Assembly (NCBI GenBank): GCA_035627955.1 | Contig: DASPKU010000006.1 | Coordinates: 248,001 to 312,000, forward strand | DNA from: Phycisphaerales bacterium | GTDB lineage: Bacteria; Planctomycetota; Phycisphaerae; Phycisphaerales; UBA1924 | Direction of reading: 5' to 3' | Length of the DNA stretch: 64,000 nucleotides | Part shown: positions 1-64,000 of the stretch, in pieces | Layout of the letters: each line of letters starts with the position of its first letter | Numbering within the stretch: position 1 is the first letter of the stretch | Notes under the pieces: generated by a model | Database searches by the model: none | Seen by the model: only the letters and a program-made list of their open reading frames with translations | Told to the model about the DNA's origin: nothing | Position numbers and translations under genes: made by a program

Positions 1-1196
1 TGGTCCAAGGCCAGTTGCTCCTGCTCCCGCTGCTGCTGGTGGAAGCGCAGGAACTCGTACGCCTCCTCAGGGTGTGGGCACCCGCGCGGGATCATGAGCA
101 CGTCGGCCTCGAGCAGCCCCACGGGGTTCGCGTCGTCGACCCGCCCGCTCGCACGCAACGCACCGGACACCGGCAGCGGCACCACCCCGAACTCCAGCGC
201 GGGGTTCAGCGCCGCGATGAAGTTCGCCAGCCACGGCCCCTGCACGATCATCGCGAGCCGACCGGAGATGAAGGGGTCTTGGGCCGAGTGCATGCTGCGG
301 CCGAAGGCCGCGGCGAAGGCGCGCGTGGCGGCCACGCCGTGCCGCCGGCGCGCGGTGGCCGCGATCCACTCGAACGCCTCCACGCACGCCGGCGAATCAA
401 CCGTCGCGGCGTTCCTGCCCGCATCAAACAGCGCACCCCCGAACATCGCCGGCCACAGGTAGGGCCACCACCCCGGCAGGTTCTGCAAGAATCCCGCGCG
501 GGTGATCCGCCCCTGCGCGTCCTGCGTCGTCAGCTCGTCCGCGATCGCATCCAGCTCCGCAACAGTGGTGGGGGCGTCCGCCCCAACCTCCCGCAGCATC
601 GCCCTGTTGTAGTACAGCCCCAGCGTGTAGCAGGTGTTCACCCCCGCCCACTGCCTCCCCTCGTGCCACAGCAGCTCACGCACTCCCGGCGCGTACTCCG
701 CGTCCGCAACCCCATCCCCCTCTCCGCGCCCTCCGCTCCCCCCTCCGCCAACTCCGCGTTCGCTTTCTGTCCCCGCTTCGAGCCTTCGCTCCCCTTCGCG
801 CCCTTCGCGTTGAAGTCCCCCGCGCGACACAAACTCATCGAGCGGCATCACCGCCCGCGCCTCGGCGTACCCCGGCACGTTGTACGTGTACAAGCCCACC
901 AGGTCCGGCGGGTCGCCGCCCCCGATCGCCACCATCGCCTTGGCGTCGATGTCCCCAACCGGGATGAGGTGCACCCACACCCGCTCCTGCGAGGCGTTGA
1001 ACCGGTCCACTAGCCGCTGGAGTGCCAATCCCTCCAGCCCCGTCCACTTCTCCCAGTACGTGAGTTCCACCCGCCCGCGCCCCCCACGGGGCACGCGCCG
1101 CCGCGACTTGGGGGTGTACGGCCACAGCACAGCGGCAGCCCCCAGCGCGGCCATGCCCGCCAGCACCGCCCGCCGAGATGTCACTCGCCCTGGCAC
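1..1196 (-). CDS. ABC transporter extracellular solute-binding protein, sugar type (3' end outside window)
   Basis: Minus-strand reading is open from about 1196 to the left edge, so the C-terminus is missing. The product fits family 1 solute-binding proteins, which capture sugars or oligosaccharides for an ABC importer. It has a twin-Arg/hydrophobic N-terminus (TSRRAVLAG), then LTYWEKWTG near the start of the mature protein, FNASQERVWVHLIPV, GGDPPDLVGLYTYNVP, a YYNRAMLREVGADAPTT segment, GRLAMIVQGPWLANF and an EEAYEFLRF helix, in the usual order. The start is uncertain: GTG at 1196 or 1184, or ATG at 1154. An Arg/Glu/Gly-rich stretch between DEFVSRGG and the YAPGVRELLW segment is encoded by a low-complexity repeat (713-816) and interrupts an otherwise normal fold. 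No permease genes are visible here. Confidence 0.8.
   Translation of the reverse strand, partial: MPGRVTSRRAVLAGMAALGAAAVLWPYTPKSRRRVPRGGRGRVELTYWEKWTGLEGLALQRLVDRFNASQERVWVHLIPVGDIDAKAMVAIGGGDPPDLVGLYTYNVPGYAEARAVMPLDEFVSRGGLQREGREGERRLEAGTESERGVGGGGSGGRGEGDGVADAEYAPGVRELLWHEGRQWAGVNTCYTLGLYYNRAMLREVGADAPTTVAELDAIADELTTQDAQGRITRAGFLQNLPGWWPYLWPAMFGGALFDAGRNAATVDSPACVEAFEWIAATARRRHGVAATRAFAAAFGRSMHSAQDPFISGRLAMIVQGPWLANFIAALNPALEFGVVPLPVSGALRASGRVDDANPVGLLEADVLMIPRGCPHPEEAYEFLRFHQQQREQEQLALD
713..816. repeat. Low-complexity CTCCGC/CTTCGC repeat inside the solute-binding protein gene
   Basis: Pyrimidine-rich on the plus strand, made of degenerate short units such as CTCCGCGCCCTCCGC and CTTCGCGCCCTTCGCG. 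Similar units recur at 11523-11575 and 11787-11890. It keeps the reading frame open and adds about 35 Arg/Glu/Gly-rich residues to the protein. Confidence 0.6.
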
Positions 1197-1225
1197 GCCC
1201 GCAGGATACCCGGAAGAGGGACTCG

Positions 1226-1265
1226 AACCACAGAGCACACAGAAGCGCACAGGGGAAGGCAGGGA
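1226..1265. repeat. ACAGAGCACACAGA-type interspersed repeat, left arm
   Basis: Purine-rich on the plus strand (ACAGAGCACACAGAAGCGCA and onward). It is the inverse-orientation partner of the copy at 1337-1392, with a terminator hairpin between them. Repeats of this type are, from memory, dispersed in many bacterial genomes. Confidence 0.6.
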
Positions 1266-1295
1266 AAGGGTGTTGAAGCACTCGATCCCATCAAC

Positions 1296-1327
1296 GAAAA
1301 AGGCCCGACGCACCACGCGCCGGGCCT
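1296..1327 (-). terminator. Rho-independent terminator of the fibronectin-III-like gene
   Basis: AGGCCCG and CGGGCCT pair across a 13-nt spacer that can itself pair partly. On the minus strand the stem is followed directly by a T run (TTTTTCG), correctly placed about 75 nt after the stop codon at 1400. Confidence 0.7.
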
Positions 1328-1336
1328 CTGGCTTTC

Positions 1337-1392
1337 TTCCACACAAGGCCTTTCTCTGTGCCCTCTGTGTGCTCTGTGTTTCAAACCTGCCT
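1337..1392. repeat. CTCTGTGCCCTCTGTG-type interspersed repeat, right arm
   Basis: Contains TTTCTCTGTGCCCTCTGTG then TGCTCTGTGTTTC, the reverse complement of the motif at 1226-1265. The ORFs that cross it read repetitive peptides such as LCALCVLC and HRAHRGHRE and are not genes. Confidence 0.6.
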
Positions 1393-1399
1393 TGTGGGC

Positions 1400-2080
1400 T
1401 TACGCCGCCAGCTTGCCCCCCACGCCGCTGGTCACCTCACCCTGCGTGACGATGGCGAAGTTGCCCCCGCCCGCGACGCCGAAGCGGACGGTGTAGGTCG
1501 TCGGCTCGCTGAGGTACTGGCCGCGGCGGCCCTGGATGACGTAGTTCACCTGGCCGGTGCCCGCGGGGATGGTGGTGTCCACGAACTCGCGGGTGGGCAC
1601 CGCGCCCACGATGGTGTAGTTGGTGCCGCCGTTGAGGGCCCGCGACACGCTGAAGAACGCGCCGGTGCTGGGGGCCGAGTTCGTGCTCTTCCAGTTGAGC
1701 GTGATGTAGCCCAGCTCGTTGATGCTCGCGACCAGGTTCTCTGGCTTTCCGGGGGCGCCCAGCGGGGTTGGGGGCGAGGGCGGATCGATCATGGCGATTT
1801 GAAAGACCGACGGGTTGTTGGTGGTGGCGGCGAAGTTGCGGATCTTGTTGATCAGCTCCTGGCCGTCGTCGTGCGCCTCGTCGGCGTCGGTGTAGAACTT
1901 CTGCGTCGCGGCCTTGCTCTCCAGCCGCAGTTTGTCGGCCGCGGCGAGCGAGCTCTGTGCCTTCTCAACCTTGGCGATCAGGGCATCGACTTCTTGCTGC
2001 GTCACGCCGATCTGAGCGAAGACGCTATCCCAGGTCCCCATCCGCTGCGCGAAGAACTCCAGCCACTGCTTGCGTGTCAT
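1400..2080 (-). CDS. Fibronectin type III-like domain protein, function unknown
   Basis: 226 aa. The N-terminal half (about 1-90) is predicted helical and begins MTRKQWLEFFAQRMGTWDSV. It contains a Lys/Glu-rich segment that could be a coiled coil. After a Pro-rich linker (DPPSPPTPLGAPGKPENL) the C-terminal 110 residues have the strand pattern of an FN3 module (LGYITLNWKS, FFSVSRALNG, REFVDTTIPAG, VNYVIQGRRG). No signal peptide is visible, so the protein is probably cytoplasmic or part of a larger assembly. It lies downstream of, and in the same direction as, a large lipoprotein gene and is followed by a convincing terminator. I do not recognise a specific family beyond the FN3 fold. Confidence 0.75.
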   Translation of the reverse strand: MTRKQWLEFFAQRMGTWDSVFAQIGVTQQEVDALIAKVEKAQSSLAAADKLRLESKAATQKFYTDADEAHDDGQELINKIRNFAATTNNPSVFQIAMIDPPSPPTPLGAPGKPENLVASINELGYITLNWKSTNSAPSTGAFFSVSRALNGGTNYTIVGAVPTREFVDTTIPAGTGQVNYVIQGRRGQYLSEPTTYTVRFGVAGGGNFAIVTQGEVTSGVGGKLAA

Positions 2081-2241
2081 GTCTTGCCTGCCTCGGGCCT
2101 GAGGCCCAAACCGTCACTGCGAACATGTCGGGTTGCCCTGGAGTCCAACGTGGCCCAGGCCCGGCAAGAGATGACTTCGGCCTCTCGGGGGGGCCGCTGA
2201 AGCAAAACCTGAAAAAAAAGGTCGTAGGGCTTGCGGAGCGG

Positions 2242-4200
2242 TCAGGTCTTGAGGAAGTCATTGATGGTGGCCGCAAGCGTGTCGGCGTCCTTGATGGCCT
2301 TGTCGCCAGGAGTCTTCAGGTCCTTGAGGGCCTTGGCCGCGTCTTCGGCGGCCTTGAGGTGCTCCGCCTGTTTGACCTTCTTGTCCCCTGTTAGATCTGT
2401 CTTCGCCTTCAGTTTGCCGTAGGGACCAACAAGTGTGTGCAGGGCCTTGATGCGGGCCAATACAGCCACTGCCTGCGCCTCAGCCTTCTCGGTCAGCAGC
2501 CGGTTGGCCTTGGCAAGTTCGGCGCTGGCCGAGTCGCGGGTGAGCGTGAACGACGACGCGGCGGCACGCCTCTGCTCGGAGAGTTCGTCAAAGAGGGCGT
2601 CGTACGCGGACTTGAACTCCGCAAGCGCCGGATCCGAGAAGCTGCCGACCAGCGTGGTCGCGTCGTTGAAAGCACCGGTGGTGCGGGCAAAGCTCAGGGA
2701 GGCATCGTCCGCCTCCTTCGCCCGCGCGCCGGCGCTTGTAATCCGTCCCTCCGCGCCCGCGATGACCTCGTCGGGCAGGATCACGATTTCGTACGGGATG
2801 TCCAGCCCGTCAAACTCCAGCCCGATGACATAGGAGCGCGGCGTGGCCGTCTTTTGCGTGCTCCGTTTGTCGCCGAATGAGAACTCCGCCTCTTTGCTCG
2901 TGTCCCCGAACAGGTTGGAGTCCATCACCATCGACTCCAGGTCGTCCTTGGAGAAGAAGATGAAGCTGGCCATGGAGGTCGAGGTGCGTGGCACCTTCAG
3001 GTACGCTGGCATGGCGTAGTTGACGACATTCCGCTTGTATCCTGGGAAGTGATCGACCCAGAGCTTGCCAAGCTCCGGCACGCCCACTCCGGTGAAGATC
3101 CCGATGCCGCGGATCGCGTCGTCGCCCCACGAGAGGCCATTGGCGAGCGCGGTTGACAGTGAGCCAACGAACTCCAGTCCACGGAAGCTCCACGAGCGGA
3201 AAGTGCTGAACTCCTGACGCTCCAGGATGGCGTACACGTGCTCACGCGCCTGCGGGGAGACCATGATGGGAATGCTGAAACGCGGGCTGTTGGCGCCATC
3301 GACCGGAACCACCATGGCGCGGCCGCTCGCGCGGATCATGCCGGTGGAGATGAGCCAGTCGGTGTTCGTGGTATTGCGGAAGGAAAGCCGCACCACGTAG
3401 TAGTGGTTCGCGATCTTGGAGCCGAACAGTTTGTCGGTTTCATCATACGGGATCGGCATGGCCGCGATGTTGTACACGGGCACGGTGTATTCGCGGTCCT
3501 TGCGGAAGGTGTCGACCTTGTACAGCACAAACGTCCGCGCCACTGAGCCCTGGAATGTGGTTTCGCGCTTCGCCACCGGCTCCTCAAACGTCCCTTCGTA
3601 GTCGATCTGGACCGTAATTCGGTCCCCGTCGGCGGCGCCGGCGAGGTACGCGCCGTCGATGGCGACCGAGAGGCCCGAGATCGGCCGCACCTTGGCCCGC
3701 TCCTCGCGGATCTTGTCGGTTTCCGAGGCGCTCAACTGCACCACGCCGCACTCCTGCTGCTGCCTTTGAGCAGCGACCTCCGCCGCGAACGTGACCGGCC
3801 GCGGGTTCACCGCGACCTGCCGCGGCCTGGGCGCATTGAGATCATTGGACCTGGGGTCCTTGGCCTCGACGAACCAGAAGTGCGTCGGGCTCAGGTTCCG
3901 CGGCAGCCCGGTCACATGCACCGTCAGATTCACGTCCTTGGCCCCGACCGGGACCACTCCCGAGACAGGAAGGAGGGCGTGCGGCTGCTGCGACACATCT
4001 GGAGCATTGATCGGCGCCCCGTCGCCCGGGTCGGGCGGCGCCTGGAACGTGATCACGCTCTGGTTGCCCAGGGTGTGGATACGCACCTCGTGCACCCGCT
4101 CCTGCTCGGGCTTGTAGCTCGTCGCCCGCGGCTGCTGGCAGCCCGCGAGGGAAAGAACACTGGTGAGCGCAAGTGCACCGCCGATCGATCGAATTTGCAT
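2242..4200 (-). CDS. Large lipoprotein of unknown function
   Basis: 652 aa from ATG at 4200, chosen because GGGGGA lies just upstream and the N-terminus then becomes a clean lipoprotein signal: MQIRSIGGALALTSVLSLAGC with Cys as the +1 residue. An in-frame start further upstream would destroy this. The mature part has beta-rich sequence (about residues 60-400; for example VARTFVLYKVDTFRKDREYTV and VVRLSFRNTTNTDWLIS) and an Ala/Lys/Glu-rich helical C-terminal third that looks like a coiled coil (SASELAKANRLLTEKAEA region). I recognise no enzymatic motif. Probably attached to a membrane facing the periplasm. Confidence 0.8.
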   Translation of the reverse strand: MQIRSIGGALALTSVLSLAGCQQPRATSYKPEQERVHEVRIHTLGNQSVITFQAPPDPGDGAPINAPDVSQQPHALLPVSGVVPVGAKDVNLTVHVTGLPRNLSPTHFWFVEAKDPRSNDLNAPRPRQVAVNPRPVTFAAEVAAQRQQQECGVVQLSASETDKIREERAKVRPISGLSVAIDGAYLAGAADGDRITVQIDYEGTFEEPVAKRETTFQGSVARTFVLYKVDTFRKDREYTVPVYNIAAMPIPYDETDKLFGSKIANHYYVVRLSFRNTTNTDWLISTGMIRASGRAMVVPVDGANSPRFSIPIMVSPQAREHVYAILERQEFSTFRSWSFRGLEFVGSLSTALANGLSWGDDAIRGIGIFTGVGVPELGKLWVDHFPGYKRNVVNYAMPAYLKVPRTSTSMASFIFFSKDDLESMVMDSNLFGDTSKEAEFSFGDKRSTQKTATPRSYVIGLEFDGLDIPYEIVILPDEVIAGAEGRITSAGARAKEADDASLSFARTTGAFNDATTLVGSFSDPALAEFKSAYDALFDELSEQRRAAASSFTLTRDSASAELAKANRLLTEKAEAQAVAVLARIKALHTLVGPYGKLKAKTDLTGDKKVKQAEHLKAAEDAAKALKDLKTPGDKAIKDADTLAATINDFLKT

Positions 4201-4469
4201 GGAATCCCCCGGTGAAAGTTCGGGGAAGTTACCGGCCGCTCGTGAGCCTGTCAAACCTGCAACTGGCGTAGTTTGCGGAGTTTGCAATCCGGTAATGGCG
4301 ACATTGTTGCAAGCTGCGGCGATCGACCCCTTGATCAGCGCCGTCGCCACTCTCGTCCGCTAAAACCGCCCGCGCCGCCGCCCCACCGCACCCAGCGCAA
4401 AAACCGGCCCGAACAAACGCCTCTGAACGGGCACTTTTCCTCGGAGAAATGCAGCGTGATTCCGAGACC

Positions 4470-4637
4470 ACGGAGCATGACGCCGGCATCACAGGGCATT
4501 CCGGGCCCACCACCGAGCATGATGCCGGCACCACGGAGCATGATGGGTGCACTACGGAGCATGACGCAGGCAGCACGGGGCGTGATGCGGGCGGCAGGGG
4601 GTGTGGTGGCGGCGGCAGGGGGCGCGATGGCGATAGA
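4470..4637. repeat. 21-bp tandem repeat, eight units
   Basis: Eight consecutive 21-nt units with consensus close to ACGGAGCATGATGCCGGCACC, degrading toward 4637 into GGC-rich units. The period is a multiple of three, so one plus frame reads a TTEHDAG-like heptad and one minus frame reads a GIMLRGA-like heptad. The gap 4201-4657 otherwise holds no convincing gene. Confidence 0.85.
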
Positions 4638-4657
4638 CCGCCCGATCGGAGTAGTCC

Positions 4658-5788
4658 TCATTCGGATGCAACCGGCGGCCGACGAGGAGCCGAGATCCGA
4701 ATCCCTTTCGGCACGTCGAAGGGATAGGTGTCAGGCTCACGAAGACCCTTCACGAATGGGTCGCATAGGTTGATGTCAGGGAAAATCGGGCATCCACCCA
4801 TGCAGGAATGTGCGTTCGCGCATCCGTTGCACCGCCCCTTGGTGAGCTTCTCTCGCACGCCAGCGAATGCGGTGTGCGTTTGCCAAATCGACTGCAGATT
4901 CGTGTCAGTCACCGGAACGCCGTGCCAACTACCCACCATGAAGGAGCACGGGTAGGCCTTCATCTCCTCGGACACGAACATCGAAAAGCGCCCCGCCTCA
5001 CACGCTTCGAACGTAGTTGGAGAGATTGCCGTGTGCCATGCCAATCCAGCCACCATGCAACTGTCAAACCCGATACGGAAGGGCAACCCTGGAGAGGTCG
5101 CCGAGGCGTAAAACGATTTAAGTCGCTCCGCCCCGACAGCCCGTGTGAGACCGGTCTGATCGTTCACGCGAGTGACCGGCTTGAAGTTCAGAAACACCAA
5201 GGCGTTGATGCCATGGAGAAAGCTAGGTGGGTCTCGGAGCCACGCCTCTGCCATTGCGAAGCTGTCATTGCTCAATACAAAGTGAACATTGGCGGCGATC
5301 CCATTCGCCTTCAACAACTGCAGGGCGGCTTCGAACTCCTCCCAGGGCTCATAGGCGCTTACCGCAACGGCACCGCAGAACCTCTTAGTCGCCTCAAGTA
5401 CCTCTGGCGTCAAACCTCTGCCATTCGTGGTATAGGACGGAACAATGCCCATCGACCGAGTAGTTCGAAGAATCTCGGCAAAATCGGGATGCTGGGTAGG
5501 GTTCCCACCACCGATAGCCACTTGGAGCACATCCATTGAGGCCGCCTGCCTAATCAGGGCAGTGTAGTCGGACAAGCGCATATGCACGCCTCTGGGGGTT
5601 GACCCTCGGTAGCAAAATGAGCATCCCTTGTCACACCAGTTAGTGATCGAGATGTCCATCAACTCGGGCCCGTGTCGCGACCACAACGGCTCAGCAGAGC
5701 CCGGGTCTTCGACTCGAGCAAAGAACCCAGTTCTCGGGGAGAACATGGTGGAGTAACCCTGAGACGAGTAATGCCGGATCACTAACAT
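4658..5788 (-). CDS. Radical SAM/SPASM domain protein
   Basis: 376 aa from ATG at 5788. This start has AGGA seven bases upstream; an overlapping GTG at 5803 is the alternative. The radical SAM cluster motif CxxxCxxC is Cys52/56/59 (WCDKGCSFCY). GGGNPTQHPD matches the GGEP-type SAM-binding motif. A C-terminal Cys-rich region (CEAGRFSMF, YPCSFM, then CNGCANAHSCMGGCP) is SPASM/twitch-like and would bind auxiliary Fe-S clusters. SPASM enzymes commonly modify peptides or proteins. It is the last gene of an overlapping operon and directly follows the small FVSNSSS protein, which is therefore a plausible substrate (inference). GC content is visibly lower than in the surrounding genes. Confidence 0.88.
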   Translation of the reverse strand: MLVIRHYSSQGYSTMFSPRTGFFARVEDPGSAEPLWSRHGPELMDISITNWCDKGCSFCYRGSTPRGVHMRLSDYTALIRQAASMDVLQVAIGGGNPTQHPDFAEILRTTRSMGIVPSYTTNGRGLTPEVLEATKRFCGAVAVSAYEPWEEFEAALQLLKANGIAANVHFVLSNDSFAMAEAWLRDPPSFLHGINALVFLNFKPVTRVNDQTGLTRAVGAERLKSFYASATSPGLPFRIGFDSCMVAGLAWHTAISPTTFEACEAGRFSMFVSEEMKAYPCSFMVGSWHGVPVTDTNLQSIWQTHTAFAGVREKLTKGRCNGCANAHSCMGGCPIFPDINLCDPFVKGLREPDTYPFDVPKGIRISAPRRPPVASE

Positions 5789-5796
5789 ATTGTGTC

Positions 5797-6201
5797 CTAC
5801 CACGTGCAGTTGAGCGCGTTGATGTACAATCCATCGTCTTCAAGTTCAAAGCTGTCCATGCACAGGAATGCCTCCGTGGCCTCCCCATCGCTTCCGAGCC
5901 GGCCAACCCGAACCTGGTAGCCCTGCTTGAGAGCTTCTTCGACCTTTGCCACAACTTCCTTCGAAAAGCGTTCACCGACGCCCGCGAGGACACCCTCGGC
6001 TGACTCAACTTTGTAGCGGGCGCTAGCAAGGCTTGAGTTTGTATCTAAGGTCTCGAAGAACCCCTCGACAACACCCCAGAGCGGAGAGCCTTTCGGCACT
6101 CCCATGAGCGCGCCAAGTCGTTCAACACTCCATCCCTGCTTAAGGATGATAATGAACGAGGTGGACGAACTGTTCGAGACGAAGTCACTCCGAATCTTCA
6201 T
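5797..6201 (-). CDS. Small protein with N-terminal MKIRSDFVSNSSSTSFII motif
   Basis: 134 aa from ATG at 6201, with AGAGGA nine bases upstream; an in-frame TTG at 6207 is less likely. The first 18 residues, MKIRSDFVSNSSSTSFII, match a pattern (M-K-x-R-x-D-F-V-x-N-S-S-S-x-S-F) that I recall at the N-terminus of many small uncharacterised bacterial and phage proteins. The rest is a mixed alpha/beta globular sequence with an acidic C-terminal part (SFELEDDGLYINALNCTW). The start overlaps the end of the upstream gene by 17 nt, and the stop lies 8 nt before the radical SAM start, so translation is probably coupled. Function unknown; possibly the substrate of the radical SAM enzyme. Confidence 0.8.
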   Translation of the reverse strand: MKIRSDFVSNSSSTSFIIILKQGWSVERLGALMGVPKGSPLWGVVEGFFETLDTNSSLASARYKVESAEGVLAGVGERFSKEVVAKVEEALKQGYQVRVGRLGSDGEATEAFLCMDSFELEDDGLYINALNCTW

Positions 6202-6643
6202 CTTCAATCATCCTCTGTGCGTCAGCCAGCCGTTCGAGCATGAACCACCCATCGCTCTTCTGCAACCATTCGATGAAACCGTATCCGCCTCCGAGTGAGC
6301 CATCGCAAACACCCAGTGTCCTAGTTTGGCTCAGGAGCTCGTAGACCCTTCGGATCAGCGCATCGTCGAATCCGTGCTTGCTGTAGAGAAAGTCACCGAA
6401 GGACTTATACTCGGCCGAATAGAACCGCTCATAGTGGGCCAGAAGATCGATCCGATGCGCAAAGAGTCCGTACCACACTCTCCGAACGAGCTCGGCCCCC
6501 ATCGTTCCTTTTTTGACCTTTGCGCGGGTGTACAGGTCATCAAGTGATAGGCCTAACGGTGCGACGGTCACTACTGCCGCATACGAAGCAAAATGGATCC
6601 AAACTCCGTCCATCGCTGTGGCCTTCCGCCGAGCTCTGCCCAT
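6185..6643 (-). CDS. Hypothetical protein in the STAND/radical-SAM operon
   Basis: 152 aa from ATG at 6643, preceded by GAGG; a second ATG at 6613 would give 142 aa. The product is mostly helical, with FASYAAVVTVAPLGLSLDD, YERFYSAEYKSFGDFLYSKHGFDD and a Gly-rich GVCDGSLGGGYGFIEWLQKSD segment. It has no signal peptide or membrane segment. The start overlaps the 3' end of the STAND gene and the stop overlaps the next gene, so all four genes form one coupled operon. I do not recognise a family. Confidence 0.7.
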   Translation of the reverse strand: MGRARRKATAMDGVWIHFASYAAVVTVAPLGLSLDDLYTRAKVKKGTMGAELVRRVWYGLFAHRIDLLAHYERFYSAEYKSFGDFLYSKHGFDDALIRRVYELLSQTRTLGVCDGSLGGGYGFIEWLQKSDGWFMLERLADAQRMIEDEDSE

Positions 6644-9600
6644 AGTGCCTCAACCTGCTTCTTATCAAGCGTAAGATGGTTCCGATCCGCCAACTCAACA
6701 AGCGCCTTCTTTCGTGCCGACTCCGTCGATTTGGCCTCGTCGTCATTCAGGCCCTTGGTGTTCGCCGGCCGTTGTGCCAGCTCCTTGATTGGGGGGATGA
6801 TCTTGCCGCCCTCGATCGCCCAGCGCCCAACTAAACCCCATGACGCTGCCTGAGCGTACCCCGGACCTTGTGTCAGGAACTGCGCCATAATCGACTGTGT
6901 GAAGAGCGAGCAACGGCGCCTCAACTTCGCGATCGCATCTGAAGCCGGACCCCAGCTCTTACTCCCGGGAATCGTCAGCATGTATAGAAAGAGCTGGGCT
7001 TCGCCAGGGTCTTCGCGCAATTCGTCGCAGCTACGAGATGTCAAGTCAGCCGCGATTCGATCGAGCAGTACTTCGAACCCTGAACGTTCGTGAGAACGAT
7101 ACCTCCAATGATCATCGCCGAATGCAGCCCGAATAGTTTGCTTGAACTGATCTGGTGTGAGCTGATCGAGTGTCGGGAAAAGGGAGGACAAGTTCAAGTG
7201 CGGGAAACGCTTGACTGATGCCCTTCCGAGAAGCCCGTAAATCACTCGACGCGCTTCATGTGCTCCCCTCATGAAGTAGTCAGCAACCTTGGCAACATCC
7301 TCAGGAACAACTGCGTCGTCTTCCAGGTCGAAGATGCAATCCATGTAGACTTCATCAAAGCCCGGGAAAGAGGAGAGCGCACCCAAGAGGGTGGCCGCGT
7401 TTTCTCGTCTCCCAATCAAAAAAAGGAAGCGTCCTGCTCCCTCGGCGCACGTGGAATGCCGGTCTAGAACGGCTGTGAGTAGCTCGCTGGTCCTTTGCGG
7501 GTCCTGCTTCCAAAGCGGACCGGCTAGGTGCTCGGCAAGGCAGTAATCACGCATTTCATCAAACGTAAACGCGATAACGTCCCCGTCACCCGAAAGGGGC
7601 GATGCGGGCGCAAGGTCCCGTCGCAGTACGAGCTCTTCTTGAAGCAGCAACTCCAAGCCATCGAGGTGTTCCTGCGGAAGGGCGTCGAGCGGCACACTAG
7701 TGAAGTCCCTGCGATCGAGCATCGCGCTGACAATCGATACGACGGCACGTCGTAGTCGCGAAGCTGCCGAGGCCGCATGTGCTGGGACGAGGGATTCTGC
7801 CGCGTCCAGCTTGCGGCGGAAGAATTCCCTGTACAGGCGCTCTTTGTGCAGGTGAGTGAGGGAGGGATGTGGTGCGGAGCGGCATCCGGGAACCGGAGCA
7901 TAAGCCTCGCAATAGGTACGTAACAGAAGTGGATTCGACCGCAGTTCCTCAAACACGCCTCCTGCTACGCTTTCGATCTCGATGCCGAAGTACCGGAAAT
8001 ACCGCCACACCATGTCTTTCGACTGCTGTGCCGACAGCTCCCTTACTGGTTCGGACAACCTAGCCACCTGAGTGGACGTCTCGGCGTACGTGACAAGGTT
8101 CGAAAAGCGCGCGTCAAAGTACTCCGCACGACAACTCAGCAGGACTCGCACCCATTCGCTGGCGTTCAGTCGTACGAGCATCTGCTCGATCGCTGGGGCG
8201 AGCAACGCAAGGTCTGAATGCTCGTTCAGGCCGTCGATCATGATGAGTAACGGTTTGCCTGAGTCCCTCGCGAGTGACTCCAGATCGGCCCAAACGCGAG
8301 CGGACTCATTCTGAGCCCTGAGGCCGAAGACGGATTGCAGTAAGAACACCTCCAGTGGACCGCCTGTCCACGCTCTCAGGTCGCGTCCCGTGAAATGAAA
8401 GTACGCGATCCCTCGCGGCTGTAAGACGCGTTCAGCGAGATCGCACAAAAAGCTGGTCTTGCCGCGGCCTGCGTTGGCAGTCAAGAAGACGACGCGTGCC
8501 TGAGAGAACGCGAGCCACTCCTGCTGTTCTTCGACCCAGTTGCGAGCGGGGTACGCGTCATCGCGGAGCCTGTACCGGATCTCGTCGAAGCGGTAACGTG
8601 TCTTCTGGGGGATTTTGGTCTCAAGTCCGGTTTGCCCCTCTGCGAAACACTCCTCGAGAATCGCTCGGACCTGTTGCAAACGAAAGTCGATTGCTGAAGC
8701 GAGCGGGGCTACTCCGTCCAGAGTGCGCGGTGTCTGCAAGTGTGGATCGATCAAGGCGCCGACGGGCGAGAGTCCTACTTGGCGCAGTCGCCTATCCACC
8801 TCGGTAAGCACTTGTCGGTTAAGTGCCTCCACCAGCACCTCTAGCCCCCACCGTGGGTCAGTGAAGGCGCGGCATAAATCCTTCTGGCGTGGTGACTCGG
8901 CGAACAACTGTGGGATGTACTTCTTCGAACGGATTTCTCTTTGCAGCTGCCCGTGCTGGTGCGACTTGAGTTGAAGCGTGACCGAGCTGGCGATAGCCGC
9001 CGCTTCTGAGGGGAGTTGCAACTCGAGACCTGGCGGTTGCCGCTCTTTGATCATTGGAATCGTGATGAGACCGCCAGCCTTTGCCACCTCAGCGCATCGC
9101 GTGTAGATCCAGTCCCGGAGCACCGACGGCGCGATGGACGAACCTCTTGGGAGCAAGGACCTCGCTTTATCCAAGTCGTTGGCTTCGTCGGCCCCCCCCG
9201 TGATGCCGTGGTCAAAGTGAATGATGACTAGAGACCGGAGAAAACTCCAAACGGTCCGTTGCGCAGGGATGCGCTTTGTGAACTTCCTAATAAAGTGAGT
9301 GACGAGTTCGACGTGCGCGTGTGTCGATCTGAACTTCTGTACCTGTCGAAAGAAAGAGGTCGCGTCGTGTTCGCGCGCCCAGAGTGTCATTTCCCGAAAG
9401 TGTCGAACACTGTCAGACGCCGAACCTACGTCGATCGCGAAACCGATCCGATCAACCCCGGTGTGGAAGCTTGGGGAGTTGAACTCGCTCCAGCATTGGC
9501 GCAGGCCGGACTCGAAGGCGAGATTGCTCTTGGTGAGCGAGAGCCCATGTTTGACCTGCAGGAAGAGACGTTCGCGACGGTTCTGATCCTGAGTATGAAC

Positions 9601-9846
9601 GTGGATGTCATCAACGAAGTGGCCTTGGTTACGGCGCTGAAGGCCAACAGCGACGATCAGCCCGCCTTCGGGGCCGCGAGGTGTTGCGGCTGCAAGCATG
9701 TGAAGGACGTACGACGTAGCCACGGACAGTTCGAAGACAGTGCCACCGCCGCCTGTGGCGAAGGGGCTCACAGGCGAGGGAGCAGCTTGAGGGGTCTTGG
9801 CCCGCGTCGCTCTGGTGTGTGCCTTGCCGGCCATCTTGGGGAGCAT
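6571..9846 (-). CDS. STAND NTPase with N-terminal DUF4297/Cap4-like nuclease domain, candidate antiphage protein
   Basis: About 1091 aa from ATG at 9846; TTG 9873 and ATG 9834 are alternatives with no decisive ribosome binding site. Residues about 30-200 look like a DUF4297/Cap4-type PD-(D/E)xK nuclease: TGGGGTVFE, FVDDIHVH and LFLQVKHG supply the E, D and QxK residues. A linker holds KYIPQLFAES. The NTPase follows, with Walker A ANAGRGKTS near 460, Walker B LLIMIDGLNEH near 540 and a following LLSCRAEYFD strand, as in NACHT/STAND proteins. The remaining ~500 residues are helical and would be the sensor. This domain order is known in Avs-type antiphage STAND proteins, which sense viral proteins and cut DNA. 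Lower GC than flanks suggests acquisition. Confidence 0.8.
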   Translation of the reverse strand: MLPKMAGKAHTRATRAKTPQAAPSPVSPFATGGGGTVFELSVATSYVLHMLAAATPRGPEGGLIVAVGLQRRNQGHFVDDIHVHTQDQNRRERLFLQVKHGLSLTKSNLAFESGLRQCWSEFNSPSFHTGVDRIGFAIDVGSASDSVRHFREMTLWAREHDATSFFRQVQKFRSTHAHVELVTHFIRKFTKRIPAQRTVWSFLRSLVIIHFDHGITGGADEANDLDKARSLLPRGSSIAPSVLRDWIYTRCAEVAKAGGLITIPMIKERQPPGLELQLPSEAAAIASSVTLQLKSHQHGQLQREIRSKKYIPQLFAESPRQKDLCRAFTDPRWGLEVLVEALNRQVLTEVDRRLRQVGLSPVGALIDPHLQTPRTLDGVAPLASAIDFRLQQVRAILEECFAEGQTGLETKIPQKTRYRFDEIRYRLRDDAYPARNWVEEQQEWLAFSQARVVFLTANAGRGKTSFLCDLAERVLQPRGIAYFHFTGRDLRAWTGGPLEVFLLQSVFGLRAQNESARVWADLESLARDSGKPLLIMIDGLNEHSDLALLAPAIEQMLVRLNASEWVRVLLSCRAEYFDARFSNLVTYAETSTQVARLSEPVRELSAQQSKDMVWRYFRYFGIEIESVAGGVFEELRSNPLLLRTYCEAYAPVPGCRSAPHPSLTHLHKERLYREFFRRKLDAAESLVPAHAASAASRLRRAVVSIVSAMLDRRDFTSVPLDALPQEHLDGLELLLQEELVLRRDLAPASPLSGDGDVIAFTFDEMRDYCLAEHLAGPLWKQDPQRTSELLTAVLDRHSTCAEGAGRFLFLIGRRENAATLLGALSSFPGFDEVYMDCIFDLEDDAVVPEDVAKVADYFMRGAHEARRVIYGLLGRASVKRFPHLNLSSLFPTLDQLTPDQFKQTIRAAFGDDHWRYRSHERSGFEVLLDRIAADLTSRSCDELREDPGEAQLFLYMLTIPGSKSWGPASDAIAKLRRRCSLFTQSIMAQFLTQGPGYAQAASWGLVGRWAIEGGKIIPPIKELAQRPANTKGLNDDEAKSTESARKKALVELADRNHLTLDKKQVEALWAELGGRPQRWTEFGSILLRMRQ

Positions 9847-9932
9847 ACCAGACCGAAGAAAGCTGCGGCCCAAGTGCGGCCATGTCCCTCCCTGCCGGTC
9901 GGGCTACCTGCTTGGTGATAGAGGGGCGCGGA

Positions 9933-11375
9933 CTACTGCCGCACGATCTCGATCCGGTGCGGGCCCTGCTCAACGGTGGCGCTGGTGGCCTTGCCGCTGG
10001 CGTCGAGCTTGAACTCGATGGGGGCGCCCCAGGGGGTGATGAACCTCGTTTCAGAGAGGGGGGTCATGGCGCCCTCGGGGGCCTTGCCGGGTTTCATGCG
10101 GAGGCGGTCGCCGTCGCGGCGGATCTTGACCGGGGTGCCGGCGTTGGGGTCCTTCCAGTCGCCGACGTAGCGGTCGAGGGTTTCGGCGGAGAGCGTGACG
10201 GCGGGGGGTTTTTGGTTTTGCGGGCCGCCGCCCCCACCAGGACCGCCGGGGCCGCCGGGCTGCTGGCCGGGCGGGGGCACGGTGATGGTCTGCGGCTTGG
10301 GCTGCGGGGTGGGGGGGAGTGAGTCGACGAGCTCGGCCATGCGCTTCCGCATCTTCTCGTCGGGGAGGACGCCCATGCCGCCCTTGAGGTTGTCGAGCAT
10401 GTGCTCGGCCTTGGTGGTGCCGCAGCGCACGGCGGTGACGGCGGGGTGCGCGACGACGTACTTGAGGAAGAACTGGGCCCAGGTCTCGGCGCCGAACTCG
10501 ATGGCCCACTCGGGCAGCTTGGTTTCCGTGGCGCGCTTGAAGATGCGGGCGCGGTCAAAGGGGAAGTAGGCGAAGACGGCGATCTTCTTTTCCTGGGCGA
10601 GGGGCAGGATCTTGTCCTCGAGGCGGCGGTCGCCCACGGAGTAGTCCAGGCCGATGAAGTCGATGGGCAGCTCGCGCATGGCGGTTTCGAGCTTGCCGAA
10701 GGTGTCCGGCGCTCCCGGCGGCGGGTTCATGCCGGGCGGGGGGAGCAGGTCGCTGTAGCCGATGTAGCGGACCTTGCCTTCCTTCTTGAGCTCGCTGAGC
10801 ACGGCGAGGTGCGTGGCGAGGTCAGTGTGCGCGAGCATCTGCGCGCAGTCGATGTGCGGGACGTTGAGGAGCTTGAGCTTGCTCTCGACCTGGGCGCGGA
10901 TGGCGTCGGGGCTTGGCTTGGGCGGCGGGCCGTCGTGGCCGGGGAGCGTGGGGGCGTGGACCCAGACCGGCGTGGTCCAGAAGAACTTATTTTGGATGCC
11001 CAGCTCGTTGGCGGCCTTGGCGGCGGCGGTCTCGCCCGCGGGGCCGCCGTGCATGACGTCAACGACCTTGCCGCCGTGGTCGAGGAAGGTCTGGAACACG
11101 GGCTTGAGGACGGTGTGGTCGGTCGAGTCCTGCGGGGGTTTTAAGGCGCGGGCGCCGAAGGAGATGACTGGGAGCTTCTCGCCGGTCTTTGGGATGGTGC
11201 GCTCGATGAGGGCGTGGCGCTTTTCCATCGGGCCGCCGCCGCCCTTTGTTCCCTCTTGAGTTGAGACCCCGAGTTTGGCGAGGAGGGCGGGGGTGAGGGC
11301 GAGGGAGGCGCCGGCGCTCAGGGAGAGGGCGAGGGCGTTGCGGCGCGAGAGGTTGCGGTCTCCCGGGGTCTGCAT
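9933..11375 (-). CDS. TAT-exported aldo/keto reductase family protein with C-terminal beta domain
   Basis: 480 aa from ATG at 11375, with AGGAG seven bases upstream; the open frame continues further but that part is not coding. Twin-Arg signal LSRRNALALSLSAGASLALTPALLA. The central part is an AKR TIM barrel: FGARALKPPQ, IDCAQMLAHTDL, KEGKVRYIGYSD, KIAVFAYFPFDRARIF. The usual catalytic tetrad is not clearly conserved. A Pro/Gly-rich linker leads to a C-terminal module (ETLDRYVGDWKD, then GDRLRMKPG) resembling the small beta domain found at the end of some beta-lactamase-like proteins. It is paralogous to the next gene upstream. Likely a periplasmic oxidoreductase; substrate unknown. Confidence 0.8.
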   Translation of the reverse strand: MQTPGDRNLSRRNALALSLSAGASLALTPALLAKLGVSTQEGTKGGGGPMEKRHALIERTIPKTGEKLPVISFGARALKPPQDSTDHTVLKPVFQTFLDHGGKVVDVMHGGPAGETAAAKAANELGIQNKFFWTTPVWVHAPTLPGHDGPPPKPSPDAIRAQVESKLKLLNVPHIDCAQMLAHTDLATHLAVLSELKKEGKVRYIGYSDLLPPPGMNPPPGAPDTFGKLETAMRELPIDFIGLDYSVGDRRLEDKILPLAQEKKIAVFAYFPFDRARIFKRATETKLPEWAIEFGAETWAQFFLKYVVAHPAVTAVRCGTTKAEHMLDNLKGGMGVLPDEKMRKRMAELVDSLPPTPQPKPQTITVPPPGQQPGGPGGPGGGGGPQNQKPPAVTLSAETLDRYVGDWKDPNAGTPVKIRRDGDRLRMKPGKAPEGAMTPLSETRFITPWGAPIEFKLDASGKATSATVEQGPHRIEIVRQ

Positions 11376-11522
11376 GTCGAGCTCCTTTGAGTGTGTATCA
11401 GCGGAGAAGCGTGCGGTCGAAGGACGGCGCGAGTGCGCAGGGCAGAGTGGGGGAGTTGGACGCACGGGGTGAAACGAGGTTCCGGAAATTCGAGAGGTGC
11501 GCGCGACCGAAGCAAAGACGAA

Positions 11523-11575
11523 ATCGAACGCGGAGTAGGCGGAGTGTGGCGGAGTTGCGCGGAGTTGAAAGCGTG
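11523..11575. repeat. GCGGAGT-type low-complexity repeat, left arm
   Basis: Degenerate GCGGAGT units (GCGGAGTAGGCGGAGTGTGG and onward) between the two aldo/keto reductase genes. It is in inverse orientation to the repeat at 11787-11890. The 526-nt gap 11376-11901 holds these arms and the hairpin element at 11640, and no convincing gene. Confidence 0.6.
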
Positions 11576-11639
11576 TGGGCGTGCGCGCATGCGAACAACG
11601 AGCACCCCGCTGGGGTGCGGAACATGCGCGTGGCGTGTA

Positions 11640-11706
11640 CCGGGGGTGGCGCTCGGCGAAGCGCCTCGCTTCACCCCCGGCTACTGACTTCCAGGCCTAC
11701 GGCCTG
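11640..11706. repeat. Nested inverted-repeat element
   Basis: CCGGGGGTG (11640-11648) pairs with CACCCCCGG (11672-11680), and GGCGCT pairs with AGCGCC inside the loop. A second small hairpin follows (CAGGCC..GGCCTG). From memory, elements with a CACCCCCGGCTACT core are dispersed in planctomycete and other genomes. Confidence 0.6.
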
Positions 11707-11786
11707 AGAGAGAAAGGCACAGTGGTCTGCCCAGTGCGGCAGGTCACTGGCTCGGCGTTGCTCAAAGGAGATCCTCTCTGCTGGCT

Positions 11787-11890
11787 CGGCTCCTCTCCGC
11801 GTGACTCCGCTCCTCTCCGCAAACTCCGCGTTCGATTTGATCTTCTCTGTTTGTCTCTGTCCTGCTTCGTGGCCTCTGTGTTCGGTTCGA
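11787..11890. repeat. CTCCGC / CTCTGT low-complexity repeat, right arm
   Basis: CTCCGCGTGACTCCGCTCC units pass into TCTCTGTTTGTCTCTGTCC units. This joins in one element the two unit types seen separately at 713-816 and 1337-1392. Confidence 0.6.
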
Positions 11891-11901
11891 ATGCCTTGGA
11901 T

Positions 11902-12972
11902 CTACTTACGAGCAGGGGCGGGGCCCGGCCCAGGACCGGGGCCAGCGGGCGCGGGGGCTTGGGGGTCGGGCGGGAGCGCATCCACCAGTTCGACGATTCG
12001 CTTGCGCGTCGCCTCGTCGGGCAGCTTGCCCACGCCGCCCTGCAGGTTGTCGAGCATGTGCGCGGGTTTAGTAGTGCCGGCGCGCACGGCCGTGATCGCG
12101 GGGTGGCTGATGATGAACTTGAGGAAGAACTGGGCCCAGGTCTTGGCATCGAACTCCGCGGCCCATTCCGGCAGCTTCGCGTCGCCCACGCGGCGGAAGA
12201 GGCTGCTCGTCACAACGCCGCCGGGGCCGATGTTGCCGCCGAAGGGGAAGTACGCGAGCACGCCCATCTTGCGTTCCAGCGCGAGCGGCAGGATGGTCTC
12301 CTCCACCTTGCGGCTGTCAGGCGTGTAGCGGATGCCCACGAAGTCGATGGTTTCCTTGCGCATCACGGCCTCGAGCTGCGGGAGCTGCTGGTCGAAGCCG
12401 GCCTGCACGCCGATGTAACGGAGGCGGCCCTGCTTCTTGAGGTCCTTGAGGAGCTCGAGGTGTGAGGGCGGGGCGCTGACGTGGACCTGGATGAGGTCGA
12501 TCTTCGGGAGTTTCAGGCGCTCGAAGGAGGCTTCGATCGAGGCCTTGAGGCGGTCGGTGCCGGGCTGCGGCGGGCCGGGCACGGTGCCGCGGAGGGACCA
12601 GAAGATTCTGTCGTGGACGCCGAGCTCGACCGCCGCCGCGGCGGCGGCCTTCTCGCCGGTGCCGAGGGTGTCGTGCACGGTGTCGACGAGCTTGCCGCCG
12701 TGGTCGATGAGGGTCTTAAGGACCTCCTTGAAGGCCTCGTGGTCCACTTTGTCAGGGCCGCGGCCCAGGCCGATGACGGGGAGGAGCTCGCCGGAGGAGG
12801 GAATGGCGCGCTGGAGGAGTTTGAGCTTGGGGGTGGGTTGAGAAGTGGGCTGCTTCCCGTCCTGTCGGAGCGCGGCGAGCAGCGCGGGCGTGAGCGCGAG
12901 CGTCGCACCGGCGCTGAGGGAGAGTGCGAGCGCCTGGCGGCGCGAGACGGTGCGGTCACCCCATGTATGCAT
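11902..12972 (-). CDS. TAT-exported aldo/keto reductase family protein
   Basis: 356 aa from ATG at 12972, behind GGAGGAG. Twin-Arg signal VSRRQALALSLSAGATLALTPALLA is nearly the same as in the neighbouring paralogue. The barrel shows LPVIGLGRGPDKVD, KLPKIDLIQVHVSAP, KKQGRLRYIGVQAG and KMGVLAYFPFGG. It lacks the C-terminal beta extension of the paralogue and ends in a Pro/Gly-rich tail. Probably a tandem duplicate separated later by the repeat-filled gap 11376-11901. Exported oxidoreductase of unknown substrate. Confidence 0.8.
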   Translation of the reverse strand: MHTWGDRTVSRRQALALSLSAGATLALTPALLAALRQDGKQPTSQPTPKLKLLQRAIPSSGELLPVIGLGRGPDKVDHEAFKEVLKTLIDHGGKLVDTVHDTLGTGEKAAAAAAVELGVHDRIFWSLRGTVPGPPQPGTDRLKASIEASFERLKLPKIDLIQVHVSAPPSHLELLKDLKKQGRLRYIGVQAGFDQQLPQLEAVMRKETIDFVGIRYTPDSRKVEETILPLALERKMGVLAYFPFGGNIGPGGVVTSSLFRRVGDAKLPEWAAEFDAKTWAQFFLKFIISHPAITAVRAGTTKPAHMLDNLQGGVGKLPDEATRKRIVELVDALPPDPQAPAPAGPGPGPGPAPARK

Positions 12973-13045
12973 TGAGAGCTCCTCCGGGCGACCCCCGGGA
13001 GCACGGTCGCCACGAAGGAGGGATGCGGGTCGCGCCGTTCTCCGC

Positions 13046-13083
13046 CAAAAAGACACTGACCTGCTTTGGGCGGCAGGTCAGTG
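13046..13083 (-). terminator. Rho-independent terminator of the acyl-CoA dehydrogenase gene
   Basis: Perfect 11-bp stem CACTGACCTGC / GCAGGTCAGTG around an 8-nt loop. On the minus strand it is followed by TCTTTTT. It lies about 100 nt after the dehydrogenase stop and before the aldo/keto reductase start at 12972. Confidence 0.8.
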
Positions 13084-13112
13084 GGGCAGGACGGGGTTGC
13101 ACTTGCCGAGGA

Positions 13113-13205
13113 GGCACACCGGTCAGGAGACCGGTGCCACCAAAGGCATACCGGTCAGGAGACCGGTGCCACCGAAGGCACACCGGTCAGGAGACCGGTG
13201 CCACC
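13113..13205. repeat. Three tandem 32-bp palindromic units
   Basis: Units start at 13113, 13145 and 13177 and are nearly identical. Each contains the hairpin ACCGGTC-AGGA-GACCGGT followed by GCCACC. There is no unique spacer between units, so this is a REP-like cluster and not a CRISPR array. The last codons of the neighbouring dehydrogenase lie within the third unit. Confidence 0.85.
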
Positions 13206-15193
13206 TGCTGCTGCTTGAGGGCGGAGCCGCCGGGGAACTGCTTGATGCCCTCCTGGCGGGCGGGGCGGCCGGTGCCCTTGGCGGTGGGGGACTTTTCGGG
13301 GACCACGAACTGGTCGTTGGGGAGGGTGTCGGAGTGCTTGATGGCGGCGGCCGCCGCGACCAGCATGGTGTCGTCGGGGTTCTCGTAGAGGGCGCGGAAG
13401 TTGGTGTGGATGGCGACCTCGGCGAGGTCGAAGAAGTGCAGGGCCGCGGCGCGGTCGCGCTCGAACTCGGGGGTCATGTTGACCGAGCCACTGACCCCGC
13501 CGCCGTGCCGTTGCATGTCGGCGTCCAGCTTGGAGAGCGTGCAGCACCAGGCGTGGAGCATGATGGCGGCGTCGGCGAGGCGGGCCTGCACGACCTGGCG
13601 GGTGATCATGGCCTCGCGGTAGCGCTTGCATGCCTGCTTGTACTGGTGGCTGAAGTCGCGGATCATGGCCGTGAGGCGGTCGGCCTGGGGGCGGAGCGTG
13701 GCGGACTTGATGCCGTTGAGGGCGGGGGCCTTGCGGCGCAGGCCCAGGAAGAGCTCGAGGCCCAGGGGGATGGCCGCGCGGGCGATGGTGGGGTTCAAAC
13801 CGTTCTTCATGATGCGGCCAATATTGCCGCCGAAGGACTGGTCGGCGTCCCAGCCCACCGCGCCCTGCACGCCCAGCATGCTCTCCAGCAGCTTCTTGCC
13901 GCCGTAGGCCCACACGAAGGACTGCATGACCTCGTTGGCGCCCTCGACGATGAGGTTGATGCGCGAGTCGCGGAAGACCCGCTCGACCTCGTTCTCGCTC
14001 ATGTAGCCCTCGCCGCCCATGATCTGCAGGCCGTCGTTGACGACCCGCCAGCCGAACTCGGAGCAGAAGACCTTGCAGATGGCCGTCTCGACCATGATGT
14101 CCTCGTCGTGGCGGTCGAGCATGCCGGTGGTCATGTAGAGCACCGCGTCCATGGCGTAGTCGTACGCGGCCATGCGGGCGAGCTGCTGCTGCACGAGCTC
14201 GAAGTCAGAGAGCGGGCGGCCGAACTGGTAGCGGGTGCGCGACCACTTGGTGGCCTGATCACGCACGCGGCGTGCACCTCCGAGCATGCCGGCGGAGAGG
14301 GTGCAGCGGCCGTAGTTGAGGCAGGTGAGCGCGACGTTTAAACCCTTGCCCTCCTGGAAGAGGAGGTTGGCCTTGGGGACCTTGACGTTGGTGAAGCGGA
14401 TGCGGGCCTGCCAGGTGCCGCGGATTCCGCACTTGCTGCGGTTCTTCTGGAAGATGTCGACGCCCTCCATGTCTGGCGTGCAGACCAGGGCGGTGACCTT
14501 GTCCTTGCCGTCGGCCATCTTCTGCTTGGCCATGACGGTGAACATGCCGGAGAGGGCGCCGGAGGTGGCCCACTTCTTCTCGCCGTTGATGATGTAGAAC
14601 TCGCCGTCGGCTGTCTTCTCGCAGCGGGTCTCCTGGCCGCCGGCGTCGCAGCCGACGTTGGGCTCGGAGAGGCAGAAGGCGGAGAGCCAGTCCTTGGCGA
14701 GGTGGGGGAGCCAGCGGGCCTTCTGCTCGTCGGTGCCGTAGAGCATGACCGCCTTGCAGCCGATGGACTGGTGGGCGGAGACCATCACGGCGGTGGAGCC
14801 GCAGGACATGCCGATGCGCTCGAGCACGCGGTTGTAGCTGGTGATGCCCAGGCCCAGGCCGCCGTGCTCCTTGGGGATCGTCATGCCCAGCACGCCCAGA
14901 TCAAAGAGCCGCTTGATGACCCACTGGGGGATCTCCTGCTCCTGGTCGATCAGGGTGCTGGGGTGCTCGGTGCGGAGGTAGTGGTCCAGGCGCGCGAGCA
15001 GCTTGTCGCACTCCTCCTTCTCGGAGGCGGTCTGCTGGGGGTAGGGGAAGCAGAGGTCCTCGCGGAGGTTGCCCCAGAAGAGGTTCTTGACAAAGCCCAT
15101 GGACGTCGGCTCGGGGCCGAGCAGGGCTTCCGCGTCCTCGATCATCTTCTTGTCGGTGTCGGAAACGCCCTTGAGGTTCTTGAGGTCGGCCAT
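13187..15193 (-). CDS. Acyl-CoA dehydrogenase, very-long-chain type
   Basis: 668 aa. Catalyses the FAD-dependent first step of fatty-acid beta-oxidation. Shows the ACAD fold with ITIPKEHGGLG-like GMTIPKEHGGLGLG, FCLSEPNVGCDAGG and GEKKWATSGALSG (flavin and substrate loop), RTRYQFGRPLSDFELVQQQLARMA, IMGGEGYMSENEVERVFRDSR and IVEGANEVMQSF. An extra C-terminal helical domain of about 200 residues makes it resemble the VLCAD/ACAD9 class and not the 380-aa short forms. The final residues VAPVS are read from a palindromic repeat unit, so the stop was probably supplied by repeat insertion. An enoyl-CoA hydratase gene lies upstream on the same strand. Confidence 0.9.
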   Translation of the reverse strand: MADLKNLKGVSDTDKKMIEDAEALLGPEPTSMGFVKNLFWGNLREDLCFPYPQQTASEKEECDKLLARLDHYLRTEHPSTLIDQEQEIPQWVIKRLFDLGVLGMTIPKEHGGLGLGITSYNRVLERIGMSCGSTAVMVSAHQSIGCKAVMLYGTDEQKARWLPHLAKDWLSAFCLSEPNVGCDAGGQETRCEKTADGEFYIINGEKKWATSGALSGMFTVMAKQKMADGKDKVTALVCTPDMEGVDIFQKNRSKCGIRGTWQARIRFTNVKVPKANLLFQEGKGLNVALTCLNYGRCTLSAGMLGGARRVRDQATKWSRTRYQFGRPLSDFELVQQQLARMAAYDYAMDAVLYMTTGMLDRHDEDIMVETAICKVFCSEFGWRVVNDGLQIMGGEGYMSENEVERVFRDSRINLIVEGANEVMQSFVWAYGGKKLLESMLGVQGAVGWDADQSFGGNIGRIMKNGLNPTIARAAIPLGLELFLGLRRKAPALNGIKSATLRPQADRLTAMIRDFSHQYKQACKRYREAMITRQVVQARLADAAIMLHAWCCTLSKLDADMQRHGGGVSGSVNMTPEFERDRAAALHFFDLAEVAIHTNFRALYENPDDTMLVAAAAAIKHSDTLPNDQFVVPEKSPTAKGTGRPARQEGIKQFPGGSALKQQQVAPVS

Positions 15194-15317
15194 GGGTGGG
15201 GCTCGGAGGGGGTGAGTGGGTGGTGGGATGAGGGGGTGAGTACGTGTTCTTGAGAGGGTGAGACGGTGATTCGGTGAGACCGTGAGGGGCGGCTGATCTC
15301 TCTTCCGTTCTGATCCT

Positions 15318-15375
15318 GCCTTTGTCTTCTCTGTGGCCCTCTGTGCGCCTCTGTGTCTCTGTGGAGAATGCCTTT
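15318..15375. repeat. CTCTGTG-type interspersed repeat
   Basis: CTTCTCTGTGGCCCTCTGTG, then CGCCTCTGTGTCTCTGTGG, between the dehydrogenase and hydratase genes. Same unit type as 1337-1392 and 11787-11890. Confidence 0.55.
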
Positions 15376-15379
15376 GGTT

Positions 15380-16282
15380 CTACTTCTTCGCTGACTTCGC
15401 GAAGAACGCGGCGATGGCTTCCTTCGCGGGGGGCAGGTTGCGGAGGCGGATGAGCTGGCGGCGTTCGACGGCGAGGGCGGCGTCGTAGCCGCGGAGCAGG
15501 CCCTCGTTCACGGCTTCGGCGACGGCCTTGCCGGGTTCAGTTGTTTGGAGCTCGGCGCGGGTGGCGTCGAGGGCGGCGATGACCGTCGGTGAACAGTTCG
15601 GCCGACCGATCCATCGCGACGGAGCGCCGTCACGCCTGGTGTTGAAGTGGCTGTAATCCATCACCCAGTTCTTCGCCGTGGTCAGCAGCTCGCGGGGAGA
15701 GGGTGCGACCGCGTCGAACAGGCAGCCGTGCTTGACAGCCTCGTCGAACATGAGCGTGCTGCCCGTCGCGGTCCGGCGGAGCGCATCCGCGGCGTCCATC
15801 CGGGCGGGCAACAGGTTCGTGCCGCCCCAGCCGGGGCAGATCTTGAGGCCGGCCTCGGGAAGACCGACTGGGTAGGGCTTCCCAGTGAAGGGTGGTGCGC
15901 CGATCAACCCGTCGCAGTGCATGGCCAGCTCAAGGCCGCCGCCCAGGGCCGCGCCGTTGATTGCCGCGGCGGTTTGGAATGGCAGGTCGGCGACCATCTG
16001 GAACACGCGGCTGCCGTACTGGAGGTACTTGTCGAGCGCGGCGTCGTCCAGGTCCATGATGGACTTGAGGTCGGCGCCGGCGACGAAGACGCGTTCGGAG
16101 GCGGAGGCGATGACGAGGCCCACGAGGCCGCGGGGGAGGGTGCGGAGCGTGGTTTCGAGGCGCTGGAAGACCTCAAGCTCGAGGACGACCACTGGCTTGC
16201 CGGGCTGCTCGAGGGTGAGCGTGGCGATGCCGGCGTGCGGGCCGTCCTGGTCAACGTGGAGCGGGAGCGGAGTAGCCGTCAT
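15380..16282 (-). CDS. Enoyl-CoA hydratase/isomerase family protein
   Basis: 300 aa of the crotonase fold: GLVIASASERVFVAGADLKSIMDLDD supplies the first oxyanion-hole segment, and AAINGAALGGGLELAMHCDGLIG the second. LPEAGLKICPGWGGTNLLP matches the family LPE..LG..PG.GG.Q pattern. The protein continues into a longer C-terminal helical region (VERRQLIRLRNLPPAKEAI). Expected to hydrate enoyl-CoA in beta-oxidation, consistent with the acyl-CoA dehydrogenase gene downstream on the same strand. The exact reaction cannot be fixed from sequence alone. Confidence 0.88.
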   Translation of the reverse strand: MTATPLPLHVDQDGPHAGIATLTLEQPGKPVVVLELEVFQRLETTLRTLPRGLVGLVIASASERVFVAGADLKSIMDLDDAALDKYLQYGSRVFQMVADLPFQTAAAINGAALGGGLELAMHCDGLIGAPPFTGKPYPVGLPEAGLKICPGWGGTNLLPARMDAADALRRTATGSTLMFDEAVKHGCLFDAVAPSPRELLTTAKNWVMDYSHFNTRRDGAPSRWIGRPNCSPTVIAALDATRAELQTTEPGKAVAEAVNEGLLRGYDAALAVERRQLIRLRNLPPAKEAIAAFFAKSAKK

Positions 16283-16399
16283 GCGTGGATCGAGACCCCT
16301 GTGGGAGCCGGAGTTGGCTTCCAGTCGGATGGTAGCAGGGAACGGGGTGATTTTCGGCGTGGAAGGTGGGGGGTGAGGGGGATACTGTTGGCCTCTGCC

Positions 16400-16483
16400 G
16401 CGGGCGTGGCGGAATTGGCAGACGCGCTAGATTCAGGTTCTAGTGGGGTCACACCCGTGGAGGTTCAAGTCCTCTCGCCCGCA
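16400..16483 (+). tRNA. tRNA-Leu (anticodon CAG)
   Basis: 84-nt class II tRNA. The acceptor stem GCGGGCG pairs with CGCCCGC, with discriminator A. Anticodon stem CTAGA/TCTAG encloses TTCAGGT, giving anticodon CAG. There is a long variable arm and a GGTTCAAGTC T-loop. The CCA end is not encoded. Confidence 0.95.
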
Positions 16484-16487
16484 TTGG

Positions 16488-16524
16488 GGCCCGGCTCGCA
16501 GGAGCCGGGCCTTGTTCGTTTTGA
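16488..16524 (+). terminator. Terminator after tRNA-Leu
   Basis: Perfect 10-bp stem GGCCCGGCTC / GAGCCGGGCC with a 4-nt loop, followed by TTGTTCGTTTT. A second hairpin, GCCCGTCTC/GAGACGGGT, follows at about 16529-16549. Confidence 0.85.
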
Positions 16525-16748
16525 GGTAGCCCGTCTCTCCGAGACGGGTCTCCGTTGCGAGGGGCCGGGGGAAGGTCGGGTTGAAGAGAGGCATCGGGGC
16601 ACGCGGCATCAAGGGATCGAGGCGGGTGAGGGCGGTCCCCTGATTGCGTGCTGACTCCTTGTGGGTCCGGTGTCACTCCATAGCGACGAAGACGTCGCCA
16701 TGGCCCCCAAGAGTCGTCATGGCACGCGGTCGGTACACTCGCGCAGGA

Positions 16749-17789
16749 ATGGCGCTGCTCATCGCTGGGATCGACGAGGCCGGCTACGGGCCCCTTTTGG
16801 GGCCGTTGTGTGTTGGCCTGTCGGTGTTCCGGGTGCGGGAGGTGCCGGACCCGTCGAAGCTGCCCGACCTGTGGAAGATGCTGAACAAGGGCGTGTGCAA
16901 GGGGCCCGGGCGGGCGGGGGAGAATGACCGGCGCGGGCGGGTGGCGGTGGCGGACAGCAAGGAACTCAAGCTCGCGAACAGCGTGAAGTGTGCCCACCCG
17001 CTGGTGCACCTGGAGCGCGGGGTGCTGACGTTCGTGCGGTGCCTGCCCGACGCTGCCGGAGCGATGGTGAGCGATGACGCGGGGTTGTTCAACGCGATCG
17101 GCGCGGCGATGCCCGAGGTCGCGTGCTACGCCGTCGAGCCCCGTGCACTGCCAATGTGCATGACCGCGGCGGAGGTGTCGATCGCGCACAACGTGCTGCA
17201 GCGGGCGATGGTCACGGCCGGCGTGGAGCTGCTGCGGCTGCGGTGCGAGGTGATCGGCGAGCCGCGGTACCAGCAGATCGTGAAGGACACGAACAACAAG
17301 GCCGAGACCACGGCCACGGCCTTCGGCGAGCACCTGCGGCGGGTGTGGGAGCTTTACGGGGCGGAGCCGGAAGAAAGTCGACTTGGCGTGGTGTGCGACC
17401 GCATGGGAGGGCGCATCCAGTATTCGGGGCTGATCGAGCGCGAGTTGCCGGGGTGCACGGTCGAGATCATCGAGGAATCCGAGAACCGCAGCCGCTACGG
17501 CGTGACCGCGAAGGACGCGGCGGGGCGAGAGCGCAAGGCGAGCGTGTCGTTCCTCGTCGAGGGCGAGAGCCTGCACATGCCGGTGGCGCTCGCGTCGATG
17601 GTGGCGAAGTTCACGCGTGAGCTGTCGATGATGCGGTTCAACCAGCACTGGAACGCGGTACGGGCGGCCCGCGGGTATGCGGAGGTGAAGCCCACCGCGG
17701 GGTACCGGAACGACGCCCACCGGTGGCTCGAGGACATCGGGGATGTGATGTCAGAGGAAGACAAAAAGGTGCTGATCCGCTGGGTGTGA
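16749..17789 (+). CDS. Divergent ribonuclease HII-like protein
   Basis: 346 aa from ATG at 16749; an upstream ATG at 16719 is possible. The start GIDEAGYGPLLGPL closely resembles the RNase HII active-site segment G-[VI]-DEAGRGPL-x-GP, and VADSKELKLA matches the DSKxL motif. GVVCDRMGGRIQYSG carries a further conserved-looking Asp. The protein is longer than RNase HII (about 200 aa), with inserted sequence around residues 45-75 and 100-190. The Arg of the canonical GRG recognition motif is replaced by Tyr, so specificity for RNA/DNA junctions may differ. It lies 12 nt upstream of ribD. A nuclease of the RNase H fold is likely; its substrate is inferred only. Confidence 0.75.
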   Translation: MALLIAGIDEAGYGPLLGPLCVGLSVFRVREVPDPSKLPDLWKMLNKGVCKGPGRAGENDRRGRVAVADSKELKLANSVKCAHPLVHLERGVLTFVRCLPDAAGAMVSDDAGLFNAIGAAMPEVACYAVEPRALPMCMTAAEVSIAHNVLQRAMVTAGVELLRLRCEVIGEPRYQQIVKDTNNKAETTATAFGEHLRRVWELYGAEPEESRLGVVCDRMGGRIQYSGLIERELPGCTVEIIEESENRSRYGVTAKDAAGRERKASVSFLVEGESLHMPVALASMVAKFTRELSMMRFNQHWNAVRAARGYAEVKPTAGYRNDAHRWLEDIGDVMSEEDKKVLIRWV

Positions 17790-17801
17790 CTGGAGGGAGC
17801 A

Positions 17802-18950
17802 TTGTCGGAAGCCAAGCGCATGCTGGACCTGGCCGCGAGGGCGGCGCTGCGCGCGGCGGGCCATGCCGAGCCCAACCCGCTGGTGGGGTGCGTGCTCGTG
17901 AAGGACGGGCGGGTCCTCGGGATTGGGCACCACAGGCGGTACGGCGGGCTGCACGCCGAGCGTGAGGCGCTGCTGTCGTGCCAGCGGCAGGGGAACGACC
18001 CGCGCGGGAGCACGGCCTATGTGACGTTGGAGCCGTGCAACGGGCACGGCAAGCAGCCGCCGTGCTCGCAGGCGCTGGTCGAGGCGGGGGTCGCACGCGT
18101 CGTGTACGCACGGCCGGACCCGAACCCGCCCAAGAGCGGTGGTGCAATGACATTGCGGCAGGCGGGGATCGCATGTGAGTTGTCGACCGACAGCCCGCTC
18201 GCGAGCGGGCTCGCGGCGCCGTTCGTCAAGCGGCTGGCGACTGGGTTGCCGTGGACGATTGCCAAGTGGGCTCAGACCATCGACGGGCGGATCGCGACGC
18301 GCACGGGTGAGAGCAAGTGGATCAGCAACGAGCGGTCGCGGGTGCGGGTGCACCGCCTGCGCGGGCGGGTGGACGCGATCCTGACGGGCATCGGGACGGT
18401 GCTCGCGGATGATCCGCTGCTGACGCCCCGCGGTGTGCGGGCGCGGCGTGTGCCCAAGCGTGTGATCGCGGACACGGACCTGGATCTTCCGGCGAGCTCG
18501 ATGCTCGCGAGCACGGCGAAGGACACCCCGACGCTGCTTGCGTGCGAGGCGAGCCTCACGACGGCCGAAATCACGAAGCACCGCGTCGCGTACCTGCAGA
18601 GTCTGGGGGTGCAGGTCATCCCAATCCCCACCCGCCCACGAGCGGGGAGCGCTTCGGGCATCGACCTCGCGGCCCTGCTGCGGGTGCTCGCGGCGGAGCA
18701 CCAGGTCGCGACGGTGATGGTGGAGGCGGGCCCGGGGTTGCTGGGGTCGCTCGTCGAGGAAGACCTCATCGACGAGGCGGTGATCTACATTGCGCCGATG
18801 CTGCTGGGGGACGAGCTCGCGAAGTCGGTGGCGGTGGGGCGGGTGGCCGAGCAGCTGAAGTCGGCGCGCCGGTTCGATCTATGGTGTGTGCGGCCGGTGG
18901 GAGGGGATGTGGAGCTGACCTACCGACGGCGCGAGCCTGCGTACCCCTGA
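17802..18950 (+). CDS. ribD: Riboflavin biosynthesis bifunctional deaminase/reductase RibD
   Basis: 382 aa from TTG at 17802, behind GGAGGGAG; ATG at 17820 is the alternative. The N-terminal deaminase domain (1-150) has the zinc ligands HAE (GGLHAEREAL) and PC..C (LEPCNGHGKQPPC). The C-terminal reductase domain (about 155-382) has KWAQTIDGRIATRTGESKWI, GIGTVLADDPLLTPR and VEAGPGLLGSL. It converts the GTP-derived pyrimidine to 5-amino-6-ribitylaminouracil phosphate. The next-step enzyme ribH is encoded at the right edge of this window, in a separate operon. Confidence 0.95.
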   Translation: MSEAKRMLDLAARAALRAAGHAEPNPLVGCVLVKDGRVLGIGHHRRYGGLHAEREALLSCQRQGNDPRGSTAYVTLEPCNGHGKQPPCSQALVEAGVARVVYARPDPNPPKSGGAMTLRQAGIACELSTDSPLASGLAAPFVKRLATGLPWTIAKWAQTIDGRIATRTGESKWISNERSRVRVHRLRGRVDAILTGIGTVLADDPLLTPRGVRARRVPKRVIADTDLDLPASSMLASTAKDTPTLLACEASLTTAEITKHRVAYLQSLGVQVIPIPTRPRAGSASGIDLAALLRVLAAEHQVATVMVEAGPGLLGSLVEEDLIDEAVIYIAPMLLGDELAKSVAVGRVAEQLKSARRFDLWCVRPVGGDVELTYRRREPAYP

Positions 18951-18992
18951 TGCGTGTGAGTCGGGCTCTCACAGTTCACGTACACTCCGCTG

Positions 18993-20669
18993 ATGTGGCG
19001 TGGACTCTCCCTGGCCCAGAAGTGCCTCCTTGTGTTCGGCACTGCGATTGTGCTGGTGGTGCTGGCCGCGCTGACGGTGCCGTGGCTGCGGATGACCAAG
19101 CTCATCGACGCGGGGCAGCAGGACATCTCGCACCAGATGGTGATCACGTGGGAGGCGCTGGGGCGGGCGGAGGCGGCGACCTCGGGGGTGCTGCCGCTGC
19201 CGAACATCCCGGCGCGCCAGTGGCCGCTCGCGGGGCTGGAGCCGTACGGGACCAAGGTCGCCCGCGGCGGCATCATGGCGACGCGTCTGACGGTTGATCA
19301 GGCGACGGAGCTTGCGCGGGTTGACCCGTTCATCGCGCGGGCGCTCGCAGCCTTCCGGGACGACGCGACGCAGAACGAGCTGCAGGCGGCGCAGTGGTCG
19401 GGCACCACGCGTGAGTACCGCTACGCCAAGGCCGACCGCGTGATCTCAGCCGGCACGTCGCGGCTGGTGAGCATCGTTGTGCTCGAGCGACGCAGCGTTG
19501 AGGCGACCCGCCTGCTGCTCTCGAACACGATCTACCTGCTGGGCGCGGGCGCGGCGGTGCTGCTCCCCGCGCTGCTCGTGCTCTACATCATCACTCAGAA
19601 GCTGATCCTGCAGCCGGTCAGGGCCCTCCGCGACACCGCCCAGCGCGTGCAGGAGGGCAATGTCGCGATCCGGTCAGAAATCAGAACGGGGGACGAGTTC
19701 GAGCATCTCGCGGAGACGTTCAACTCCATGCTGAACGACCTCCAGGTTGGTCAGGACCGGTTGCGCTCGATCAACTCTGCCCTGGACCTCAAGCTGCACG
19801 AACTGGCCGAGAGCAACTCGTCGCTGTACCACGCCGCCAAGGTCAAGGGCGAGTTCCTCGCGAACGTGAGCCACGAGCTGCGCACGCCGCTCAACTCGAT
19901 CATCGGATTCGCGGAGCTGCTGATGGAGGTCGCCCGCAACGATCTCGAGCGCGAGCCCACCCCGGGGGTGCAGAAGCGGATCCGGTACCTTGAGAACATC
20001 CTGACCGCGGGCAAGAACCTGCTGAACCTGATCAACACCCTGCTGGAGATGTCTCGGATTGAGGCGGGCCGGGTGGAGTTGTCCATCGAGCGCATGAACC
20101 TGCGCGACGCGTGCGAGGGGCTGATCGGGCTCATCGCCCCCATTGCCGACAAGCGCGGCGTGCAGCTCAAGCTCGAAGTCGGCGAGGACCTCCCGGTGGT
20201 GAGCACCGACCCCAGGAAGTTCCAGCAGGTCGTGTTCAACTTCCTCAGCAACGCGGTGAAGTTCGTCGAGCCTATGGAGCGTACCGGCCGCCAGCCGCAG
20301 GTGACGCTGCGCGCCGAGCGGCTGCGCGGGAGTGGCGGCCCTGACGGCGGGCAGGACCGTGTGCGCGTGAGCGTGATCGACAATGGCCCGGGGATCCCGC
20401 GGGAGGAACAAGAGAAGGTCTTCGAGAAGTTCTACCAGCTCGACGGCGGGCACACGCGCGAGCACACTGGCACGGGCCTGGGACTCGCAATCTCTAAGGA
20501 GCTTGCGCAGATCCTCCAGTCGGAGATTCAGCTGGTAAGCGAGGTGGGGCGCGGCTCGATGTTCAGCCTGATCATGCCCCTCCAACTGGGGGAAGAGCAC
20601 GCGGAGGTCTCAGCCCTCGAGGCCAAGTTCAGGGGTTCGCTCACGAGCGGGCGGGGCTGGGAAGGCTAG
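18993..20669 (+). CDS. Membrane sensor histidine kinase
   Basis: 558 aa. TM1 is about residues 10-32, followed by an extracytoplasmic region of about 150 residues, TM2 about 177-199 (NTIYLLGAGAAVLLPALLVL) and a HAMP domain (about 205-255). DHp domain has the phosphoacceptor His294 in NVSHELRTPLNSIIGF. The catalytic domain has N box NFLSNAVKF, G1 DNGPGIP and G2 GTGLGLAISK. No receiver domain is fused and no response regulator gene is adjacent, so it is an orphan kinase here. Signal unknown. Confidence 0.92.
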   Translation: MWRGLSLAQKCLLVFGTAIVLVVLAALTVPWLRMTKLIDAGQQDISHQMVITWEALGRAEAATSGVLPLPNIPARQWPLAGLEPYGTKVARGGIMATRLTVDQATELARVDPFIARALAAFRDDATQNELQAAQWSGTTREYRYAKADRVISAGTSRLVSIVVLERRSVEATRLLLSNTIYLLGAGAAVLLPALLVLYIITQKLILQPVRALRDTAQRVQEGNVAIRSEIRTGDEFEHLAETFNSMLNDLQVGQDRLRSINSALDLKLHELAESNSSLYHAAKVKGEFLANVSHELRTPLNSIIGFAELLMEVARNDLEREPTPGVQKRIRYLENILTAGKNLLNLINTLLEMSRIEAGRVELSIERMNLRDACEGLIGLIAPIADKRGVQLKLEVGEDLPVVSTDPRKFQQVVFNFLSNAVKFVEPMERTGRQPQVTLRAERLRGSGGPDGGQDRVRVSVIDNGPGIPREEQEKVFEKFYQLDGGHTREHTGTGLGLAISKELAQILQSEIQLVSEVGRGSMFSLIMPLQLGEEHAEVSALEAKFRGSLTSGRGWEG

Positions 20670-20813
20670 AAAAAACCTCGGCCGGCAGGGGCCGCGATTG
20701 AAGGGGCGCTGGGGGGTAGCGCATCCCTCCATTCTGCGAGCACCACTGCGCGGCCGAGGGTTCCATAGGGCGCGACAGAGCGGTGATAGAAGGCAACCGA
20801 ACTCCGTTATCCA

Positions 20814-20830
20814 GTTGACTTCTGGTCAAC
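20814..20830. promoter_or_regulatory. Perfect inverted repeat, candidate TetR operator
   Basis: GTTGAC-TTCTG-GTCAAC lies 28 nt before the ATG of the TetR gene and overlaps a TTGACT -35-like hexamer. A site like this would fit autorepression; inferred from position and symmetry. Confidence 0.55.
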
Positions 20831-20858
20831 CATGCGCCGCGCGCGGGTAAAGTGAGTC

Positions 20859-21470
20859 ATGCAAACGCGCGAACGGCTCGTCCGCGCCGCCTACGAAGTG
20901 TTCCTACAGCAGGGCTTCAACGCGGTTGGAATCGATCAGGTCCTCCAAAAGGTGGGCGTCACCAAGACGACCTTCTACAACCACTTCGAGAGCAAGGACG
21001 ACCTCGTCGCGGCGGTGCTCCAGTGGCGCAACGCGCAGTGGCCTCGGGCCCTCAAGAAGGTCTTCGAGGACGCCGGCGAGACGGATGCGGCCGAGCGGCT
21101 GGTGCTGCTGCTTCGCCAACGGGATGAGATCTGGGAGCTGCCTAAGGGGGGGACGGGGCTGTTCACGCGGGCGGCGTGCGAGTACCCAGCGGGTCAGGGC
21201 CCGGTGCGGCAGGCGATCGCCGAGTACCGCGCGACGCTCGAGAAAGAACTCCTGTCAATCACCAGGGCGACTGGCGCGGCTGACCCCGAGGCGCTGATGC
21301 GAGAGATAAAACTGGTGCTCGCAGGGGTGGCCGGTATGAACCTGGTTGGTGACACGGAGCGCGTGAACGAAACGGCGGTGCACGTGGCTCGGCAGGTGAT
21401 CGAGCGTCACCTGGTGAGCGCGCCGAAGAAGAAGGCGGCGAAGGCGCCCCCGAAGAAGAAGAAGCGCTAA
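20859..21470 (+). CDS. TetR/AcrR family transcriptional regulator
   Basis: 203 aa. The N-terminal HTH reads RERLVRAAYEVFLQQGFNAVGIDQVLQKVGVTKTTFYNHF in two overlapping parts: the amphipathic first helix (about 4-17) and the recognition region TKTTFYNHFESKDDLV (about 34-50). The ligand domain resembles the short TetR C-terminal type. The C-terminus is a Lys-rich tail (KKKAAKAPPKKKKR), unusual for the family. A perfect inverted repeat sits in the promoter. The gene converges on the fumarylacetoacetase gene with only 3 nt between stop codons, so the regulated genes are not obvious. Confidence 0.9.
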   Translation: MQTRERLVRAAYEVFLQQGFNAVGIDQVLQKVGVTKTTFYNHFESKDDLVAAVLQWRNAQWPRALKKVFEDAGETDAAERLVLLLRQRDEIWELPKGGTGLFTRAACEYPAGQGPVRQAIAEYRATLEKELLSITRATGAADPEALMREIKLVLAGVAGMNLVGDTERVNETAVHVARQVIERHLVSAPKKKAAKAPPKKKKR

Positions 21471-21473
21471 GAC

Positions 21474-22859
21474 TCACCCGCGGATCGTGCCGCGGCACTC
21501 GCCAAAGCCGATTCGGCGGAAGCCTTCTCGTTCGCAGAAAGCCTTCATGATCACCGTATCGCCATCAGCGAGGAAAGTGCGCTTCTCGCCGGTGGGCAGT
21601 TCAATCGCCTTGCGCGGCTTGGGCTTGCCGCCCTCGCCCATCCCGTCCCACGTGAGCTCGAGCAGGCAGCCGCGGGAGTCTGGAGTGGGGCCGCTGACGG
21701 TGCCGCTCGCGATGAGGTCGCCGGGCTGGAAGTTGCAGCCGTTGCAGGTGTGGTGCGCAATCATCTGGGCGAAGGTCCAGTACATGTCGCGGAACGAGCG
21801 GCCGCTGCTGAGGCGGTGGGGGGCGAGGCCGCGCTTCGCCATGTCGGCGGACTGGAGGTAGACCTCGAGCGTGATGTCGAAGCCGCCCTGGGCCTGGTCG
21901 GTCTCGTCGTTGAGGTAGTCCAGTGGCCTGGGGTCTCCTTCGGGCCGCTGGTAGGCGGGGCAGCGGAAGGGCGCGAGGGCCTCGCGGGTGACAACGAAGG
22001 GCGAGACCGTCGTCGCGAAGTTCTTGGCGAGGAAGGGGCCCAGGGGCTGGTATTCCCACTTTTGGAGGTCGCGTGCCGACCAGTCATTCACGAGGCAGAG
22101 CCCCAGGATGTTGGAGTCGGCGTTGGCGATCTTGATCGGCTCGCCCAGGTTGTTGCCCGGCGCAAGCACGCACCCGACCTCAAGCTCATAGTCGAGCAGT
22201 TTGCTGGGGCCGAACGCGGGGGCGGCACCGGGCTTGTCGTCGGGCGGGGACTGCTGGCCCGAGGGACGCACAATCTCGGTGCCTGACACCACCAGCGACG
22301 AGGCCCGCCCGTGGTAGCCGATTGGGACCCACTTGTAGTTGGGCAGCAGCGGGTTGTCCGGCCGGAACATCGAGCCGACGGTGCTGGCGTGGTGGATGCT
22401 GGCGTAAAAGTCGGTGTAGTTGAAGGTGGACACTGGCAGAAAGTGCGTGACCTCGGTCTGCTTGCGCATCGCCTTCTCCCGCAGCCGCTTGATCGGCTGC
22501 GAGGCATGCGTGGTGGCGTTCAGGAAGTGCTGCACGGCCTTGCGCAGCCGGGCCGCGGAGCCCTGGTGTGACGCGGCCATGATGCCCGACCAGTACGGGT
22601 AGTTCAGCAGCTCCGCGAGCTCCTCGTCATCACGGGCGAAGTACCCCGCCTCATTAAGCATGGAGACGTCGAGGATGGAGTCGCCAATCGCGATCCCGAG
22701 GTGGTCGTGGGTGTGCCGGTGCTCTCCCTCGCCGTGTGTGGCCTCGATGGTGCACAGCGGCAGGTTCTGGATGGGGAAGTCGGTGCTGGGGTCGTTCGCG
22801 GACTCCACCCAGGAGCGGAGGTTCGGGTCGTGCGTCGCGTCGATAGCGGGGTAGGCCAT
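21474..22859 (-). CDS. fahA: Fumarylacetoacetase
   Basis: 461 aa, full length. Hydrolyses fumarylacetoacetate to fumarate and acetoacetate, the last step of tyrosine and homogentisate degradation. An N-terminal beta domain (about 1-130; NLPLCTIEATHGEGEHRHTH) precedes the hydrolase domain, with FYASIHHASTVGSMFRP, PIGYHGRASSLVVSG, LDYELEVGCVLAPGN, VNDWSARDLQKWEYQPLGPF and GSGT-like IASGTVSGP. No other genes of the pathway are adjacent. Confidence 0.95.
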   Translation of the reverse strand: MAYPAIDATHDPNLRSWVESANDPSTDFPIQNLPLCTIEATHGEGEHRHTHDHLGIAIGDSILDVSMLNEAGYFARDDEELAELLNYPYWSGIMAASHQGSAARLRKAVQHFLNATTHASQPIKRLREKAMRKQTEVTHFLPVSTFNYTDFYASIHHASTVGSMFRPDNPLLPNYKWVPIGYHGRASSLVVSGTEIVRPSGQQSPPDDKPGAAPAFGPSKLLDYELEVGCVLAPGNNLGEPIKIANADSNILGLCLVNDWSARDLQKWEYQPLGPFLAKNFATTVSPFVVTREALAPFRCPAYQRPEGDPRPLDYLNDETDQAQGGFDITLEVYLQSADMAKRGLAPHRLSSGRSFRDMYWTFAQMIAHHTCNGCNFQPGDLIASGTVSGPTPDSRGCLLELTWDGMGEGGKPKPRKAIELPTGEKRTFLADGDTVIMKAFCEREGFRRIGFGECRGTIRG

Positions 22860-22916
22860 GGGCGGAGCGTATCCGCCCTGGCGCTCGGTTTGGCCCCGGG
22901 ACGCAGGGCGCGGGTG

Positions 22917-24371
22917 TCAGAAGTTGACCGTGAACTCCCAGATCTGGTTCTCGGCCGAGATCCGCCCGCCGGAGTCGCGCACGCCGTCGCGGTTGATGAA
23001 GAAGCGGTAGGTGCCGTTCTCAAAGCCGCCCGGGGCGTTGAGGCGGAACAGGGCGGTCTGGATCGCGCCGTTGGTGGCGCCGCTGATAGAGACCAGCGAC
23101 TTGCTCAGCTCCAGGCCGTCGGGCCCGACGATGCGGATGCTGTCGACGTTGATCGTCGAGCGGTTGATGGACGTGTCGTCCATGAAGCGGACGTTGACGT
23201 CCCAGCGGGTGAGGGTCGGATTGGCGGGCAGCAGCACCTCGGCCGTTGGCGTGCTGAAGGAGAGGTTGTAGCTCTTGAGGTCGTAGACTGGGATGAAGCG
23301 GTTGCTGGTGTCCTTGACCTTGTTCGAGTTGATCTTCAGCGTGTAGGTGCCGCCGTCGCGGTAGTCCCAAGCTCCGCCGCGGGCATTGAAGGTGAAGTAG
23401 GCAGTGTACGAGCCATCGGGGTTGTGCAGCAGCTGCGAAGTGATGCTGTTGGCAGTGAACCCGCCAGGGCCCACGATGGTCATCGCGCCTGCGGTGACCA
23501 GGCCCGCGGGGTGGATGGCGCTGGGCGAGAGCGCGGAGAACTTCACCGGGATGACCCAGTCGTTCTCGTTCACGCTGTCGGTCTGCACCACGGCCTTGGG
23601 CGTGCCGAAGAACAGGCCGAAGTCGCGGTAGGTGTGCGCGGTCACCGCCCGGGCGGCGTTGTCGCGGACCTTGTCGACGCCGATTGTCAGGCGGTACGTG
23701 CCGTTAGCGGTGTAGCTCCAGGCGCCGTCCTGCGCTCCGATGCGGTAGACGACCTTGGTCGTGTTCGCGCTCACGTTGATGATCTGGTGCACGGTCACGC
23801 CGGTGTTCGCGCCCAGGGCCACCGTGAGATCGCTGCCGTCAATCGTGCTCTGGTTGAGGCCGCCGATGGTGTCATACTGGATAACGACGAGCCAGTCGGT
23901 GGCGCGCATCGTGTTGCTCACCAGTCGGGCCTTGGGCGTGGCCCACGACAGGTTGCGGGTGGTCAGCTGCGCGTCATCGAGCGCGTCGCCCTGGGGGCTC
24001 AGCACCTGGCCGATGGGCGAGGTGATGGTGTACGTGCCGTTGTCGGTCACGCCCCAGGCGTTGTCGTACGCCTTGAAGCGGTAGGTGGCCCGCTGCTTGC
24101 CGTTCACGAGCACCGGGGCCGCGGCCAGGGTGCCGACAATCGGTGTGCGCGTGCCAAGCTGTACCTGCAGGTCGCCGTTGCCGATCGTTGCAGTGTTGAC
24201 GTTGCCCCAGTCGACGCGGACGTACAGGTTCGTCGCGTCGCTCCACATGCCGGAGATCGTGGGGGTGGGCGCGCTGAGCAGGGCGCGACCCTCCAGCGCT
24301 TCCATGGGCGCGGGGAGGGCGGTGGTAACGGGGGCGCGGGCGACGCGCAGGTCACGGCGGAACCAGGACAT
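22917..24371 (-). CDS. Secreted protein with LEGRALLS motif and repeated beta modules
   Basis: 484 aa from ATG at 24371, with GGGAG six bases upstream. The N-terminus carries MEALEGRALLSA, the E-x-L-E-x-R-x-L-L-S type motif found at the start of planctomycete exported proteins. The body is built of about four to five related beta modules of roughly 80-90 residues. Each has a W-x-Y-x-x-x-GTY core and a following V-x-D-x-x-x-R turn (GAWSYTANGTYRLTIGVDKV, GAWDYRDGGTYTLKINSNKV, GFENGTYRFFINRDGV). No catalytic motif is seen. Likely an extracellular or surface adhesive/structural protein. Confidence 0.8.
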   Translation of the reverse strand: MSWFRRDLRVARAPVTTALPAPMEALEGRALLSAPTPTISGMWSDATNLYVRVDWGNVNTATIGNGDLQVQLGTRTPIVGTLAAAPVLVNGKQRATYRFKAYDNAWGVTDNGTYTITSPIGQVLSPQGDALDDAQLTTRNLSWATPKARLVSNTMRATDWLVVIQYDTIGGLNQSTIDGSDLTVALGANTGVTVHQIINVSANTTKVVYRIGAQDGAWSYTANGTYRLTIGVDKVRDNAARAVTAHTYRDFGLFFGTPKAVVQTDSVNENDWVIPVKFSALSPSAIHPAGLVTAGAMTIVGPGGFTANSITSQLLHNPDGSYTAYFTFNARGGAWDYRDGGTYTLKINSNKVKDTSNRFIPVYDLKSYNLSFSTPTAEVLLPANPTLTRWDVNVRFMDDTSINRSTINVDSIRIVGPDGLELSKSLVSISGATNGAIQTALFRLNAPGGFENGTYRFFINRDGVRDSGGRISAENQIWEFTVNF

Positions 24372-24463
24372 AGTGCTCTCCCTGAGGAGCCAAAGCATAC
24401 CGGCTCAACGCCCAAAGTCCCTCGCGGTTGCACCGGGGGACACCGGACATTCTGCCTATTCCG

Positions 24464-26023
24464 TTACGACGCACCGCCGGTTCCGGCGTTCCCTTCGGGA
24501 TTACCCGGGGCCTGCGGCGCGAGCGCCTGCTCCTGGGCGCCCCAGCCGCCGCCGAGGGCCTTGTACAGGCCCACGAGGCTGCGAGTGACCCCGGTCTCGG
24601 ACTGCACGAGGGCGTCCTGCGTGTCGTAGAGCTGCCGCTGGGTGTCGAGGACGGTGAGGAAGTCGCCGATGCCGCTGCGGTAGCGGTCCATGGACAGGTT
24701 CACCGCACGCTCGTTCGCGGACACGGCGTCCTGCAACGCACGCCGGCGGGCCTGCTCCTGGATGAAGTTCGTCAGCGCGTTCTCCACCTCCTCGAATGAC
24801 AGCAGGATCGTCTGGTCGTAGGCGTACAGGGCCTGCTCCTCGCGGGCACCCGCGGCCTCGATACGCGCCCGCACCGCGCCGCCCGTAAACAGGTTCCAGC
24901 GCACTGCCGGGCCGATGTTCCAGTAGCGGGCGTTAGCGTCGAACACGTCGCCGATCTGCCCGGCCTGGAAGCCAAAGGCGCCGGTGATGGAGAAGCGGGG
25001 GTAGAGGTCTGCGGTGGCGACGCCGATGCGAGCGGTCGCGGCCGCGAGGTTGCGCTCGGCGCGTCGGATATCCGGGCGGCGGAGCAGCAGTTCGGAGGGC
25101 AGACCAACAGGGACCTCCGCGGGTGGCGTGGGCAACTGCGGGGGGGCGGCGTCGGGCTGGTTCACCGTCGAGGGGTTCAGTTCAGCGATCAGGCTCCCGG
25201 GCTCCTCGCCGAGCAGCACGCCGAGGCGGTGGGCTGCGGTGCGGAGGCCCGCCTGATACGTGGGCAGCTGTGCCTCGCGGGTGGAGAGCTGGGCCTGCGC
25301 CTGCGCGACCTCGAGGTCGCCCGCGAGGCCCGCGTCGAAGCGGGAGCGGGTGAGTTCGACGGTTTCACGTGACGCGCGGATAATCTGGTTGCTGAGGTTC
25401 ACGCGGCGCTGGAAGCCGCGCAGATCGGTGTACGCGCGCCCGACTTCCGCCGCGAGCGTGATCATGACGTCGCGCCGGTCCTCGATGAGTCCTTCAATGT
25501 CGGCGCGGGCGGCCTCAACGCCGCGCCTGACGCCGCCGAAAACGTCAATCTCGTACGACGCGTCGATGCTGGCGTCGTAGAGGGAGCGGTCGCGGTCGGC
25601 ATTGGCGAACTGACCTCCGGCGGTGCGCTCGCTGTTGCGGAAGCGGGAGGCGGAGGCGCCCGTCCCAACGGTGGGGTAGTAGCCGGATTCGGCTACGCCG
25701 AGCAGGGCGCGGGCCTCACGGACGCGGGCCGCGGCGGCCTTGAGGTCCAGGTTCTGGTTGATGGCACGTTCAACCAGCGAGTCGAGCACAGGGTCATTGA
25801 AGTTGCGCCACCAGGTCGCGAGGGCCTCCTGCGTGAGGGGCTGGGCGGTGATGGGGGTGGAGGTGGCCGCGCCGTCGCTTGTGGCCTGCGGGACCTGGTC
25901 TAGCGAGCTGTACGAGGCGGAGAGCTGGCGCTCGGGGGCTTTGTAGTCAGGGCCGACGGTGCAGCCGGCGAGCAGCATCAGCAGGGCGGGGGCGGACACT
26001 CGGATGAGGGCGGCGTTCTTCAA
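24464..26023 (-). CDS. Outer-membrane efflux lipoprotein, TolC/OprM (NodT) family
   Basis: 519 aa from TTG at 26023, preceded by AGGAG at nine bases. Lipoprotein signal LLMLLAGCTVGPDYKAPE, the standard N-terminus of NodT-family factors. Two TolC-type repeats give the expected pattern: LDLKAAAARVREARALLGVAESGYYP, LRRPDIRRAERNLAAATARIGVATADLYP and RRALQDAVSANERAVNLSMDRYRSG, ending YKALGGGW. It forms the outer-membrane duct of a tripartite exporter. An ABC ATPase gene lies upstream on the same strand, but no periplasmic adaptor or permease gene is present here. Confidence 0.93.
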   Translation of the reverse strand: MKNAALIRVSAPALLMLLAGCTVGPDYKAPERQLSASYSSLDQVPQATSDGAATSTPITAQPLTQEALATWWRNFNDPVLDSLVERAINQNLDLKAAAARVREARALLGVAESGYYPTVGTGASASRFRNSERTAGGQFANADRDRSLYDASIDASYEIDVFGGVRRGVEAARADIEGLIEDRRDVMITLAAEVGRAYTDLRGFQRRVNLSNQIIRASRETVELTRSRFDAGLAGDLEVAQAQAQLSTREAQLPTYQAGLRTAAHRLGVLLGEEPGSLIAELNPSTVNQPDAAPPQLPTPPAEVPVGLPSELLLRRPDIRRAERNLAAATARIGVATADLYPRFSITGAFGFQAGQIGDVFDANARYWNIGPAVRWNLFTGGAVRARIEAAGAREEQALYAYDQTILLSFEEVENALTNFIQEQARRRALQDAVSANERAVNLSMDRYRSGIGDFLTVLDTQRQLYDTQDALVQSETGVTRSLVGLYKALGGGWGAQEQALAPQAPGNPEGNAGTGGAS

Positions 26024-26167
26024 CGCGGGTTACTCCTGTGAGCCTGACGGGCGTCAAAGCGCGGGTCAGGACGGCCTATCGAGGGCCGAGTTGGGCGTGT
26101 GCGCCCGGGGGGTCAACTGTAGCTGGATGGAATGCGGTTTTCGCATGCGCGCATGTGCGGAATGCGT

Positions 26168-26950
26168 TCACTTGCCCAGAGGCGTGGTCACGTGATGCTC
26201 CGCCTGGCGGTGTCCCTGCCCTGTGGAGACGCGCACGATGCGCCCGTCGTCCATCTCCGCGATGCGGTCGGCAAACTCAAAGATGCGCTGGTCGTGGGTG
26301 ACGACCACAAGCGAAAGGTCCTGGCCCTCGGCTACTTCGCGCAGCAGCTCCATCACGCGCTGGCCGGTGGCGTGGTCCAGGGCGCTGGTGGGCTCGTCGC
26401 ACACGAGGATCTTGGGGTTGTGCACCAGGGCGCGGGCGATCGCGACCCGCTGCTGCTGGCCGCCCGAGAGGCGCGTGGGCAGGTCGTTGGTGCGGTCGCC
26501 CAGCCCCACACGGGCGAGGAGGACCTTGGCCTTCTCCACCGCCTCAGCTCGTTTGACGCCGTTGATCAGCAGCGGCACGCCCACGTTCTCTGCGATGGTG
26601 AGCGTGGGGATGAGGTTGAACGCCTGGAACACGAAGCCGACGTTCTCGGCGCGGAACTTCGTGCGGTCGCTGTTGCTGATGCTGTTGTAATCGGTGCCGA
26701 GCACCGCGCACTCGCCCCCGTCGCGTTCCAGCACGCCCGCGATGACCGAGATCAGCGTGGTCTTGCCGCAGCCCGAGGGGCCGACGAGCATCAGCAGCTC
26801 GCCCTGCGCGACGTCGAGGTCAACGCCACGGAGGGCACGCACGGCCATGGCGCCATCACCGTAGGTCTTGGTCACGGCGCGGCAGCGCACCACGAGCGGC
26901 ACGGGCGATTCGCCCCCATGGCTCAGGATGGCTCCATACACGATGGACAC
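26168..26950 (-). CDS. ABC transporter ATP-binding protein, MacB/LolD type
   Basis: 260 aa from GTG at 26950, with GGAGG six bases upstream; GTG at 26971 is the alternative. Walker A LVGPSGCGKTTLISVI, Q-loop FVFQAFNLIPTLT, signature LSGGQQQRVAIARAL, Walker [13 protein letters not shown] and the H-switch VVVTHDQ are all intact. The sequence type fits the MacB/LolD/FtsE group that serves lipoprotein or efflux permeases. The permease is not encoded nearby. It lies 144 nt upstream of an outer-membrane efflux gene, and the two may belong to one exporter. Confidence 0.9.
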   Translation of the reverse strand: MSIVYGAILSHGGESPVPLVVRCRAVTKTYGDGAMAVRALRGVDLDVAQGELLMLVGPSGCGKTTLISVIAGVLERDGGECAVLGTDYNSISNSDRTKFRAENVGFVFQAFNLIPTLTIAENVGVPLLINGVKRAEAVEKAKVLLARVGLGDRTNDLPTRLSGGQQQRVAIARALVHNPKILVCDEPTSALDHATGQRVMELLREVAEGQDLSLVVVTHDQRIFEFADRIAEMDDGRIVRVSTGQGHRQAEHHVTTPLGK

Positions 26951-27034
26951 GCGGGCCTCCGGCACTACCACTTCGCGGACGATAGTCCGGAGGATTCACC
27001 TGTGCGGGCAGGCCCCGGTGTGCCCTGCGCGAAG

Positions 27035-27637
27035 TCACACGCCCGGAAGGAGTTCGTAGAAGCCCTGGCCGGTGTAGCGGAGCTTGTTCTGCTTCACGAG
27101 CTCGTCCCAGACCTCCTTGGGGAACTGGTCGGGGGGGATGATGGCGGTGATCTCCGACTTCTTGCCGCCGGTCATGGCGCGGGGAGCGAGGCGGGACTCG
27201 TCGTTGAGGATGGTGAGCTTGAGGCGCTTCTTGAAGGCGGTAAGGGCCGACTTGAGCATCTCGGGGGGGATGTCGGATGTCGGGCCTCCGGCATCGGCCG
27301 TGGGTGTGACGGCCGCTGCCGGTGCGGTGGGTGCCGGTGTCTGCGGGGGCCCCTTGGAAACGTCGCCCTTCGAGTTCGCCAGCTCGTTGACGATGCGGGC
27401 GAGCTCTTCGAGGTTCTTCTCGGCGACCAGCTTCTGCACGCGCGCGGGGTTGGCGGTGGTCTTGGCGAGGAACTCCTTCGCCTTCGCCCACAGCCGCCCG
27501 ACCTCCTTCTCGCTCTTGGTGATGGCGAGGTCGGAGACGATGCTGGAGAGCTTGGACACAAAGATCGTGTCGCGGTTCTCGTAGTACCCGCGGACGACCT
27601 TCTGCTGGTAGTTGCTGAGGTATTCGCCTTTGGCCAT
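27035..27637 (-). CDS. Conserved-looking hypothetical protein
   Basis: 200 aa. The N-terminal half is helical and Lys/Glu-rich (GEYLSNYQQKVVRGYYENRDT, then SKLSSIVSDLAITKSEKEV). A Pro/Ala/Thr-rich linker (about 95-120) leads to a C-terminal domain ending in PDQFPKEVWDELVKQNKLRY and TGQGFYELLPGV. No signal peptide or membrane segment. The gene precedes the ABC ATPase on the same strand with an 84-nt gap. I do not recognise a characterised family. Confidence 0.75.
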   Translation of the reverse strand: MAKGEYLSNYQQKVVRGYYENRDTIFVSKLSSIVSDLAITKSEKEVGRLWAKAKEFLAKTTANPARVQKLVAEKNLEELARIVNELANSKGDVSKGPPQTPAPTAPAAAVTPTADAGGPTSDIPPEMLKSALTAFKKRLKLTILNDESRLAPRAMTGGKKSEITAIIPPDQFPKEVWDELVKQNKLRYTGQGFYELLPGV

Positions 27638-27670
27638 GGCGTATTGAAGGCGCGGTCTGCGAGGCGCGGA

Positions 27671-28072
27671 TCATGGCTCCAGGTGCAGGGACCTCACCAT
27701 GGACCAAATGTCACGGACTTCAGCGGCAACCAGGCTTCCAGCGGTGAAGGTGGCCAGCACAAAGTCGCGGCCGTCAGCGAGGTGCCAGATGAGGGTGTGA
27801 AACTCACCCTCGAGGCACTGGACGAATCCATAGCGGCCCATCGTGCAAGCACCCGCCTCGCTTGCCTTGATCTCCATCGAGTGATGTTTCGCGAGTGCGA
27901 CACCGAGCTCAATGAGATCGTCATTAGTGGCGTAGGGGACCACTCCTGATTCGTACTCCGCGACGGAGATTTGGAAGGCGCCGATGCCGTCAGGTCGTGC
28001 ATAGGTCAACGGACAATCATGCTCGTTCATGACTGCCCAGCCATCCGCGGGGTGGATGACGATTCGTTTCAA
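27671..28072 (-). CDS. Hypothetical protein downstream of the cobalamin adenosyltransferase gene
   Basis: 133 aa from TTG at 28072, with GGAGAG just upstream; a GTG at 28126 would overlap the preceding gene. Single compact domain with YARPDGIGAFQISVAEYESG, GVALAKHHSMEIKASEAG and FHTLIWHLADGRDFVLATFT, the pattern of small immunity- or DUF-type alpha/beta proteins. No recognised catalytic motif. Same strand and 23 nt after the adenosyltransferase stop. Confidence 0.65.
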   Translation of the reverse strand: MKRIVIHPADGWAVMNEHDCPLTYARPDGIGAFQISVAEYESGVVPYATNDDLIELGVALAKHHSMEIKASEAGACTMGRYGFVQCLEGEFHTLIWHLADGRDFVLATFTAGSLVAAEVRDIWSMVRSLHLEP

Positions 28073-28095
28073 CGAGCGCTCTCCGCGATGATGGT

Positions 28096-28710
28096 CTAGC
28101 CCCGTCGATTCGCCCCCGGCACCCACAGCACATCGAGCTTCCCATTCTCGTTCGCCACCCGCCCCAGCACGAACAGCAGGTCGCTCAGCCGGTTGAGGTA
28201 CTTGATGGCCTCCGCGTTGACGCCCTCCGGCTCGCGGGCCAGCAGGGCCACCGCCAGCCGCTCGGCGCGGCGCGAGATCGTGCGGGCCAGGTGCAGGTTG
28301 GCAGCGAGTGGTGTGCCGCCTGGCAGCACGAAGCTCGTCAGCGGCGCGAGGTGGTCGTTGAACTCATCGATCGTGCGCTCCAGGCGCAGCGTCTGGGCTT
28401 CCACGATCCGCAGGGCGGTGCCGGGGTTCTGCCGCTCCTTGGCTGTATACGGGGTCGCCAGATCGGCACCGAGGTCAAACAGGTCGTGCTGAATCGCCTG
28501 GAGCACCTCGCGCACGCGCCCCCCACGCACGGCTGCTGGCAAGCTGTCGTTTGCGTGCAGCACGCACAGGCCCACGGCCGCGTTGGTCTCGTCCACCGTG
28601 CCGTAGCACTCCACCCGGAGGTCGTCCTTGCGGACGCGGGCGCCCGTGACCAGGCCGGTGGTGCCGTCGTCGCCCGTCTTCGTGTATATCTTGGTGAGCT
28701 TGATGGACAT
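28096..28710 (-). CDS. Cob(I)alamin adenosyltransferase, PduO/MMAB type
   Basis: 204 aa from ATG at 28710. Transfers the adenosyl group of ATP to cob(I)alamin to form coenzyme B12. Diagnostic segments: N-terminal KIYTKTGDDGTTGLVTGARVRKDD (ATP site, read as KIYTKTGDDGTTGL then VTGARVRKDD), ECYGTVDETNAAVGL, LFDLGADLATP, and RTISRRAERLAVAL with YLNRLSDLLFVLGR in the C-terminal helices. The start region overlaps divergently with the start region of recJ. Confidence 0.93.
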   Translation of the reverse strand: MSIKLTKIYTKTGDDGTTGLVTGARVRKDDLRVECYGTVDETNAAVGLCVLHANDSLPAAVRGGRVREVLQAIQHDLFDLGADLATPYTAKERQNPGTALRIVEAQTLRLERTIDEFNDHLAPLTSFVLPGGTPLAANLHLARTISRRAERLAVALLAREPEGVNAEAIKYLNRLSDLLFVLGRVANENGKLDVLWVPGANRRG

Positions 28711-28735
28711 GGAGCGGTCCTCGGAGGAGAGGCGA

Positions 28736-30523
28736 TTGGCAACGGAGTGCGCAGCTGAACCCGGTACGAACCCTGCGTCCACCACGGTACGCGGCCTCCT
28801 GAAGCGCTGGAAGCGGCGAGGGAGTGGGGGAGCGGCGGGTGTGTCGCTGCTGGCCCGCGTGTTCGCGGCCCGAGGGCTGACCGACGCCGCGGCATGCGAA
28901 GCCTTCCTCAACCCCACCCTGCGGCAGCTGCACAACCCGTCGCTGATGCCGAACCTGGACCGCGCGGCCGAGCGCCTGCTGGCGGCCGCGAAGGCCGGCG
29001 AACCGATCGTGATCTACGGGGATTACGACGTGGACGGCATCACGGCAACGGCAATCCTGTACCACACGCTGAAGGCGATTGTCCCAGAGTGCAATCTCCG
29101 GACGTACGTTCCGCACCGCCTCGAGGAGGGGTACGGCCTGAACGCGGAGGCGATCGCGGAACTTGCCGCAGGTGGGGCGAAGGTGATCGTGTCCGTGGAC
29201 TGCGGCATCACGGCCACCGGGCCGGCCGTGGTGGCGCGGGCCGCGGGCGTGGACCTGATCGTCACCGACCACCACAATCTGCCCGGCGACGGCGCATTCC
29301 CGGATGCGTACGCGCTGGTGCATCCGCGCCTGCCGGGGTCGGCGTACCCCTTCGGCGAGCTCTGCGGCGCGGGAGTGGCGTACAAGCTCGCGTGGCGGCT
29401 GTGCACGCTCGCGTGCGGCAGTGAGCGCGTGAGCGAGCCGCTGCGGAACCTGTTGTGCACCGACCTGCTCGCGCTCGCCTCGCTGGGCGTGATCGCCGAC
29501 ATCGTGCCGCTGGTGGGCGAGAACCGCGTGATGGCGTTCTACGGCCTGCGGCAGATCCGCCACAGCTACATGGAAGGCTTGAAGGCACTGGTCGCCGCGG
29601 CCGGGCTCGACGGCGAGAAGGTGGGGGAGGAGGACGTCGGCTTCAAGCTCGGCCCGCGCCTGAACGCCTGCGGGCGGATGGGGCACGCGCGCGAGGCGGT
29701 CGAACTGCTCACCACCGCGACCGGCGCCCGCGCCACCGAGATCGCCGAGGAGCTCACGCGCAAGAACGAGGAGCGGCGGCGCGTGGAGCGGGAGATCTTC
29801 GAGCAGGCCTGCCAGATGGTCGAGTGGGAGGGCATGCACCGCGATGACCGGCGCGCGATCGTGCTCAGCCACGCGGACTGGAATCCGGGCGTCGTCGGCA
29901 TCGTGTGCTCGCGGTTGGTCGAGCGGTTCGGCCGGCCCACGATCCTGATGCGCGAGCACGACGGCGAGTGCCACGGCTCGGGGCGGTCGATCGACGGGTA
30001 CAGCCTGCACGCGGGGCTGGAGCACTGCGCGGGGCACCTCAAGAGCTTCGGCGGGCACGACATGGCCGCGGGGCTGAAGCTGGAATCCTCGCGGATGCGC
30101 GAGTTCGTGGACGCATTCATCGCGCACGCAAACGAGCGGATCGCGGTGGAGGAGCTCACCGGAGCGGTCGGGTACGACACCGATGCCGACATCGGCGAGC
30201 TGACGACCACTGAGGTGCAGCAGCTGCTGCGGCTGGCGCCGTTCGGGCGCGAGAACCCTTCGATAAGGCTGCGCATCCCTGCGGCCCGCATCGCGGGGCG
30301 GGCGCAGACCATGGGCAAGAACAACAAGCACCTGTTGTTCCAGCTCTCGAGCTCGGCCGGGTCCATGCGGTGGCTGCGGGTGGTGGGCTGGAACTGGGCC
30401 GACCGCATTGACGAGGTGCCCGCGGGGCGTGTGGTGGATGTTCTCATCGCGCCCAAGCTCAACGAGTGGCAGGGGAACGCGCGGGTCGAGGCGGAGCTGA
30501 TCGACCTGCGACCGGCAGATTGA
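28736..30523 (+). CDS. recJ: Single-stranded-DNA-specific exonuclease RecJ
   Basis: 595 aa from TTG at 28736, which has GGAGGAGAGG directly upstream; ATG at 28703 or 28709 would overlap the divergent adenosyltransferase start. 5'-3' exonuclease acting on single-stranded DNA in recombination and repair. DHH-domain motifs: YGDYDVDGITATAI, VSVDCGITA, VTDHHNLPG and VHPRLPGSAYPFGELCGAGV. The DHHA1 domain has GSGRSIDGYSLHAGL and FGGHDMAAGL. The C-terminal OB-like region ends VLIAPKLNEWQGNARVEAEL. Confidence 0.95.
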   Translation: MATECAAEPGTNPASTTVRGLLKRWKRRGSGGAAGVSLLARVFAARGLTDAAACEAFLNPTLRQLHNPSLMPNLDRAAERLLAAAKAGEPIVIYGDYDVDGITATAILYHTLKAIVPECNLRTYVPHRLEEGYGLNAEAIAELAAGGAKVIVSVDCGITATGPAVVARAAGVDLIVTDHHNLPGDGAFPDAYALVHPRLPGSAYPFGELCGAGVAYKLAWRLCTLACGSERVSEPLRNLLCTDLLALASLGVIADIVPLVGENRVMAFYGLRQIRHSYMEGLKALVAAAGLDGEKVGEEDVGFKLGPRLNACGRMGHAREAVELLTTATGARATEIAEELTRKNEERRRVEREIFEQACQMVEWEGMHRDDRRAIVLSHADWNPGVVGIVCSRLVERFGRPTILMREHDGECHGSGRSIDGYSLHAGLEHCAGHLKSFGGHDMAAGLKLESSRMREFVDAFIAHANERIAVEELTGAVGYDTDADIGELTTTEVQQLLRLAPFGRENPSIRLRIPAARIAGRAQTMGKNNKHLLFQLSSSAGSMRWLRVVGWNWADRIDEVPAGRVVDVLIAPKLNEWQGNARVEAELIDLRPAD

Positions 30524-30628
30524 GGGTGTCGCGCGACGCACGCCCGGTAAGAACGGCCGTTCTGCGTGAGCCGCGACGGTAGCGGCCGCAACTTGAAGTG
30601 CCTGCCGGCCGCGGATCGATACAGAGGT

Positions 30629-30898
30629 ATGCCGTTCATCGGGCCCACCTCAGGCGTGCCCGGCCCCGGCAATGTCGGGCGAGGGCTATTCCGTCCGCAG
30701 GGCGCGTCGGGCAAGCAGGTCAAGGCTAAGGACGAGGTGGTGACCGGCGCTGATTCGGTCGAACTCGATCGCGCGGTGCACGGCCTCAGCTCCAACGAGC
30801 AGGAAGATGCCCGCGAGGACCACCAGAAGGGCGGCTACACGCCGGACGGCAAGCCGACGAAGTCGGACCAGAAGCCGAGGCTCGACCTCGCCGGTTGA
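30629..30898 (+). CDS. Small hydrophilic protein, function unknown
   Basis: 89 aa from ATG at 30629, with AGAGG close upstream; an in-frame ATG at 30566 would add 21 residues. The product starts MPFIGPTSGVPGPGNVGRGL, then has KDEVVTGADSVELDRAVHGL and NEQEDAREDHQKGGY. It looks coding because of its balanced composition and mixed charge, and I recall similar short proteins in related planctomycetes. No enzymatic motif. Confidence 0.6.
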   Translation: MPFIGPTSGVPGPGNVGRGLFRPQGASGKQVKAKDEVVTGADSVELDRAVHGLSSNEQEDAREDHQKGGYTPDGKPTKSDQKPRLDLAG

Positions 30899-30923
30899 GC
30901 GGCCCGCGTCCGCATGACAAGCT

Positions 30924-32285
30924 TCAAGCGGCCTTCTTACGTGTGGTCGTGCCTGTCCGCGGCTTGCGCTTGGAGACGGGCTTCTTGGCTTTCGCAGGAG
31001 CGGCGGTCGTTTCATCGCTCGCGACACGGGCCTGCACCGGCGTGGCTACCGGCAACCCGAAGCTCTCTGCCCGGCGCACGCGCTCGAGCATGCGGAAGAC
31101 CTCCATCAGCAATCGGCGGTCCTGGTCCCGCCCGATCAGCAGCGAGCTGAACCGCATGTCCTCCAACAGGTCGTCGCGGAAGTAGGGGACGCGGCTCGCC
31201 GGCATCGTTGAAACCAGCATGCAGATGCCCGCGGCCAGCCGCCCGATGGTCAGCGGCCCGGGATGGCCGTGCTCGAGCTCGGAGACGATGAAGGCCTCCT
31301 GTGTGGTCGCAGAGATGAGCTGGTTGTCGCGGAGCATGCGGTCGGCACGCTCCAGCGCGTCCAGGCCCGCCGAGTCCTCGGTCATGCTCACGCGCACCGC
31401 GGCCAGGCGGAGCATCGTCTGCGCTTCATCGCCACTCAGCCGCCCGCACACGTCCATTCCGCTGATGCGGGAGCGGTCGTCAGGCCAGTTGGGACTGGTG
31501 GCGAGGTGAGCGCCCAGCACGCGCGAGGCCGCGCGGCTTGCATCGCTCACGGGGGCGAAGGTGAGGTAGTACGAGAGGGCCTGGAGGGAGACGGAGAGCG
31601 TATCGATTTCACCCGGCGTGTCGCCCGAGCCCTGGAACGGGCGGCGCCCCTTGACACGGTCATCGTTGGTCAGGCGGGCCGGGTACCGTGAGAGCAGGGC
31701 GGCGGTATCGATCAGGGCGCGTACGAGGCGGGCGTCGTCGTTCGTGATGTCATTGAGCGTAACGCGGGCCGGGTCGAGGCGGGCGGGGAACGTCGCGGGG
31801 TAGCTGAGCGGGCAAGGGACCGACCAGTCGAACCACGCGGCGTCCAGGTCCGGGCTCTCGCAGACCTCGATCGAGAGCCCCTTGTCCGCGTGCCGACGCA
31901 GGACAGCATCCAGCACATGGTCGCGGCAGAGCGACGCGTCCGGCTCCTCGCTGTCGAGCGTCTCCCACTCAGTCACGAACAGACCCTGCGACTGCGTGAG
32001 GAACCGCGACCACGCGCCCGGCGACACGATGCCGATGCGCAGCGGGCGTGAAGGCCAGTTCGACTCGTCGATGCGGCTGGTCGACTGCCGGGCGCAGGTA
32101 GCGTCGTCGGTAGTCTGCACAAACGAGGCTAGTTCCGAGAACGCACGAACCGAGCGCCCGATCAGGGACATTACGCCGCGGGAGGCCCAGTTGGTCGGCC
32201 AGCGCGGCCCCGGGCTGGGCATGAGGTGCCCGCCGGAAAAGACGTTGGGTCCGGGGAGACCGCCGTTCTCGGGTGTGGGGCTCAT
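30924..32285 (-). CDS. Hypothetical protein with basic C-terminal tail
   Basis: 453 aa from ATG at 32285, with AAGG upstream. Soluble, mainly helical. Recognisable landmarks are FAPVSDASRAASRVLGAHLA and ISGMDVCGRLSGDEAQTMLR in the middle, and a Lys/Ala/Thr-rich tail (AKAKKPVSKRKPRTGTTTRK) resembling nucleic-acid-binding histone-like tails. N-terminal 40 residues are Pro/Gly-rich. No family recognised. Converges with the preceding small gene, with 25 nt between stops. Confidence 0.75.
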   Translation of the reverse strand: MSPTPENGGLPGPNVFSGGHLMPSPGPRWPTNWASRGVMSLIGRSVRAFSELASFVQTTDDATCARQSTSRIDESNWPSRPLRIGIVSPGAWSRFLTQSQGLFVTEWETLDSEEPDASLCRDHVLDAVLRRHADKGLSIEVCESPDLDAAWFDWSVPCPLSYPATFPARLDPARVTLNDITNDDARLVRALIDTAALLSRYPARLTNDDRVKGRRPFQGSGDTPGEIDTLSVSLQALSYYLTFAPVSDASRAASRVLGAHLATSPNWPDDRSRISGMDVCGRLSGDEAQTMLRLAAVRVSMTEDSAGLDALERADRMLRDNQLISATTQEAFIVSELEHGHPGPLTIGRLAAGICMLVSTMPASRVPYFRDDLLEDMRFSSLLIGRDQDRRLLMEVFRMLERVRRAESFGLPVATPVQARVASDETTAAPAKAKKPVSKRKPRTGTTTRKKAA

Positions 32286-32396
32286 GCGACCTTGGGATCG
32301 GACGCTCACACCCACCCGTTGAGCCGGACATACCCATATGAGGAACGGTCCGGCCGACCCTGCGACCCATGCCGTGCGTGCCGACTCGGTAAGGGT

Positions 32397-32918
32397 TTAG
32401 GGCTTGGGAGGCGGCACAATCCCGCCGGCGCCCCCCGGAGTCATGATCGATGGGCCACCGCCGCCGGCGCTCTTGATCCGCCCTTCCTGCACGGCCTTGG
32501 CGACCGCCTTGCTCATCTCGACGAAGTCCATCCGCAGCTGCGAGACGATCTTGGTCAGGAACTTCTGCTCCTGATCGCTCAGGTTGTTCTTCGTCTTCTC
32601 CTCGAGCACCGCCAGCATGTCGATGTGCAGCTTCGCGTACTCGAGCGACACCATGGCCTGCCCGGTCTGGGGGTCGGGGTAATAACCGAGGTACGACATC
32701 GCCTGCGTCGCCAGCAGCCCGACGAGGTCCTGGAACCCGACCTCCTGCGGCAGTTCGCCCTCGCCCTGACCGGCGGCCCCCCCGGCGGCGGCCCCCGGCC
32801 CGGGTGCGGCGGCCTTGGGAGCAGCGGCCGCGGCCTTCTGCGCGAGGCGCTCTTTCTCGGCCTGGGCCTGGCTCTTCCAGTCGGTGTCGATGATCAGTTT
32901 GGGTTCCTCGCCGGCCAT
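32397..32918 (-). CDS. DUF1844 domain protein
   Basis: 173 aa from ATG at 32918, behind AAAGGAG. An N-terminal acidic/basic segment (MAGEEPKLIIDTDWKSQAQ) and an Ala/Pro/Gly linker precede the DUF1844 helices. The DUF1844 core reads FQDLVGLLATQAMSYLGYYP, then YAKLHIDMLAVLEEKTKNNL and SDQEQKFLTKIVSQLRMDFV. Ends in a Gly/Pro tail. Function unknown; DUF1844 proteins are common in planctomycetes. Divergent from the parvulin-like lipoprotein gene. Confidence 0.85.
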   Translation of the reverse strand: MAGEEPKLIIDTDWKSQAQAEKERLAQKAAAAAPKAAAPGPGAAAGGAAGQGEGELPQEVGFQDLVGLLATQAMSYLGYYPDPQTGQAMVSLEYAKLHIDMLAVLEEKTKNNLSDQEQKFLTKIVSQLRMDFVEMSKAVAKAVQEGRIKSAGGGGPSIMTPGGAGGIVPPPKP

Positions 32919-33029
32919 GCGTGCTCCTTTCCCCGATGGTAGGGGGCGGGGGCAGGGCCGGTTCTCGGGCCCATCCAGCCGGTGAAGTGTGTACGCTGTG
33001 CCCGGCGCGGAGCGCCCAAGGGAATGAGC

Positions 33030-34310
33030 ATGGGACGACACGGAGCGGTCTTGGTGGTGGCGGCGGGTCTGGCCGCGGCATTGGCTGGGTGCGGCGGCGG
33101 GTCCGGTTCGCCGACGGTGCGGGGTTCGCGCCCGCTCGCCCCCGCCGACTTCGCGGGTTCGGGGGAAGCGGTGGCCGTGCAGCCTCCGCCGCTGCAGCAG
33201 GCCAACTCCCCGGCCGCCGAACCTCAGCTGCCTGTCGTCACCGGTCCTGTCGCCGCCAGCGAGGGCGTCATGAACATTACCGCGCGGCCGGGGCCGCCCC
33301 GCTCGACGACACCGGTCAACGCAAGCGGCTCGCCCGTTCTCGTTGACGCCAAGATCGGCGACATTAACGGCAAGCCCGTGTTCGCCTCCCGCTTCCTCGC
33401 CACCCGCGCCGACCTGCTCCGCGCCCGCGCGGCAGAGCTGCGGCAGAAGGGCGGCCCGAACTGGAAGAACATTTGGCGGCAGGAGGTCGAGGCGGACTTC
33501 AAGACCGGCCTCAACTCGCTCATCAACGACGAACTGCTGCGGGCCGAGGCCATCGCCAACTTCACGCCCGAGCAGCGGGCCGGGTTCCTGAGGTTCATGG
33601 AGACGATCTCGGAAGACCTCGCGAGCAAGAACCGAGGCAGCATCACGGCCGCGTCGCAATCGCTCAAGGACCAGACGGTGCAGGAGTACCTCCGCGAAGC
33701 GGAGATCAAGCAGCTGGTCGGCTTCCAGCTGCAGAAGTCGGTGATCAACCGCGTGAACGTGAGCTGGCGCGATATCCGCCAGTGGTACGACACCCATCCC
33801 GAGCTCTACAACAAGCCGCCGAAGGCAAAGTTCCGGCTGGTGCAGATCTCGAACAGGAACCCCGATGCAATCGAGGCCTTCAAGCAGGCACTCGCCGAGG
33901 GCAAGCAGAAGTTCGAGGAGCTCGCCCGCAACCCCGCGAACGCCAACAAGCCCGAGGAGAGCGGCCTGGAGGAGAAGGAGCTCACCGGCGAGCGTTCCGC
34001 AATGGAGTTCTACGGCAACGCCGAGTTGAACAAGGCCGCGCAGACACTGGAGCCCGGTCAGACCGCGGGCCCCATTGCGTTCGGCTCCTACACCGCGTGG
34101 CTTCACCTGGAGGAGATCGTCAAGGAGAACCGCAGCCTCTACGACGAGCAGATCCGCATCGAGACCGGCCTCAAGGCGATCAAGATGCAGGCAGAGCACC
34201 AGAAGTACATGCAGCGGCTGCGTTCAAAGGCCACCGTCACGTCCGTGGACGAGATGGCCAAACGGCTGCTGGCGATCGCAGAAGAGCGCTACCTCCCGCG
34301 GGAGAACTGA
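33030..34310 (+). CDS. Lipoprotein, parvulin/SurA-like peptidyl-prolyl isomerase
   Basis: 426 aa from ATG at 33030, with AAGGGA at suitable spacing. Lipoprotein signal VVAAGLAAALAGCGGG. After a long Pro/Ala linker (to about 105), a SurA-N-like chaperone region follows: LINDELLRAEAIANFTPEQR, then REAEIKQLVGFQLQKSVI. A parvulin-like domain comes next (about 265-370; PPKAKFRLVQIS, LEPGQTAGPIAFGSYTAWLH). The typical GGDLGW motif is not obvious, so isomerase activity is uncertain. Likely an envelope folding factor. The yraN-type gene begins immediately after its stop. Confidence 0.82.
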   Translation: MGRHGAVLVVAAGLAAALAGCGGGSGSPTVRGSRPLAPADFAGSGEAVAVQPPPLQQANSPAAEPQLPVVTGPVAASEGVMNITARPGPPRSTTPVNASGSPVLVDAKIGDINGKPVFASRFLATRADLLRARAAELRQKGGPNWKNIWRQEVEADFKTGLNSLINDELLRAEAIANFTPEQRAGFLRFMETISEDLASKNRGSITAASQSLKDQTVQEYLREAEIKQLVGFQLQKSVINRVNVSWRDIRQWYDTHPELYNKPPKAKFRLVQISNRNPDAIEAFKQALAEGKQKFEELARNPANANKPEESGLEEKELTGERSAMEFYGNAELNKAAQTLEPGQTAGPIAFGSYTAWLHLEEIVKENRSLYDEQIRIETGLKAIKMQAEHQKYMQRLRSKATVTSVDEMAKRLLAIAEERYLPREN

Positions 34311-34763
34311 TTGACCGCCGCCGTCGCCAGCTCGCTGCGTCGGCTGCTCCGAGCGGTGGGCCTGGTGCGGGTCAGGGCGGGCGAGGCCACCACGCGGGAG
34401 CTCGGCACGATGGGGGAGCGTGCCGCGGCGGCGCACCTGCGCGGGCTGGGATTCGTGGTGCTGGGCCGCAATCTCAAGGTGCCGATGGGCGAAGCCGACC
34501 TGCTCTGCCGCGAGGGCGAGACGGTCGTGGTGGTGGAGGTTAAAACGCGACTGCGCCGGGAGGGCGCGCCCGAGCTCTCGAACCTGGTCGCCCCCGAAGC
34601 CAGCGTGACCGCGAAGAAGCGCCGCAAGCTGCTCACAATTGCGAAGCACCTGAAGCGGGCGAACCGCTGGCCGCGAGTGCGCATCGACGTGGTCGGAGTC
34701 GAGTATGACGCTGCAGGAGGCGAGCCCGTGATCCGGCACCACCCGGGCGTTGCGTGGGTTTGA
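34311..34763 (+). CDS. YraN family (UPF0102) endonuclease-fold protein
   Basis: 150 aa from TTG at 34311, adjacent to the stop of the previous gene, with GGGAG six bases upstream. The family core is clear: GERAAAAHLRGLGFVVLGRN, GEADLLCREGETVVVVEVKT (the D-x-n-(E/V)-x-K signature of a PD-(D/E)xK fold), then KKRRKLLTIAKHLK and VRIDVVGVEYD. Biochemical role is not well established. Converges on the HIT gene. Confidence 0.9.
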   Translation: MTAAVASSLRRLLRAVGLVRVRAGEATTRELGTMGERAAAAHLRGLGFVVLGRNLKVPMGEADLLCREGETVVVVEVKTRLRREGAPELSNLVAPEASVTAKKRRKLLTIAKHLKRANRWPRVRIDVVGVEYDAAGGEPVIRHHPGVAWV

Positions 34764-34766
34764 GGG

Positions 34767-35183
34767 TCAGAGCGCCGCGGCGATGCTCTTCGCGAGGGCC
34801 GCGCCCTCGCTGCCCTCGAGCTTATAGGGCTCCCAGTCGATTGTCAGCCCACTGCGGTCCGGCTCATCGAACCGCGGGATGATGTGAAAGTGCACGTGCG
34901 GAACCGCCTGGTGCGCCAGCGTGCCGTTGTTCTGCAGGATGTTGTACGCCGTCGCCCCTGTCGCCTTCATCACGGCCCGGCACAGGCGTGGCATGACACG
35001 ACCCAGCGCGGCCGCGGCCTCGTCGCCGAGCTGATCAAGCGTGACCTTCTCCTCCTTGGGCACCACCAGCGTGTGCCCGCGCGAGAGCGGGTTGATGTCG
35101 AGGAACGCGTACACCAGGTCGTCCTCGTACACCTTGTGAGAGGGGATCTCGCCCTTGATGATGCGGGTGAAGATGGTGGGCAT
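34767..35183 (-). CDS. HIT family protein
   Basis: 138 aa. A nucleotide hydrolase/transferase of the HINT group. Complete set of features: FTRIIKGEIPSHKVYEDD, AFLDINPLSRGHTLVVPK, YNILQNNGTLAHQAVPHVHFH with the His triad HVHFH, and IPRFDEPD. Full length for the family. Substrate unknown. Confidence 0.93.
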   Translation of the reverse strand: MPTIFTRIIKGEIPSHKVYEDDLVYAFLDINPLSRGHTLVVPKEEKVTLDQLGDEAAAALGRVMPRLCRAVMKATGATAYNILQNNGTLAHQAVPHVHFHIIPRFDEPDRSGLTIDWEPYKLEGSEGAALAKSIAAAL

Positions 35184-35212
35184 ATTCAGCAGTGTACCGC
35201 TAGAATCCGGGC

Positions 35213-35500
35213 ATGGACCGCGAGCCGCAGCAGGACATTTCCGTCAATGACGAAGGCGCAGAGTTCATCCGCCAGGAACTTGAGGCGGGACGGTTCGACT
35301 CGGCGAGCGACGTGGTCAACGAGGCTCTTCGCAAAATGCGACGGCTGGAGGACTATCGCCGCTGGCTGCAGGCCCGCCTTGCTGAGTCTGAGAAGGACAT
35401 CGCAGCGGGGCGGGTTTTCGCGTTCGAGGATGTGATGGATGAGCTTGACGAGCTCGACAAGCGCGAGCAGTCTGAACTTCGCCAACGGCGGCGGGCCTAG
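35213..35500 (+). CDS. ParD/CopG-type antitoxin
   Basis: 95 aa, a ribbon-helix-helix antitoxin. ISVNDEGAEFIRQELEAGRF, then DSASDVVNEALRKMRRLE, is the ParD pattern; the C-terminal half (EDYRRWLQARLAESEKDI) would bind the toxin. It sits 2 nt before a ParE-type reading frame that contains an in-frame stop, so the antitoxin may remain without an active partner. ParD proteins usually autorepress their own promoter. Confidence 0.88.
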   Translation: MDREPQQDISVNDEGAEFIRQELEAGRFDSASDVVNEALRKMRRLEDYRRWLQARLAESEKDIAAGRVFAFEDVMDELDELDKREQSELRQRRRA

Positions 35501-35502
35501 CG

Positions 35503-35802
35503 TTGGCCCGGCTCGAGATCAGCGCGGCCGCGAAGGCCGATCTCGCGGCAGTGCGTGCGTACCTCTCACAGTAGAGTGAGGAAGCATGGCCCATCGTTTC
35601 GGCGGCTCTCAGGGCAGCGATGCGACGGCTCCGAGAACACCCGGGCCTCGGTCACACGCGCGAAGACCTCGTTGATCTGAAGTACCTGTTCTATCCCGTT
35701 TTCAAGTATCAGGTTGTCTACAGCGTCAGGGGCGAATCGATCATCATCGAGGCGGTGCTGCACGGTGCGAGAGACCTGCCGAGGGCCCTCGGCCAGGGGT
35801 GA
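35503..35802 (+). pseudogene. ParE-type toxin gene with in-frame amber codon
   Basis: Reading from TTG at 35503, codon 24 is TAG (35572-35574) and the frame then stays open to a TGA at 35800. Reading through would give a 99-codon ParE: MARLEISAAAKADLAAVRAY, LSQ, stop, SEEAWPIVSAALRAAMRRLR, EHPGLGHTREDLVDLKYLFY, PVFKYQVVYSVRGESIIIEA, VLHGARDLPRAL. The pattern EHPGLG..R.DL and YQVVYSV...III..VLHGARD is typical ParE, so a single nucleotide change (such as CAG or GAG to TAG) has probably disabled it. A sequencing error or suppression cannot be excluded. Confidence 0.82.
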
Positions 35803-35839
35803 CGCGTCTCGCCTCATTTCGACGCGGTAGACTCTAGCC

Positions 35840-37762
35840 GTGCCCCAGGTCATCACCCCCAACCGCATCCGCACGCTGCCCACGCTCGTGGCGAATCAGA
35901 TCGCCGCGGGCGAGGTGGTGGAGCGCCCGGCCTCGGTGGTGAAGGAGTGTGTCGAGAACTCGATCGACGCCGGCGCTACCCGCATCACCGTCGATCTCGA
36001 GCAGGGCGGCATCGAGCTGGTCCGCATCACCGATGACGGTTCAGGGATTGCCGAGGCCGACCTGCCCATGGCCATCGCCCCGCACGCCACCTCCAAGATC
36101 GTCAGCGCCCAGGACCTCGAGCGTGTCGCGACACTGGGCTTCCGCGGCGAGGCGTTGGCCTCGATCGCCAGCGTCGCGCGCCTTTCGATCCGATCGCGCA
36201 CGGCCGACCAGACCGGCGCCTTCGTCATCGAGGTCGATTGGGACCGCCACAACGTGAGCGGCAGCGACGGCGTCAAGCCTGCAGCGGGCCCGATCGGCAC
36301 CTGCATCACCGTCCGCAACCTGTTCTACAACACCCCCGCGCGGCGCAAGTTCCTCCGCACCGTCGGCACGGAGCAGGAGCGCTGCCTCGACGTCATGCGC
36401 CAGCTCGCGATGGCGCACCCCGCCATCGGCTTCCGCGCCACTTGCGATGGTCGGGTAGTGATGGACCTGCCGCCCGGCCAGTCCCCCCGCGATCGCGTCC
36501 TGGGGGTGCTCGGCGGCGAGCTCGAGGACCAGCTGCTGGAGGTCAACGCCGACGAGTTCGACGACAGCCGCGGCGTATCGCTCTGGGGCCTGGTCGGCCT
36601 TCCCGGCATCGCCCGCGGCACCAACAAGCACCAGTACGTCTTCGTCAACGGCCGCTGCGTCAAGGACCGCACGATCCAGCACGCGATTGCCGAGGCCTAC
36701 CGCGGGCTGATCGACCCCTCGCGCTACCCCACGGCCGTGCTGATGCTCGAGCTCTCGCCCGCGGGCGTCGACGTTAACGTGCACCCCGCGAAGGCGGAGG
36801 TGCGGTTCCGCGACGGGTCACTGGTGCACTCGGTGGTGCTGCGATCGGTACGCGAGGCGCTGCGGGCCGCGGACCTGACGCCATCAATCGCCCCGGCGTT
36901 CCGGCCGGTGGTGGGGGACGTGGCCCTGCCCGGCAGCGGGATGCTGACGCCACCGCCGGCGCAGGAGCCGCCGTCGCTCTCGCGTTTCGTCGAGTACTTC
37001 AAAGCACCGCAACCGGACGGTGTTTCGCAGCCGCTGAACTACACCGCGATGCGCGAGACGCTCAGCGAACCGCGATCTGCTGCCCCCACGAATCATGCGG
37101 GCGCCTCGCCTGTGGCGCAGGAGATTGTGCGGGCTGAAAGCCCGCCCCCCCGGTTTGAAGTGAAGCCCGTTGACCGCGTGCTGCAGGTCCACAACAGCTT
37201 CCTGGTGACGCAGGACGAGCAGGGCGTCGTCATCATCGACCAGCACGCCCTGCACGAGCGCGTGATGTTCGAGTACCTGCTCGCCCGCGTGTGGGCGGGC
37301 GGCCTCGAGAGCCAGCAGCTGCTCGCGCCGGCGGTGGTGCAGGTCGCCACCGCGCAGCTCGACCGCCTCGCCGACCTCACGCCGCTGCTGGAGAAGATCG
37401 GCATCAGCGTCTCGCCGCTGGGCAAGACCAGCGTGGGCGTGAACGCGTTCCCGAGTTTCCTTTTCGACCGCGGTGTCGACCCCATCGAGTTCATGCAGGA
37501 GCTGCTCGAAAAGGCCGAGACCGGCGCGCTGCGCGGGGCCGGCGTCGGCAAGGACGAGGGCGAGGCCGCACTCCGAGAGGTCCTCGACATGATGGCGTGC
37601 AAGGCCGCGGTGAAAGCCGGCGACCGCATGAGCGAACTCGAGCTCGCCGAGCTCGTCAAGCTCCGCGGCGAGGTGGAGCGCAGCAGCAACTGCCCCCACG
37701 GCCGCCCCACCAGCATCCGCCTCACGATCAAGGAACTCGAGAAGCTCTTCGGCAGAACGTGA
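35840..37762 (+). CDS. mutL: DNA mismatch repair protein MutL, endonuclease type
   Basis: 640 aa from GTG at 35840. GHKL ATPase motifs: ANQIAAGEVVERPASVVKEC, ENSIDAGA, DDGSGI, HATSKI and TLGFRGEALASI. The C-terminal domain has the endonuclease motif DQHA-LH-E-RVMF-E, plus ACKAAVKAGD and CPHGRPT, expected for metal-dependent nicking. This is the MutL found in organisms without MutH. The middle (about 355-440) is a Pro/Ser-rich linker. The gene ends shortly before tRNA-Arg. Confidence 0.95.
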   Translation: MPQVITPNRIRTLPTLVANQIAAGEVVERPASVVKECVENSIDAGATRITVDLEQGGIELVRITDDGSGIAEADLPMAIAPHATSKIVSAQDLERVATLGFRGEALASIASVARLSIRSRTADQTGAFVIEVDWDRHNVSGSDGVKPAAGPIGTCITVRNLFYNTPARRKFLRTVGTEQERCLDVMRQLAMAHPAIGFRATCDGRVVMDLPPGQSPRDRVLGVLGGELEDQLLEVNADEFDDSRGVSLWGLVGLPGIARGTNKHQYVFVNGRCVKDRTIQHAIAEAYRGLIDPSRYPTAVLMLELSPAGVDVNVHPAKAEVRFRDGSLVHSVVLRSVREALRAADLTPSIAPAFRPVVGDVALPGSGMLTPPPAQEPPSLSRFVEYFKAPQPDGVSQPLNYTAMRETLSEPRSAAPTNHAGASPVAQEIVRAESPPPRFEVKPVDRVLQVHNSFLVTQDEQGVVIIDQHALHERVMFEYLLARVWAGGLESQQLLAPAVVQVATAQLDRLADLTPLLEKIGISVSPLGKTSVGVNAFPSFLFDRGVDPIEFMQELLEKAETGALRGAGVGKDEGEAALREVLDMMACKAAVKAGDRMSELELAELVKLRGEVERSSNCPHGRPTSIRLTIKELEKLFGRT

Positions 37763-37846
37763 GCGGGCTTTGGCAGACCCGTGCGGGCCCGGGCAAGCGC
37801 GGCCTCATCCCGGCCCAGCTGGGCACGCACCTACCATCACCCCGTC

Positions 37847-37920
37847 GTCCCGGTAGCTCAGCTGGATAGAGCAGCGGTCTTCTAAATCGCAGGTCGTGCG
37901 TTCGAGTCGCACCCGGGACG
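37847..37920 (+). tRNA. tRNA-Arg (anticodon TCT), integration target
   Basis: 74 nt. Acceptor stem GTCCCGG/CCGGGAC with discriminator G; anticodon stem GCGGT/ATCGC with loop CTTCTAA, giving TCT; T arm GTGCG-TTCGAGT-CGCAC. CCA not encoded. From its anticodon stem onward it is repeated perfectly at 59477, marking this as the integration site of the adjacent island. Confidence 0.95.
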
Positions 37921-37925
37921 CTTTC
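37874..37925 (+). repeat. Left attachment repeat (52 bp), within tRNA-Arg
   Basis: Starts GCGGTCTTCTAAATCGCAGG and ends GGGACGCTTTC. Identical to 59477-59528. Left boundary of the proposed island. Confidence 0.9.
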
Positions 37926-37980
37926 GCTTTTGATCGCGCCAGGGTGCGCAACGTCGCACGATCCCGTGAAACGCAAGGGT

Positions 37981-39301
37981 TTATGGTCGCTGGTGGGCGC
38001 GTTGCCGACGGCCTGATCCTTGCGCCACGCCGCGCCCTCTTGCCTCGAATCGCGCCCAGAGTGCGGGCCTTGGTGCGGGGGTGTGACTGCGGACGCATCG
38101 GGCCGATGGTTGTCGGTTCCTGTTGCACGCATCCGCTCTGCTTCGCCTGTAGGACCCTTGCTGGTGGCGGGGAGTGCATCGAGGGCGGAGGTGAGGTCGT
38201 GCAGCCGCGTGTGGGTGTAGGTCCCAATCGTGAGCGCAGGAGTGCTGTGACGTGCCAGCTCTTGGGCCACCTTCACTGAGGCGCCCGACTGCACCAGCCG
38301 CGTGACGTACCCGTGCCGAAGGCTGTGGAAGTCGGCGTAGCGGCCGCAGAATCGGCGTAGCACAGGAAATCCGACCTTTCCCGCCGATCACGTTCTCCGG
38401 GCGTAGCAGCCTCCTGGAGCCAGATGGCGCGGGCCGTCTCGAGGTCTGCCCTGAGGACCGCCGCGGCCTTGTCCTGGGGGAGTGGGCAGACTGGCTCCCC
38501 CGTCGGCTTGTTCGCCAGCCATGGGGCCAGCGCATCCGCGAGGTCCTTGCGGATGGGTTGCACATCCCGCCGCTTGCGTTTGGAGTACCCCGCCTCCACC
38601 GTAACCGTGGGCGGATCGCCAGCGAGGTCGAAGGACTCCGGGGTAAGGCTGGCGACCTCGCCCGCACGGAAGCCGGTGCCTGCGGCGATCAGGCACGCCC
38701 ACCTGCGATCAGGGCAAGTGACCCTCACGGTCGATGTCATCACTGGCTCCCCCGGTGCTGTGCGGTGGCGCCTGGGCACGGACACATGATCGGACGCCGC
38801 GGCTACGGCGACCACGCGATCGAGCTCTTCGGCGCTGAGGTCACGCCGCACGCGCCGACGGTCTGTCTGAATGCGCAGGCCGGAAGCCTGAAGGTTGAGA
38901 AGGGGGTCTACCGCCGTCCGCTTGTCCCTCGCCAGCCACCGCCCGAAGCCCTTCGCGGTCCGGATGTAGTGGTGCCGTGTTTGCAGTGACAGACCGGCTT
39001 TGCTCACAACCCCGGGGGTGCTCAGCTCCTGGATGGCGCTCATTATGAGGGAGGGCTGGAGGTCCGCAATCCTGGTCACCTTGGCACGATCGAGGATCTT
39101 GGTGAGCCTCGTCTCGGCTTCCTCGTGAGCAAAGGGACCGCCGAACGCACCGCGGACCATCTGCGGGCGGTCTGCGACACCAGCTGACGCTGCGGAACGA
39201 GCACGCCCCGCGCATCCTCGACTGCAGGCTAGGCAGGTAGCGGCGCATTGTGACGTGATGTAGACGGGCCGCGCACTGGGGGGGCAGCCGCGGCCCGTCA
39301 A
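37981..39301 (-). pseudogene. Tyrosine recombinase/integrase, truncated and frameshifted
   Basis: Two frames join into one XerC-like integrase. From 39301 downward: core-binding part TRIADLQPSLIMSAIQELST, then RHHYIRTAKGFGRWLARDKR, then the catalytic start GTGFRAGEVASLTPESFDL with its Arg. The frame breaks at about 38341-38347 after SDFLCYAD; a second frame continues RYADFHSLRHGYVTRLVQSG (HxxRH box) and VAQELARHSTPALTIGTYTH with the nucleophile Tyr. A single missing base in the CGGCCGC run explains the break. About 100 N-terminal residues usual for the family are also missing. The C-terminal frame has no stop before the tRNA and reads through it antisense to 37728. Confidence 0.85.
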
Positions 39302-39348
39302 ATGAAGGTCAGGGTTCGTCCTCGTCGCCAGGCCAGGCGGTCACTCGC

Positions 39349-40728
39349 TCAGCAGTTGCCCCCGCCCAGGACCCGGAAGAAGCTCTCGATATCCTGGTCC
39401 GTCCCGGAATCCCCGTCTGCGTTGAAGTCGCTGCCACCACTGAAGCAGCTAGCGCAGCAGCTCCCGCCGATGCAGGCGAAGAACGCCTCGATGTCCTGAT
39501 CGGTGCCCGAGTCCCCGTCGCCATTGAAGTCGGCGGTTCCGCAGCCTCGGGGGTATGCGGCGGCAGCGTCGAGTCGCCCGGCGCCGAGCTGGCCTACGTA
39601 GTCTGGGTTGAGGAGTGTGAGGTCGGCGGCGGTTTGCAGGATGCGGGACGGGTTGATTTTGGGAGTGCCGTTCTCAAGTGTGCCACCCGCCGCTAGAACA
39701 CCACTGACCCACGCGGCGGCGAAGCTCGTGCCGCTCGCGTAGGCGTAAAGATCACCGGGCAGGGTGCCGATCACGTTCACGCCGGGGGCAGAAACATCGA
39801 CCCAGGTCCCGTAGTTGCTGAAGCCAGCCTTGTAGTCGGAAAGGTCCGTTGCAGCGACGGCAAGGACACCAGGTGAAGCGGCGGGGTATTGCGGTTGAGC
39901 CGAGCCGCCGTTGCCAGCGGCCGCGATGATCGCGATGCCGCGGTTGCTGGCGTATGTGACAGCATCCCCAACGACAGTTGAGGGGACGGGAGCCGCAAAG
40001 GAGAGGTTGATGATGTCGGCTCCCGCATCAGCGGCGAAGTAGATCCCGCCCGCGACGGAGAAGGTTGTGCCAATGCCATCGCTGTTGAGGACTTTGACCG
40101 GGATCACCGCCGCATTGGGCGCCAGCAGGCCCGCGACTCCAGTCACAAACGTCCCATGGCCTGTGAGCTCGTCCACCAGACCGTCGGAGTCATCATCGAC
40201 ACCGTTGCCCACATCGCCCGCATTGATGGTCGATTCGATGAAGTTGTACCCGGGAAGCATCTGGTTGCTGATCCCGGTGTGGGTACTGACGCCTGTGTCC
40301 AGCACGGCGAGGCGAACGCCCCCGCCGGTGGCGGCGGGCGACATCCCCGGCGCATTGATTCGTTCGTGCGACGGCTGAGTCGGGAACAACTGCGGAAAGG
40401 CGTAAACGAAGAAGCTCTGGGTTGTTCCTTCGGGCGACGTGATGAACCTGTTCTGCTCGGCCGCCGACACACGCGGGTCGTTCTGGAGCTGGGCCCGCAT
40501 GGCCTGGGTATTTGCCGGCGAGTAGTTCTGTGGCGCCTGCAGGACATAAAGCTTCTTGGCTGGGTAGCTCGCGATCACCTGGGCGCCGAATGGCTGCGCT
40601 AGCGCCTCCGGACTCGCATCGCCTTGGAGGCGAATGACGACCTGCCTGGGCACGTCCGTGCCCGCGGTCTGAGCCAGTGCCGGCGAGACCAGGAGCGCGA
40701 AGAGGCAGAAGGATGATGCGTGCTTCAT
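39349..40728 (-). CDS. S8 (subtilisin) serine protease with GC-type dockerin tail
   Basis: 459 aa from ATG at 40728; its ATGA overlaps the stop of the CHAT gene. Sec signal MKHASSFCLFALLVSPALAQ. A propeptide-like region (about 25-95; VVIRLQGDASPEALAQPFGA) precedes the catalytic domain, with Asp144 (AVLDTGVSTH), His191 (TGHGTFVTGVAG), oxyanion Asn273 (AAAGNGG) and Ser335 (ASGTSFAAAWVSG), all intact. The tail (about 398-459) is two DFNGDGDSGTDQDIEAFF-type loops with paired Cys, the dockerin-like module of Phycisphaerae secreted proteins. Predicted secreted, calcium-binding protease, last gene of the sigma/CHAT operon. Confidence 0.92.
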   Translation of the reverse strand: MKHASSFCLFALLVSPALAQTAGTDVPRQVVIRLQGDASPEALAQPFGAQVIASYPAKKLYVLQAPQNYSPANTQAMRAQLQNDPRVSAAEQNRFITSPEGTTQSFFVYAFPQLFPTQPSHERINAPGMSPAATGGGVRLAVLDTGVSTHTGISNQMLPGYNFIESTINAGDVGNGVDDDSDGLVDELTGHGTFVTGVAGLLAPNAAVIPVKVLNSDGIGTTFSVAGGIYFAADAGADIINLSFAAPVPSTVVGDAVTYASNRGIAIIAAAGNGGSAQPQYPAASPGVLAVAATDLSDYKAGFSNYGTWVDVSAPGVNVIGTLPGDLYAYASGTSFAAAWVSGVLAAGGTLENGTPKINPSRILQTAADLTLLNPDYVGQLGAGRLDAAAAYPRGCGTADFNGDGDSGTDQDIEAFFACIGGSCCASCFSGGSDFNADGDSGTDQDIESFFRVLGGGNC

Positions 40729-43526
40729 GGTGTGCCTACGCAGATGAATGGCGCCCACGCGGCGGGGTGCCGCTCAACCCTGAACTCCCGAACGACCTTT
40801 GCGAGCGCCTCGGCCGGGCTGATCTGCTCCTGAGAATACAGGGTTGAGGCCAGAAGGGCCATCATTTCGGTGGTGGTCTGGTCGTGCACAGGCCAAAGGC
40901 TGATAACTGCGGTCTTTGCCCCACCCACCAACACCCCCCGAACGAGGCCGTAGCTCTCGTTAGCAGCATCAGTATCGGTCTGTCCTGTCCCACATCCGGA
41001 GAGCACGACGGCTGCGCCCGCAAGATCCATGGCCTGGAAGTCGCGCGCCGTCAGCCATCCGTCCGAGAGCTGGATGCCGGAGGCAAGCGGGTCAACGGCG
41101 TTGAACCGGGCGTGCCCGGCAATGTGCACGAATCCCGCCCCCTGCATGCCTCTCCGGACTTCGGCGCAGGTTGCTCGCGCCCCTGTGAGGAGAGTGCTGC
41201 CGGGCACCGCTCGATGGACCGCAACGGCTTCGGCTTCGATCTGGGGAGCGAGTTCGTCCCCTACTCCGACCACCAGGGAGGGGCCGCCTCTGGCCCGGGG
41301 AGTTCGTGCTCGCATCGCTGGCAGAATGCCGGCGCTGGGCACCTGAAGCACGGGCCGATCCAGCAAAGCCCCGAATGGGACCGCATGGAGGTAACCGTGG
41401 GGCACGACGATGGCGGACGAGTTGTTCGCAATCACCCTCGCGAGAGGAGCGATGAGCAGTGCGTGCAGGTCAGCCAAGGCCCCCCGACCATCATCGATGA
41501 GTCGGGGGCTCAGGCCACCAAAAGCGAGTCTGGGAATCGCCCGCTGCACTTGGAACTGGAGGCGCGACACCGCCTCGCGCGCGAGCGCTGCATCGCACAG
41601 CCCCCTCCTGACACAGAGGCTGCCTTGATGAGCCACGAACGCGGAGATGCTCGGGCCATCCTCAAAGTACTCGAGCAGCTGCCACCCGGGCGGGAGCTGC
41701 TCGAGCACGTCGGCAGCCTCAGGCGCTCGTGACAGCAGGTCCGCGTACCTGGGGTTCGAAGCGAGCCGCACCTCGAGCGACCGCAACTGTGCCTCAACAT
41801 GAGCAACGGAGGCCCGCCATTCGGTGAGCGCAGCATCGGAGACGAGCATTGCACTCTGACCATGCATCTTTGAATACAACGCGTTCAGGTCACCAATGAG
41901 CTGGTCGCGCTCTGCGCAGGTCCGGTCGGCGGCATCGAGCCCTCCGTTAGTGGCACGGTCCTCGTGCGCTGAGCCGAGGAGATCCAGGAGTGATCGGCTG
42001 CGACTCCGTTGCAGAAAGTTGTAAGCCTCCGCAGCATTCGACGCACTCTCATCCAAAAGCAGCCGGATCAGCTCCGAAAAAGCTGATACTCGCGCGGAAA
42101 GAAATGCGCCACGAAACAGTCCGCTGTGCAGCGTCGCCCGGGTCTTCTCCAGCACCGCGGTTGCTTCGCGGAGGTCTTTGATCGCGTCCGCCCGGTTCCC
42201 CTGAGCAAGATTCGCACGTGCGCGGGCCTTGTGAGCCGCGACAATGAGGGGCGGGATGGCGAGGTTCCTACCGGTCTCAAGAGCGAGGGCTGCGGTCGAT
42301 GCCGCTGCCGCGAAGTTCCCCTGCTGGATCTCGGCGTCCGCCTGCAGCACCTGCAGCCCCGCCTTATGCGCCGGTCGGTCCGCGACGAGGGGAAGCGCTC
42401 GACGGAGCAGGGCTGATGCTCGTGCGCCACCGCCGCGATGGATCGCAATCTCCGCCTGTGCCGCGAGCGCGTGGGCCTCGCCAACGGGATTGCGGAGCTG
42501 CCGGAAGGCGAGCGCCGCAGCGTCAAGGTACGGCACCGCCTCGTTAACCCGTCCCATTGCAATAAACGCACGCCCAAGGCCGACCCGCGCCCGGGCGGCC
42601 TCGCGGGGTAGTTGGTGCTTCTCGAGCTCGTCAATCGCCCTCTGGTAGTGCTCCACAGCCTCCGCGTGCATCCCGGAGTTGAGCATGGCTTCGGCCTGCT
42701 CGGCCCCGAGCCTTGCGATGTCACCTGGAGCGTCGCTCCCGAAGGCGGCGCGGGCGAGATCAAAGTGTGTGAGGGCTGCCTGGAGCTCGCCGCGCCGGGA
42801 GTGGTAGTCCGCCAGGTTTCCTTCAACGATCGCCGCCGCCCGCGAGGCCCCAGCTGCCCGGAAGTAGGCGAGCGCCGTTTGGAATGCGGCCGCGGCCGGC
42901 TCGAAGCGGTTGAGGTCGAGCAGCGCTTCAGCGGCATTGTTCTCCAGCTGTGCTGCGAGCATCGCGTGCGGGGAGACGTGCGGGCGAGCCCGGTCGAAGT
43001 GCTCGATCGCCTCCGCAGGATGGTCACGCATCCTGGCAACCACACCGAGGTTGATGTCCGCGCGGGCGGCCAGGAGGGCTTCCCCGGCATCGGCGAAGAT
43101 CGCGTGCGCCTGCCGGCCCACGGTGGCCGCCTCCTCCAACCGCCCCAGGCGCGCCAGGGCGTGCAGCGTGGTCATCCGGGCCAGCGCCGCCTCCACCGGG
43201 TGCGAGCCGGCATCAGCACACATGACAGCCTGGTTCAACGCAACAAGGGCGTCTTCAAACTGGTTGGCGTACGCGAGCACCTGCGCTCGTGCACGCCTGG
43301 CACGGGCCTTGGGATAAGGCAGATCGAGCGCATCGGCCGCGCCCACAAGCCTTAATGTGAGATCGAGTGCGCGGGCCAGGTCCTGCACGCCCACGGACTC
43401 GACCTGGTCAGCAATCAGAGAAAACTCGTGGACGGCATTCTGCCCCAGGATAGCGCGCGCAAACTCCTCGGGCGGCGACACCGCCAGCAACTGCACCCAC
43501 TGCGTGCCCCCAGAAGTCTGTGTCAT
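40725..43526 (-). CDS. TPR-CHAT protease
   Basis: 933 aa from ATG at 43526, overlapping the upstream stop as ATGA. Residues about 50-480 are tetratricopeptide repeats (ALDLTLRLVGAADALDLPYP, ALVALNQAVMCADAGSHPVE, EAVEHYQRAIDELEKHQLPR, AVPYLDAAALAFRQLRNPVG and others). The C-terminal caspase-like CHAT domain has the catalytic His near 805 (GFVHIAGHARF) and Cys near 845 (VVLSGCGTG), then GGAKTAVISLWPVHD. No signal peptide, so cytoplasmic. TPR-CHAT proteins are caspase relatives, some of which act in defence or regulated cell death. Coupled upstream to a regulator-like gene and downstream to a secreted subtilisin. Confidence 0.92.
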   Translation of the reverse strand: MTQTSGGTQWVQLLAVSPPEEFARAILGQNAVHEFSLIADQVESVGVQDLARALDLTLRLVGAADALDLPYPKARARRARAQVLAYANQFEDALVALNQAVMCADAGSHPVEAALARMTTLHALARLGRLEEAATVGRQAHAIFADAGEALLAARADINLGVVARMRDHPAEAIEHFDRARPHVSPHAMLAAQLENNAAEALLDLNRFEPAAAAFQTALAYFRAAGASRAAAIVEGNLADYHSRRGELQAALTHFDLARAAFGSDAPGDIARLGAEQAEAMLNSGMHAEAVEHYQRAIDELEKHQLPREAARARVGLGRAFIAMGRVNEAVPYLDAAALAFRQLRNPVGEAHALAAQAEIAIHRGGGARASALLRRALPLVADRPAHKAGLQVLQADAEIQQGNFAAAASTAALALETGRNLAIPPLIVAAHKARARANLAQGNRADAIKDLREATAVLEKTRATLHSGLFRGAFLSARVSAFSELIRLLLDESASNAAEAYNFLQRSRSRSLLDLLGSAHEDRATNGGLDAADRTCAERDQLIGDLNALYSKMHGQSAMLVSDAALTEWRASVAHVEAQLRSLEVRLASNPRYADLLSRAPEAADVLEQLPPGWQLLEYFEDGPSISAFVAHQGSLCVRRGLCDAALAREAVSRLQFQVQRAIPRLAFGGLSPRLIDDGRGALADLHALLIAPLARVIANNSSAIVVPHGYLHAVPFGALLDRPVLQVPSAGILPAMRARTPRARGGPSLVVGVGDELAPQIEAEAVAVHRAVPGSTLLTGARATCAEVRRGMQGAGFVHIAGHARFNAVDPLASGIQLSDGWLTARDFQAMDLAGAAVVLSGCGTGQTDTDAANESYGLVRGVLVGGAKTAVISLWPVHDQTTTEMMALLASTLYSQEQISPAEALAKVVREFRVERHPAAWAPFICVGTP

Positions 43527-44092
43527 CCCACATGTATATCCGGCGCGACCACCCACTCAGCCCCGACCAGCGCCATGAGGTCGTAGGTGCCGGGCTGACA
43601 ATCGAGCGAGAAAATGCCCCCTGGACCCGGCTCGATGACTTCGAGGACCGTCCCGTCCGCCTTGGCGGTGAGCACAATGGCAACAACCGGGTTAGTTCCT
43701 GCAGGGTCAACTTGCCCCCGGATCGTGAACCCGTCACCGGCAGGGACAACCTTCACGTCAATCTCGGCGCTCGCCGAGGTGTAAGCCCTGTGTTCCAGGG
43801 AGGCCCGGCCGCGGAACCCTTGCAGAACAGGAGCACCGGGGGGCGTGAGGAGCCTGGCGATCACCCGGCTGGTGCGGGACAGCAAGTCACGAATTGTTGT
43901 GGTGGACGCGAGAAGACGCTCCGACTCGGCGGCCATGCCGGGCTCCGGGTCGGGGCAAAGTCGGCAGATCTCGTCGATGTACTGGGCGAGCCCGGCCGGA
44001 GTCTTCTGGGGAACCGGCGTAGCGCCGGGCCCCTGCAACGGACGCTCAAGAAGCTCCGCGATGTGCTGTTCAAGCTCAAGTTCCGGCGCCAT
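43523..44092 (-). CDS. Small protein with C-terminal prealbumin-like beta domain
   Basis: 189 aa. The N-terminal half is helical (MAPELELEQHIAELLERPLQ, GLAQYIDEICRLCPDPEP). The C-terminal 80 residues (SAEIDVKVVPAGDGFTIRGQ, VLEVIEPGPGGIFSLDCQPG, TYDLMALVGAEWVVAPDIHV) have the strand pattern of a carboxypeptidase-regulatory/transthyretin-like fold. No membrane segment. Located between the ECF sigma factor and the CHAT gene, whose start it overlaps by 4 nt. In that position it could be a regulator or an adaptor; the function is not recognised. Confidence 0.75.
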   Translation of the reverse strand: MAPELELEQHIAELLERPLQGPGATPVPQKTPAGLAQYIDEICRLCPDPEPGMAAESERLLASTTTIRDLLSRTSRVIARLLTPPGAPVLQGFRGRASLEHRAYTSASAEIDVKVVPAGDGFTIRGQVDPAGTNPVVAIVLTAKADGTVLEVIEPGPGGIFSLDCQPGTYDLMALVGAEWVVAPDIHVG

Positions 44093-44161
44093 GCGTTCTC
44101 CCCCGGCGAGTCCGCCGTGTCTCGTCCAAAGGAGTCAAGCTCGGGGCTTCGTGATACACGG

Positions 44162-44719
44162 TCACGGTCTTTTCTCGCCGAGGGTCGGGTCGAGGATCAT
44201 CAGGAGTTTGGCCAGGCAGCGGTTGCGCGTTGGGCCGATACTCCCGACCGGGATGCCCAGCCGTTGCGAGATCTCGTCATAGGAGACGGGCTGCCGCGCT
44301 AGATAGAGCGCTTTCAGTAACTGCTCGCACCTGCCGCCCAGCGTGTCCAGAGCGCCACGGATTTTTGCCTGGAGTTCGGCGCGTTCGACCAGCTCGTCGG
44401 CAGCTCCATCTGTGGGCATTCCCGCCGGGGCCGCGCTCTCCCATCGGTGGTGGCGAGTCCACTTCCAGCACTCCCGTGTCGCCGTCGTGACCAGCCACTT
44501 GGACAGTGCCTGAGCGTCCCTCAGCGTGTGCAGGTTGCGCACCAGCGCGAGAAAGGTGGATTGGAACACATCATCGCAGCCCTCCGGCGGAAGTCCCTGG
44601 GAATGAGGAACGAAGTAGACCAGGCGCCGGTAACGCCCAACCAGCGCGGCCCATGCCCGCTCGTTCCCTTGAGTTGCCGCCTGAATGAGGGCCTGGTCGG
44701 AGTCCAATCGCTCAAGCAT
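44162..44719 (-). CDS. ECF-type RNA polymerase sigma factor
   Basis: 185 aa from ATG at 44719; the frame extends upstream but that part is non-coding in composition. Region 2: ALIQAATQGNERAWAALVGR, YRRLVYFVPHSQGLPPEGCD and DVFQSTFLALVRNLHTLRD. Region 4: ALDTLGGRCEQLLKALYLAR, SYDEISQRLGIPVGSIGPTR and NRCLAKLLMIL. It heads the minus-strand operon 44719-39349 and probably directs its transcription, perhaps also that of the divergent kelch gene (inference). No membrane anti-sigma factor is adjacent. Confidence 0.9.
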   Translation of the reverse strand: MLERLDSDQALIQAATQGNERAWAALVGRYRRLVYFVPHSQGLPPEGCDDVFQSTFLALVRNLHTLRDAQALSKWLVTTATRECWKWTRHHRWESAAPAGMPTDGAADELVERAELQAKIRGALDTLGGRCEQLLKALYLARQPVSYDEISQRLGIPVGSIGPTRNRCLAKLLMILDPTLGEKRP

Positions 44720-44729
44720 ATTGGCCAAT
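44720..44729. promoter_or_regulatory. Palindrome ATTGGCCAAT between divergent sigma and kelch genes
   Basis: Perfect 10-bp palindrome directly next to the ATG of the sigma gene, in the 61-nt gap between divergent genes. Could be an operator; evidence is symmetry and position only. Confidence 0.35.
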
Positions 44730-44780
44730 CGGTGTATCAGGACGGGGCGAGGCGTCTCCTGTGGATGAACGGGAGGGCTT

Positions 44781-47084
44781 ATGCGCGTTTCGCTTTGGTC
44801 CGGGGTCTGGTGTGCGTTGGGCCTGGTGGTGGGGCTCGGGGCAGGGGAACGCAGCGCCTCCGCGCAGTGCGACTGGGTCAACCGCACGCCCGGGCCGGGC
44901 GGGCGGGTGTACCACGCCATGGCCTTCGATACTGCCCGCGGGGTCGCAGTCACCTTCGGGGGTGACGACTCCGGCGGCTACAACAGCCAGACCTGGGAGT
45001 GGAATGGGTCGGCGTGGAATCTGCGGGGAACGAGCGGGTTCGGTGGCCTGACCGGGCGAGATGCGCACGGGATTGCGTACGACGCTGCCCGGGGCGTGAC
45101 GGTCCTCTATGGCGGGTTCAACGGCTTCACCTACACGAACCAGACCTGGGAGTGGAACGGGGGGGGGCCGGGCTCGTGGACGATGCGGGGCGGGGCCTCG
45201 CCGATCGCGCGGGGGTCGCCCGCGATCGCCTACGACAGTGCGCGGAACCAAGTCGTGATGTTCGGCGGCTACACCTTGTTCAGCCTGGCGGGCGACACCT
45301 GGGTACTGGGCGCGAACGGGTGGACGGCGCGCGCCGGCGGGGGCCCCTCCGGGCGGGGAGCGGCAGCGATGGCGTTTGATTCCGCGCGCGGAGTGATGGT
45401 CCTGTTCGGCGGCGACACGGGCGTGGTCAACGGCGAAACATGGGAGTGGAATGGGACATCGTGGACCCAGCGTCAGGTGTCCGGCCCAGCGCCTAGGTGC
45501 TTCCACGCGATGGCGTACGACGCCGCGCGGGGCGTGACGGTGCTCTTCGGCGGATACCTCGCGGGGAACTACAGCGGCGAGACGTGGGAGTGGAACGGGA
45601 CGAGCTGGACCCTGCGGTCGAGCGGCGGGCCCTCACCCCGGGGCGGGCCCGCGATGGTGTACGACAACGTGCGGCAGCAGTGCGTGCTGTACGGCGGCGA
45701 GGACGGTGCTTACAGCGCACAGACCTGGGGCTGGAACGGCACAGCGTGGACGCTGCTGAGCGGCCCCGCGCAGCCTGCACGGGCGTACACCGCAATGGCG
45801 TACGACGCCGCGCGGAACGAGACCATCATGTTCGGCGGTGACACGGCTCAAGGGCCGAGCGCCGCGACGCTGGCGTGGAACCCCGGCGCGGGCGTCTGGA
45901 CGGCGAAGCCCGTGACGGGGCCGAGCGCACGGTCGGGGCATGCAATGGCGTACGAGGATGGACGCTCGCAGCTCGTCCTGTTTGGCGGCGCCGCCGGCAC
46001 GACGGAGTTCGGAGACACCTGGGCGTGGAATGGAGCTGGCTGGGTTCTTCGCATCTCCGCCGGTCCATCGGCGAGGCACGGGACTGCGCTGGCCCATGAT
46101 GAGGGGCGCGGAGTGACGGTGCTGTTCGGTGGTATCACCGGGAATAACAGCCTTCACGCGGACACCTGGGAGTGGAACGGTTCCGCGTGGGCGCAACGGG
46201 CCGTCAGCGGACCCACGGCCCGGCACCGGCACGCCATGGCCTATGACCGTCACCGCGGGGTGACGGTGCTGTTCGGCGGCGAGACCGCAGGGGGCGCCGG
46301 CGGTTCAGCAAGCGGTGAGACCTGGGAGTGGAATGGCAACACCTGGTCCCTAGTGTCCTCCAGCGGTCCTTCCGCGCGGTCGGGTGGAACGCTGGTCTAT
46401 GACGAGCTGGCAGGGGCGGTGCTGCTGTACGGCGGTGTAGACATCAACGGGTACCCGGCGCCGACATGGCAGTGGGACGGCGCGAACTGGTCCATCAGGA
46501 GCAGCAACGGACCGGGCGGGCGCGATGCGCCGGCAATGGCGTACGACCGTATCCGCGGCGTCGTCGTGATGTCAGGCGGGTTCGATGCGAGCTACGCGAG
46601 CGACACCTGGGAGCTCCGCTCGGGGCGGCCGGCCGTTCAGTCGCTGGCGGGCGCCGTTTCGCTCACGCCGGGCCAGCCACTGGTGCTCACGGTGGAGGCG
46701 TCCGGCGCGGAGGCGTTCCAGTGGCGTCGTGCGGGGGTGTCGCTGAGCAATGGGGGGCGCGTGAGCGGCGCGACGACGGCGTCCCTCGTCATCAGCCCGG
46801 CGGAGGAGGGTGATGCGGGAACGTACGATGTTGTTCTCTCCAACGCGTGCGGGAGCACCACCTCTGGCGAAGTGGTCGTGAGCATGGGGCAGCCCGGGTG
46901 CACGGCCGACTTCAACGGCGATGGTGACACGGGCACGGACCAGGATATCGAGGCCTTCTTCGCGTGCATCGGTGGAACGTGCTGCGCCACTTGCGGCCCC
47001 GCTGACTTCAACATGGACGGCGATACGGGGACCGATCAGGACATCGAGAGCTTCTTCAGGGTGCTCGGGGGCGGCCCATGCTGA
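44781..47084 (+). CDS. Secreted kelch-like repeat protein with Ig-like and dockerin-type C-terminus
   Basis: 767 aa, GGGAGGG before the ATG. Signal peptide about 1-28 (ALGLVVGLGAGERSASA). About eleven repeats of roughly 50 residues span 38-615. Their core is AMAYDAARGVTVLFGG, then GETWEWNGTSWTLR and GPSPRGG, the kelch/galactose-oxidase propeller pattern. An Ig-like domain follows (about 617-705; SLTPGQPLVLTVEASGAEAF, EEGDAGTYDVVLSNACG), then a GC-type dockerin (FNGDGDTGTDQDIEAFFACI and a second copy). Likely a surface or secreted binding protein. Its stop overlaps the pseudopilin start by 7 nt. Confidence 0.9.
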   Translation: MRVSLWSGVWCALGLVVGLGAGERSASAQCDWVNRTPGPGGRVYHAMAFDTARGVAVTFGGDDSGGYNSQTWEWNGSAWNLRGTSGFGGLTGRDAHGIAYDAARGVTVLYGGFNGFTYTNQTWEWNGGGPGSWTMRGGASPIARGSPAIAYDSARNQVVMFGGYTLFSLAGDTWVLGANGWTARAGGGPSGRGAAAMAFDSARGVMVLFGGDTGVVNGETWEWNGTSWTQRQVSGPAPRCFHAMAYDAARGVTVLFGGYLAGNYSGETWEWNGTSWTLRSSGGPSPRGGPAMVYDNVRQQCVLYGGEDGAYSAQTWGWNGTAWTLLSGPAQPARAYTAMAYDAARNETIMFGGDTAQGPSAATLAWNPGAGVWTAKPVTGPSARSGHAMAYEDGRSQLVLFGGAAGTTEFGDTWAWNGAGWVLRISAGPSARHGTALAHDEGRGVTVLFGGITGNNSLHADTWEWNGSAWAQRAVSGPTARHRHAMAYDRHRGVTVLFGGETAGGAGGSASGETWEWNGNTWSLVSSSGPSARSGGTLVYDELAGAVLLYGGVDINGYPAPTWQWDGANWSIRSSNGPGGRDAPAMAYDRIRGVVVMSGGFDASYASDTWELRSGRPAVQSLAGAVSLTPGQPLVLTVEASGAEAFQWRRAGVSLSNGGRVSGATTASLVISPAEEGDAGTYDVVLSNACGSTTSGEVVVSMGQPGCTADFNGDGDTGTDQDIEAFFACIGGTCCATCGPADFNMDGDTGTDQDIESFFRVLGGGPC

Positions 47085-48061
47085 TTTACCGCGGCAGAGC
47101 CAGCCGCAGGGCCACCGGGTTCACGCTGATTGAGCTGCTGGTGGTCATTGGTGTGATCGCCCTGCTCGTCGGCCTCCTGCTCCCGGTGCTTTCGGGCGCG
47201 AGGGCGGCGGCACGGACGGTGAAGTGCGGGGTCAAGCTCCAGTCCCTCTCGGCGCTCACCGCCTCTTTTGCGCTAGACCGCAAGGAGCAGGCGCCGATCG
47301 CCGGCCGGCTCTGGCAGCACTCCCGGGCCCAGTTCACCCGCGCCGGTCTGCCGTCCAACCTCATGTTCTACTTCGAGTCTGGTCCCGGGAGTGCCGAACG
47401 GCCCTTCCCGTTCTTCGCCTCGCTGGCGGCCCACTCGGGCGTGCCTTTTGACACCTCCTCGAAAGCCGCCATGCGGGTGAAGCTCGGGTTTCCCGGCGAG
47501 GACCCCGATGCCTCCGGAGACTTCACCTCCCTCACCCGCTGCCCCGACGACAGCACGTTCGACCAGCAGCAGCTCAAGCACCTGGGCAACACGCTCCTGC
47601 CGGAGGACCTCACCTGGACCGTCGCGAACGGGCTGGGTGAGATGACCTCGTACATGCTGAACGAGTGGGCCCTCGGGGAGTCGTACACCTCGAGCACGCG
47701 ACTTTTCGGGAAGCTCTACAAGGGCAAGTTCCCGTCCATGACCGCTTATGTGGCGGACGGCGAGCCGCGGGTCTTTGAGCCGCCGGCGGACATCAACTAC
47801 GCCCTGTTCTACGACGAAGAAACTATGCCCGGCTACACGTTCGCGCACTACAACGCGTGGTACAGGCTCTACATGCCCGAGGAGCAGTTCGTCGGCGGCG
47901 TCTTCTATCAGTTCGGCGCACCGGTCGATTACACCGCCGGCTTTGTGCGCGGCGGGATGCGGCACAAGGGGGCGACCAACGTGACGTTCCTGGACGGACA
48001 CGTCGCGACCGTGCCGCTCACCGAGGCGGCACTCGAAGGGGTGTACATCAGTGAGCCCTGA
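47078..48061 (+). CDS. Prepilin-type N-terminal domain protein with H-X9-DG motif
   Basis: 327 aa. Type IV prepilin-like N-terminus TGFTLIELLVVIGVIALLVG with cleavage before Phe and a 20-residue hydrophobic helix. The C-terminus has the H-X9-DG motif (MRHKGATNVTFLDGHVATVP) typical of the very large planctomycete family of secreted pseudopilin-like proteins. Middle part is not recognisable. Co-transcribed with the preceding kelch-like gene. Confidence 0.92.
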   Translation: MLIYRGRASRRATGFTLIELLVVIGVIALLVGLLLPVLSGARAAARTVKCGVKLQSLSALTASFALDRKEQAPIAGRLWQHSRAQFTRAGLPSNLMFYFESGPGSAERPFPFFASLAAHSGVPFDTSSKAAMRVKLGFPGEDPDASGDFTSLTRCPDDSTFDQQQLKHLGNTLLPEDLTWTVANGLGEMTSYMLNEWALGESYTSSTRLFGKLYKGKFPSMTAYVADGEPRVFEPPADINYALFYDEETMPGYTFAHYNAWYRLYMPEEQFVGGVFYQFGAPVDYTAGFVRGGMRHKGATNVTFLDGHVATVPLTEAALEGVYISEP

Positions 48062-48086
48062 ACGCGGGTCATCGGTGGCCGACCGA

Positions 48087-48710
48087 TCAGAGGGTCGGGC
48101 ACGCGTACGCCTCCGCGTGCGTGGCATGCATCGACACCGCGCCGCGGTAGCGGTTCAGTCCCTCGATTGCGACGTCGTACGGCAGCTGCGCGAGCTGCGA
48201 CGGGAACGCTCGGACCGCGGCGAGCTTCCGCTGCATGACGGCAGAAACATCCTCAAGATGGTCAACGGCGGGGAGCGGGGACCACAGCTCGTAGGCTCGC
48301 AGGCGCGGGGTCGCTCCCGGTCTCCCGGCAAGGGCGGCACGCAAGATCGCCATGCAGGCCCGGTGGTCGGGATGTCCGTCCCCCTCATGCGGCAGGTAGA
48401 TGAGTTCCGGCTGTTCGCGGGCGATGATCGGGGCGAGCTCCGACGCCGCGGCCTGGACTGCGTGTTCCAGTCCCCAGTCCGGCAGGCGGAGGAAGTGGGG
48501 GGCCTTGGTTCCCAGGAGGGAGGCCGCGGCCAGCGACTCGGCCTCGCGCACGCGCCACGCCTCCTCGCGCGGCAGGTGCTTGAGGCCCAGCTCGCCCGAG
48601 GTCAGCACGGCAACGACGACGCGATCGCCAGCATCGACGTGGTTCAGCACGGCCCCGCCGCAGCCGATGGCCTCGTCGTCAGGGTGGGGGGCAATAACGA
48701 GCACGTTCAC
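48087..48710 (-). CDS. PIG-L/LmbE family deacetylase
   Basis: 207 aa. Zinc-dependent deacetylase for N-acetyl sugars. N-terminal AHPDDE-type motif IAPHPDDEAIGCGG and the second metal motif GDGHPDHRACM are intact; FLRLPDWGLEHA and EPQELIYLP-like ELIYLPHEGD complete the pattern. Divergent from the glycosidase-GT2 gene by 44 nt, and so probably works in the same glycan pathway. Confidence 0.92.
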   Translation of the reverse strand: MNVLVIAPHPDDEAIGCGGAVLNHVDAGDRVVVAVLTSGELGLKHLPREEAWRVREAESLAAASLLGTKAPHFLRLPDWGLEHAVQAAASELAPIIAREQPELIYLPHEGDGHPDHRACMAILRAALAGRPGATPRLRAYELWSPLPAVDHLEDVSAVMQRKLAAVRAFPSQLAQLPYDVAIEGLNRYRGAVSMHATHAEAYACPTL

Positions 48711-48754
48711 GCCGGATTGTTAGGCGTGGCCGGATCGCGCGGAGGGACTGCCTC

Positions 48755-51259
48755 GTGACGGCCGTCTCCCATACCCCGACGCCGGTGATCAACGACTCCT
48801 CGCGTGCAGCCCGCGTGCGTGCGGCGGGCAAGTTCCTCTTCGAGGGCGACCGCAAGTTCTACGTCAAAGGCGTGACCTACGGGCCGTTCCGGCCCGGTCC
48901 GGAGGGGGAATACCACACGCGGGAGCGGGTGGCAGCCGACTTCCGGAACATGGCCGCAGCGGGGATCAACACGGTCCGGGTATACACGATGCCTCCGCGC
49001 TGGATGCTGGACCTTGCGAGTGCGGAGGGACTGCGGGTGCTGCTAGGTGCGGCGTGGGCTCAGCACCTGAACTTCGTTGAAGACCGTCGCCTGCGGCGCG
49101 AGAGCATTGACGCCGTCGTGCGCATGGCGCGAGAATACCGCGGTCACCCCGGCGTGCTTGCGTACTGCATCGGTAACGAGGTCCCAGCACCAGTGGTTCG
49201 GTGGTATGGCTATCGGCGCATCGAGGCCCACCTGCGGCACTTGTCCGACGCTTGCAAACAGGCCGACCCGGACACGCTGGTCACGTACGTGAACTATCCA
49301 TCGACCGAGTACCTGGAGCTTCCGTTCCTCGACTTCCTCTCATTCAACGTGTTCCTGGAGGACCGCGTCAAGCTGGAGAGGTACCTCGCCCGGATTCAGA
49401 ACCTGGCCGGCGAGCGGCCCCTGCTCTTGACGGAGATCGGGCTGGACAGCCTGCGGAACGGTGAGGGTGTTCAGGCGGCGTCGCTCTCATGGCAGGTGCG
49501 AGCGGCCTTCGCCACGGGTTGTGCCGGCGCGTGCGTGTTCTCGTGGACGGATGAATGGCACCGCGGGGGCGAGGACATCCTCGATTGGCGCTTCGGCCTG
49601 ACCCGCGCGGACCGCACGCCAAAGCCCGCCCTCAGCGCGGTTCGCTCTGCTTTTGCGGAGGCGCCGTGCCTGGCCCGGCGGCCTCTCCCCAGAGCGACAG
49701 TGGTGGTCTGCACGTACAACGGCTCGAGGACCATCCGTGAGACGCTGGAAGCGCTTGCACGCCTCGATTACCCCGATTTCGAGGTGATCGTCGTCAACGA
49801 CGGCTCCACAGATTGCGCCGGCGAGATCGCGGCGGAGTTCCCCTTCCGGGTCATCACCACCGAGAACCGCGGGCTGAGCGCTGCCCGCAACACCGGCTGG
49901 ATGGAGGCGACGGGGGAGGTCATTGCCTATGTGGATGATGATGCCGCACCTGATCCCCAGTGGCTGCAGTACCTCGCGGCCACGCTCCTGGACGGGCACG
50001 CCGGCGCGGGCGGGCCGAATCTCCATGTGCCCAGCGATGGTCCGACGGCGACGTGCGTGAGTGCCACCCCCGGGAACCCGACCCACGTTCTGCTCTCGGA
50101 CACGGTCGCGGAGCACGTTCCAGGTTGCAACATGGCCTATTGGCGGTGGGCGCTGGAGGCAATCGGCGGGTTCGACCATCAGTTCAGAATCGCGGGGGAT
50201 GACGTAGACGTGTGCTGGCGCCTGCAGGACCGGGGCTGGACACTGGGATTCAGCCCGGCGGCCCAGGTGTGGCATCACCGGCGCGGCTCAGTGAGGAGTT
50301 TCTGGCGACAGCAGCGCAACTACGGGCGTGCCGAGGCCGACCTGGAGCGGAAGTGGCCGGAGAAGTACAACGCGGTGGGCCACGCCCGCTGGGCCGGACG
50401 GCTGTACGCGGGAGGGTCGCCGCCCTCGCTCGCGCCCTCGCGGAGAAGGATCTACCACGGCGTGTGGGGCATGGCGCTGTTCCAGCATGTCTACCCCACC
50501 GACCGCTCACTCCTATGGGCTCTGCCGGCGATGCCCGAGTGGCACGGCGTGTCCATCGGGCTGGCCGTGCTCGCGATGCTAGGGATCATTTGGCCGGGGA
50601 TGCTTCTGTTCGCGGGCATTCTCGGTTGCATGCTGGTATTCGCGGGTGTGCAGGCGTGCGTTCACGCGGCACGAGCACCGGTTGATTGCCGTTGGAGGGG
50701 CATGCGCCTGATCGGGATGCGGGCGCTGATCGCGTTCCTGTACCTCATGCAACCGATGGCGCGGTTTGTTGGTCGGGTGCAGGAGGGGCTGACTCCGTGG
50801 CGATTCCGCGGCGTTCACGGGTTCGCATTGCCGCGTAGTTCCACGATCCAGCATTGGTCGGCTCACTGGAGAGACCCGTTCCAGCGGCTCGCCGACCTTG
50901 AGGGCGCACTGCGACAGGGTGGTGCGGTCGTGGTTCGCGGGCACGAGTTCGCGGGTTGGGACCTGGAGCTCCGGGGCGGGCTCGTTGGGCGGGTCAGGGT
51001 CCGGCAGTTCACCTCTGACCTGCCGAAGCGTGTCCAGTGGGTGCGATGGGATGGCCACCCGCGGGTCGCCCCACTTGGGACCTGCGTGTTCCTCGTGCTG
51101 CTGGGTGTGTGCTGGGTCGCAACGCGTCAGGGTGAGTACATACTGGCGAGCGCCGGCTGGCTTGCCGGCGCGATTCTGGCGGTGCTCGCGATTCGGGAGA
51201 TCGGGGCCGCGATGGCAACGTTCAGGCGGGTGGCGGAGGGGCTGGAGAAGGGGAAGTGA
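48755..51259 (+). CDS. Fused glycoside-hydrolase-like domain and family 2 glycosyltransferase, membrane protein
   Basis: 834 aa from GTG at 48755. Residues about 25-310 are a TIM-barrel glycosidase-like domain: FYVKGVTYGPFRPG, NTVRVYTMPPRWMLD, YCIGNEVPAP with a candidate acid/base Glu, and LLTEIGLDSLRN with a candidate nucleophile Glu. Residues about 315-560 are a GT2 domain: TVVVCTYNGSRTIRETLEAL, IVVNDGSTDC, AYVDDDAAPDPQW, GCNMAYWRWALEAIGGFD and GDDVDVCWRLQ. Hydrophobic segments follow near 610-650 and at about 770-800. Probable membrane enzyme that adds and trims sugar units. Stop overlaps the next gene (GTGA). Confidence 0.9.
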   Translation: MTAVSHTPTPVINDSSRAARVRAAGKFLFEGDRKFYVKGVTYGPFRPGPEGEYHTRERVAADFRNMAAAGINTVRVYTMPPRWMLDLASAEGLRVLLGAAWAQHLNFVEDRRLRRESIDAVVRMAREYRGHPGVLAYCIGNEVPAPVVRWYGYRRIEAHLRHLSDACKQADPDTLVTYVNYPSTEYLELPFLDFLSFNVFLEDRVKLERYLARIQNLAGERPLLLTEIGLDSLRNGEGVQAASLSWQVRAAFATGCAGACVFSWTDEWHRGGEDILDWRFGLTRADRTPKPALSAVRSAFAEAPCLARRPLPRATVVVCTYNGSRTIRETLEALARLDYPDFEVIVVNDGSTDCAGEIAAEFPFRVITTENRGLSAARNTGWMEATGEVIAYVDDDAAPDPQWLQYLAATLLDGHAGAGGPNLHVPSDGPTATCVSATPGNPTHVLLSDTVAEHVPGCNMAYWRWALEAIGGFDHQFRIAGDDVDVCWRLQDRGWTLGFSPAAQVWHHRRGSVRSFWRQQRNYGRAEADLERKWPEKYNAVGHARWAGRLYAGGSPPSLAPSRRRIYHGVWGMALFQHVYPTDRSLLWALPAMPEWHGVSIGLAVLAMLGIIWPGMLLFAGILGCMLVFAGVQACVHAARAPVDCRWRGMRLIGMRALIAFLYLMQPMARFVGRVQEGLTPWRFRGVHGFALPRSSTIQHWSAHWRDPFQRLADLEGALRQGGAVVVRGHEFAGWDLELRGGLVGRVRVRQFTSDLPKRVQWVRWDGHPRVAPLGTCVFLVLLGVCWVATRQGEYILASAGWLAGAILAVLAIREIGAAMATFRRVAEGLEKGK

Positions 51260-53064
51260 GCGTCGCGCCTGGCCAACACGGGGCATGGAGAGCGGCCCTC
51301 AAGGCCGCCCCGCTACCGGCGCGGAAACTGGCGGGGATGTGGCTCCTGACGCTGGCATCGTCCGCGTTCGCTCTGCTTCAACCCTGGCCGGTGCAGGTGA
51401 TCGTGGATTCTCTGGTCGGCAGCGCTCCCGGGTGGAGTGGAACGTTCGCTGATCTCATCCCAGGGGCAGACACGACGCGGGGTGTGGCGGCGTGGGCCGC
51501 GGCCGCGGCGGTGGTCATCTTCGCCCTCGATGCCTGGGTTGATGTTGCGCTGACGATGCGGTGGGTGCGCGTCGGACAGGGAGGGGTCTACCGGCTGGGG
51601 CGAGTGGTCTTCGCCAGGCTGCTTCGCCGGTCGCCGGTGTTCCACGCCCGCACACCCGTTGGCGATTCGGTGGGGCGGGTGACCGGGGACTCGTGGTGCG
51701 TGTACAACGCCGCCTCGTCGCTGCTCTTCGCACCCATGCAGGCGCTGGTCGTGGGGCTGGGGAGCGCGGCCATCATGCTGCGGCTGAACCCGTGGCTGGG
51801 CGCCGTCGCTCTGGCGAGCACGCCGGGCGTAGCGTGGCTCTCGATCGTCCTTGGGCGGCGGGCTCACCGGGCGAAGTCGGAGGAGCGGCAGAGCGAAGCG
51901 AGGTTGGAGTCGCATGTCCACCAGACCTTTGCGGGCTTGGCCGTTGTGCAGGCATTCGCTCAGGAGCATCGCGAGCAGGCGAGATTCGGATCTCTCACGG
52001 CCGAGACGCTCAGGACGCAGCGGAGGACCGCGGTTCTCGGCGCCATGGCAGGTGCAGGGGCGAGTGGTGTGGCCACCCTTGCCCTGGCCGGCGTGCTGCT
52101 TCTGGGGGCGCGCGAGGTTCTGTCGGGCCGTCTGACTGTCGGCATGCTGCTGGTGTTCATCGCCTACCAGACCACCCTCACCGGGCAGCTCTCATCCCTG
52201 GCGTCGGCGTGGACCTCCGCCAGGGGCATGACCGCGAGCGCGGAGCGTGTTGCCGAGGTCATTGGCACACGGCCAGAGGTCGAAGAAGGGGGCGCGCCGA
52301 TGCCGCCAGCGGCCGCGCTTGGCGTGAGGTTCGACCGGGTTAGCTTCGCGTATGAGCCCGGACGGCCCGTGCTCGAGGAGGTTTCCTTCGCCATCTCACC
52401 GGGCGAGACGGTGGCGATCGTCGGCCCGAGTGGAGCGGGCAAGAGCACGCTCGCGATGCTGGTCGCCCGATTGATCGACCCGCAGGCGGGCACCGTCCGC
52501 ATCGGCGGCGTGGACGCGAGGGATGCCGACCTGCGGGAGCTCCGCTCCCGGGTTGCGGTACTGTTCCAGGAACCGCAGCTGCTCGACGGCACGGTCGCGG
52601 AGAACATCCGGATCGGACGGCCGGATGCCTCCGACGAGGAGGTCGTGAGCGCCGCCCGAACGGCTGGCGCTCATGACTTCATCACACGTCTTTCGGACGG
52701 CTACGCGACTGAGATCGGGTCCCGCGGACACACACTTTCTGGCGGTGAACGGCAGCGGCTGGCGCTCGCGAGGGCGCTGGTCCGAAAGGCACCCATCCTG
52801 GTGCTAGATGAGCCCACCGCCAGCCTTGACGCCGCGACCGAACGCTCGCTCATCGATGCGCTTGAAACCGCCTGTGAGGGGCGGACCACCATCATCATCG
52901 CCCACCGCCTCTCCACCGTCAGGAGGGCGGACCGGATTGTGGTGCTCGCCGACGCACGCATCCACGAGTCGGGCGCGCATGACGCACTGCTCAATGCGGG
53001 TGGGCTCTACGCGAGGATGTGGCGCCGCCAGTGCGGGCATGAGCCCGTCGGGGGGGTGGCATGA
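51256..53064 (+). CDS. ABC exporter, permease-ATPase fusion (first of two)
   Basis: 602 aa from GTG overlapping the previous stop. Six-TM exporter domain (1-about 330; FADLIPGADTTRGVAAWAAA, TPVGDSVGRVTGDSW) and an ATPase domain with Walker [20 protein letters not shown], signature [15 protein letters not shown], Walker B ILVLDEPTASLD and switch IIAHRLSTV, all intact. Type IV (MsbA-like) half-transporter, probably heterodimeric with the next gene, exporting a glycolipid or glycan intermediate (inference from context). Confidence 0.9.
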   Translation: MSVAPGQHGAWRAALKAAPLPARKLAGMWLLTLASSAFALLQPWPVQVIVDSLVGSAPGWSGTFADLIPGADTTRGVAAWAAAAAVVIFALDAWVDVALTMRWVRVGQGGVYRLGRVVFARLLRRSPVFHARTPVGDSVGRVTGDSWCVYNAASSLLFAPMQALVVGLGSAAIMLRLNPWLGAVALASTPGVAWLSIVLGRRAHRAKSEERQSEARLESHVHQTFAGLAVVQAFAQEHREQARFGSLTAETLRTQRRTAVLGAMAGAGASGVATLALAGVLLLGAREVLSGRLTVGMLLVFIAYQTTLTGQLSSLASAWTSARGMTASAERVAEVIGTRPEVEEGGAPMPPAAALGVRFDRVSFAYEPGRPVLEEVSFAISPGETVAIVGPSGAGKSTLAMLVARLIDPQAGTVRIGGVDARDADLRELRSRVAVLFQEPQLLDGTVAENIRIGRPDASDEEVVSAARTAGAHDFITRLSDGYATEIGSRGHTLSGGERQRLALARALVRKAPILVLDEPTASLDAATERSLIDALETACEGRTTIIIAHRLSTVRRADRIVVLADARIHESGAHDALLNAGGLYARMWRRQCGHEPVGGVA

Positions 53065-54875
53065 GACCGGCCCCGCAGCCGCTCTGGAAGTGGGTGCTCA
53101 CCTACGGCCGCCGACGCCGCGCGGGACTGGGCGTGCTCGCGTGGCTCATGCTGGCGGAGGCGGCGCTGAGCGCGCTGCTCCCGTGGCCGATGAAGGTGCT
53201 GGTGGACAATGTGCTGGGAACCGAGCCGCTCCCGGCTCCGCTCTCGTCGATCACCGAGGGATGGGGAACCTGGGGCCTGATTGGCGCCGCAGTCCTGTGT
53301 GTCGTGTGCGTTCACGGCGCCGTCAGCCTGCTCAATGTCGCGCAGGCCGGGCTGAACACCTCCGTTGGACAGCGGCTCTCGTACGACCTGGCGGCGGATG
53401 TGTACGCCCAGTTGCAGGGCCTTTCGCTCAGGTCACACGCGAGGCGCTCGATCGGTGACCTGATGCGGCGGGTCACCGAGGACTGCACCTCGATCACGAC
53501 GATTCTCCGCGACTCCCTCCTTCCTGCGGCCGCCGCGGTCGTGACGATCGCCATCGCCGCCGGCATGATGCTGGCACTCAATGTGAAGCTCACCTTGCTC
53601 GCCGCGATCGCGGTACCTGCCCTCGCGCTGATCGTGCGCCGCTACACACCCGCCATCTACGACCGCGGCTATGAGTATGCCCAGTCGGAAGCGGACATCT
53701 GGGACGACGCGGAACGGTCGCTGGTCGCCGCGCCCATGCTCCAGGCCTTCACCGCGGAGCCGCTGGCAGAGGCGAGGATCTCGCGGACGTACGACCGTGT
53801 ACTCACGAGCGCGGTGGCGTTGACACGCGCGCAGTTCCGCCTGAAGGTGCTCAGTGGGGCGGTGGCCTCCGTCGCGGGAGCGGGCATGCTGATCGTCGGT
53901 GCACACGAGGTGCAGAGCGGCAGGCTGACGGTGGGAGGCTTGCTCGTGTTCCTGGCCTACCTTGCCATGCTATATGCGCCACTCGACACGCTCTCTCAGT
54001 CGATGAGCAGCGGCACGCAGGCGGCGGGGGCCGCGCGGCGGGTGCGCGAGGTGCTGGAGGAGCAGCAGGAGGTCCACGATCTTCCAGGCGCTGCAGCGCT
54101 GGCCATTCCTCCCACGAAGGCCGCCGAGGTTGAGTTCCGTTGCGTCACCTGGGGGTACGAGCCCGGGCGTGCTGCAATCAATGGCGTCGATCTCAGGCTC
54201 CCGGCCGGACGCACGGTGGCCCTGGTGGGGCCGAGCGGCGCGGGCAAGAGTACGCTCGCGGCCATGATCGCCCGCCTGTGCGATCCATGGTCTGGCGAAG
54301 TGCGGGTCGAAGGCGCAGACGTGCGCGACCTGACGGTGCGCAGCGTCCGCGACCACGTCGCGTTGGTGCAGCAGGAGACCTACCTGTTCCCGATGAGCGT
54401 GGCCGACAACATCGCGTACGGGCGGCCGGGCGCAACGATGGATGAGGTGGCGGCCGCCGCGAAGGCGGCCGGCATCCACGACCACATCAACTCGCTCCCG
54501 CAGCGCTACCAGACCGTCGTGGGAGAGCGTGGGGCCACGCTCTCCGGGGGTGAGCGTCAGCGGATTGCCATCGCGCGGGCGCTGCTGAAGAACGCGCCCA
54601 TTCTGATCCTCGATGAGCCGACCAGCGCACTCGATGCCATGACCGAGGCAAGCATCCTGGAGGCCCTCCGCGCCGCGCGCCGGGGCCGCACCACCCTGGT
54701 CATCGCCCACAGGCTGGCCACGGTGCGGCATGCAGACCGGATCATCGTCATGGAGCGCGGAAGGATCGTGGCGAGCGGCACGCACGAGGAGCTTGTAACG
54801 GCCGGCGGGTGGTACGCCGAAATGTGCCGTTTGCAGCTGGGAGAGCCCGCAACAGGAGGGCCCGCGCATGGCTGA
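53061..54875 (+). CDS. ABC exporter, permease-ATPase fusion (second of two)
   Basis: 604 aa; ATGA overlap with the preceding exporter. TM domain about 1-320 with [20 protein letters not shown]. ATPase domain: Walker [21 protein letters not shown]-loop [13 protein letters not shown], signature [15 protein letters not shown], Walker [13 protein letters not shown] and switch VIAHRLATV. Adjacent half-transporters with overlapping genes usually pair as a heterodimer. Confidence 0.9.
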
Positions 54876-55431
54876 GCAGCCACTGCCCCCCGGAGCCTGG
54901 AGCCACGGTGCGCTCCCTCCCTCGATCGTGCTTGGTCCAGGAAGTCTCTTAACCGGTGACCATGTGCTCCGGCGGTTCCGCTCCCGTCACGCGCAGGCCG
55001 TGGTGGCGGGGCGCTGCACAACCCTTGACGGGGTGCACCTCGCCCTTGGAGAGCATGCCCAGCTCGTCATCGGGGACTGGTGCCACCTCTCGTCGGTGAT
55101 GCTCCTGAGCGAGGAGCGGATCGAGATTGGGAGCTATGTGGCCATTGGCTGGAACACGGCGATCGCCGACACGGACTTCCACCCGATCGCGCCGGCGCAG
55201 CGGCAGCAGGACGCAATCGCCTGCTCCCCCATTGCTGCCGGGGAGCGCCGACCCCCAGCGGTCTCGCGCCCCGTCATCATCGAGGATGATGTCTGGATCG
55301 GTCCCTGCGCCACCATTCTGAAAGGGGTGCGGATCGGACGCGGCGCGGTGGTGGAGGCTGGCTCGCTCATCACCCGCGATGTTCCGGCCGGCGCCCGGGT
55401 CATGGGCAACCCAGCGAAGGTGGTGAGCTGA
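54868..55431 (+). CDS. Hexapeptide-repeat acyltransferase (first)
   Basis: 187 aa, overlapping the exporter gene by 8 nt. Left-handed beta-helix pattern: LAAGHAQ-type hexapeptides ([35 protein letters not shown]), then [20 protein letters not shown] and [20 protein letters not shown], ending [11 protein letters not shown]. These are typical of sugar O-acetyltransferases. Likely decorates the exported glycan. Confidence 0.9.
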
Positions 55432-55432
55432 G

Positions 55433-56017
55433 ATGCCCCGCAGAATCCCACACGACTGGCACCCGGGCAGCATCCCCGACAACGTGGAGATCCACCCGCG
55501 TGCGCTGATCGAGACCGCTCTCTGCTTCGAGGGCTTCCGCAGTGAACTGGCCGTCGGGCTCACCGTCGAGGAGGGCGCGGCGCTGTACACGGGCACGATG
55601 CTGGATGTCGGGCCGCACGGCCTGGTCCGCATTGGGCGCTGCTGCATGCTGAACAACCTGCTGATCCGCTGCGATGAGCTGGTCGAGATCGGCGACTATG
55701 CGCTGCTGTCGTGGAACGTGGTGATCATGGACTCCTACCGCACCGACTTCGATCTGGAGGCCCGCCGCATGGCCCTCCGCAATGCCGCGAGCAGGTCGGA
55801 CCGCCGCCTGGGCGAGGCCGCCCCTACGCGCCCGGTCCGGCTCGGGCGCAATGTCTGGGTTGGTTTCGATACGTGCATCCTCCCGGGCGTGACCATCGGG
55901 GAGGGCGCCATCGTGGGGGCACGCTCCGTCGTGTGCACCGACATCCCCCCGATGACCATCGCGGGCGGGAACCCGGCACGCGTGATCCGCGCAATCGAGG
56001 AGGGCGACGATGCCTGA
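55433..56017 (+). CDS. Hexapeptide-repeat acyltransferase (second)
   Basis: 194 aa, starting 1 nt after the previous stop. Same fold: VGPHGLVRIGRCCMLNNLLI, RCDELVEIGDYALLSWNVVI, LGRNVWVGFDTCILPGVTIG and EGAIVGARSVVCTDIPPMTI, ending GGNPARVIRAIE. Resembles the preceding gene in layout, suggesting duplication. Overlaps the next gene by 8 nt. Confidence 0.9.
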   Translation: MPRRIPHDWHPGSIPDNVEIHPRALIETALCFEGFRSELAVGLTVEEGAALYTGTMLDVGPHGLVRIGRCCMLNNLLIRCDELVEIGDYALLSWNVVIMDSYRTDFDLEARRMALRNAASRSDRRLGEAAPTRPVRLGRNVWVGFDTCILPGVTIGEGAIVGARSVVCTDIPPMTIAGGNPARVIRAIEEGDDA

Positions 56018-57167
56018 ACACAAGGGAAGGATCGTCGTCCTGGGGATCATGTTCTTCTACCCTCTCGCGGGGGTCACCTACCAGTTCCTCCACTACCTGC
56101 TGGGCTTGCGACGCCTGGGGTACGACGTGTACTACCTGGAGGACACGCTCGCGGATGTCTACGACCCGACCGTCGGCGACTACACGCCGGACCCCTCTCG
56201 CAATATCGCGGCCGTGCAGCGGGTCTTTGAGCGGTTCGGGCTGGACGGACGCTGGGGGTACCGGACACCGCAGGACGTGTGGGTCGGCATGTCCAAGGCA
56301 CGGATGCTGGACGTGTGCCGTAGGGCCGACGCCGTGCTCAACGTGACCGGCGCCCATGATCTGCGCGACGAGCACCGGGGCATTCCCCGCCGTCTTTACG
56401 TGGAGTCGGACCCATTCGCCACGCAGGTCAAGGTGGCGAAGGGTGACGAGCGGACCATCGCCTTCCTGGACCCGCATACCCACTTCTTCAGTTTCGGCGA
56501 GAGCGTCGGGACCCTCCACTCATCGACGCCTGTGACGCGATACAACTGGCAGCCAACGAGCCAGCCCGTGTACATGGACCTGTGGCGCACCAGCAGCCGC
56601 GGCGGCGACGGGTATACCACGATCACTACCTGGCACAACAAGGGGGATGGCATCGAGTGGCAGGGCGAGCGTTACTACTGGACCAAGGACCGCGAGTTCC
56701 GCAAGTTCCTGGATGTCCCTCGCCGCCGCCCCCTTCGGTTCGAGATGGCCGCGGGTGTTGATCACTCCGTCCGCACGCTCCTCCGCGTGAATGGCTGGGA
56801 GAACGTGGACGCAGTCCCGATCTCGAGTGATATCGACCGCTACCGCGGCTACATCCAGCAGAGCCGGGCCGAGTTCACCGTCGCCCGCGACCAGTATGTC
56901 CGGCCCCGGACGGGTTGGTTCAGCGACCGGAGCGTCTGCTACCTTGCTGCGGGCAGGCCCGTGATCACACAGGCGACCGGGTTCGAGCGGCATATGCCCA
57001 CGGGGCGCGGCCTATTCGCGTTTTCCTCGATGGAGGACATCCTCGTGGCGATCGATGCGATCGAGTCGAACTATGAGGCTCACTCACGGGCCGCGGCCGA
57101 GGTGGCGGAGAGCCACTTCGGGAGTGATGCGGTCCTCGCCAGCTTGCTCGCGCGGGCGGGCCTGTAG
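56010..57167 (+). CDS. Glycosyltransferase-like protein
   Basis: 385 aa. An N-terminal Rossmann-type start (RIVVLGIMFFYPLAGVTYQF) is followed by GYDVYYLEDT. The C-terminal part has ISSDIDRYRGYIQQSRAEFT, WFSDRSVCYLAAGRPVITQA and GRGLFAFSSMEDILVAIDAI, matching the C-terminal nucleotide-sugar region of GT-B enzymes. No GT4 E-x7-E motif is clear, so the family assignment is general. Placed in the glycan cluster with overlapping ends. Confidence 0.8.
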   Translation: MPEHKGRIVVLGIMFFYPLAGVTYQFLHYLLGLRRLGYDVYYLEDTLADVYDPTVGDYTPDPSRNIAAVQRVFERFGLDGRWGYRTPQDVWVGMSKARMLDVCRRADAVLNVTGAHDLRDEHRGIPRRLYVESDPFATQVKVAKGDERTIAFLDPHTHFFSFGESVGTLHSSTPVTRYNWQPTSQPVYMDLWRTSSRGGDGYTTITTWHNKGDGIEWQGERYYWTKDREFRKFLDVPRRRPLRFEMAAGVDHSVRTLLRVNGWENVDAVPISSDIDRYRGYIQQSRAEFTVARDQYVRPRTGWFSDRSVCYLAAGRPVITQATGFERHMPTGRGLFAFSSMEDILVAIDAIESNYEAHSRAAAEVAESHFGSDAVLASLLARAGL

Positions 57168-57180
57168 GGGGGTGTATGCG

Positions 57181-58209
57181 GTGAAGATCGCCCAAGTCGC
57201 AACCAGCAGCGGGCCAGTCCGCCAGGACCAGACCGGGAGCGTTGAAAGCCTGGTGTGGCTGCTGACGCGCGAACTGATCGCCCTCGGGCACCAGGTGACG
57301 GTGTTCGGCTGCGGAGGAGCGGAAGTGCCGGCGGGTGCCGAGTTCGTCCGTACCCACCCGGGTGCCTATGGGATGCCGGGCACCCCGTCGGACTGGCAGG
57401 TCTGCGACTGGATGACGCTGGCGCAGGCGGTCGGTGAGTCCCACCGTTTCGATGTGATCCACAGCCACGCGTACCTGTGGGGATTGCCGCTGCAGCCATT
57501 GTCACACTGCCCGATGGTCCACACGCTCCACACAACGCCGTACGACGACGAGGAGCTGCTCGCGGCCCGCTTCCCGGACGCGGCGATCGTTGGAGTGTCG
57601 CACTTCCAATGGTCCTCACGACGGCTGACGCCCACCGGCGTGGTCTACCACGGCGTCGATCCGACGGCCTTCACGTTCAGGCGCGAGTCCGGTGGCTATC
57701 TCTGCTATTTGGGCCGGTTCATCGCGGGCAAGGGCCCGCTCGAGGCAATAAGGGTTGCGAAGGAGCTCGCGATGCCCATCATGCTGGCTGGCCCGCGCAA
57801 CGAGTACTTTGACGAGCACATCGCATGTCGGATTGATGGCGAGGCCGTGCGTTACGCCGGGGCGGTGGATCGGGCCGAGCGTGACGCCTTGCTTGGCGGC
57901 GCCGCCGCGCTGCTGTACCCGCTTAGCGAGCCCGAACCCTTCGGACTGGTGCAGGTCGAGGCGATGATGTGCGGCACGCCGGTGGTTGCGACGCGGACGG
58001 GGGCCACGCCCGAGGTGATCGATAACGGCACCACAGGAGTGCTTGTCAGCAGTCATGCAGAGCTCGCGCGGGCGGTCGCCTTGGCCCTCAGACTTCCACG
58101 CGAGCTCGTCAGGGCACGGGCGAAGGAGCGTTTCACCGCGCGGCGGATGGCTACCGAGTACGCTGCCATCTACGGCCGCCTTCATGAACCAGCTGCCGCG
58201 CGCACCTAA
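57181..58209 (+). CDS. Family 4 glycosyltransferase
   Basis: 342 aa from GTG at 57181, with a GGGGGG run eight bases upstream; a longer reading would overlap the previous gene. GT-B fold: DQTGSVESLVWLLTRELIAL near the N-terminus (acceptor side), VIHSHAYLWGLPLQPL, VYHGVDPTAFTFRRESGGYL, LGRFIAGKGPLEAIRVAKEL, and the C-terminal donor-site motif EPEPFGLVQVEAMMCGTPVV (E-x7-E). Uses an NDP-sugar to extend the glycan. Confidence 0.92.
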   Translation: MKIAQVATSSGPVRQDQTGSVESLVWLLTRELIALGHQVTVFGCGGAEVPAGAEFVRTHPGAYGMPGTPSDWQVCDWMTLAQAVGESHRFDVIHSHAYLWGLPLQPLSHCPMVHTLHTTPYDDEELLAARFPDAAIVGVSHFQWSSRRLTPTGVVYHGVDPTAFTFRRESGGYLCYLGRFIAGKGPLEAIRVAKELAMPIMLAGPRNEYFDEHIACRIDGEAVRYAGAVDRAERDALLGGAAALLYPLSEPEPFGLVQVEAMMCGTPVVATRTGATPEVIDNGTTGVLVSSHAELARAVALALRLPRELVRARAKERFTARRMATEYAAIYGRLHEPAAART

Positions 58210-58368
58210 GCGGCCGCTCCCCTTCGTAGAGCCCGCCCCAGTGCTGAGCACCCCCCGCTCGCCTGGGGCGGCTCTCATTCTAAAGCCCGCTGACGCTCCT
58301 TACGAAACGCCGCTGGCCAACCAAGCTGATCATCTTCGCCCGGACGTGTCGTGGTAGCCCCCAGTGTG

Positions 58369-58419
58369 CCGAAGGTGATCACTTTGTGCCTCTGAGCGCC
58401 TTCGTGTGATCACCTTCGG
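58369..58419. repeat. 14-bp perfect inverted repeat in the gap after the glycan cluster
   Basis: CCGAAGGTGATCAC (58369-58382) is repeated in reverse complement as GTGATCACCTTCGG (58406-58419) across a 23-nt spacer. It lies between convergent genes in 58210-58436, a stretch with no other feature. It could be a bidirectional terminator or a recombination remnant; no T run follows. Confidence 0.6.
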
Positions 58420-58436
58420 CCCCCGACGCAAGGGAG

Positions 58437-59250
58437 TCATTGGCCCTTCAGCAGGACGGAGCCAAGCAACCCAACGGCGTGATCGTCTTCGCCGAACTCC
58501 CCAGCAATCGCCCCTTGCACGTTAACGACCCATGCGGTTGCAATCTCATCAGCCGCCTCCGCCACCTCCTGAGGTGTCGGGGCCAGCTCGCGGTAGTCCA
58601 TGCCCTCCTCTGGTGGCCGCCCCCTCTCCTCCCTGGAACCAACGGCCATGGCAAGCACCTTTTCGATCCCGGAGAGGTTCTCCGCCAGGCACTCCTCCGT
58701 CTTCGCATAGAGGACCTTGGCGCCGTCGAAGTACGCATCCGAGATCCGTCGCGCCGCCGCCTGTAGGAACAGCAGCCTCCGCCAGTGATCGAGAGCGCAA
58801 TGCGCTTGCTGCCCCAAGGCTGCGGCTGAGGAGCCGCCAGCAGCCCTGCGCCGATGAGCCCAAGGGCAAGGTTGGCGGCTCCCTTCTGCCCTCAACAAAG
58901 ACAGAGACGGTAGAGGTAGCCAAGGCGGTAGGAGACAGCGCCGCAACCATCGACAAAGAGAGAGCCAAGATTGAGGAGAAGGCCCCTGAGACTGCGCCAG
59001 AGAGCGCCGCCCTTGGTTCTGTCTGTCTCAGATGCCAGAGAAGCGGAGCCGCCAAGCGAAGGTCCTGGGAATCGGCGGGGACCACCGCTCGGGCCGCCGA
59101 GCGCCGGCGGTCACCCTCGGCCTTCGCCTCGCGCTGGGCCCCCGCCGCCGCCGGGTCGTGGAACAGGCAGAACACTGATCCCGGGCGCGGCCTTCCCCCA
59201 CACTGCGACCCGTCCCCCTTGCGGGCTGAACATGCCTGACCCGACCTCAT
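58437..59250 (-). pseudogene. Cys/His-rich small protein gene, probably frameshifted
   Basis: A strong ribosome binding site (AAAGGAGG, six bases) precedes ATG 59250. The first 33 residues look like a genuine Cys-rich module: C7, C17, C28 and H31 (ACSARKGDGSQCGG, then SVFCLFHDP). Further down this frame becomes Ser/Ala/Leu-rich and unconvincing. A second minus frame (58946-58437) then looks protein-like near its end: VLYAKTEECLAENLSGIEKV, DYRELAPTPQEVAEAADEIA, AIAGEFGEDDHAVGLLGSVL. The two overlap by about 400 nt, so one frameshifted gene, or a young gene next to a remnant, is the simplest reading. No function recognised. Confidence 0.4.
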
Positions 59251-59476
59251 GACCGTCCTCCTTTCCTGCTAGCAGGAGGGGGGAGGGGTGGGGTGGCCAA
59301 CCCTTCCGCGCCGGCTGCGCTCACCATTGCCAGCATGGCAGTCCGGATCACCGCGGGCAGACGGGGCCATGCAGCGACGATGACAGCCAGTTCGGGCGGC
59401 AGACCGGGGCCGTCGGAGGGTTGCGGGGGTTGGTGCGGGGGTTGTACCGAACGGCCGGGTTTTTCAGCATTGTCCT

Positions 59477-59528
59477 GCGGTCTTCTAAATCGCAGGTCGT
59501 GCGTTCGAGTCGCACCCGGGACGCTTTC
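59477..59528 (+). repeat. Right attachment repeat (52 bp), 3' part of tRNA-Arg
   Basis: Perfect copy of 37874-37925. It lacks the 5' part of the tRNA, so it is not a functional gene. Its last bases supply the stop codon region of the adjacent minus-strand gene. The stretch 59251-59476 before it holds no feature I can support. Confidence 0.9.
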
Positions 59529-61893
59529 AGCCGCAGCCGCCGCCCAGGGCCGCGAAGAACGCCTCGATGTCCTGATCAGTCGCGGCGTCGCCATCCCCGT
59601 TCACATCCGAGTCCAGGCACAGCTCGCAGCAGTGCCCGCCGATGCAGCGGAAGAGAGCCATGATGTCGTCATCGGTCCCGGACTCACCGTCGCCATTGAA
59701 GTCCGCCGGGCACTGCCACTGCCGGACGCTGACCCGCGGCATCAGGAGCACGCGCCGCGTGCCGTCCTGCACGGCCACTTCGAACTGATCCGGCGCGAGC
59801 GAGTCGCCCATGCTCGTCAGCGATAGCTCGAATACTCCGGGCGCGACCTGCATGGCCTGCCCGGCGGTCACGGCGCCGCTCCCGCCCGGCATACGGGCGA
59901 CGCTCAGAGCGAGGCCCGCGCCTGTAACGGTCTGGCCGCGCCAGTCGCGGAGCGTGACGCGCATCACCCCTGAGCGCGCCCCCGCCCCGTACGTCTGCAG
60001 CCGCGTGGTCTCCACCAGGCTCTGAACCGCGTCCACACGACCCTCAAGCGATGTGCGCCAGGCGTCAAACTGCGTCCGCAGCGTGAGTACCGGGTCCGGG
60101 TCAGCGGCAATGGTATTCGGCACATTCAGCGACATGAAGTAGTCGCCGCCCGCGGTGCCACCCTTTGCCGCGAACGTGCCGTCAGCCCGCGGTGTCGTGA
60201 TCCCAACGCCGCTGCCCGGTGCGTTGAAAATAAGGTCGCTGCGACCGTCTCCGGTCAGGTCCGAAGCAACCAGGCGCGTGCTCGCGAACCCAAGATGGCT
60301 GAGACCGAGCAGCGTAAACGCGCCCGTCCCGCTGCCGCGGAAGTGCATGAACTGACTCGTGGACGTCAGGACCGCGAGGTCCGCGTGCGTGTCGCCATTG
60401 AAGTCGCCCGTCACCACGCTGGTGGGGGTCAGGTCAAGGTTGTGCGTGCCCGCGAGCGAGAACACGCCCGCGCCGTTGTTGCTGTAGATCGTCAGCATTC
60501 GCGGCGTGCTCTGGGACACGACCGCCGCGTCGACATCGCCGTCGTGGTCGAAGTCTGCCGTCGCAAGGCCGACCGACACGAGAGGAATGACCGCGTGAGT
60601 GCCTGGCGTGTACGTGCCGTTGTTGTTGCCCTTGTACACCAGCAGCCGGGGCGTGCTGCCCCTGGAAACAACGAGCGCATCCGTACTCCCATTGCCATCC
60701 ACATCGGTCAATGAAACCGCGGTAGAACTCGAACCCGCAGCCATGGTGAGCGGGGCGCCCAGCGTGCCGGCCCCGTCGTTGATGAGGGTCATCAGCGTGC
60801 TGCTGGTCGTGCTCAGCGCGACCACATCAGGGCCGTTGCCTGGCGTGATGCCGCCGACCCGCGCCAGCAGCGGTGTCATCGGGATGGCCGTGTCGCGGCG
60901 AGGGCCGAATGTGAGGTTCCCAAGCCCGGGATTGACGCTCGCCGCCGAAGTTCCCACCGCAAGCAGGTCCAGCACGCCATCACCCGTGAAGTCCGCGAAG
61001 TCGACGATGCGTGTGCCGGAGAGGACCGGCACCGCGGTTGCCGGCGAGAAGCGTGCGAACGGCGACCCCGCGGGAGTCACGTTCGTGAGGATGAACGCGT
61101 TGGTTGAGCCCGAAGGCGTGGCCGCGACCTCCGGCTTGCCGTCACCCGTGATGTCAGCCACCGCGAACTCCGCCGGGTTCACGCTGGCGAGGTACACGCC
61201 CGAGGCTCCGTCGCGGTCGCCGGCACGGGCGATCAGCATGTAGCCGATGTGAGCCGACTTCGTGAAACTCGCCGGCGGAGCCCCGCACGTGGTGGTCCCG
61301 CTCGGGCACGAGCAGCGCCCATCGCCGCCCATCAGCCGAGCCGCTTCCATTCCTGCCATAAACCGGGCCGCGACATCACCCTCTGTTGCATGGATAGCCT
61401 GCACCGCGGCCTCCACCACCGGTGCGCCGGTCAGCACGTTCCCCTGCACGGCGTACACGATCTGCCCCGACTGACCCGCGTAGCTGTAGTAGAACGAACC
61501 CGTCTGCCCGCCCGCCCATTCGCCGGCCCCGGCACCAGTAAACGTCGCGGCGTTCCCGCGCACATCGACAAACCCGTACTGGCGAGTGAAGTGCGCCTGG
61601 TCAAAGAGGTTGAGCGCCTGGAGGATGTCCCCGGGAGGCATTCCGTCCAGGATGCGGTCGCGGATGAACGTACGGTTGAGTTGCGAGGTGTCACCGGCCG
61701 ACTGTGCCGTGCACGCGCCGACGCCTACCACCAGCACCGGCGTGAGCGCCTGAAGGTCCAGGTTGGTCAGGCACGTCGCAGAGCCAACAGCGATCTCGCC
61801 TGTGCGGGTGTCCACCAGCAGGATGGACCACGTGGCGAGCGTGGAAGCGGCGGGGATCATCGCAGCGGCGGCAGCGACGAGAACTCGAACCAC
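59527..61893 (-). CDS. Secreted DUF1028 protein with VCBS/FG-GAP repeats and GC-type dockerin
   Basis: 788 aa from GTG at 61893, with GGAGG six bases upstream. Signal peptide about 1-20 (VRVLVAAAAAMIPAASTLAT). DUF1028 domain about 20-205: ATWSILLVDTRTGEIAVGSA, QALTPVLVVGVGACTAQSAG, LNLFDQAHFTRQYGFVDVRG; an Ntn-hydrolase-like fold of unknown activity. Six or so FG-GAP/VCBS repeats (about 230-560; DITGDGKPEVAAT, DFTGDGVLDLLAVG, DVDGNGSTDALVV, DFDHDGDVDAAVV) form a putative propeller. Two dockerin-like loops close the protein (FNGDGESGTDDDIMALF, VNGDGDAATDQDIEAFFAAL). The stop lies in the right attachment repeat. Confidence 0.9.
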   Translation of the reverse strand: MVRVLVAAAAAMIPAASTLATWSILLVDTRTGEIAVGSATCLTNLDLQALTPVLVVGVGACTAQSAGDTSQLNRTFIRDRILDGMPPGDILQALNLFDQAHFTRQYGFVDVRGNAATFTGAGAGEWAGGQTGSFYYSYAGQSGQIVYAVQGNVLTGAPVVEAAVQAIHATEGDVAARFMAGMEAARLMGGDGRCSCPSGTTTCGAPPASFTKSAHIGYMLIARAGDRDGASGVYLASVNPAEFAVADITGDGKPEVAATPSGSTNAFILTNVTPAGSPFARFSPATAVPVLSGTRIVDFADFTGDGVLDLLAVGTSAASVNPGLGNLTFGPRRDTAIPMTPLLARVGGITPGNGPDVVALSTTSSTLMTLINDGAGTLGAPLTMAAGSSSTAVSLTDVDGNGSTDALVVSRGSTPRLLVYKGNNNGTYTPGTHAVIPLVSVGLATADFDHDGDVDAAVVSQSTPRMLTIYSNNGAGVFSLAGTHNLDLTPTSVVTGDFNGDTHADLAVLTSTSQFMHFRGSGTGAFTLLGLSHLGFASTRLVASDLTGDGRSDLIFNAPGSGVGITTPRADGTFAAKGGTAGGDYFMSLNVPNTIAADPDPVLTLRTQFDAWRTSLEGRVDAVQSLVETTRLQTYGAGARSGVMRVTLRDWRGQTVTGAGLALSVARMPGGSGAVTAGQAMQVAPGVFELSLTSMGDSLAPDQFEVAVQDGTRRVLLMPRVSVRQWQCPADFNGDGESGTDDDIMALFRCIGGHCCELCLDSDVNGDGDAATDQDIEAFFAALGGGCG

Positions 61894-62000
61894 GGGGCAC
61901 CTCCGTGCGGCCGAGTCTACCACCGGAGTCAATGGCGATAACCACCTGAAAGAGGGCTGGTGAAGGCCATGGCAAACGCCACAGGATGCAAGCACGGCAA

Positions 62001-62945
62001 TCAGGCCGCGAACAGCGCCTCGACGAACGCCTCAGGGTCGAATGGCTGCACGTCCTCAGGCGTTTCTCCCACCCCAACGAACTTCACCGGGATTGAGGTC
62101 ACCTCACGCACGGCGATCACAATCCCTCCCTTGGCCGTCCCGTCGAGCTTGCTCAGGAAGATGCCTGTGACGCCCGCCACCTTGCCGAACTCCTCGGCCT
62201 GCCGCAACGCGTTCTGACCGCTGGTCGCGTCGAGCACGAGCAGGACTTCATGCGGCGCGCCCTCGATCTGCTTGCTGATCACATTGCGGATCTTGCCCAG
62301 CTGCCTCATGAGCGGGTCCTGCGTCTGCAACCTCCCCGCGGTGTCCAGGATGAGCACATCCACGCGCCGGGCCTTGGCCGCGGCGCAGGCGTCGAACGCC
62401 ACGGCCGCGGGGTCACCGCCCTGCTGACCCTTGACAACCTCGACGCCCAGCCGCTCGGCCCACACCTCGAGCTGCTTGACCGCGCCCGCGCGAAAAGTGT
62501 CGCACGCGCCCAGCATCACCGACTTCCCCTGCGACCGCAGCGTCTGGCACAGCTTGGCGATCGAGGTCGTCTTGCCCACGCCGTTGACGCCGGTCATCAG
62601 GATCACCGTGGGTCCGATGGGCGCGAGCTTGAGCGACCGCTCCTCCGCGGGCCACAGCCGTTTGATCTCGGACTTCATGTAATCCAGCACCTGATCGCCG
62701 CTGGTCATCTTCCCGGAGTGGTAATCGGCGCGGATGTTCTCGATCAGGCGCGACGTGGTCTTCACGCCCACATCGGCCGAGAGCATGCGGTTCTCGAGCT
62801 CTTTGATGAGCTCCTCATCGAGCTTGCGGCCCAGCAGCAGCGAGCGGACGCCGGTGACGCCGGTGACGAACGCCTCGCGGGTCTTCTCCAGCCCCTTCTC
62901 GAAGCCCTGCTTGACCTTGCCGAAGATGGACTTGAAGAAGCTCAT
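62001..62945 (-). CDS. ftsY: Signal recognition particle receptor FtsY
   Basis: 314 aa from ATG at 62945, overlapping the NusB stop as ATGA. Compact FtsY without an acidic A domain: NG core starts MSFFKSIFGKVKQGFEKGLE. G1 GVNGVGKTTSIAKL, DTFRAGAVKQLEVWAERLGV, G3 ILDTAGRLQTQ, LSKLDGTAKGGI (G4) and the final GVGETPEDVQPFDPEAFVEA. Directs ribosome-SRP complexes to the membrane translocon. Confidence 0.95.
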   Translation of the reverse strand: MSFFKSIFGKVKQGFEKGLEKTREAFVTGVTGVRSLLLGRKLDEELIKELENRMLSADVGVKTTSRLIENIRADYHSGKMTSGDQVLDYMKSEIKRLWPAEERSLKLAPIGPTVILMTGVNGVGKTTSIAKLCQTLRSQGKSVMLGACDTFRAGAVKQLEVWAERLGVEVVKGQQGGDPAAVAFDACAAAKARRVDVLILDTAGRLQTQDPLMRQLGKIRNVISKQIEGAPHEVLLVLDATSGQNALRQAEEFGKVAGVTGIFLSKLDGTAKGGIVIAVREVTSIPVKFVGVGETPEDVQPFDPEAFVEALFAA

Positions 62946-63556
62946 CCCTGCGCCGCTTCTCCCGGGGCCTCGCCGCCGCTCGCCAGATTGGGGCGGCTCT
63001 CGACCCGCTTCATCACCTTGTCGAGCAGCGCGTTGATAAACCCCGGTGCCTTCTCGGTGGAAAAGTGCTTGGCCAGCTCCACCGTCTCGTTCACGACGAC
63101 CTTCGCCGGGTTGCGGCCGCTGCTCATCTCGAAGTGCGCCAGCCGCAGCAACGCCCGATCGACGGCCGCTTGCCGGTGCGTCGGCCACTCCGGCGCGAGC
63201 TCGCGGTACTCCGCGTCGGCGGCGCTCCGCGCGGACCACGCCCCCAGCACAAGCTCGGACACGACCTCCGCCGCGACCGGGCCGAGGTCGCGCACGCCCT
63301 TGAGCGCGTCGCGCACCACCATCGCCGCGTCCGCGTCGCCGGGGCGCTTCTGGTCCAGCTCGTACAGCAGCTGGAACGCCAACCGCCGCGCCGCCATGTT
63401 CATCACCTGGTCGGCCGCGCGACGGGGTAGCTGCGACAGCTCGTCCTCACCTCCGGTCACACCGCCCGACACCGCGCCCTCGACCGCCCCGGAGAGCTGG
63501 AACACGCCGGTGTAGGCCAGCGTCCGCAGTTCCTCGGGTGACTTGGGCGTGCTCAT
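62942..63556 (-). CDS. nusB: Transcription antitermination protein NusB
   Basis: 204 aa; longer than usual NusB (about 140) because of an N-terminal extension (about 1-50) and a short C-terminal tail. Family core: ARRLAFQLLYELDQ, EYRELAPEWPTHRQAAVDRA, LLRLAHFEMSSGRNPAKVVV, NETVELAKHFSTEKAPGFIN and ALLDKVMK. Binds the boxA RNA with NusE in rRNA antitermination. Its start overlaps the ribH stop and its stop overlaps the ftsY start, both as ATGA. Confidence 0.94.
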   Translation of the reverse strand: MSTPKSPEELRTLAYTGVFQLSGAVEGAVSGGVTGGEDELSQLPRRAADQVMNMAARRLAFQLLYELDQKRPGDADAAMVVRDALKGVRDLGPVAAEVVSELVLGAWSARSAADAEYRELAPEWPTHRQAAVDRALLRLAHFEMSSGRNPAKVVVNETVELAKHFSTEKAPGFINALLDKVMKRVESRPNLASGGEAPGEAAQG

Positions 63557-64000
63557 CGGCGCGGGCTCCGTTTCAGCTTATCCTTCACCGGCGACGGTAG
63601 CCCCGCGCCGCCGGCCCATGATGCGGCCCGCTCTCCATTCGAAACCTGAAGAACATCCAGCGCCGCGTTCATCGCGTCAGCGCCCTTATTTCCTTCCTTG
63701 CCGCCCGAGCGGGACATCGCCTGTGCCGCGCTGTTGACAGTCAGCACGCCGAAGGTGACCGGAACGCCGGTGACAATGGTCACGTTGATGAGCCCCTGCG
63801 CCACCGCGTCCGCAATCACGCGGTCGTGCATGGTCTCGCCCTTGATGAGGCACCCGAGCGCGACCACCGCCTCCGCACCCTCGCGGGCCGCGCCCAGGCA
63901 CAGCGCCGGCAGCTCGAACGCGCCGGGTGCCGTGATCACATCCACCGCTCCTACCCCGACTCGATCGGCGTACGCAGTAAGCGCACCATCCAGCAGCCGC
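63553..64000 (-). CDS. ribH: 6,7-dimethyl-8-ribityllumazine synthase (5' end outside window)
   Basis: The frame runs off the right edge; 149 codons are visible. Family features: RLLDGALTAYADRVGVGAVD, VITAPGAFELPALCLGAARE, GAEAVVALGCLIKGETMHDR and VIADAVAQGLINVTIVTGVP, then VTFGVLTVNSAAQAMSRS. Catalyses the penultimate step of riboflavin synthesis. First visible gene of the ribH-nusB-ftsY operon. Confidence 0.94.
   Translation of the reverse strand, partial: RLLDGALTAYADRVGVGAVDVITAPGAFELPALCLGAAREGAEAVVALGCLIKGETMHDRVIADAVAQGLINVTIVTGVPVTFGVLTVNSAAQAMSRSGGKEGNKGADAMNAALDVLQVSNGERAASWAGGAGLPSPVKDKLKRSPRR

Follow-up and report, generated by a model that had tools for sequence, protein, structure and literature searches.

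What could bind a nuclease-STAND protein, two small proteins and a radical SAM enzyme together in one block of genes? Such a block occurs in the window, the whole stretch of 64,000 nucleotides analysed here. Its four genes lie on the minus strand in the order STAND, P2, P3, radical SAM, with short overlaps or gaps between them (Table 1). An earlier note had described four genes of low GC, and coordinates, strand and composition were all confirmed, with GC of 0.56-0.60 within the cassette against 0.63-0.70 outside. That note had also called the genes overlapping. This holds for STAND and P2, which overlaps the STAND stop, and for P2 and P3, which starts 17 nt within P2. Between P3 and the radical SAM gene there is an overlap, of 7 nt, only if the latter begins at the GTG at 5803, and the ATG at 5788, a conserved start, is the more likely one. 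The window's own flanks of the cassette showed no resemblance to defence genes. Directly downstream of the radical SAM gene is a degenerate 21/42-bp tandem repeat (window 4453-4632).

Table 1. Features of the four-gene cassette, in window coordinates.
Feature	Position	Strand	Basis
STAND NTPase with N-terminal Cap4/DUF4297-type nuclease (predicted), 1091 aa	6571-9846	-	overlapping ORFs
Predicted PD-(D/E)XK nuclease domain, residues 23-297	8956-9780	-	AF2 model, Foldseek/VIA
STAND NTPase core with Walker A (GRGKT) and Walker B (MIDGLNE)	7867-8511	-	profile matches, motifs
P2, small untagged protein, 152 aa, start possibly at 6613	6185-6643	-	kept in all complete cassettes
P3, FVSNSSS-tagged protein, 134 aa, predicted enzyme substrate	5797-6201	-	35 aligned P3
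N-terminal tag of P3, MKIRSDFVSNSSSTSF	6154-6201	-	shared with viral proteins; variant tracks enzyme clade
C-terminal Trp codon of P3, invariant	5800-5802	-	35/35 cassette P3
Radical SAM/SPASM enzyme, start GTG 5803 or ATG 5788	4658-5803	-	Pfam Radical_SAM, E 5e-15
CxxxCxxC radical SAM motif, C57, C61, C64	5612-5635	-	motif; invariant in enzyme alignment
SPASM cysteines C268, C286, C325, C328, C334, C338, C347	4763-5002	-	motif and TIGR04085

Relatives of the cassette were collected in two surveys. A tblastn survey of plasmids with P3 returned Rhizobium, Agrobacterium and Rhodobacter records carrying all four genes, and the alignment of the enzyme, run against genome contigs, returned 32 loci. 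The peptide patterns of the genome survey are typical of cassette enzymes, and lone bacterial relatives may escape them. One locus cut by a contig end (L043) was set aside from the count of gene order. All 35 other loci long enough to judge (31 genome and 4 plasmid) carry these four genes, with their order unchanged. The earlier note had named recurrence of the STAND gene without these neighbours as one observation that would speak against its proposal; the four-gene set was instead intact throughout. At one locus (L019) a contig end cuts the STAND gene. At two others (L011:4993-7606 and L036:5443-8257) the STAND gene lies in two frames, with P2, P3 and the enzyme still present.

Walker A was located at residues 460-465 of the STAND protein, and Walker B at D538. 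The core shows similarity to Avs2 (NCBIfam, E 1.6e-11; PADLOC, E 2.6e-21 over residues 413-778), and the family profile matches the Avs2 structure 9o4e (E 8.5e-12). The protein as a whole falls outside Avs2, scoring 42.9 bits against a curated cut-off of 1000, and is shorter after the NTPase core. Searches by sequence were unproductive for the N-terminus: it and its homologues matched no Pfam or NCBIfam family above cut-off, and its profile found nothing useful in the PDB. Structure was therefore needed to place the domain. An AF2 model built from seven sequences (pLDDT 84, pTM 0.85) matched Cap4 6wan (E 4e-7; Z 13.3 by VIA) and Avs3 (Z 12.2), as well as Lamassu LmuA and HerA-DUF nucleases (Foldseek/VIA), with a Foldseek prob of 1.00 to both Cap4 and LmuA. 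The nuclease residues E39, D79/D80 and QVK 97-99 are present. Judged by modelled fold and motif alone, membership of the Cap4/DUF4297 nucleases is supported. The layout read earlier from the sequence, a Cap4/DUF4297-like nuclease followed by a STAND NTPase, is supported, and structure prediction, which had been suggested as a check on it, favours the nuclease domain.

What had been missed is that the effector is exchanged between cassettes. The KYIP...STAND core is the constant part of these proteins, and only the N-terminal effector differs. A Cap4-type nuclease N-terminus occurs in the window and at one other locus (L018). Most Pseudomonadota cassettes, and L023, have SMEK_N instead, whose profile matches the Mrr domain of the short-pAgo effector 26bh (E 3e-31); SMEK has been described as a nuclease of short-pAgo systems (PMC10810196). 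The N-terminus is transglutaminase-like and similar to the antiphage protein ProA at L015, and is NNH5 at L022. At L026, L035, L039 and L042 it consists of hydrophobic stretches that, read by eye, resemble membrane segments, and at L041 the effector is nearly absent. The effector classes overall were Cap4-type nuclease, SMEK/Mrr nuclease, transglutaminase-like, helical and membrane. Variable effectors on a constant core are the typical pattern of Avs and NLR-like defence. Together with both Walker motifs and the relation to Avs, this swappable N-terminus supports a reading of the protein as Avs-like. In Avs2 and other Avs proteins, too, an exchangeable N-terminal effector (in Avs3, a nuclease like Cap4) precedes the STAND NTPase, but the cassette differs from them in that P2, P3 and the radical SAM gene are obligatory. 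An alpha/beta hydrolase-like gene (MRDIIVFLPGITGS) was observed immediately upstream of the cassette whose effector is transglutaminase-like (L015:3518-4951).

The earlier assignment of the last gene to the radical SAM/SPASM enzymes was well founded. The protein matches Pfam Radical_SAM (PF04055, E 5e-15) and exceeds the TIGR04085 SPASM cut-off (32.5 bits against 27), with the full cysteine sets: CxxxCxxC at residues 57-64 and the seven cysteines of a SPASM pattern between residues 268 and 347. Its best family match is MftC (E 9e-17), well under the equivalog cut-offs, and the nearest solved structures are SuiB 5v1q and PqqE 6c8v. It shares fold, CxxxCxxC and SPASM cysteines with MftC, SuiB and PqqE, but forms a separate clade and has the FVSNSSS tag as its partner. 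In the manner of a peptide maturase, it lies next to the gene of a predicted dedicated substrate, as indicated by adjacency and by the co-variation of tag and enzyme described below. A prokaryotic viperin was also considered. The PADLOC pVip match (42 bits) reflects the shared radical SAM core only, and this candidate was rejected because a SPASM domain is present and the enzyme clusters with those linked to the tag.

The tag itself extends far beyond the cassette. The earlier note had seen FVSNSSS in P3, though not its spread through viruses that carry the same enzyme family. A DNA pattern for the tag matched at least 120 viral stretches. Among the matches listed, at least 162 tagged viral proteins were counted in 78 loci, often as several tandem genes; Phe occupies residue 7 in 158 of the 162, and the protein bodies are largely unrelated, falling into 53 body clusters. 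Both classes of Ser codon, TCN and AGY, occur at each Ser position of the tag, which places the constraint on the protein level. Chance low complexity was rejected as a source of FVSNSSS: besides the mixed Ser codons, the reversed pattern gave zero matches, and the only match in 294 genomes of the window's phylum was the window's own P3. In a 1.4 Mb genome of the searched class (L284), an open frame of 409 aa carries the tag FVTNSSSSSF at its N-terminus; a full P3 match is absent from that genome.

In 30 of the 78 short stretches, homologues of the window's enzyme (E down to 4e-78) adjoin the tagged genes and without exception share their strand. Such homologues occur in 14 of 17 whole viral contigs with tagged genes, in one as a weak partial match only. 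Starting from the viral enzyme, tagged genes were present at 64 of 80 loci (213 tagged genes, all co-oriented, median distance 285 bp), and a reversed-sequence control at these loci gave none. Tagged proteins were the sole widely recurrent neighbour of the viral enzyme, found at 59 loci against at most six for any untagged family. The enzyme is carried by 173 sequenced phages, mostly T4-like phages of enterobacteria (RB43, RB16, Lw1, KP15); in the coliphages RB16 and Lw1 it is annotated 'putative radical SAM protein'. Phages chosen for the enzyme alone also had tagged genes: two each in RB16 and Lw1, and five in Vibrio phage D479. The two RB16 genes, RB16p106 and RB16p111, flank the large RB16p109, annotated as VWFA-like (L197:2111-6501; RB16 66610-71000), in a region about 20 kb from the RB16 enzyme gene.

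Tag and enzyme vary together. In the enzyme tree, cassette enzymes form a single clade (SH-aLRT 98). Viral enzymes form a main group and a smaller group, the latter sister to the cassette clade (SH-aLRT 87). Tag variants follow this division, with D6/T9 accompanying the smaller viral enzyme group and G6/S9 the other loci. In the smaller group, D6 was present at 14 loci and absent from none, against 2 present and 61 absent elsewhere (p 1e-13); T9 was present at 13 and absent from 1, against 0 and 63. D6 is also found in 33 of 35 cassette P3 proteins. This co-variation comes from related sequences, but it recurs in four homologous body families that span both enzyme groups, where the tag is always the version of the local enzyme. 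Parallel tag change in unrelated proteins on one enzyme branch is expected if the enzyme recognises the tag. Pairing of the enzyme with FVSNSSS proteins as substrates is thus well supported at the level of sequence, and it is very probable that the enzyme reads the tag or modifies it. One viral radical SAM gene (L096:8588-10343, minus strand) seems to be broken at CxxxCxxC by an intein, with CLGNCSFCSPAGTKV at one end and GILTHNCYKSN at the other, and shows a gap between two open frames.

Chemical modification of P3 by the enzyme would follow the same pairing. No feature but the tag is shared by all substrates, and the tag must therefore be either the modification site or a recognition element. 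FxSxx-type motifs carry Phe crosslinks, and MftC acts on a C-terminal Tyr. By analogy, two candidate sites are plausible: the tag, at F7-x-S9/T9, recalling the F-x-S of FxSxx peptides, and the invariant C-terminal Trp tail, recalling MftC. Among the matches listed, that Trp ends only 2 of about 150 viral tagged proteins, compared with every cassette P3.

Across the 35 aligned P3 proteins, M1, F7, N10, S11, S12, S13, T14, F16, C114 and W134 are invariant. The AF2 model predicts that P3, about 130 aa long, is folded; it is alpha/beta (pLDDT 85), with low confidence in the first ten residues and the C-terminal tail. A fold search with this model in the PDB and BFVD gave no usable match, which does not in itself show a new fold, and the P3 profile had no match in the PDB. 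Pfam and NCBIfam name neither P2 nor P3; PHROG 7397, of unknown function, matches P3 mainly in the tag region. P2 is present at the same place in all complete cassettes and has no tag. Comparison of the two profiles by hhalign gave 96.6 %, E 5e-10 and a score of 59.6, against at most 17 for column-shuffled profiles and at most 20 for pieces of unrelated alignments, and the relation persisted after removal of the tag. On this profile evidence, P2 is an untagged distant paralogue of P3, a relation that the earlier note, which had suggested a small-protein partner, had not recognised. The body of P3, tag aside, is related to one viral tagged subfamily (five matches, E 3e-7 to 7e-5), with 24.3 bits against 10.5 for the best shuffled decoy. 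Relatives of P2 or of the STAND protein were not seen in the viral loci.

With moderate confidence, we read these genes as a mobile defence cassette in which the enzyme matures P3, P3 and P2 partner the STAND protein, and the effector acts on infection. The radical SAM/SPASM enzyme would recognise the N-terminal FVSNSSS tag of P3 and modify the protein, either in the tag (e.g. at F7-V8-S9) or at the C-terminal Trp tail. Mature P3 and untagged P2 would jointly partner the Avs2-like STAND protein in a sensing or licensing role, and may either license or trigger it. Infection would change the state of this partner, and the STAND NTPase would then oligomerise. Judging by analogy with its domain families, the exchangeable N-terminal domain, here a Cap4-type nuclease that would cut DNA, may kill or arrest the cell or destroy phage DNA. 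We infer the defence role, the chemistry and the direction of regulation. The earlier suggestion of a modified small protein as partner of the STAND protein is supported at this level.

The viral relatives allow other readings. P3 might be the host's version of a tagged protein from phages, with the STAND protein watching for effects of phage tagged proteins or radical SAM enzymes on the host pair, such as competition for the enzyme. Such a guard would detect phages that carry the tag-enzyme system. The homology of the P3 body to viral tagged proteins, the sister position of the cassette enzyme and the frequency of the system in phages are all consistent with this, but common ancestry could mean just a shared tool, and we regard the guard as possible though unlikely. 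Only tentatively, too, would we see tag and enzyme as a phage modification system for arrays of unrelated accessory proteins, captured once by bacteria, as a tagged and an untagged copy, to form an NLR-like sensor of phages with the same chemistry.

The small FxSxx proteins raise a further alternative. They occur with SPASM radical SAM enzymes and AP-ATPases in predicted conflict systems (VMAP ternary; Kaur et al. 2020, PMC7159879). Like the cassette, these systems couple a STAND-class NTPase with a SPASM radical SAM enzyme and a small protein, and the FxSxx peptides beside AP-ATPases have been proposed to act as toxin or alarm signal (Kaur et al. 2020, PMC7159879). Modified P3 would, by this comparison, itself be the effector, with the STAND protein merely controlling its release. 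However, in most cassettes the STAND protein has its own effector-type N-terminal domain, P3, at about 130 aa, is a predicted folded protein, and no exporter is present, nor is there a peptidase, such as RiPP leader cleavage would call for. We consider this reading improbable. The FxSxx/VMAP systems have a cleaved C-terminal FxSxx peptide, a zincin metallopeptidase and a MoxR-vWA core, whereas the cassette has an N-terminal tag on a folded protein, adds P2, and is without peptidase, MoxR or vWA; P3 ends in NALNCTW. The cassette thus lies outside the FxSxx/VMAP class.

Carriers of the cassette were found in Pseudomonadota, Bacteroidota, Verrucomicrobiota, Cyanobacteriota, Nitrospirota, Thermodesulfobacteriota, Campylobacterota, Acidobacteriota and Omnitrophota. 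With the window's organism, about ten phyla are represented. Within this range the cassette is rare and patchy, with one partial match in 385 genomes of one class, the centre genome aside, and one enzyme copy per carrier genome. One cassette is on a contig labelled Micrarchaeota (L034), and its enzyme is very close to Thermodesulfobacteriota cassette enzymes; misbinning or a recent transfer probably explains this. All cassette genes co-diverge (Mantel r 0.85-0.96, 0/999 permutations), and therefore travel together. Across cassettes, mean identity was highest in the enzyme (0.61), followed by P3 (0.43), the STAND core (0.33) and P2 (0.31). Sequence relationships indicate that the enzyme-tag pair was probably taken once from the larger phage-borne system and then spread between phyla. 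Some cassette flanks match PADLOC models for MADS, PARIS, Septu, Mokosh and R-M, as raw matches with no background rate; these defence-type neighbours support a defence role but do not prove it.

The four plasmid matches examined are on large Agrobacterium, Rhizobium and Rhodobacter plasmids, as might be expected of a conflict between mobile elements (plasmid maintenance or exclusion) in place of phage defence. Yet several copies are on genome-assembly contigs of about 0.5-1.9 Mb, and the closest relatives of the STAND core and the effectors are antiphage proteins, so that we give a plasmid role little credence. That an ordinary Avs-like gene merely has an unrelated radical SAM operon behind it is already refuted by the survey: the fixed order across the surveyed loci and the co-divergence rule out chance association.

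We return to the defence cassette matured by its own enzyme, and to what in it is new. The FxSxx/AP-ATPase systems have already been described, and the principle of coupling therefore has a precedent. Radical SAM genes are also on record in Campylobacter phages CP220/CPt10 (PMC2853527). A literature search, with subscription papers and preprints mostly outside its reach, did not find the FVSNSSS tag, the enzyme family, the phage arrays or the cassette. Within it, work on radical SAM genes of T4-like phages gave no link to FVSNSSS proteins, a search on the letters of the tag yielded a single, unrelated paper, and a search on FxsB with cyclophane found nothing. Measured against that literature, the FVSNSSS tag, its enzyme family, the phage arrays and the cassette would be new, and the phage-wide tag system the most novel part. 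If true, the proposal would give a first handle on an N-terminal tag of hundreds of phage proteins without assigned function, those of laboratory coliphages included, and would predict the enzyme that modifies them. It would also describe an NLR-like bacterial immune receptor controlled via a radical-SAM-modified partner related to phage proteins, and would provide a testable example in which phages and a defence against them use the same chemical tool.

What the first reader, a model, noticed from the sequence alone, without database searches (positions are those of the whole stretch)
5797..6201. FVSNSSSTSF-motif protein beside a radical SAM/SPASM enzyme
The N-terminus MKIRSDFVSNSSSTSFII matches a pattern I recall in many small unannotated proteins. 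Such a strongly conserved short motif ahead of a variable body looks like a recognition or modification site. The stop lies 8 nt before the SPASM enzyme start. Inference: enzyme-substrate pair of a ribosomally made, modified peptide or protein.
Basis: partly seen in the sequence, partly recalled or inferred. Interest (0 to 1): 0.7.

Follow-up and report, generated by a model that had tools for sequence, protein, structure and literature searches.

The report
Tagged proteins paired with radical-SAM enzyme
A short, almost unchanging start sequence (MKIRxDFVTNSSSSSF) sits on dozens of otherwise unrelated small proteins in large phages and in a bacterial immune-like gene cassette, and nearly always comes with one particular family of radical-SAM enzyme that very probably modifies it.

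Summary
Window 5797-6201(-) encodes a 134-aa protein starting MKIRSDFVSNSSSTSF; its stop lies 8 nt before a radical SAM/SPASM gene. In bacteria, 35 of 37 relatives of this enzyme have the motif protein directly upstream; the other two are cut by contig ends. In 34 such genomes the motif occurs nowhere else, apart from two chance hits. In 294 genomes of the same phylum, motif and enzyme each occur once, in the same genome. In viral contigs the motif heads tandem arrays of up to 8 proteins with different bodies; 60 of 66 motif contigs carry the enzyme, and the six without are 20-66 kb fragments. The motif tops 83 body clusters, and a diverged motif is fused to the enzyme's own N-terminus in another clade. 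In the window the pair belongs to a conserved four-gene cassette: an Avs2-like STAND NTPase with exchangeable N-terminal domains, a motif-less paralog of the motif protein, the motif protein and the enzyme. Best reading: enzyme plus N-terminally modified substrate, here serving a defence-like STAND system. The chemistry and the defence activity are not shown. I found no published description.

The parts
5797..6201 (-). NSSS protein (134 aa): 16-residue N-terminal tag MKIRSDFVSNSSSTSF plus a small alpha/beta body
   Evidence: 34 relatives aligned in A2; AlphaFold model pLDDT 87
6154..6201 (-). the conserved N-terminal tag (residues 1-16); residues 1-10 low confidence/disordered, strand begins at residue 13
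4658..5788 (-). radical SAM/SPASM enzyme (376 aa), inferred modifier of the tag
5612..5635 (-). CxxxCxxC (C52-C59), SAM-binding [4Fe-4S] motif of the enzyme
   Evidence: Radical_SAM PF04055
4784..5002 (-). SPASM domain with C-x2-C-x5-C-x3-C, auxiliary Fe-S clusters
   Evidence: TIGR04085 above its curated cut-off
6185..6643 (-). p152: motif-less paralog of the NSSS body (start codon uncertain; overlaps both neighbours)
   Evidence: profile comparison with the NSSS family, probability 97%, E 1.3e-10
6571..9873 (-). Avs2-like STAND (NACHT-type) NTPase, 1100 aa; N-terminal ~300 aa not matched by any model; these domains are exchanged between cassettes

Best explanation
The radical SAM/SPASM enzyme post-translationally modifies the N-terminal tag of the NSSS protein, most likely within the invariant N10-S11-S12-(S13) segment just before the first beta-strand. 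The tag is portable: the same enzyme family serves tags on many unrelated protein bodies. In this genome the pair is part of a four-gene conflict-type cassette. The modified NSSS protein and its motif-less paralog p152 act as accessory or sensing subunits of an Avs2-like STAND NTPase, whose exchangeable N-terminal domain is the effector. Shown: gene anatomy, cassette conservation, exclusive co-occurrence, tag invariance over different bodies, tag-enzyme fusions. Inferred: that the tag is modified, where, by what chemistry, and that the cassette defends against phages or other mobile elements.
For: (1) 35 of 37 bacterial relatives of the enzyme have the NSSS gene immediately upstream; the other two (L032, L038) are cut at a contig end. 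(2) In 34 cassette genomes the motif occurs only at the cassette, plus 2 chance hits (FIWNRSTSSF, FVRNCCSSSF). In 294 genomes of the phylum motif and enzyme are each found once, in the same genome. (3) Viral contigs: 60 of 66 distinct motif contigs carry the enzyme somewhere. In the reverse direction 68 of the 80 best enzyme loci have a strict-motif gene within 10 kb and 5 more show variant motifs. An unrelated phage radical SAM enzyme (NrdG) as control: 0 of 25. (4) Cultured Straboviridae: 167 records with the enzyme, 175 with the RB16 motif protein, same host genera; in RB16 the two are about 20 kb apart. (5) Among 298 proteins chosen by the flank alone, 297 carry N10-S11 and 295 S12; both serine codon classes are used at positions 11-15; 83 body clusters. 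(6) In 4 of 4 viral cases with HATNSSS(S/T)HS, and in a Methylobacterium plasmid, the motif is the N-terminus of the enzyme itself; these form one clade. (7) Nearest solved structures by sequence include the peptide-modifying enzymes SuiB, SkfB and PqqE. (8) Cassette: STAND in 33 loci, with a p152-sized gene between STAND and NSSS (frame uncertain in L024); N-terminal domains differ: PNP phosphorylase, SMEK, NNH5, others; distances of the four proteins correlate at r 0.84-0.95.
Against: No biochemical evidence of any modification. Some phage enzymes (L177, L194, L197, L198) have no recognisable motif gene in the fetched flanks. One phage subfamily lacks the C-terminal SPASM cysteines, so the full SPASM set is not needed by all members. 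The similarity to Avs2 covers only part of the protein and is far below NCBIfam's cut-off (42.8 against 1000 bits). No neighbouring defence genes were recognised in the window itself, and PADLOC models matched only 3 of 10 large neighbours elsewhere. Correlated distances also follow from simple co-inheritance.
Confidence: 0.72

Rival explanations
1. The tag is only a docking peptide: it binds the enzyme (or another common partner) and is itself not altered; the enzyme acts on another residue of the body, on a third protein or on a small molecule.
For: Many radical SAM maturases bind one segment and modify another (established knowledge of RiPP leader peptides). Tag residues 14 and 15 vary, and the tag is fused to the enzyme in one clade, as a docking or autoregulatory peptide might be.
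Against: Bodies fall into 83 clusters with no detectable similarity to each other, so a common target residue in the body is unlikely; the only common chemistry is in the tag itself. N10, S11 and S12 are practically invariant, more than is usual for docking segments.
Confidence: 0.15
2. A RiPP precursor: the tag or the body is a leader, and a small modified peptide is cut out and exported.
For: SPASM enzymes nearest in sequence among solved structures are SuiB and SkfB, both RiPP maturases.
Against: The conserved part is at the very N-terminus, not C-terminal to a leader; the body is predicted folded (pLDDT 87) and co-varies with STAND (r 0.95); no peptidase or transporter belongs to the cassette.
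Confidence: 0.06
3. The tag has its own function (N-terminal stability, membrane or capsid association, translation initiation) and the enzyme merely travels in the same operons.
For: In RB16 and several phages the two are tens of kb apart, so tagged proteins do not have to be beside the enzyme.
Against: Separate location with retained co-occurrence argues for functional coupling rather than hitch-hiking; the tag-enzyme fusion and genome-wide exclusivity would be unexplained. Both serine codon classes are used, so it is not a nucleotide signal.
Confidence: 0.04

Closest known systems
RaS-RiPP / sactipeptide maturases (SuiB, SkfB) and PqqE
   Same: Radical SAM core plus SPASM-type auxiliary clusters, adjacent gene for a ribosomal substrate; best sequence matches among solved structures
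   Different: Substrate here is a folded protein with an N-terminal tag on many unrelated bodies; no leader/core layout, no peptidase or exporter; occurs mainly in phages and with a STAND NTPase
FxSxx peptides with rSAM/SPASM in VMAP ternary conflict systems (Kaur et al. 2020, PMC7159879)
   Same: rSAM/SPASM enzyme plus small ribosomal substrate placed in a predicted conflict system
   Different: Those are peptides with an FxSxx motif in VMAP ternary systems with a peptidase (MPTase); here an N-terminal NSSS tag, a STAND NTPase and no vWA/VMAP or peptidase in the cassette. RB16 p109, a vWA-like protein, lies between its two tagged genes, a possible link not followed up
AVAST type 2 (Avs2)
   Same: STAND NTPase core matches Avs2 models (PADLOC 3e-21); exchangeable N-terminal effector domains
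   Different: Partial coverage, far below NCBIfam cut-off; three extra conserved genes including rSAM
Anaerobic sulfatase maturases (anSME)
   Same: SPASM radical SAM enzymes that oxidise a serine or cysteine in a protein substrate (established knowledge)
   Different: anSME acts at S/C-x-P/A-x-R inside sulfatases; the tag has no such motif and the bodies are not sulfatases
Prokaryotic viperins (pVip)
   Same: Radical SAM enzyme in an antiviral setting; weak PADLOC hit 1e-11 over the core
   Different: pVips make modified nucleotides and lack SPASM (established knowledge); ours has a SPASM domain and a protein partner

Membership tests
radical SAM/SPASM superfamily | CxxxCxxC in a Radical_SAM domain | tested here: met
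   C52-C59; PF04055 5e-15
radical SAM/SPASM superfamily | SPASM domain with auxiliary-cluster cysteines | tested here: met
   TIGR04085 32.5 bits against cut-off 27; CxxCx5Cx3C present; some phage members lack it
Named NCBIfam peptide maturases (MftC, GeoRSP, PqqE, WgkB and others) | score above the curated cut-off | tested here: not met
   best 61.2 bits against 265
RiPP biosynthesis | short precursor with leader and core, processed by a protease | tested here: not met
   134-aa protein, predicted folded body; no protease gene in the conserved cassette
RiPP biosynthesis | enzymatic modification of a ribosomal product | not testable with these tools
   needs mass spectrometry
AVAST Avs2 | full-length match above NCBIfam NF041813 cut-off | tested here: not met
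   42.8 bits against 1000; partial PADLOC match
AVAST Avs2 | recognition of phage terminase and protection from phage | not testable with these tools
   needs an infection assay
FxSxx / VMAP ternary systems | FxSxx peptide together with vWA/VMAP and peptidase genes | tested here: not met
   tag is N-terminal; no vWA, VMAP or peptidase gene in the cassette
Prokaryotic viperin | viperin model match and absence of SPASM | tested here: not met
   35.5 bits against 180 for NF038283; SPASM present

The most novel reading that the evidence does not exclude
A general N-terminal tagging system: one radical SAM enzyme modifies the same 16-residue tag on a whole set of otherwise unrelated phage proteins (up to 8 in tandem). 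Bacteria have taken one tagged protein and its enzyme into an NLR-like STAND immune cassette, where the modified tag, or its absence during infection, is part of sensing.
Probability: 0.4. Interest if true: 0.92.

Novelty: new variant of a known kind. Interest (0 to 1): 0.8.

Why it matters
Known radical SAM peptide maturases act on one dedicated precursor or one protein family. Here one enzyme family appears to serve a portable N-terminal tag on 83 clusters of unlike bodies, in cultured T4-like phages (RB16, RB43, KP15, KP27), large uncultured phages and a STAND cassette spread over many bacterial phyla. That would give a function to a large group of unannotated phage proteins, add a post-translational modification to NLR-like bacterial immunity, and can be tested directly with E. 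coli phages already in collections.

Tried and rejected
Literature: the strings FVSNSSS, NSSSSSF, NSSSTSF and TNSSSSS gave no paper on such proteins in open-access PMC; searches combining radical SAM with STAND/NACHT/SMEK/RiPP/defence terms gave only the Kaur et al. FxSxx systems as a near neighbour, and a search on phage RB16/RB43 and radical SAM gave no account of this enzyme. The library lacks most subscription papers and preprints, so absence is not proof. Fold: NSSS model against BFVD and PDB gave no significant match (best Z 3.3), p152 against PDB none; weak matches do not exclude a known fold. Families: NSSS and p152 have no significant match in Pfam, NCBIfam or PADLOC; PHROGs has only 'unknown function' families for the RB16 enzyme and motif protein (phrog_7293, phrog_7397). 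Cysteine crosslinks between tag and C114 were considered and dropped: C114 is nearly invariant in the bacterial cassette family but most phage bodies are unrelated. A three-residue cyclophane at F7-V8-T/S9 (aromatic, any, Ser/Thr), or epimerisation or oxidation of Ser, are possible chemistries; nothing here separates them. A loose short pattern in RB16/KP27 was useless because of chance hits; reading the RB16 ORFs solved it.

Full report
OBSERVATION. The 134-aa frame at 6201-5797 (-) begins MKIRSDFVSNSSSTSFII and ends 8 nt before the ATG of a 376-aa radical SAM/SPASM protein. A purine-rich stretch (AGAGGATGA) precedes the ATG. The enzyme has CxxxCxxC (residues 52-59) and a SPASM domain above its curated cut-off, but is far below the cut-off of every named maturase family. 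NSSS has no significant hit in Pfam, NCBIfam or PADLOC.

CASSETTE. A scan of one genome per species with the enzyme gave 37 loci in Cyanobacteria, Planctomycetes, Verrucomicrobia, Bacteroidota, Pseudomonadota, Campylobacterota, Thermodesulfobacteriota and others. In 35 of them an NSSS protein sits directly upstream; L032 and L038 are cut inside the enzyme. In 33 a STAND NTPase related to the window's 6571-9873 (-) lies two genes upstream, and a gene of about 120-150 aa lies between, related to the window's 6185-6643 (-) (in L024 my simple ORF rule gave an uncertain frame). So the unit is STAND - p152 - NSSS - rSAM, with overlapping or nearly touching genes. p152 is a motif-less paralog of the NSSS body: profile-profile probability 97%, E 1.3e-10 over residues 10-101. 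The STAND core matches Avs2 models over part of its length. Its N-terminal domain is exchanged: PNP phosphorylase in L011, SMEK (also in Argonaute-associated nuclease models) in L012, L034 and L017, NNH5 in L015, no model in the window. The window's N-terminal domain contains VDDIHV...LQVKH, which I read as PD-(D/E)xK-nuclease-like; that is my reading, not a tool result. Exchangeable effector domains and patchy spread over phyla are usual for defence STANDs (established knowledge). Pairwise distances of the four proteins correlate at r 0.84-0.95; the enzyme is the slowest (mean distance 0.42) while NSSS body, p152 and the STAND C-terminal part change about equally fast (0.66-0.71). That is what one expects if the enzyme sees only the constant tag, while the body works with STAND and p152 (inference).

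MOTIF WITHOUT ENZYME? In 34 of these genomes the degenerate motif pattern hits only the cassette copies plus two chance strings; the backwards control pattern has none. In 294 genomes of the window's phylum, motif and enzyme (E <= 1e-35) each occur in one genome, this one.

PHAGES. Scans of viral contigs with two motif patterns gave 66 distinct contigs (my count), many over 100 kb. Motif genes stand in tandem, up to 8 per stretch, same first 16 residues, different bodies. The enzyme family is in the fetched stretch for most; for 23 contigs without it there, a whole-contig search found it in 17. The six without are linear fragments of 20-66 kb. So 60 of 66. In the reverse direction, of the 80 best viral enzyme loci (317 found) 68 have a strict motif gene within 10 kb; L164, L169, L188, L195 and L196 have variants (HVTNSSSSSF, FVTNSSSTCY, FVTNSSSTFF, FVTNSSSSAF); L119, L145 and L151 are contig ends or short; L177, L194, L197 and L198 show none. 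Control with an unrelated phage radical SAM enzyme, NrdG: 0 of 25 loci. In cultured phages the enzyme is in 167 records, nearly all Enterobacteriaceae phages of the RB43/KP15 kind; RB16 has two tagged proteins, p106 and p111, about 20 kb from the enzyme p156, and p111 has relatives in 175 records of the same host genera. The overlap of the two lists was not enumerated record by record.

TAG. In 330 distinct proteins the tag reads M-K-I-R/K-x-D/G-F/Y-V-T/S-N-S-S-S-S/T-S-F/Y. To avoid selecting for the answer, proteins were also chosen by the flank M-K-x-R/K-x-x-F-V alone: 297 of 298 carry N10-S11, 295 S12 and 289 S13; position 14 varies. Serines use both TCN and AGY codons at each position 11-15, so selection is on the protein. 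Bodies from residue 20 fall into 83 single-linkage clusters at E 1e-4. A diverged form, HATNSSS(S/T)HS, was sought separately: of 29 ORFs with HATNSSS, the four with the full form all carry it at the N-terminus of a 424-531-aa radical SAM protein of this family, while the other 25 are unrelated; a Methylobacterium plasmid enzyme has the same fusion. These fused enzymes form one deep clade; the STAND-cassette enzymes form one clade (with one viral contig inside); phage-array enzymes lie in others (quick tree, long branches). A third bacterial or mobile-element layout, HTH gene - NSSS - rSAM, is seen in Lachnospiraceae-type elements (L036, L149).

STRUCTURE. AlphaFold model of NSSS: pLDDT 87, pTM 0.82; residues 1-10 low (51), first strand 13-20. 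No significant fold match. p152 model pLDDT 81, no match. Sequence profile of the enzyme against the PDB: SuiB 1e-10, SkfB 2e-9, then BtrN and PqqE.

MECHANISM. Most likely the enzyme changes one or more residues of the flexible N10-S13 segment (serine or asparagine chemistry such as oxidation, epimerisation or an intramolecular link; F7-V8-T/S9 would also fit a three-residue cyclophane). The tag is then a portable modification site. In the STAND cassette the modified NSSS protein with p152 would be a sensor subunit or a guarded partner; in phages a whole set of small proteins receives the same mark. Shown: co-occurrence, anatomy, tag constancy, fusion. Inferred: reaction, site, role. Probability that enzyme and tag form an enzyme-substrate pair: about 0.85; that the cassette is a defence system: about 0.65.

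NOVELTY. rSAM/SPASM enzyme plus ribosomal substrate is a known kind; a tag shared by unrelated proteins across phages and a STAND cassette is, as far as the tools show, not described. Hence 'new variant of a known kind', with a real chance of being a separate category.

Noticed in passing
window 4453-4632: 21/42-bp imperfect tandem repeat array just downstream of the rSAM gene, before a 702-aa gene of unknown function.
   Followed up: no
window 13112-13205: 32-bp repeat AGGCACACCGGTCAGGAGACCGGTGCCACCAA, 2.9 copies at 95%, at the end of an acyl-CoA-dehydrogenase-like gene.
   Followed up: no
L058:3795-6131 and L079:3159-5519: Two phage copies of the enzyme are interrupted after '...FQC' by about 420 aa ending in HNC, which look like inteins.
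   Followed up: partly
L099, L105, L109, L112: One phage subfamily of the enzyme has lost the C-terminal SPASM cysteines.
   Followed up: partly
RB16 p109 (NC_014467.1 67920-70139): A vWA-domain-like protein lies between the two tagged genes of RB16; vWA proteins are also central to the conflict systems of Kaur et al..
   Followed up: no
viral contigs of L082, L094, L098 and L110: The enzyme match in these contigs contains one in-frame stop (TAG, TGA or TAA), perhaps stop-codon recoding in some large phages.
   Followed up: no
L033:7360-9698: A deltaproteobacterial contig with three tandem NSSS proteins before the enzyme and no STAND gene found: an array-like layout in a bacterial genome.
   Followed up: partly

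Follow-up and report, generated by a model that had tools for sequence, protein, structure and literature searches.

The window, by which we mean the whole 64,000-nucleotide stretch of DNA that was analysed, holds four minus-strand genes encoding an ECF sigma factor, a small protein of 189 aa, a TPR-CHAT protease and an S8 subtilisin (Table 1). The preliminary description had placed these four genes here with the last three linked by ATGA overlaps, and all were present, with coordinates and Pfam matches in agreement. The overlaps join genes 2 and 3 and genes 3 and 4, and the gap between the sigma gene and the 189-aa gene is 69 bp. Both profile matches bore out the ECF assignment of the first gene, and an orthologous sigma gene adjoins the CHAT genes of relatives. 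A divergent gene for a secreted Kelch/Ig protein starts 61 bp from the sigma start and is at most a candidate member of the module.

Table 1. Operon genes, divergent neighbour and tRNA island features (positions within the window)
Feature	Position	Strand	Evidence or remark
tRNA-Arg(tct), attachment site	37847..37921	+	ARAGORN
attL, 52 bp	37874..37925	+	exact direct repeat of tRNA-Arg 3' part
Tyrosine integrase in two frames (38273-39301, 37728-38363)	37728..39301	-	Phage_integrase E 0.003, 8.4e-7
S8 subtilisin, 459 aa, signal peptide, Fervidolysin-type prodomain	39349..40728	-	PF00082 (Peptidase_S8) E 1e-35
TPR-CHAT protease, cytoplasmic, 933 aa, His805/Cys845	40725..43526	-	PF12770 E 9.9e-37 + TPRs
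Soluble anti-sigma-like protein, 189 aa	43523..44092	-	helical N-half + transthyretin/CarboxypepD_reg-like beta-sandwich
ECF sigma factor, 185 aa	44162..44719	-, start 44719	TIGR02937 E 9.5e-20, Sigma70_r2 E 3.7e-8
Divergent neighbour: secreted Kelch/Ig protein	44781..47084	+	same C-terminal tail as subtilisin
attR, 52 bp, far island end	59477..59528	+	exact direct repeat

The operon had been suggested to lie on a tRNA island, and this agrees with the 52-bp exact att repeat at tRNA-Arg, for which no match was obtained in 100 shuffles; the operon sits inside the resulting ~21.6 kb. The island integrase, read in two frames, is probably decayed. The cargo of the island includes glycosyltransferases, two ABC exporters, hexapeptide acetyltransferases and pilin-like or Kelch proteins, with a polysaccharide/export cluster at about 48755-58209. 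In two genomes of the same family (G002 and G172) the module and mutL were on different contigs, so the location of the module varies between relatives.

The third gene had been called a TPR-CHAT protease with intact His/Cys, and the Pfam match, the TPRs and the alignments all supported this. All 13 aligned sequences share the dyad, and so do all 72 module rows, compared with 49 of the 58 rows from other CHATs; these row counts, like the tally of 75 small proteins given below, include the repeats L043/L076, L046/L075 and L058/L089, apparently the same contigs to judge by their identical lengths. The nearest solved CHAT structures were those of Csx29/TPR-CHAT of type III-E CRISPR. The 933-aa protein matched 115 of 246 sampled phylum genomes (E<=0.001), with many of these matches confined to the CHAT or TPR parts, and its best near-full-length relatives showed 29-34% identity.

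The claim of a secreted subtilisin with an intact triad also stood: the window protein carried the Asp, His and Ser motifs, a Fervidolysin_NPro-like prodomain (Pfam) and a signal-peptide-like N-terminus. Such N-termini were found on the S8 proteins of most loci as well, as called by a simple hydrophobicity scan that also picked the start codon and is not a dedicated predictor. Asp, His and Ser lay in one piece in 47 S8 rows; the rest were split, and a few were truncated or incomplete. The dockerin tail proposed for the subtilisin did not survive, as no Pfam dockerin match was obtained at E<=1 and the same tail occurs genome-wide. This Cys-rich, C-terminal tail of ~64 aa is found on the subtilisin (39349-39543) and on the Kelch protein, and in at least 150 places in the genome, which ruled out the dockerin meaning and makes the tail uninformative about the subtilisin specifically. 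Neither Pfam nor NCBIfam gave it a name at the thresholds applied, and it is predicted to be a genome-wide sorting or anchoring tail.

The absence of conserved gene order in other genomes had been named as the finding that would speak against a joint module. Forty neighbourhoods (L035-L074) were fetched from phylum CHAT matches and 80 named loci (L075-L154) via the CHAT alignment, and the loci were scanned with profiles of the sigma, the small protein, CHAT and S8. The module recurred, with all four genes in 45 loci examined, in Planctomycetota, Acidobacteriota, Chloroflexota and Actinomycetota. The four genes form a widely shared module and not a local arrangement. Three gene orders were observed: sigma-small-CHAT-S8, as in the window, S8-sigma-small-CHAT, and sigma-CHAT-small-S8, which is that of most acidobacterial loci. 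Over the 45 four-gene loci the pairwise distances correlated (r 0.52-0.75), and for every pair 0 of 999 permutations reached a value as high; the correlated distances show co-inheritance, with host relatedness not separated out.

The tally of CHAT contexts covered the named loci L075-L154 and the window, leaving aside L035-L074, and 54 of 87 CHAT hits had enough flank. The small gene was present in 32 of the 54 contexts; 28 of these 32 also contained sigma, 27 contained S8 and 25 contained both. The other 22 contexts contained sigma in 5 cases and S8 in 1. Among the 40 neighbourhoods L035-L074, sigma, CHAT and S8 occurred together in 14, CHAT and S8 without a same-strand sigma in 9, and CHAT with only the small gene in 5. 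The remaining 12 had CHAT without S8 or the small gene, including the second CHAT gene of the window genome (L069). Divergent sigma-like ORFs in L108, L111 and L118 gave no Pfam sigma match, and that of L109 was matched only by our own sigma profile (E 7e-6).

The main correction to the preliminary description concerns the 189-aa protein. It had been described as having a transthyretin-like C-terminus; the C-half is indeed modelled by AF2 as a confident beta-sandwich (pLDDT mostly >90), but the N-half (pLDDT ~50) had been left uninterpreted, and the family is one of predicted anti-sigma factors. Against Pfam the window protein gave no confident match, the best being Cohesin (E 0.0053), below the cut-off. 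As a lone query the gene reached 2 of 294 phylum genomes, one of them its own; this route was given up, and the family was reached through its neighbours instead. Relatives adjoining a sigma gene spanned about 160-240 aa. When 40 relatives were aligned, the N-half often carried an HL...C-x2-C motif and the C-half an invariant Arg and a G-x-F beta-sandwich motif; at E<=0.1, Pfam matched CarboxypepD_reg in 19 of the 40 and zf-HC2 in 11.

The whole-family profile (A3) matched solved zinc-finger anti-sigma (ZAS) proteins and beta-sandwich domains in the PDB. A profile of the N-terminus only (33 sequences) gave stronger matches, to the solved anti-sigmas RslA (3hug, 2.9e-6), DdvA (7.4e-5), ChrR (2.8e-4) and RsiW (2.1e-3); we take 3hug, whose entry title is 'probable conserved membrane protein', to be RslA. 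The same profile matched 8rot/8rw5, a 991-aa 'CHAT domain-containing protein' in which the letters of residues 5-55 are identical to the DdvA anti-sigma entry 8rlz. The entry 8rot is thus presumably full-length DdvA, with the ZAS and CHAT halves fused in nature. No fused ZAS-CHAT gene was found among the fetched loci, the sole fusion seen being the PDB entry. From these profile matches we assign the family firmly as putative soluble anti-sigma factors with an N-terminal ZAS domain and a beta-sandwich. For the window copy we only infer an anti-sigma role, because its zinc ligands are missing and the N-half of its model is not confident.

The occurrence of the two domains was related to the gene context. 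Among 75 small proteins (the repeats included), 49 with a long N-terminus had a sigma gene within 6 kb and 9 did not; of those consisting of the beta-sandwich only, 1 had a sigma gene within this distance and 16 did not. The single short protein with a sigma gene comes second in a tandem pair in L055, and in two of the nine long proteins without one (L093 and L107) the contig begins at or near the CHAT gene. The long N-terminus goes with sigma, which ties the anti-sigma domain to the neighbouring sigma gene. The H-x(3-5)-C-x2-C zinc ligands were present in 43 of 58 long members and missing in 15. They were not found in the window copy, nor in its same-family relatives L035 and L036, and the zinc-motif small proteins of L041, L042 and L052 had no sigma detected nearby. 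AF2 modelled the L090 relative with a mean pLDDT of 88 as four N-terminal helices followed by a beta-sandwich, residues 1-40 reaching 93-97. Foldseek searches with the window and L090 models returned no match at E<=0.001; among the 50 matches listed, mainly beta-sandwich proteins and no anti-sigma were seen.

A sigma-controlled pair of proteases, CHAT and subtilisin, had been proposed for the locus. This is supported in outline, but the anti-sigma identity of the small protein's family had been missed. With an anti-sigma family as the second gene, the sigma factor no longer simply turns on a pair of proteases; the logic becomes that of a sigma/anti-sigma switch linked to one protease and accompanied by another that is exported. 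We give about an even chance (roughly 50%) to a switch in which CHAT cuts the small protein and the freed sigma drives the subtilisin. In the resting cell, judging by family membership, the small protein would bind and silence its ECF sigma. The cytoplasmic TPR-CHAT protein would sense a cue through its TPR repeats, and its His/Cys dyad may then cut the small protein at a site that is probably within the beta-sandwich or close to it. The freed sigma would transcribe the operon including the exported subtilisin, which would then act outside the cell. TPR-CHAT would in this way relieve the anti-sigma, probably by cutting; the published analogues are CASP-sigma/Csx30/Csx29 and DdvS/DdvA of Myxococcus. 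In L037-L040 and L054 a beta-sandwich-only small protein was found with CHAT, and no sigma or S8 was detected; these pairs are a possible sigma-free version of the module. As the beta-sandwich pairs with CHAT even where sigma is absent, these loci fit the beta-sandwich being the part that CHAT recognises.

A promoter for the sigma factor was sought in the acidobacterial loci, and none was established by the two-block or GTACYATTG searches. A two-block promoter 5' of S8 in 17 of these loci was not accepted, as the best pair covered 4 sequences and up to 3 were reached in 20 shuffles. In the gap that precedes S8, the sequence GTACYATTG was observed in seven of the acidobacterial loci (L077 at 10117, L078 at 4233, L079 at 10088, L082 at 10175, L098 at 10328, L102 at 8415 and L107 at 1848), in several of them ~40 nt after another GTACC/GTACT element. 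Chance alone would give about 14.6 occurrences across the whole 954 kb of L075-L154, where 13 were listed, so this possible cis-element is only a lead.

The Modestobacter locus (L129) has the order sigma-small-CHAT-S8, and Modestobacter presumably belongs to the same family as Geodermatophilus. The model protein of the group ECF54 is from Geodermatophilus amargosae; in the available excerpt of PMC8999054, the ECF54 context is given as carboxypeptidase, subtilase and CHAT proteins, with proteolytic control without an anti-sigma proposed. The likeness to our module is one of gene context: in both the sigma gene adjoins CHAT, subtilase and 'carboxypeptidase'-domain genes. ECF54 is listed there without an anti-sigma, whereas here the CarboxypepD_reg-like protein carries a ZAS domain at the family level (PMC8999054). 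ECF270 and ECF271 of Acidobacteria and Chloroflexi are described in the same excerpt with ZAS soluble regulators. Compared by description only, they resemble our acidobacterial and chloroflexal sigmas with such regulators, but the excerpt mentions no CHAT or subtilase for them (PMC8999054).

In Craspase, Csx29 cuts Csx30, which inhibits the ECF factor CASP-sigma; Csx30 is cleaved within its C-terminal part and binds sigma by its N-terminal part (excerpt of PMC10028731). The same three roles are found here, with an ECF sigma, a separate putative inhibitor and a TPR-CHAT protein with intact His/Cys. Our module differs in having no Cas7-11, crRNA or RNA trigger and in the addition of a subtilisin; no Cas7-11 or CRISPR array was found among the genes annotated around the operon, by gene annotation only. 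Csx30 was not among the 15 PDB matches (E<=10) of profile A3, so the small protein is at most a candidate homologue of Csx30. In Myxococcus, DdvA is the anti-sigma of DdvS (excerpt of PMC4374960), and DdvS controls an antiphage island (excerpt of PMC12288465). The DdvS/DdvA pair of Myxococcus xanthus likewise couples an ECF sigma and a ZAS anti-sigma to a CHAT protein, but DdvA holds ZAS and CHAT in one polypeptide (8rot vs 8rlz), and the 60 listed matches of CHAT profile A1 did not include its CHAT. To our knowledge, no subtilisin belongs to this pair.

In the literature searched we found no account of these four genes as a module in which the small protein acts as an anti-sigma; part of this picture may be recorded in Casas-Pastor 2021 or Huang 2015, the sources of PMC8999054. 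Going by the excerpt of the latter, the CHAT/subtilase/'carboxypeptidase' context is already on record for ECF54, and the proposed anti-sigma role of the small gene is what is added here. It would turn an uninterpreted 'carboxypeptidase-like' neighbour gene into a testable anti-sigma candidate and give ECF54-like systems a concrete proposed mechanism. The module also offers a CRISPR-free setting for learning the triggers and substrates of TPR-CHAT proteins and, if the switch is true, hints at the origin of the Craspase signalling arm.

Several other explanations were weighed against this switch. Control without any anti-sigma, with CHAT or the subtilisin degrading sigma itself, is what the excerpt of PMC8999054 states for ECF54 from gene context. 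We consider it very unlikely here, as the N-terminal domain of the small gene matches four solved anti-sigmas and accompanies sigma genes, and the subtilisin is exported according to the signal-peptide scan. A second explanation is extracellular proteolysis with peptide uptake, as a regulated nutrient or peptide-signal loop: peptides released by the secreted subtilisin would be imported by an oligopeptide ABC transporter and read by TPR-CHAT, which would set the sigma/anti-sigma switch. TPR proteins of the Rap/NprR type read peptides, although the likeness of the CHAT TPRs to these is generic. The gene immediately upstream of sigma is of the SBP_bac_5 type in 12 acidobacterial loci (L077, L079, L081, L082, L084, L087, L092, L094, L098, L102, L105 and L127), in 11 of which a permease was also detected. 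Pfam identified an ABC ATPase, a permease and an SBP in L077, where the SBP gene end meets the sigma start, and the Chloroflexi locus L108 reads small-CHAT-S8-SBP-permease. These neighbours point to peptides as substrate or signal in the acidobacterial lineage, and the signal peptides on S8 in most loci fit export. However, the transporter link is mostly confined to one lineage. L083 has the same gene-order type and no SBP, no peptide transporter of the SBP/permease type adjoins the operon in the window, and none was present in the examined Actinomycetota or most Planctomycetota. L064 also has SBP and permease, yet its CHAT is of a different, secreted type. We regard the peptide loop as rather unlikely.

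Defence or programmed death, both raised in the preliminary description, found no direct support. A defence or stress switch, in which CHAT senses phage or cell damage and releases sigma for a protective regulon, is suggested by analogy only: DdvS has its antiphage island (excerpt of PMC12288465) and DdvA shares its ZAS domain with the CHAT protein 8rot, and CASP-sigma/Csx30/Csx29 belongs to type III-E CRISPR. The module also rides a tRNA island in the window, but the other island genes are glycosyltransferases, acetyltransferases and ABC exporters. PADLOC matched no system and returned only generic TPR and subtilase model hits; a defence role for the full island was rejected for want of a supporting gene in PADLOC and in the island annotation. 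A secreted subtilisin would moreover be an odd antiphage effector, and we hold this function unlikely. That activated CHAT kills the cell in caspase fashion seems highly improbable. CHAT is caspase-like, and EACC-type caspase systems with ECF sigma genes have been proposed for bacterial death (excerpt of PMC8195603), but no pore former, nuclease or toxin-like gene was present in the operon or the ten neighbouring genes scanned, and what constantly accompanies CHAT is an anti-sigma-like protein together with an exported protease.

The switch with CHAT cutting the small protein may be extended, tentatively and with some doubt, to a widespread CRISPR-free relay. CHAT would cut a ZAS/beta-sandwich anti-sigma, sigma would be freed and the subtilisin made; in acidobacteria the loop would be closed by a peptide importer whose cargo activates CHAT. 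This module would be the older one, with the type III-E Craspase and the DdvA fusion as its specialised forms.

Two further arrangements were observed among the loci. In L041, L042, L043, L047, L048 and L052, two small proteins in tandem come after CHAT-S8, without a sigma detected nearby. Other CHAT lineages with signal-peptide-like N-termini (L139, L142 and L153) adjoin sigma genes and ZAS-like proteins.
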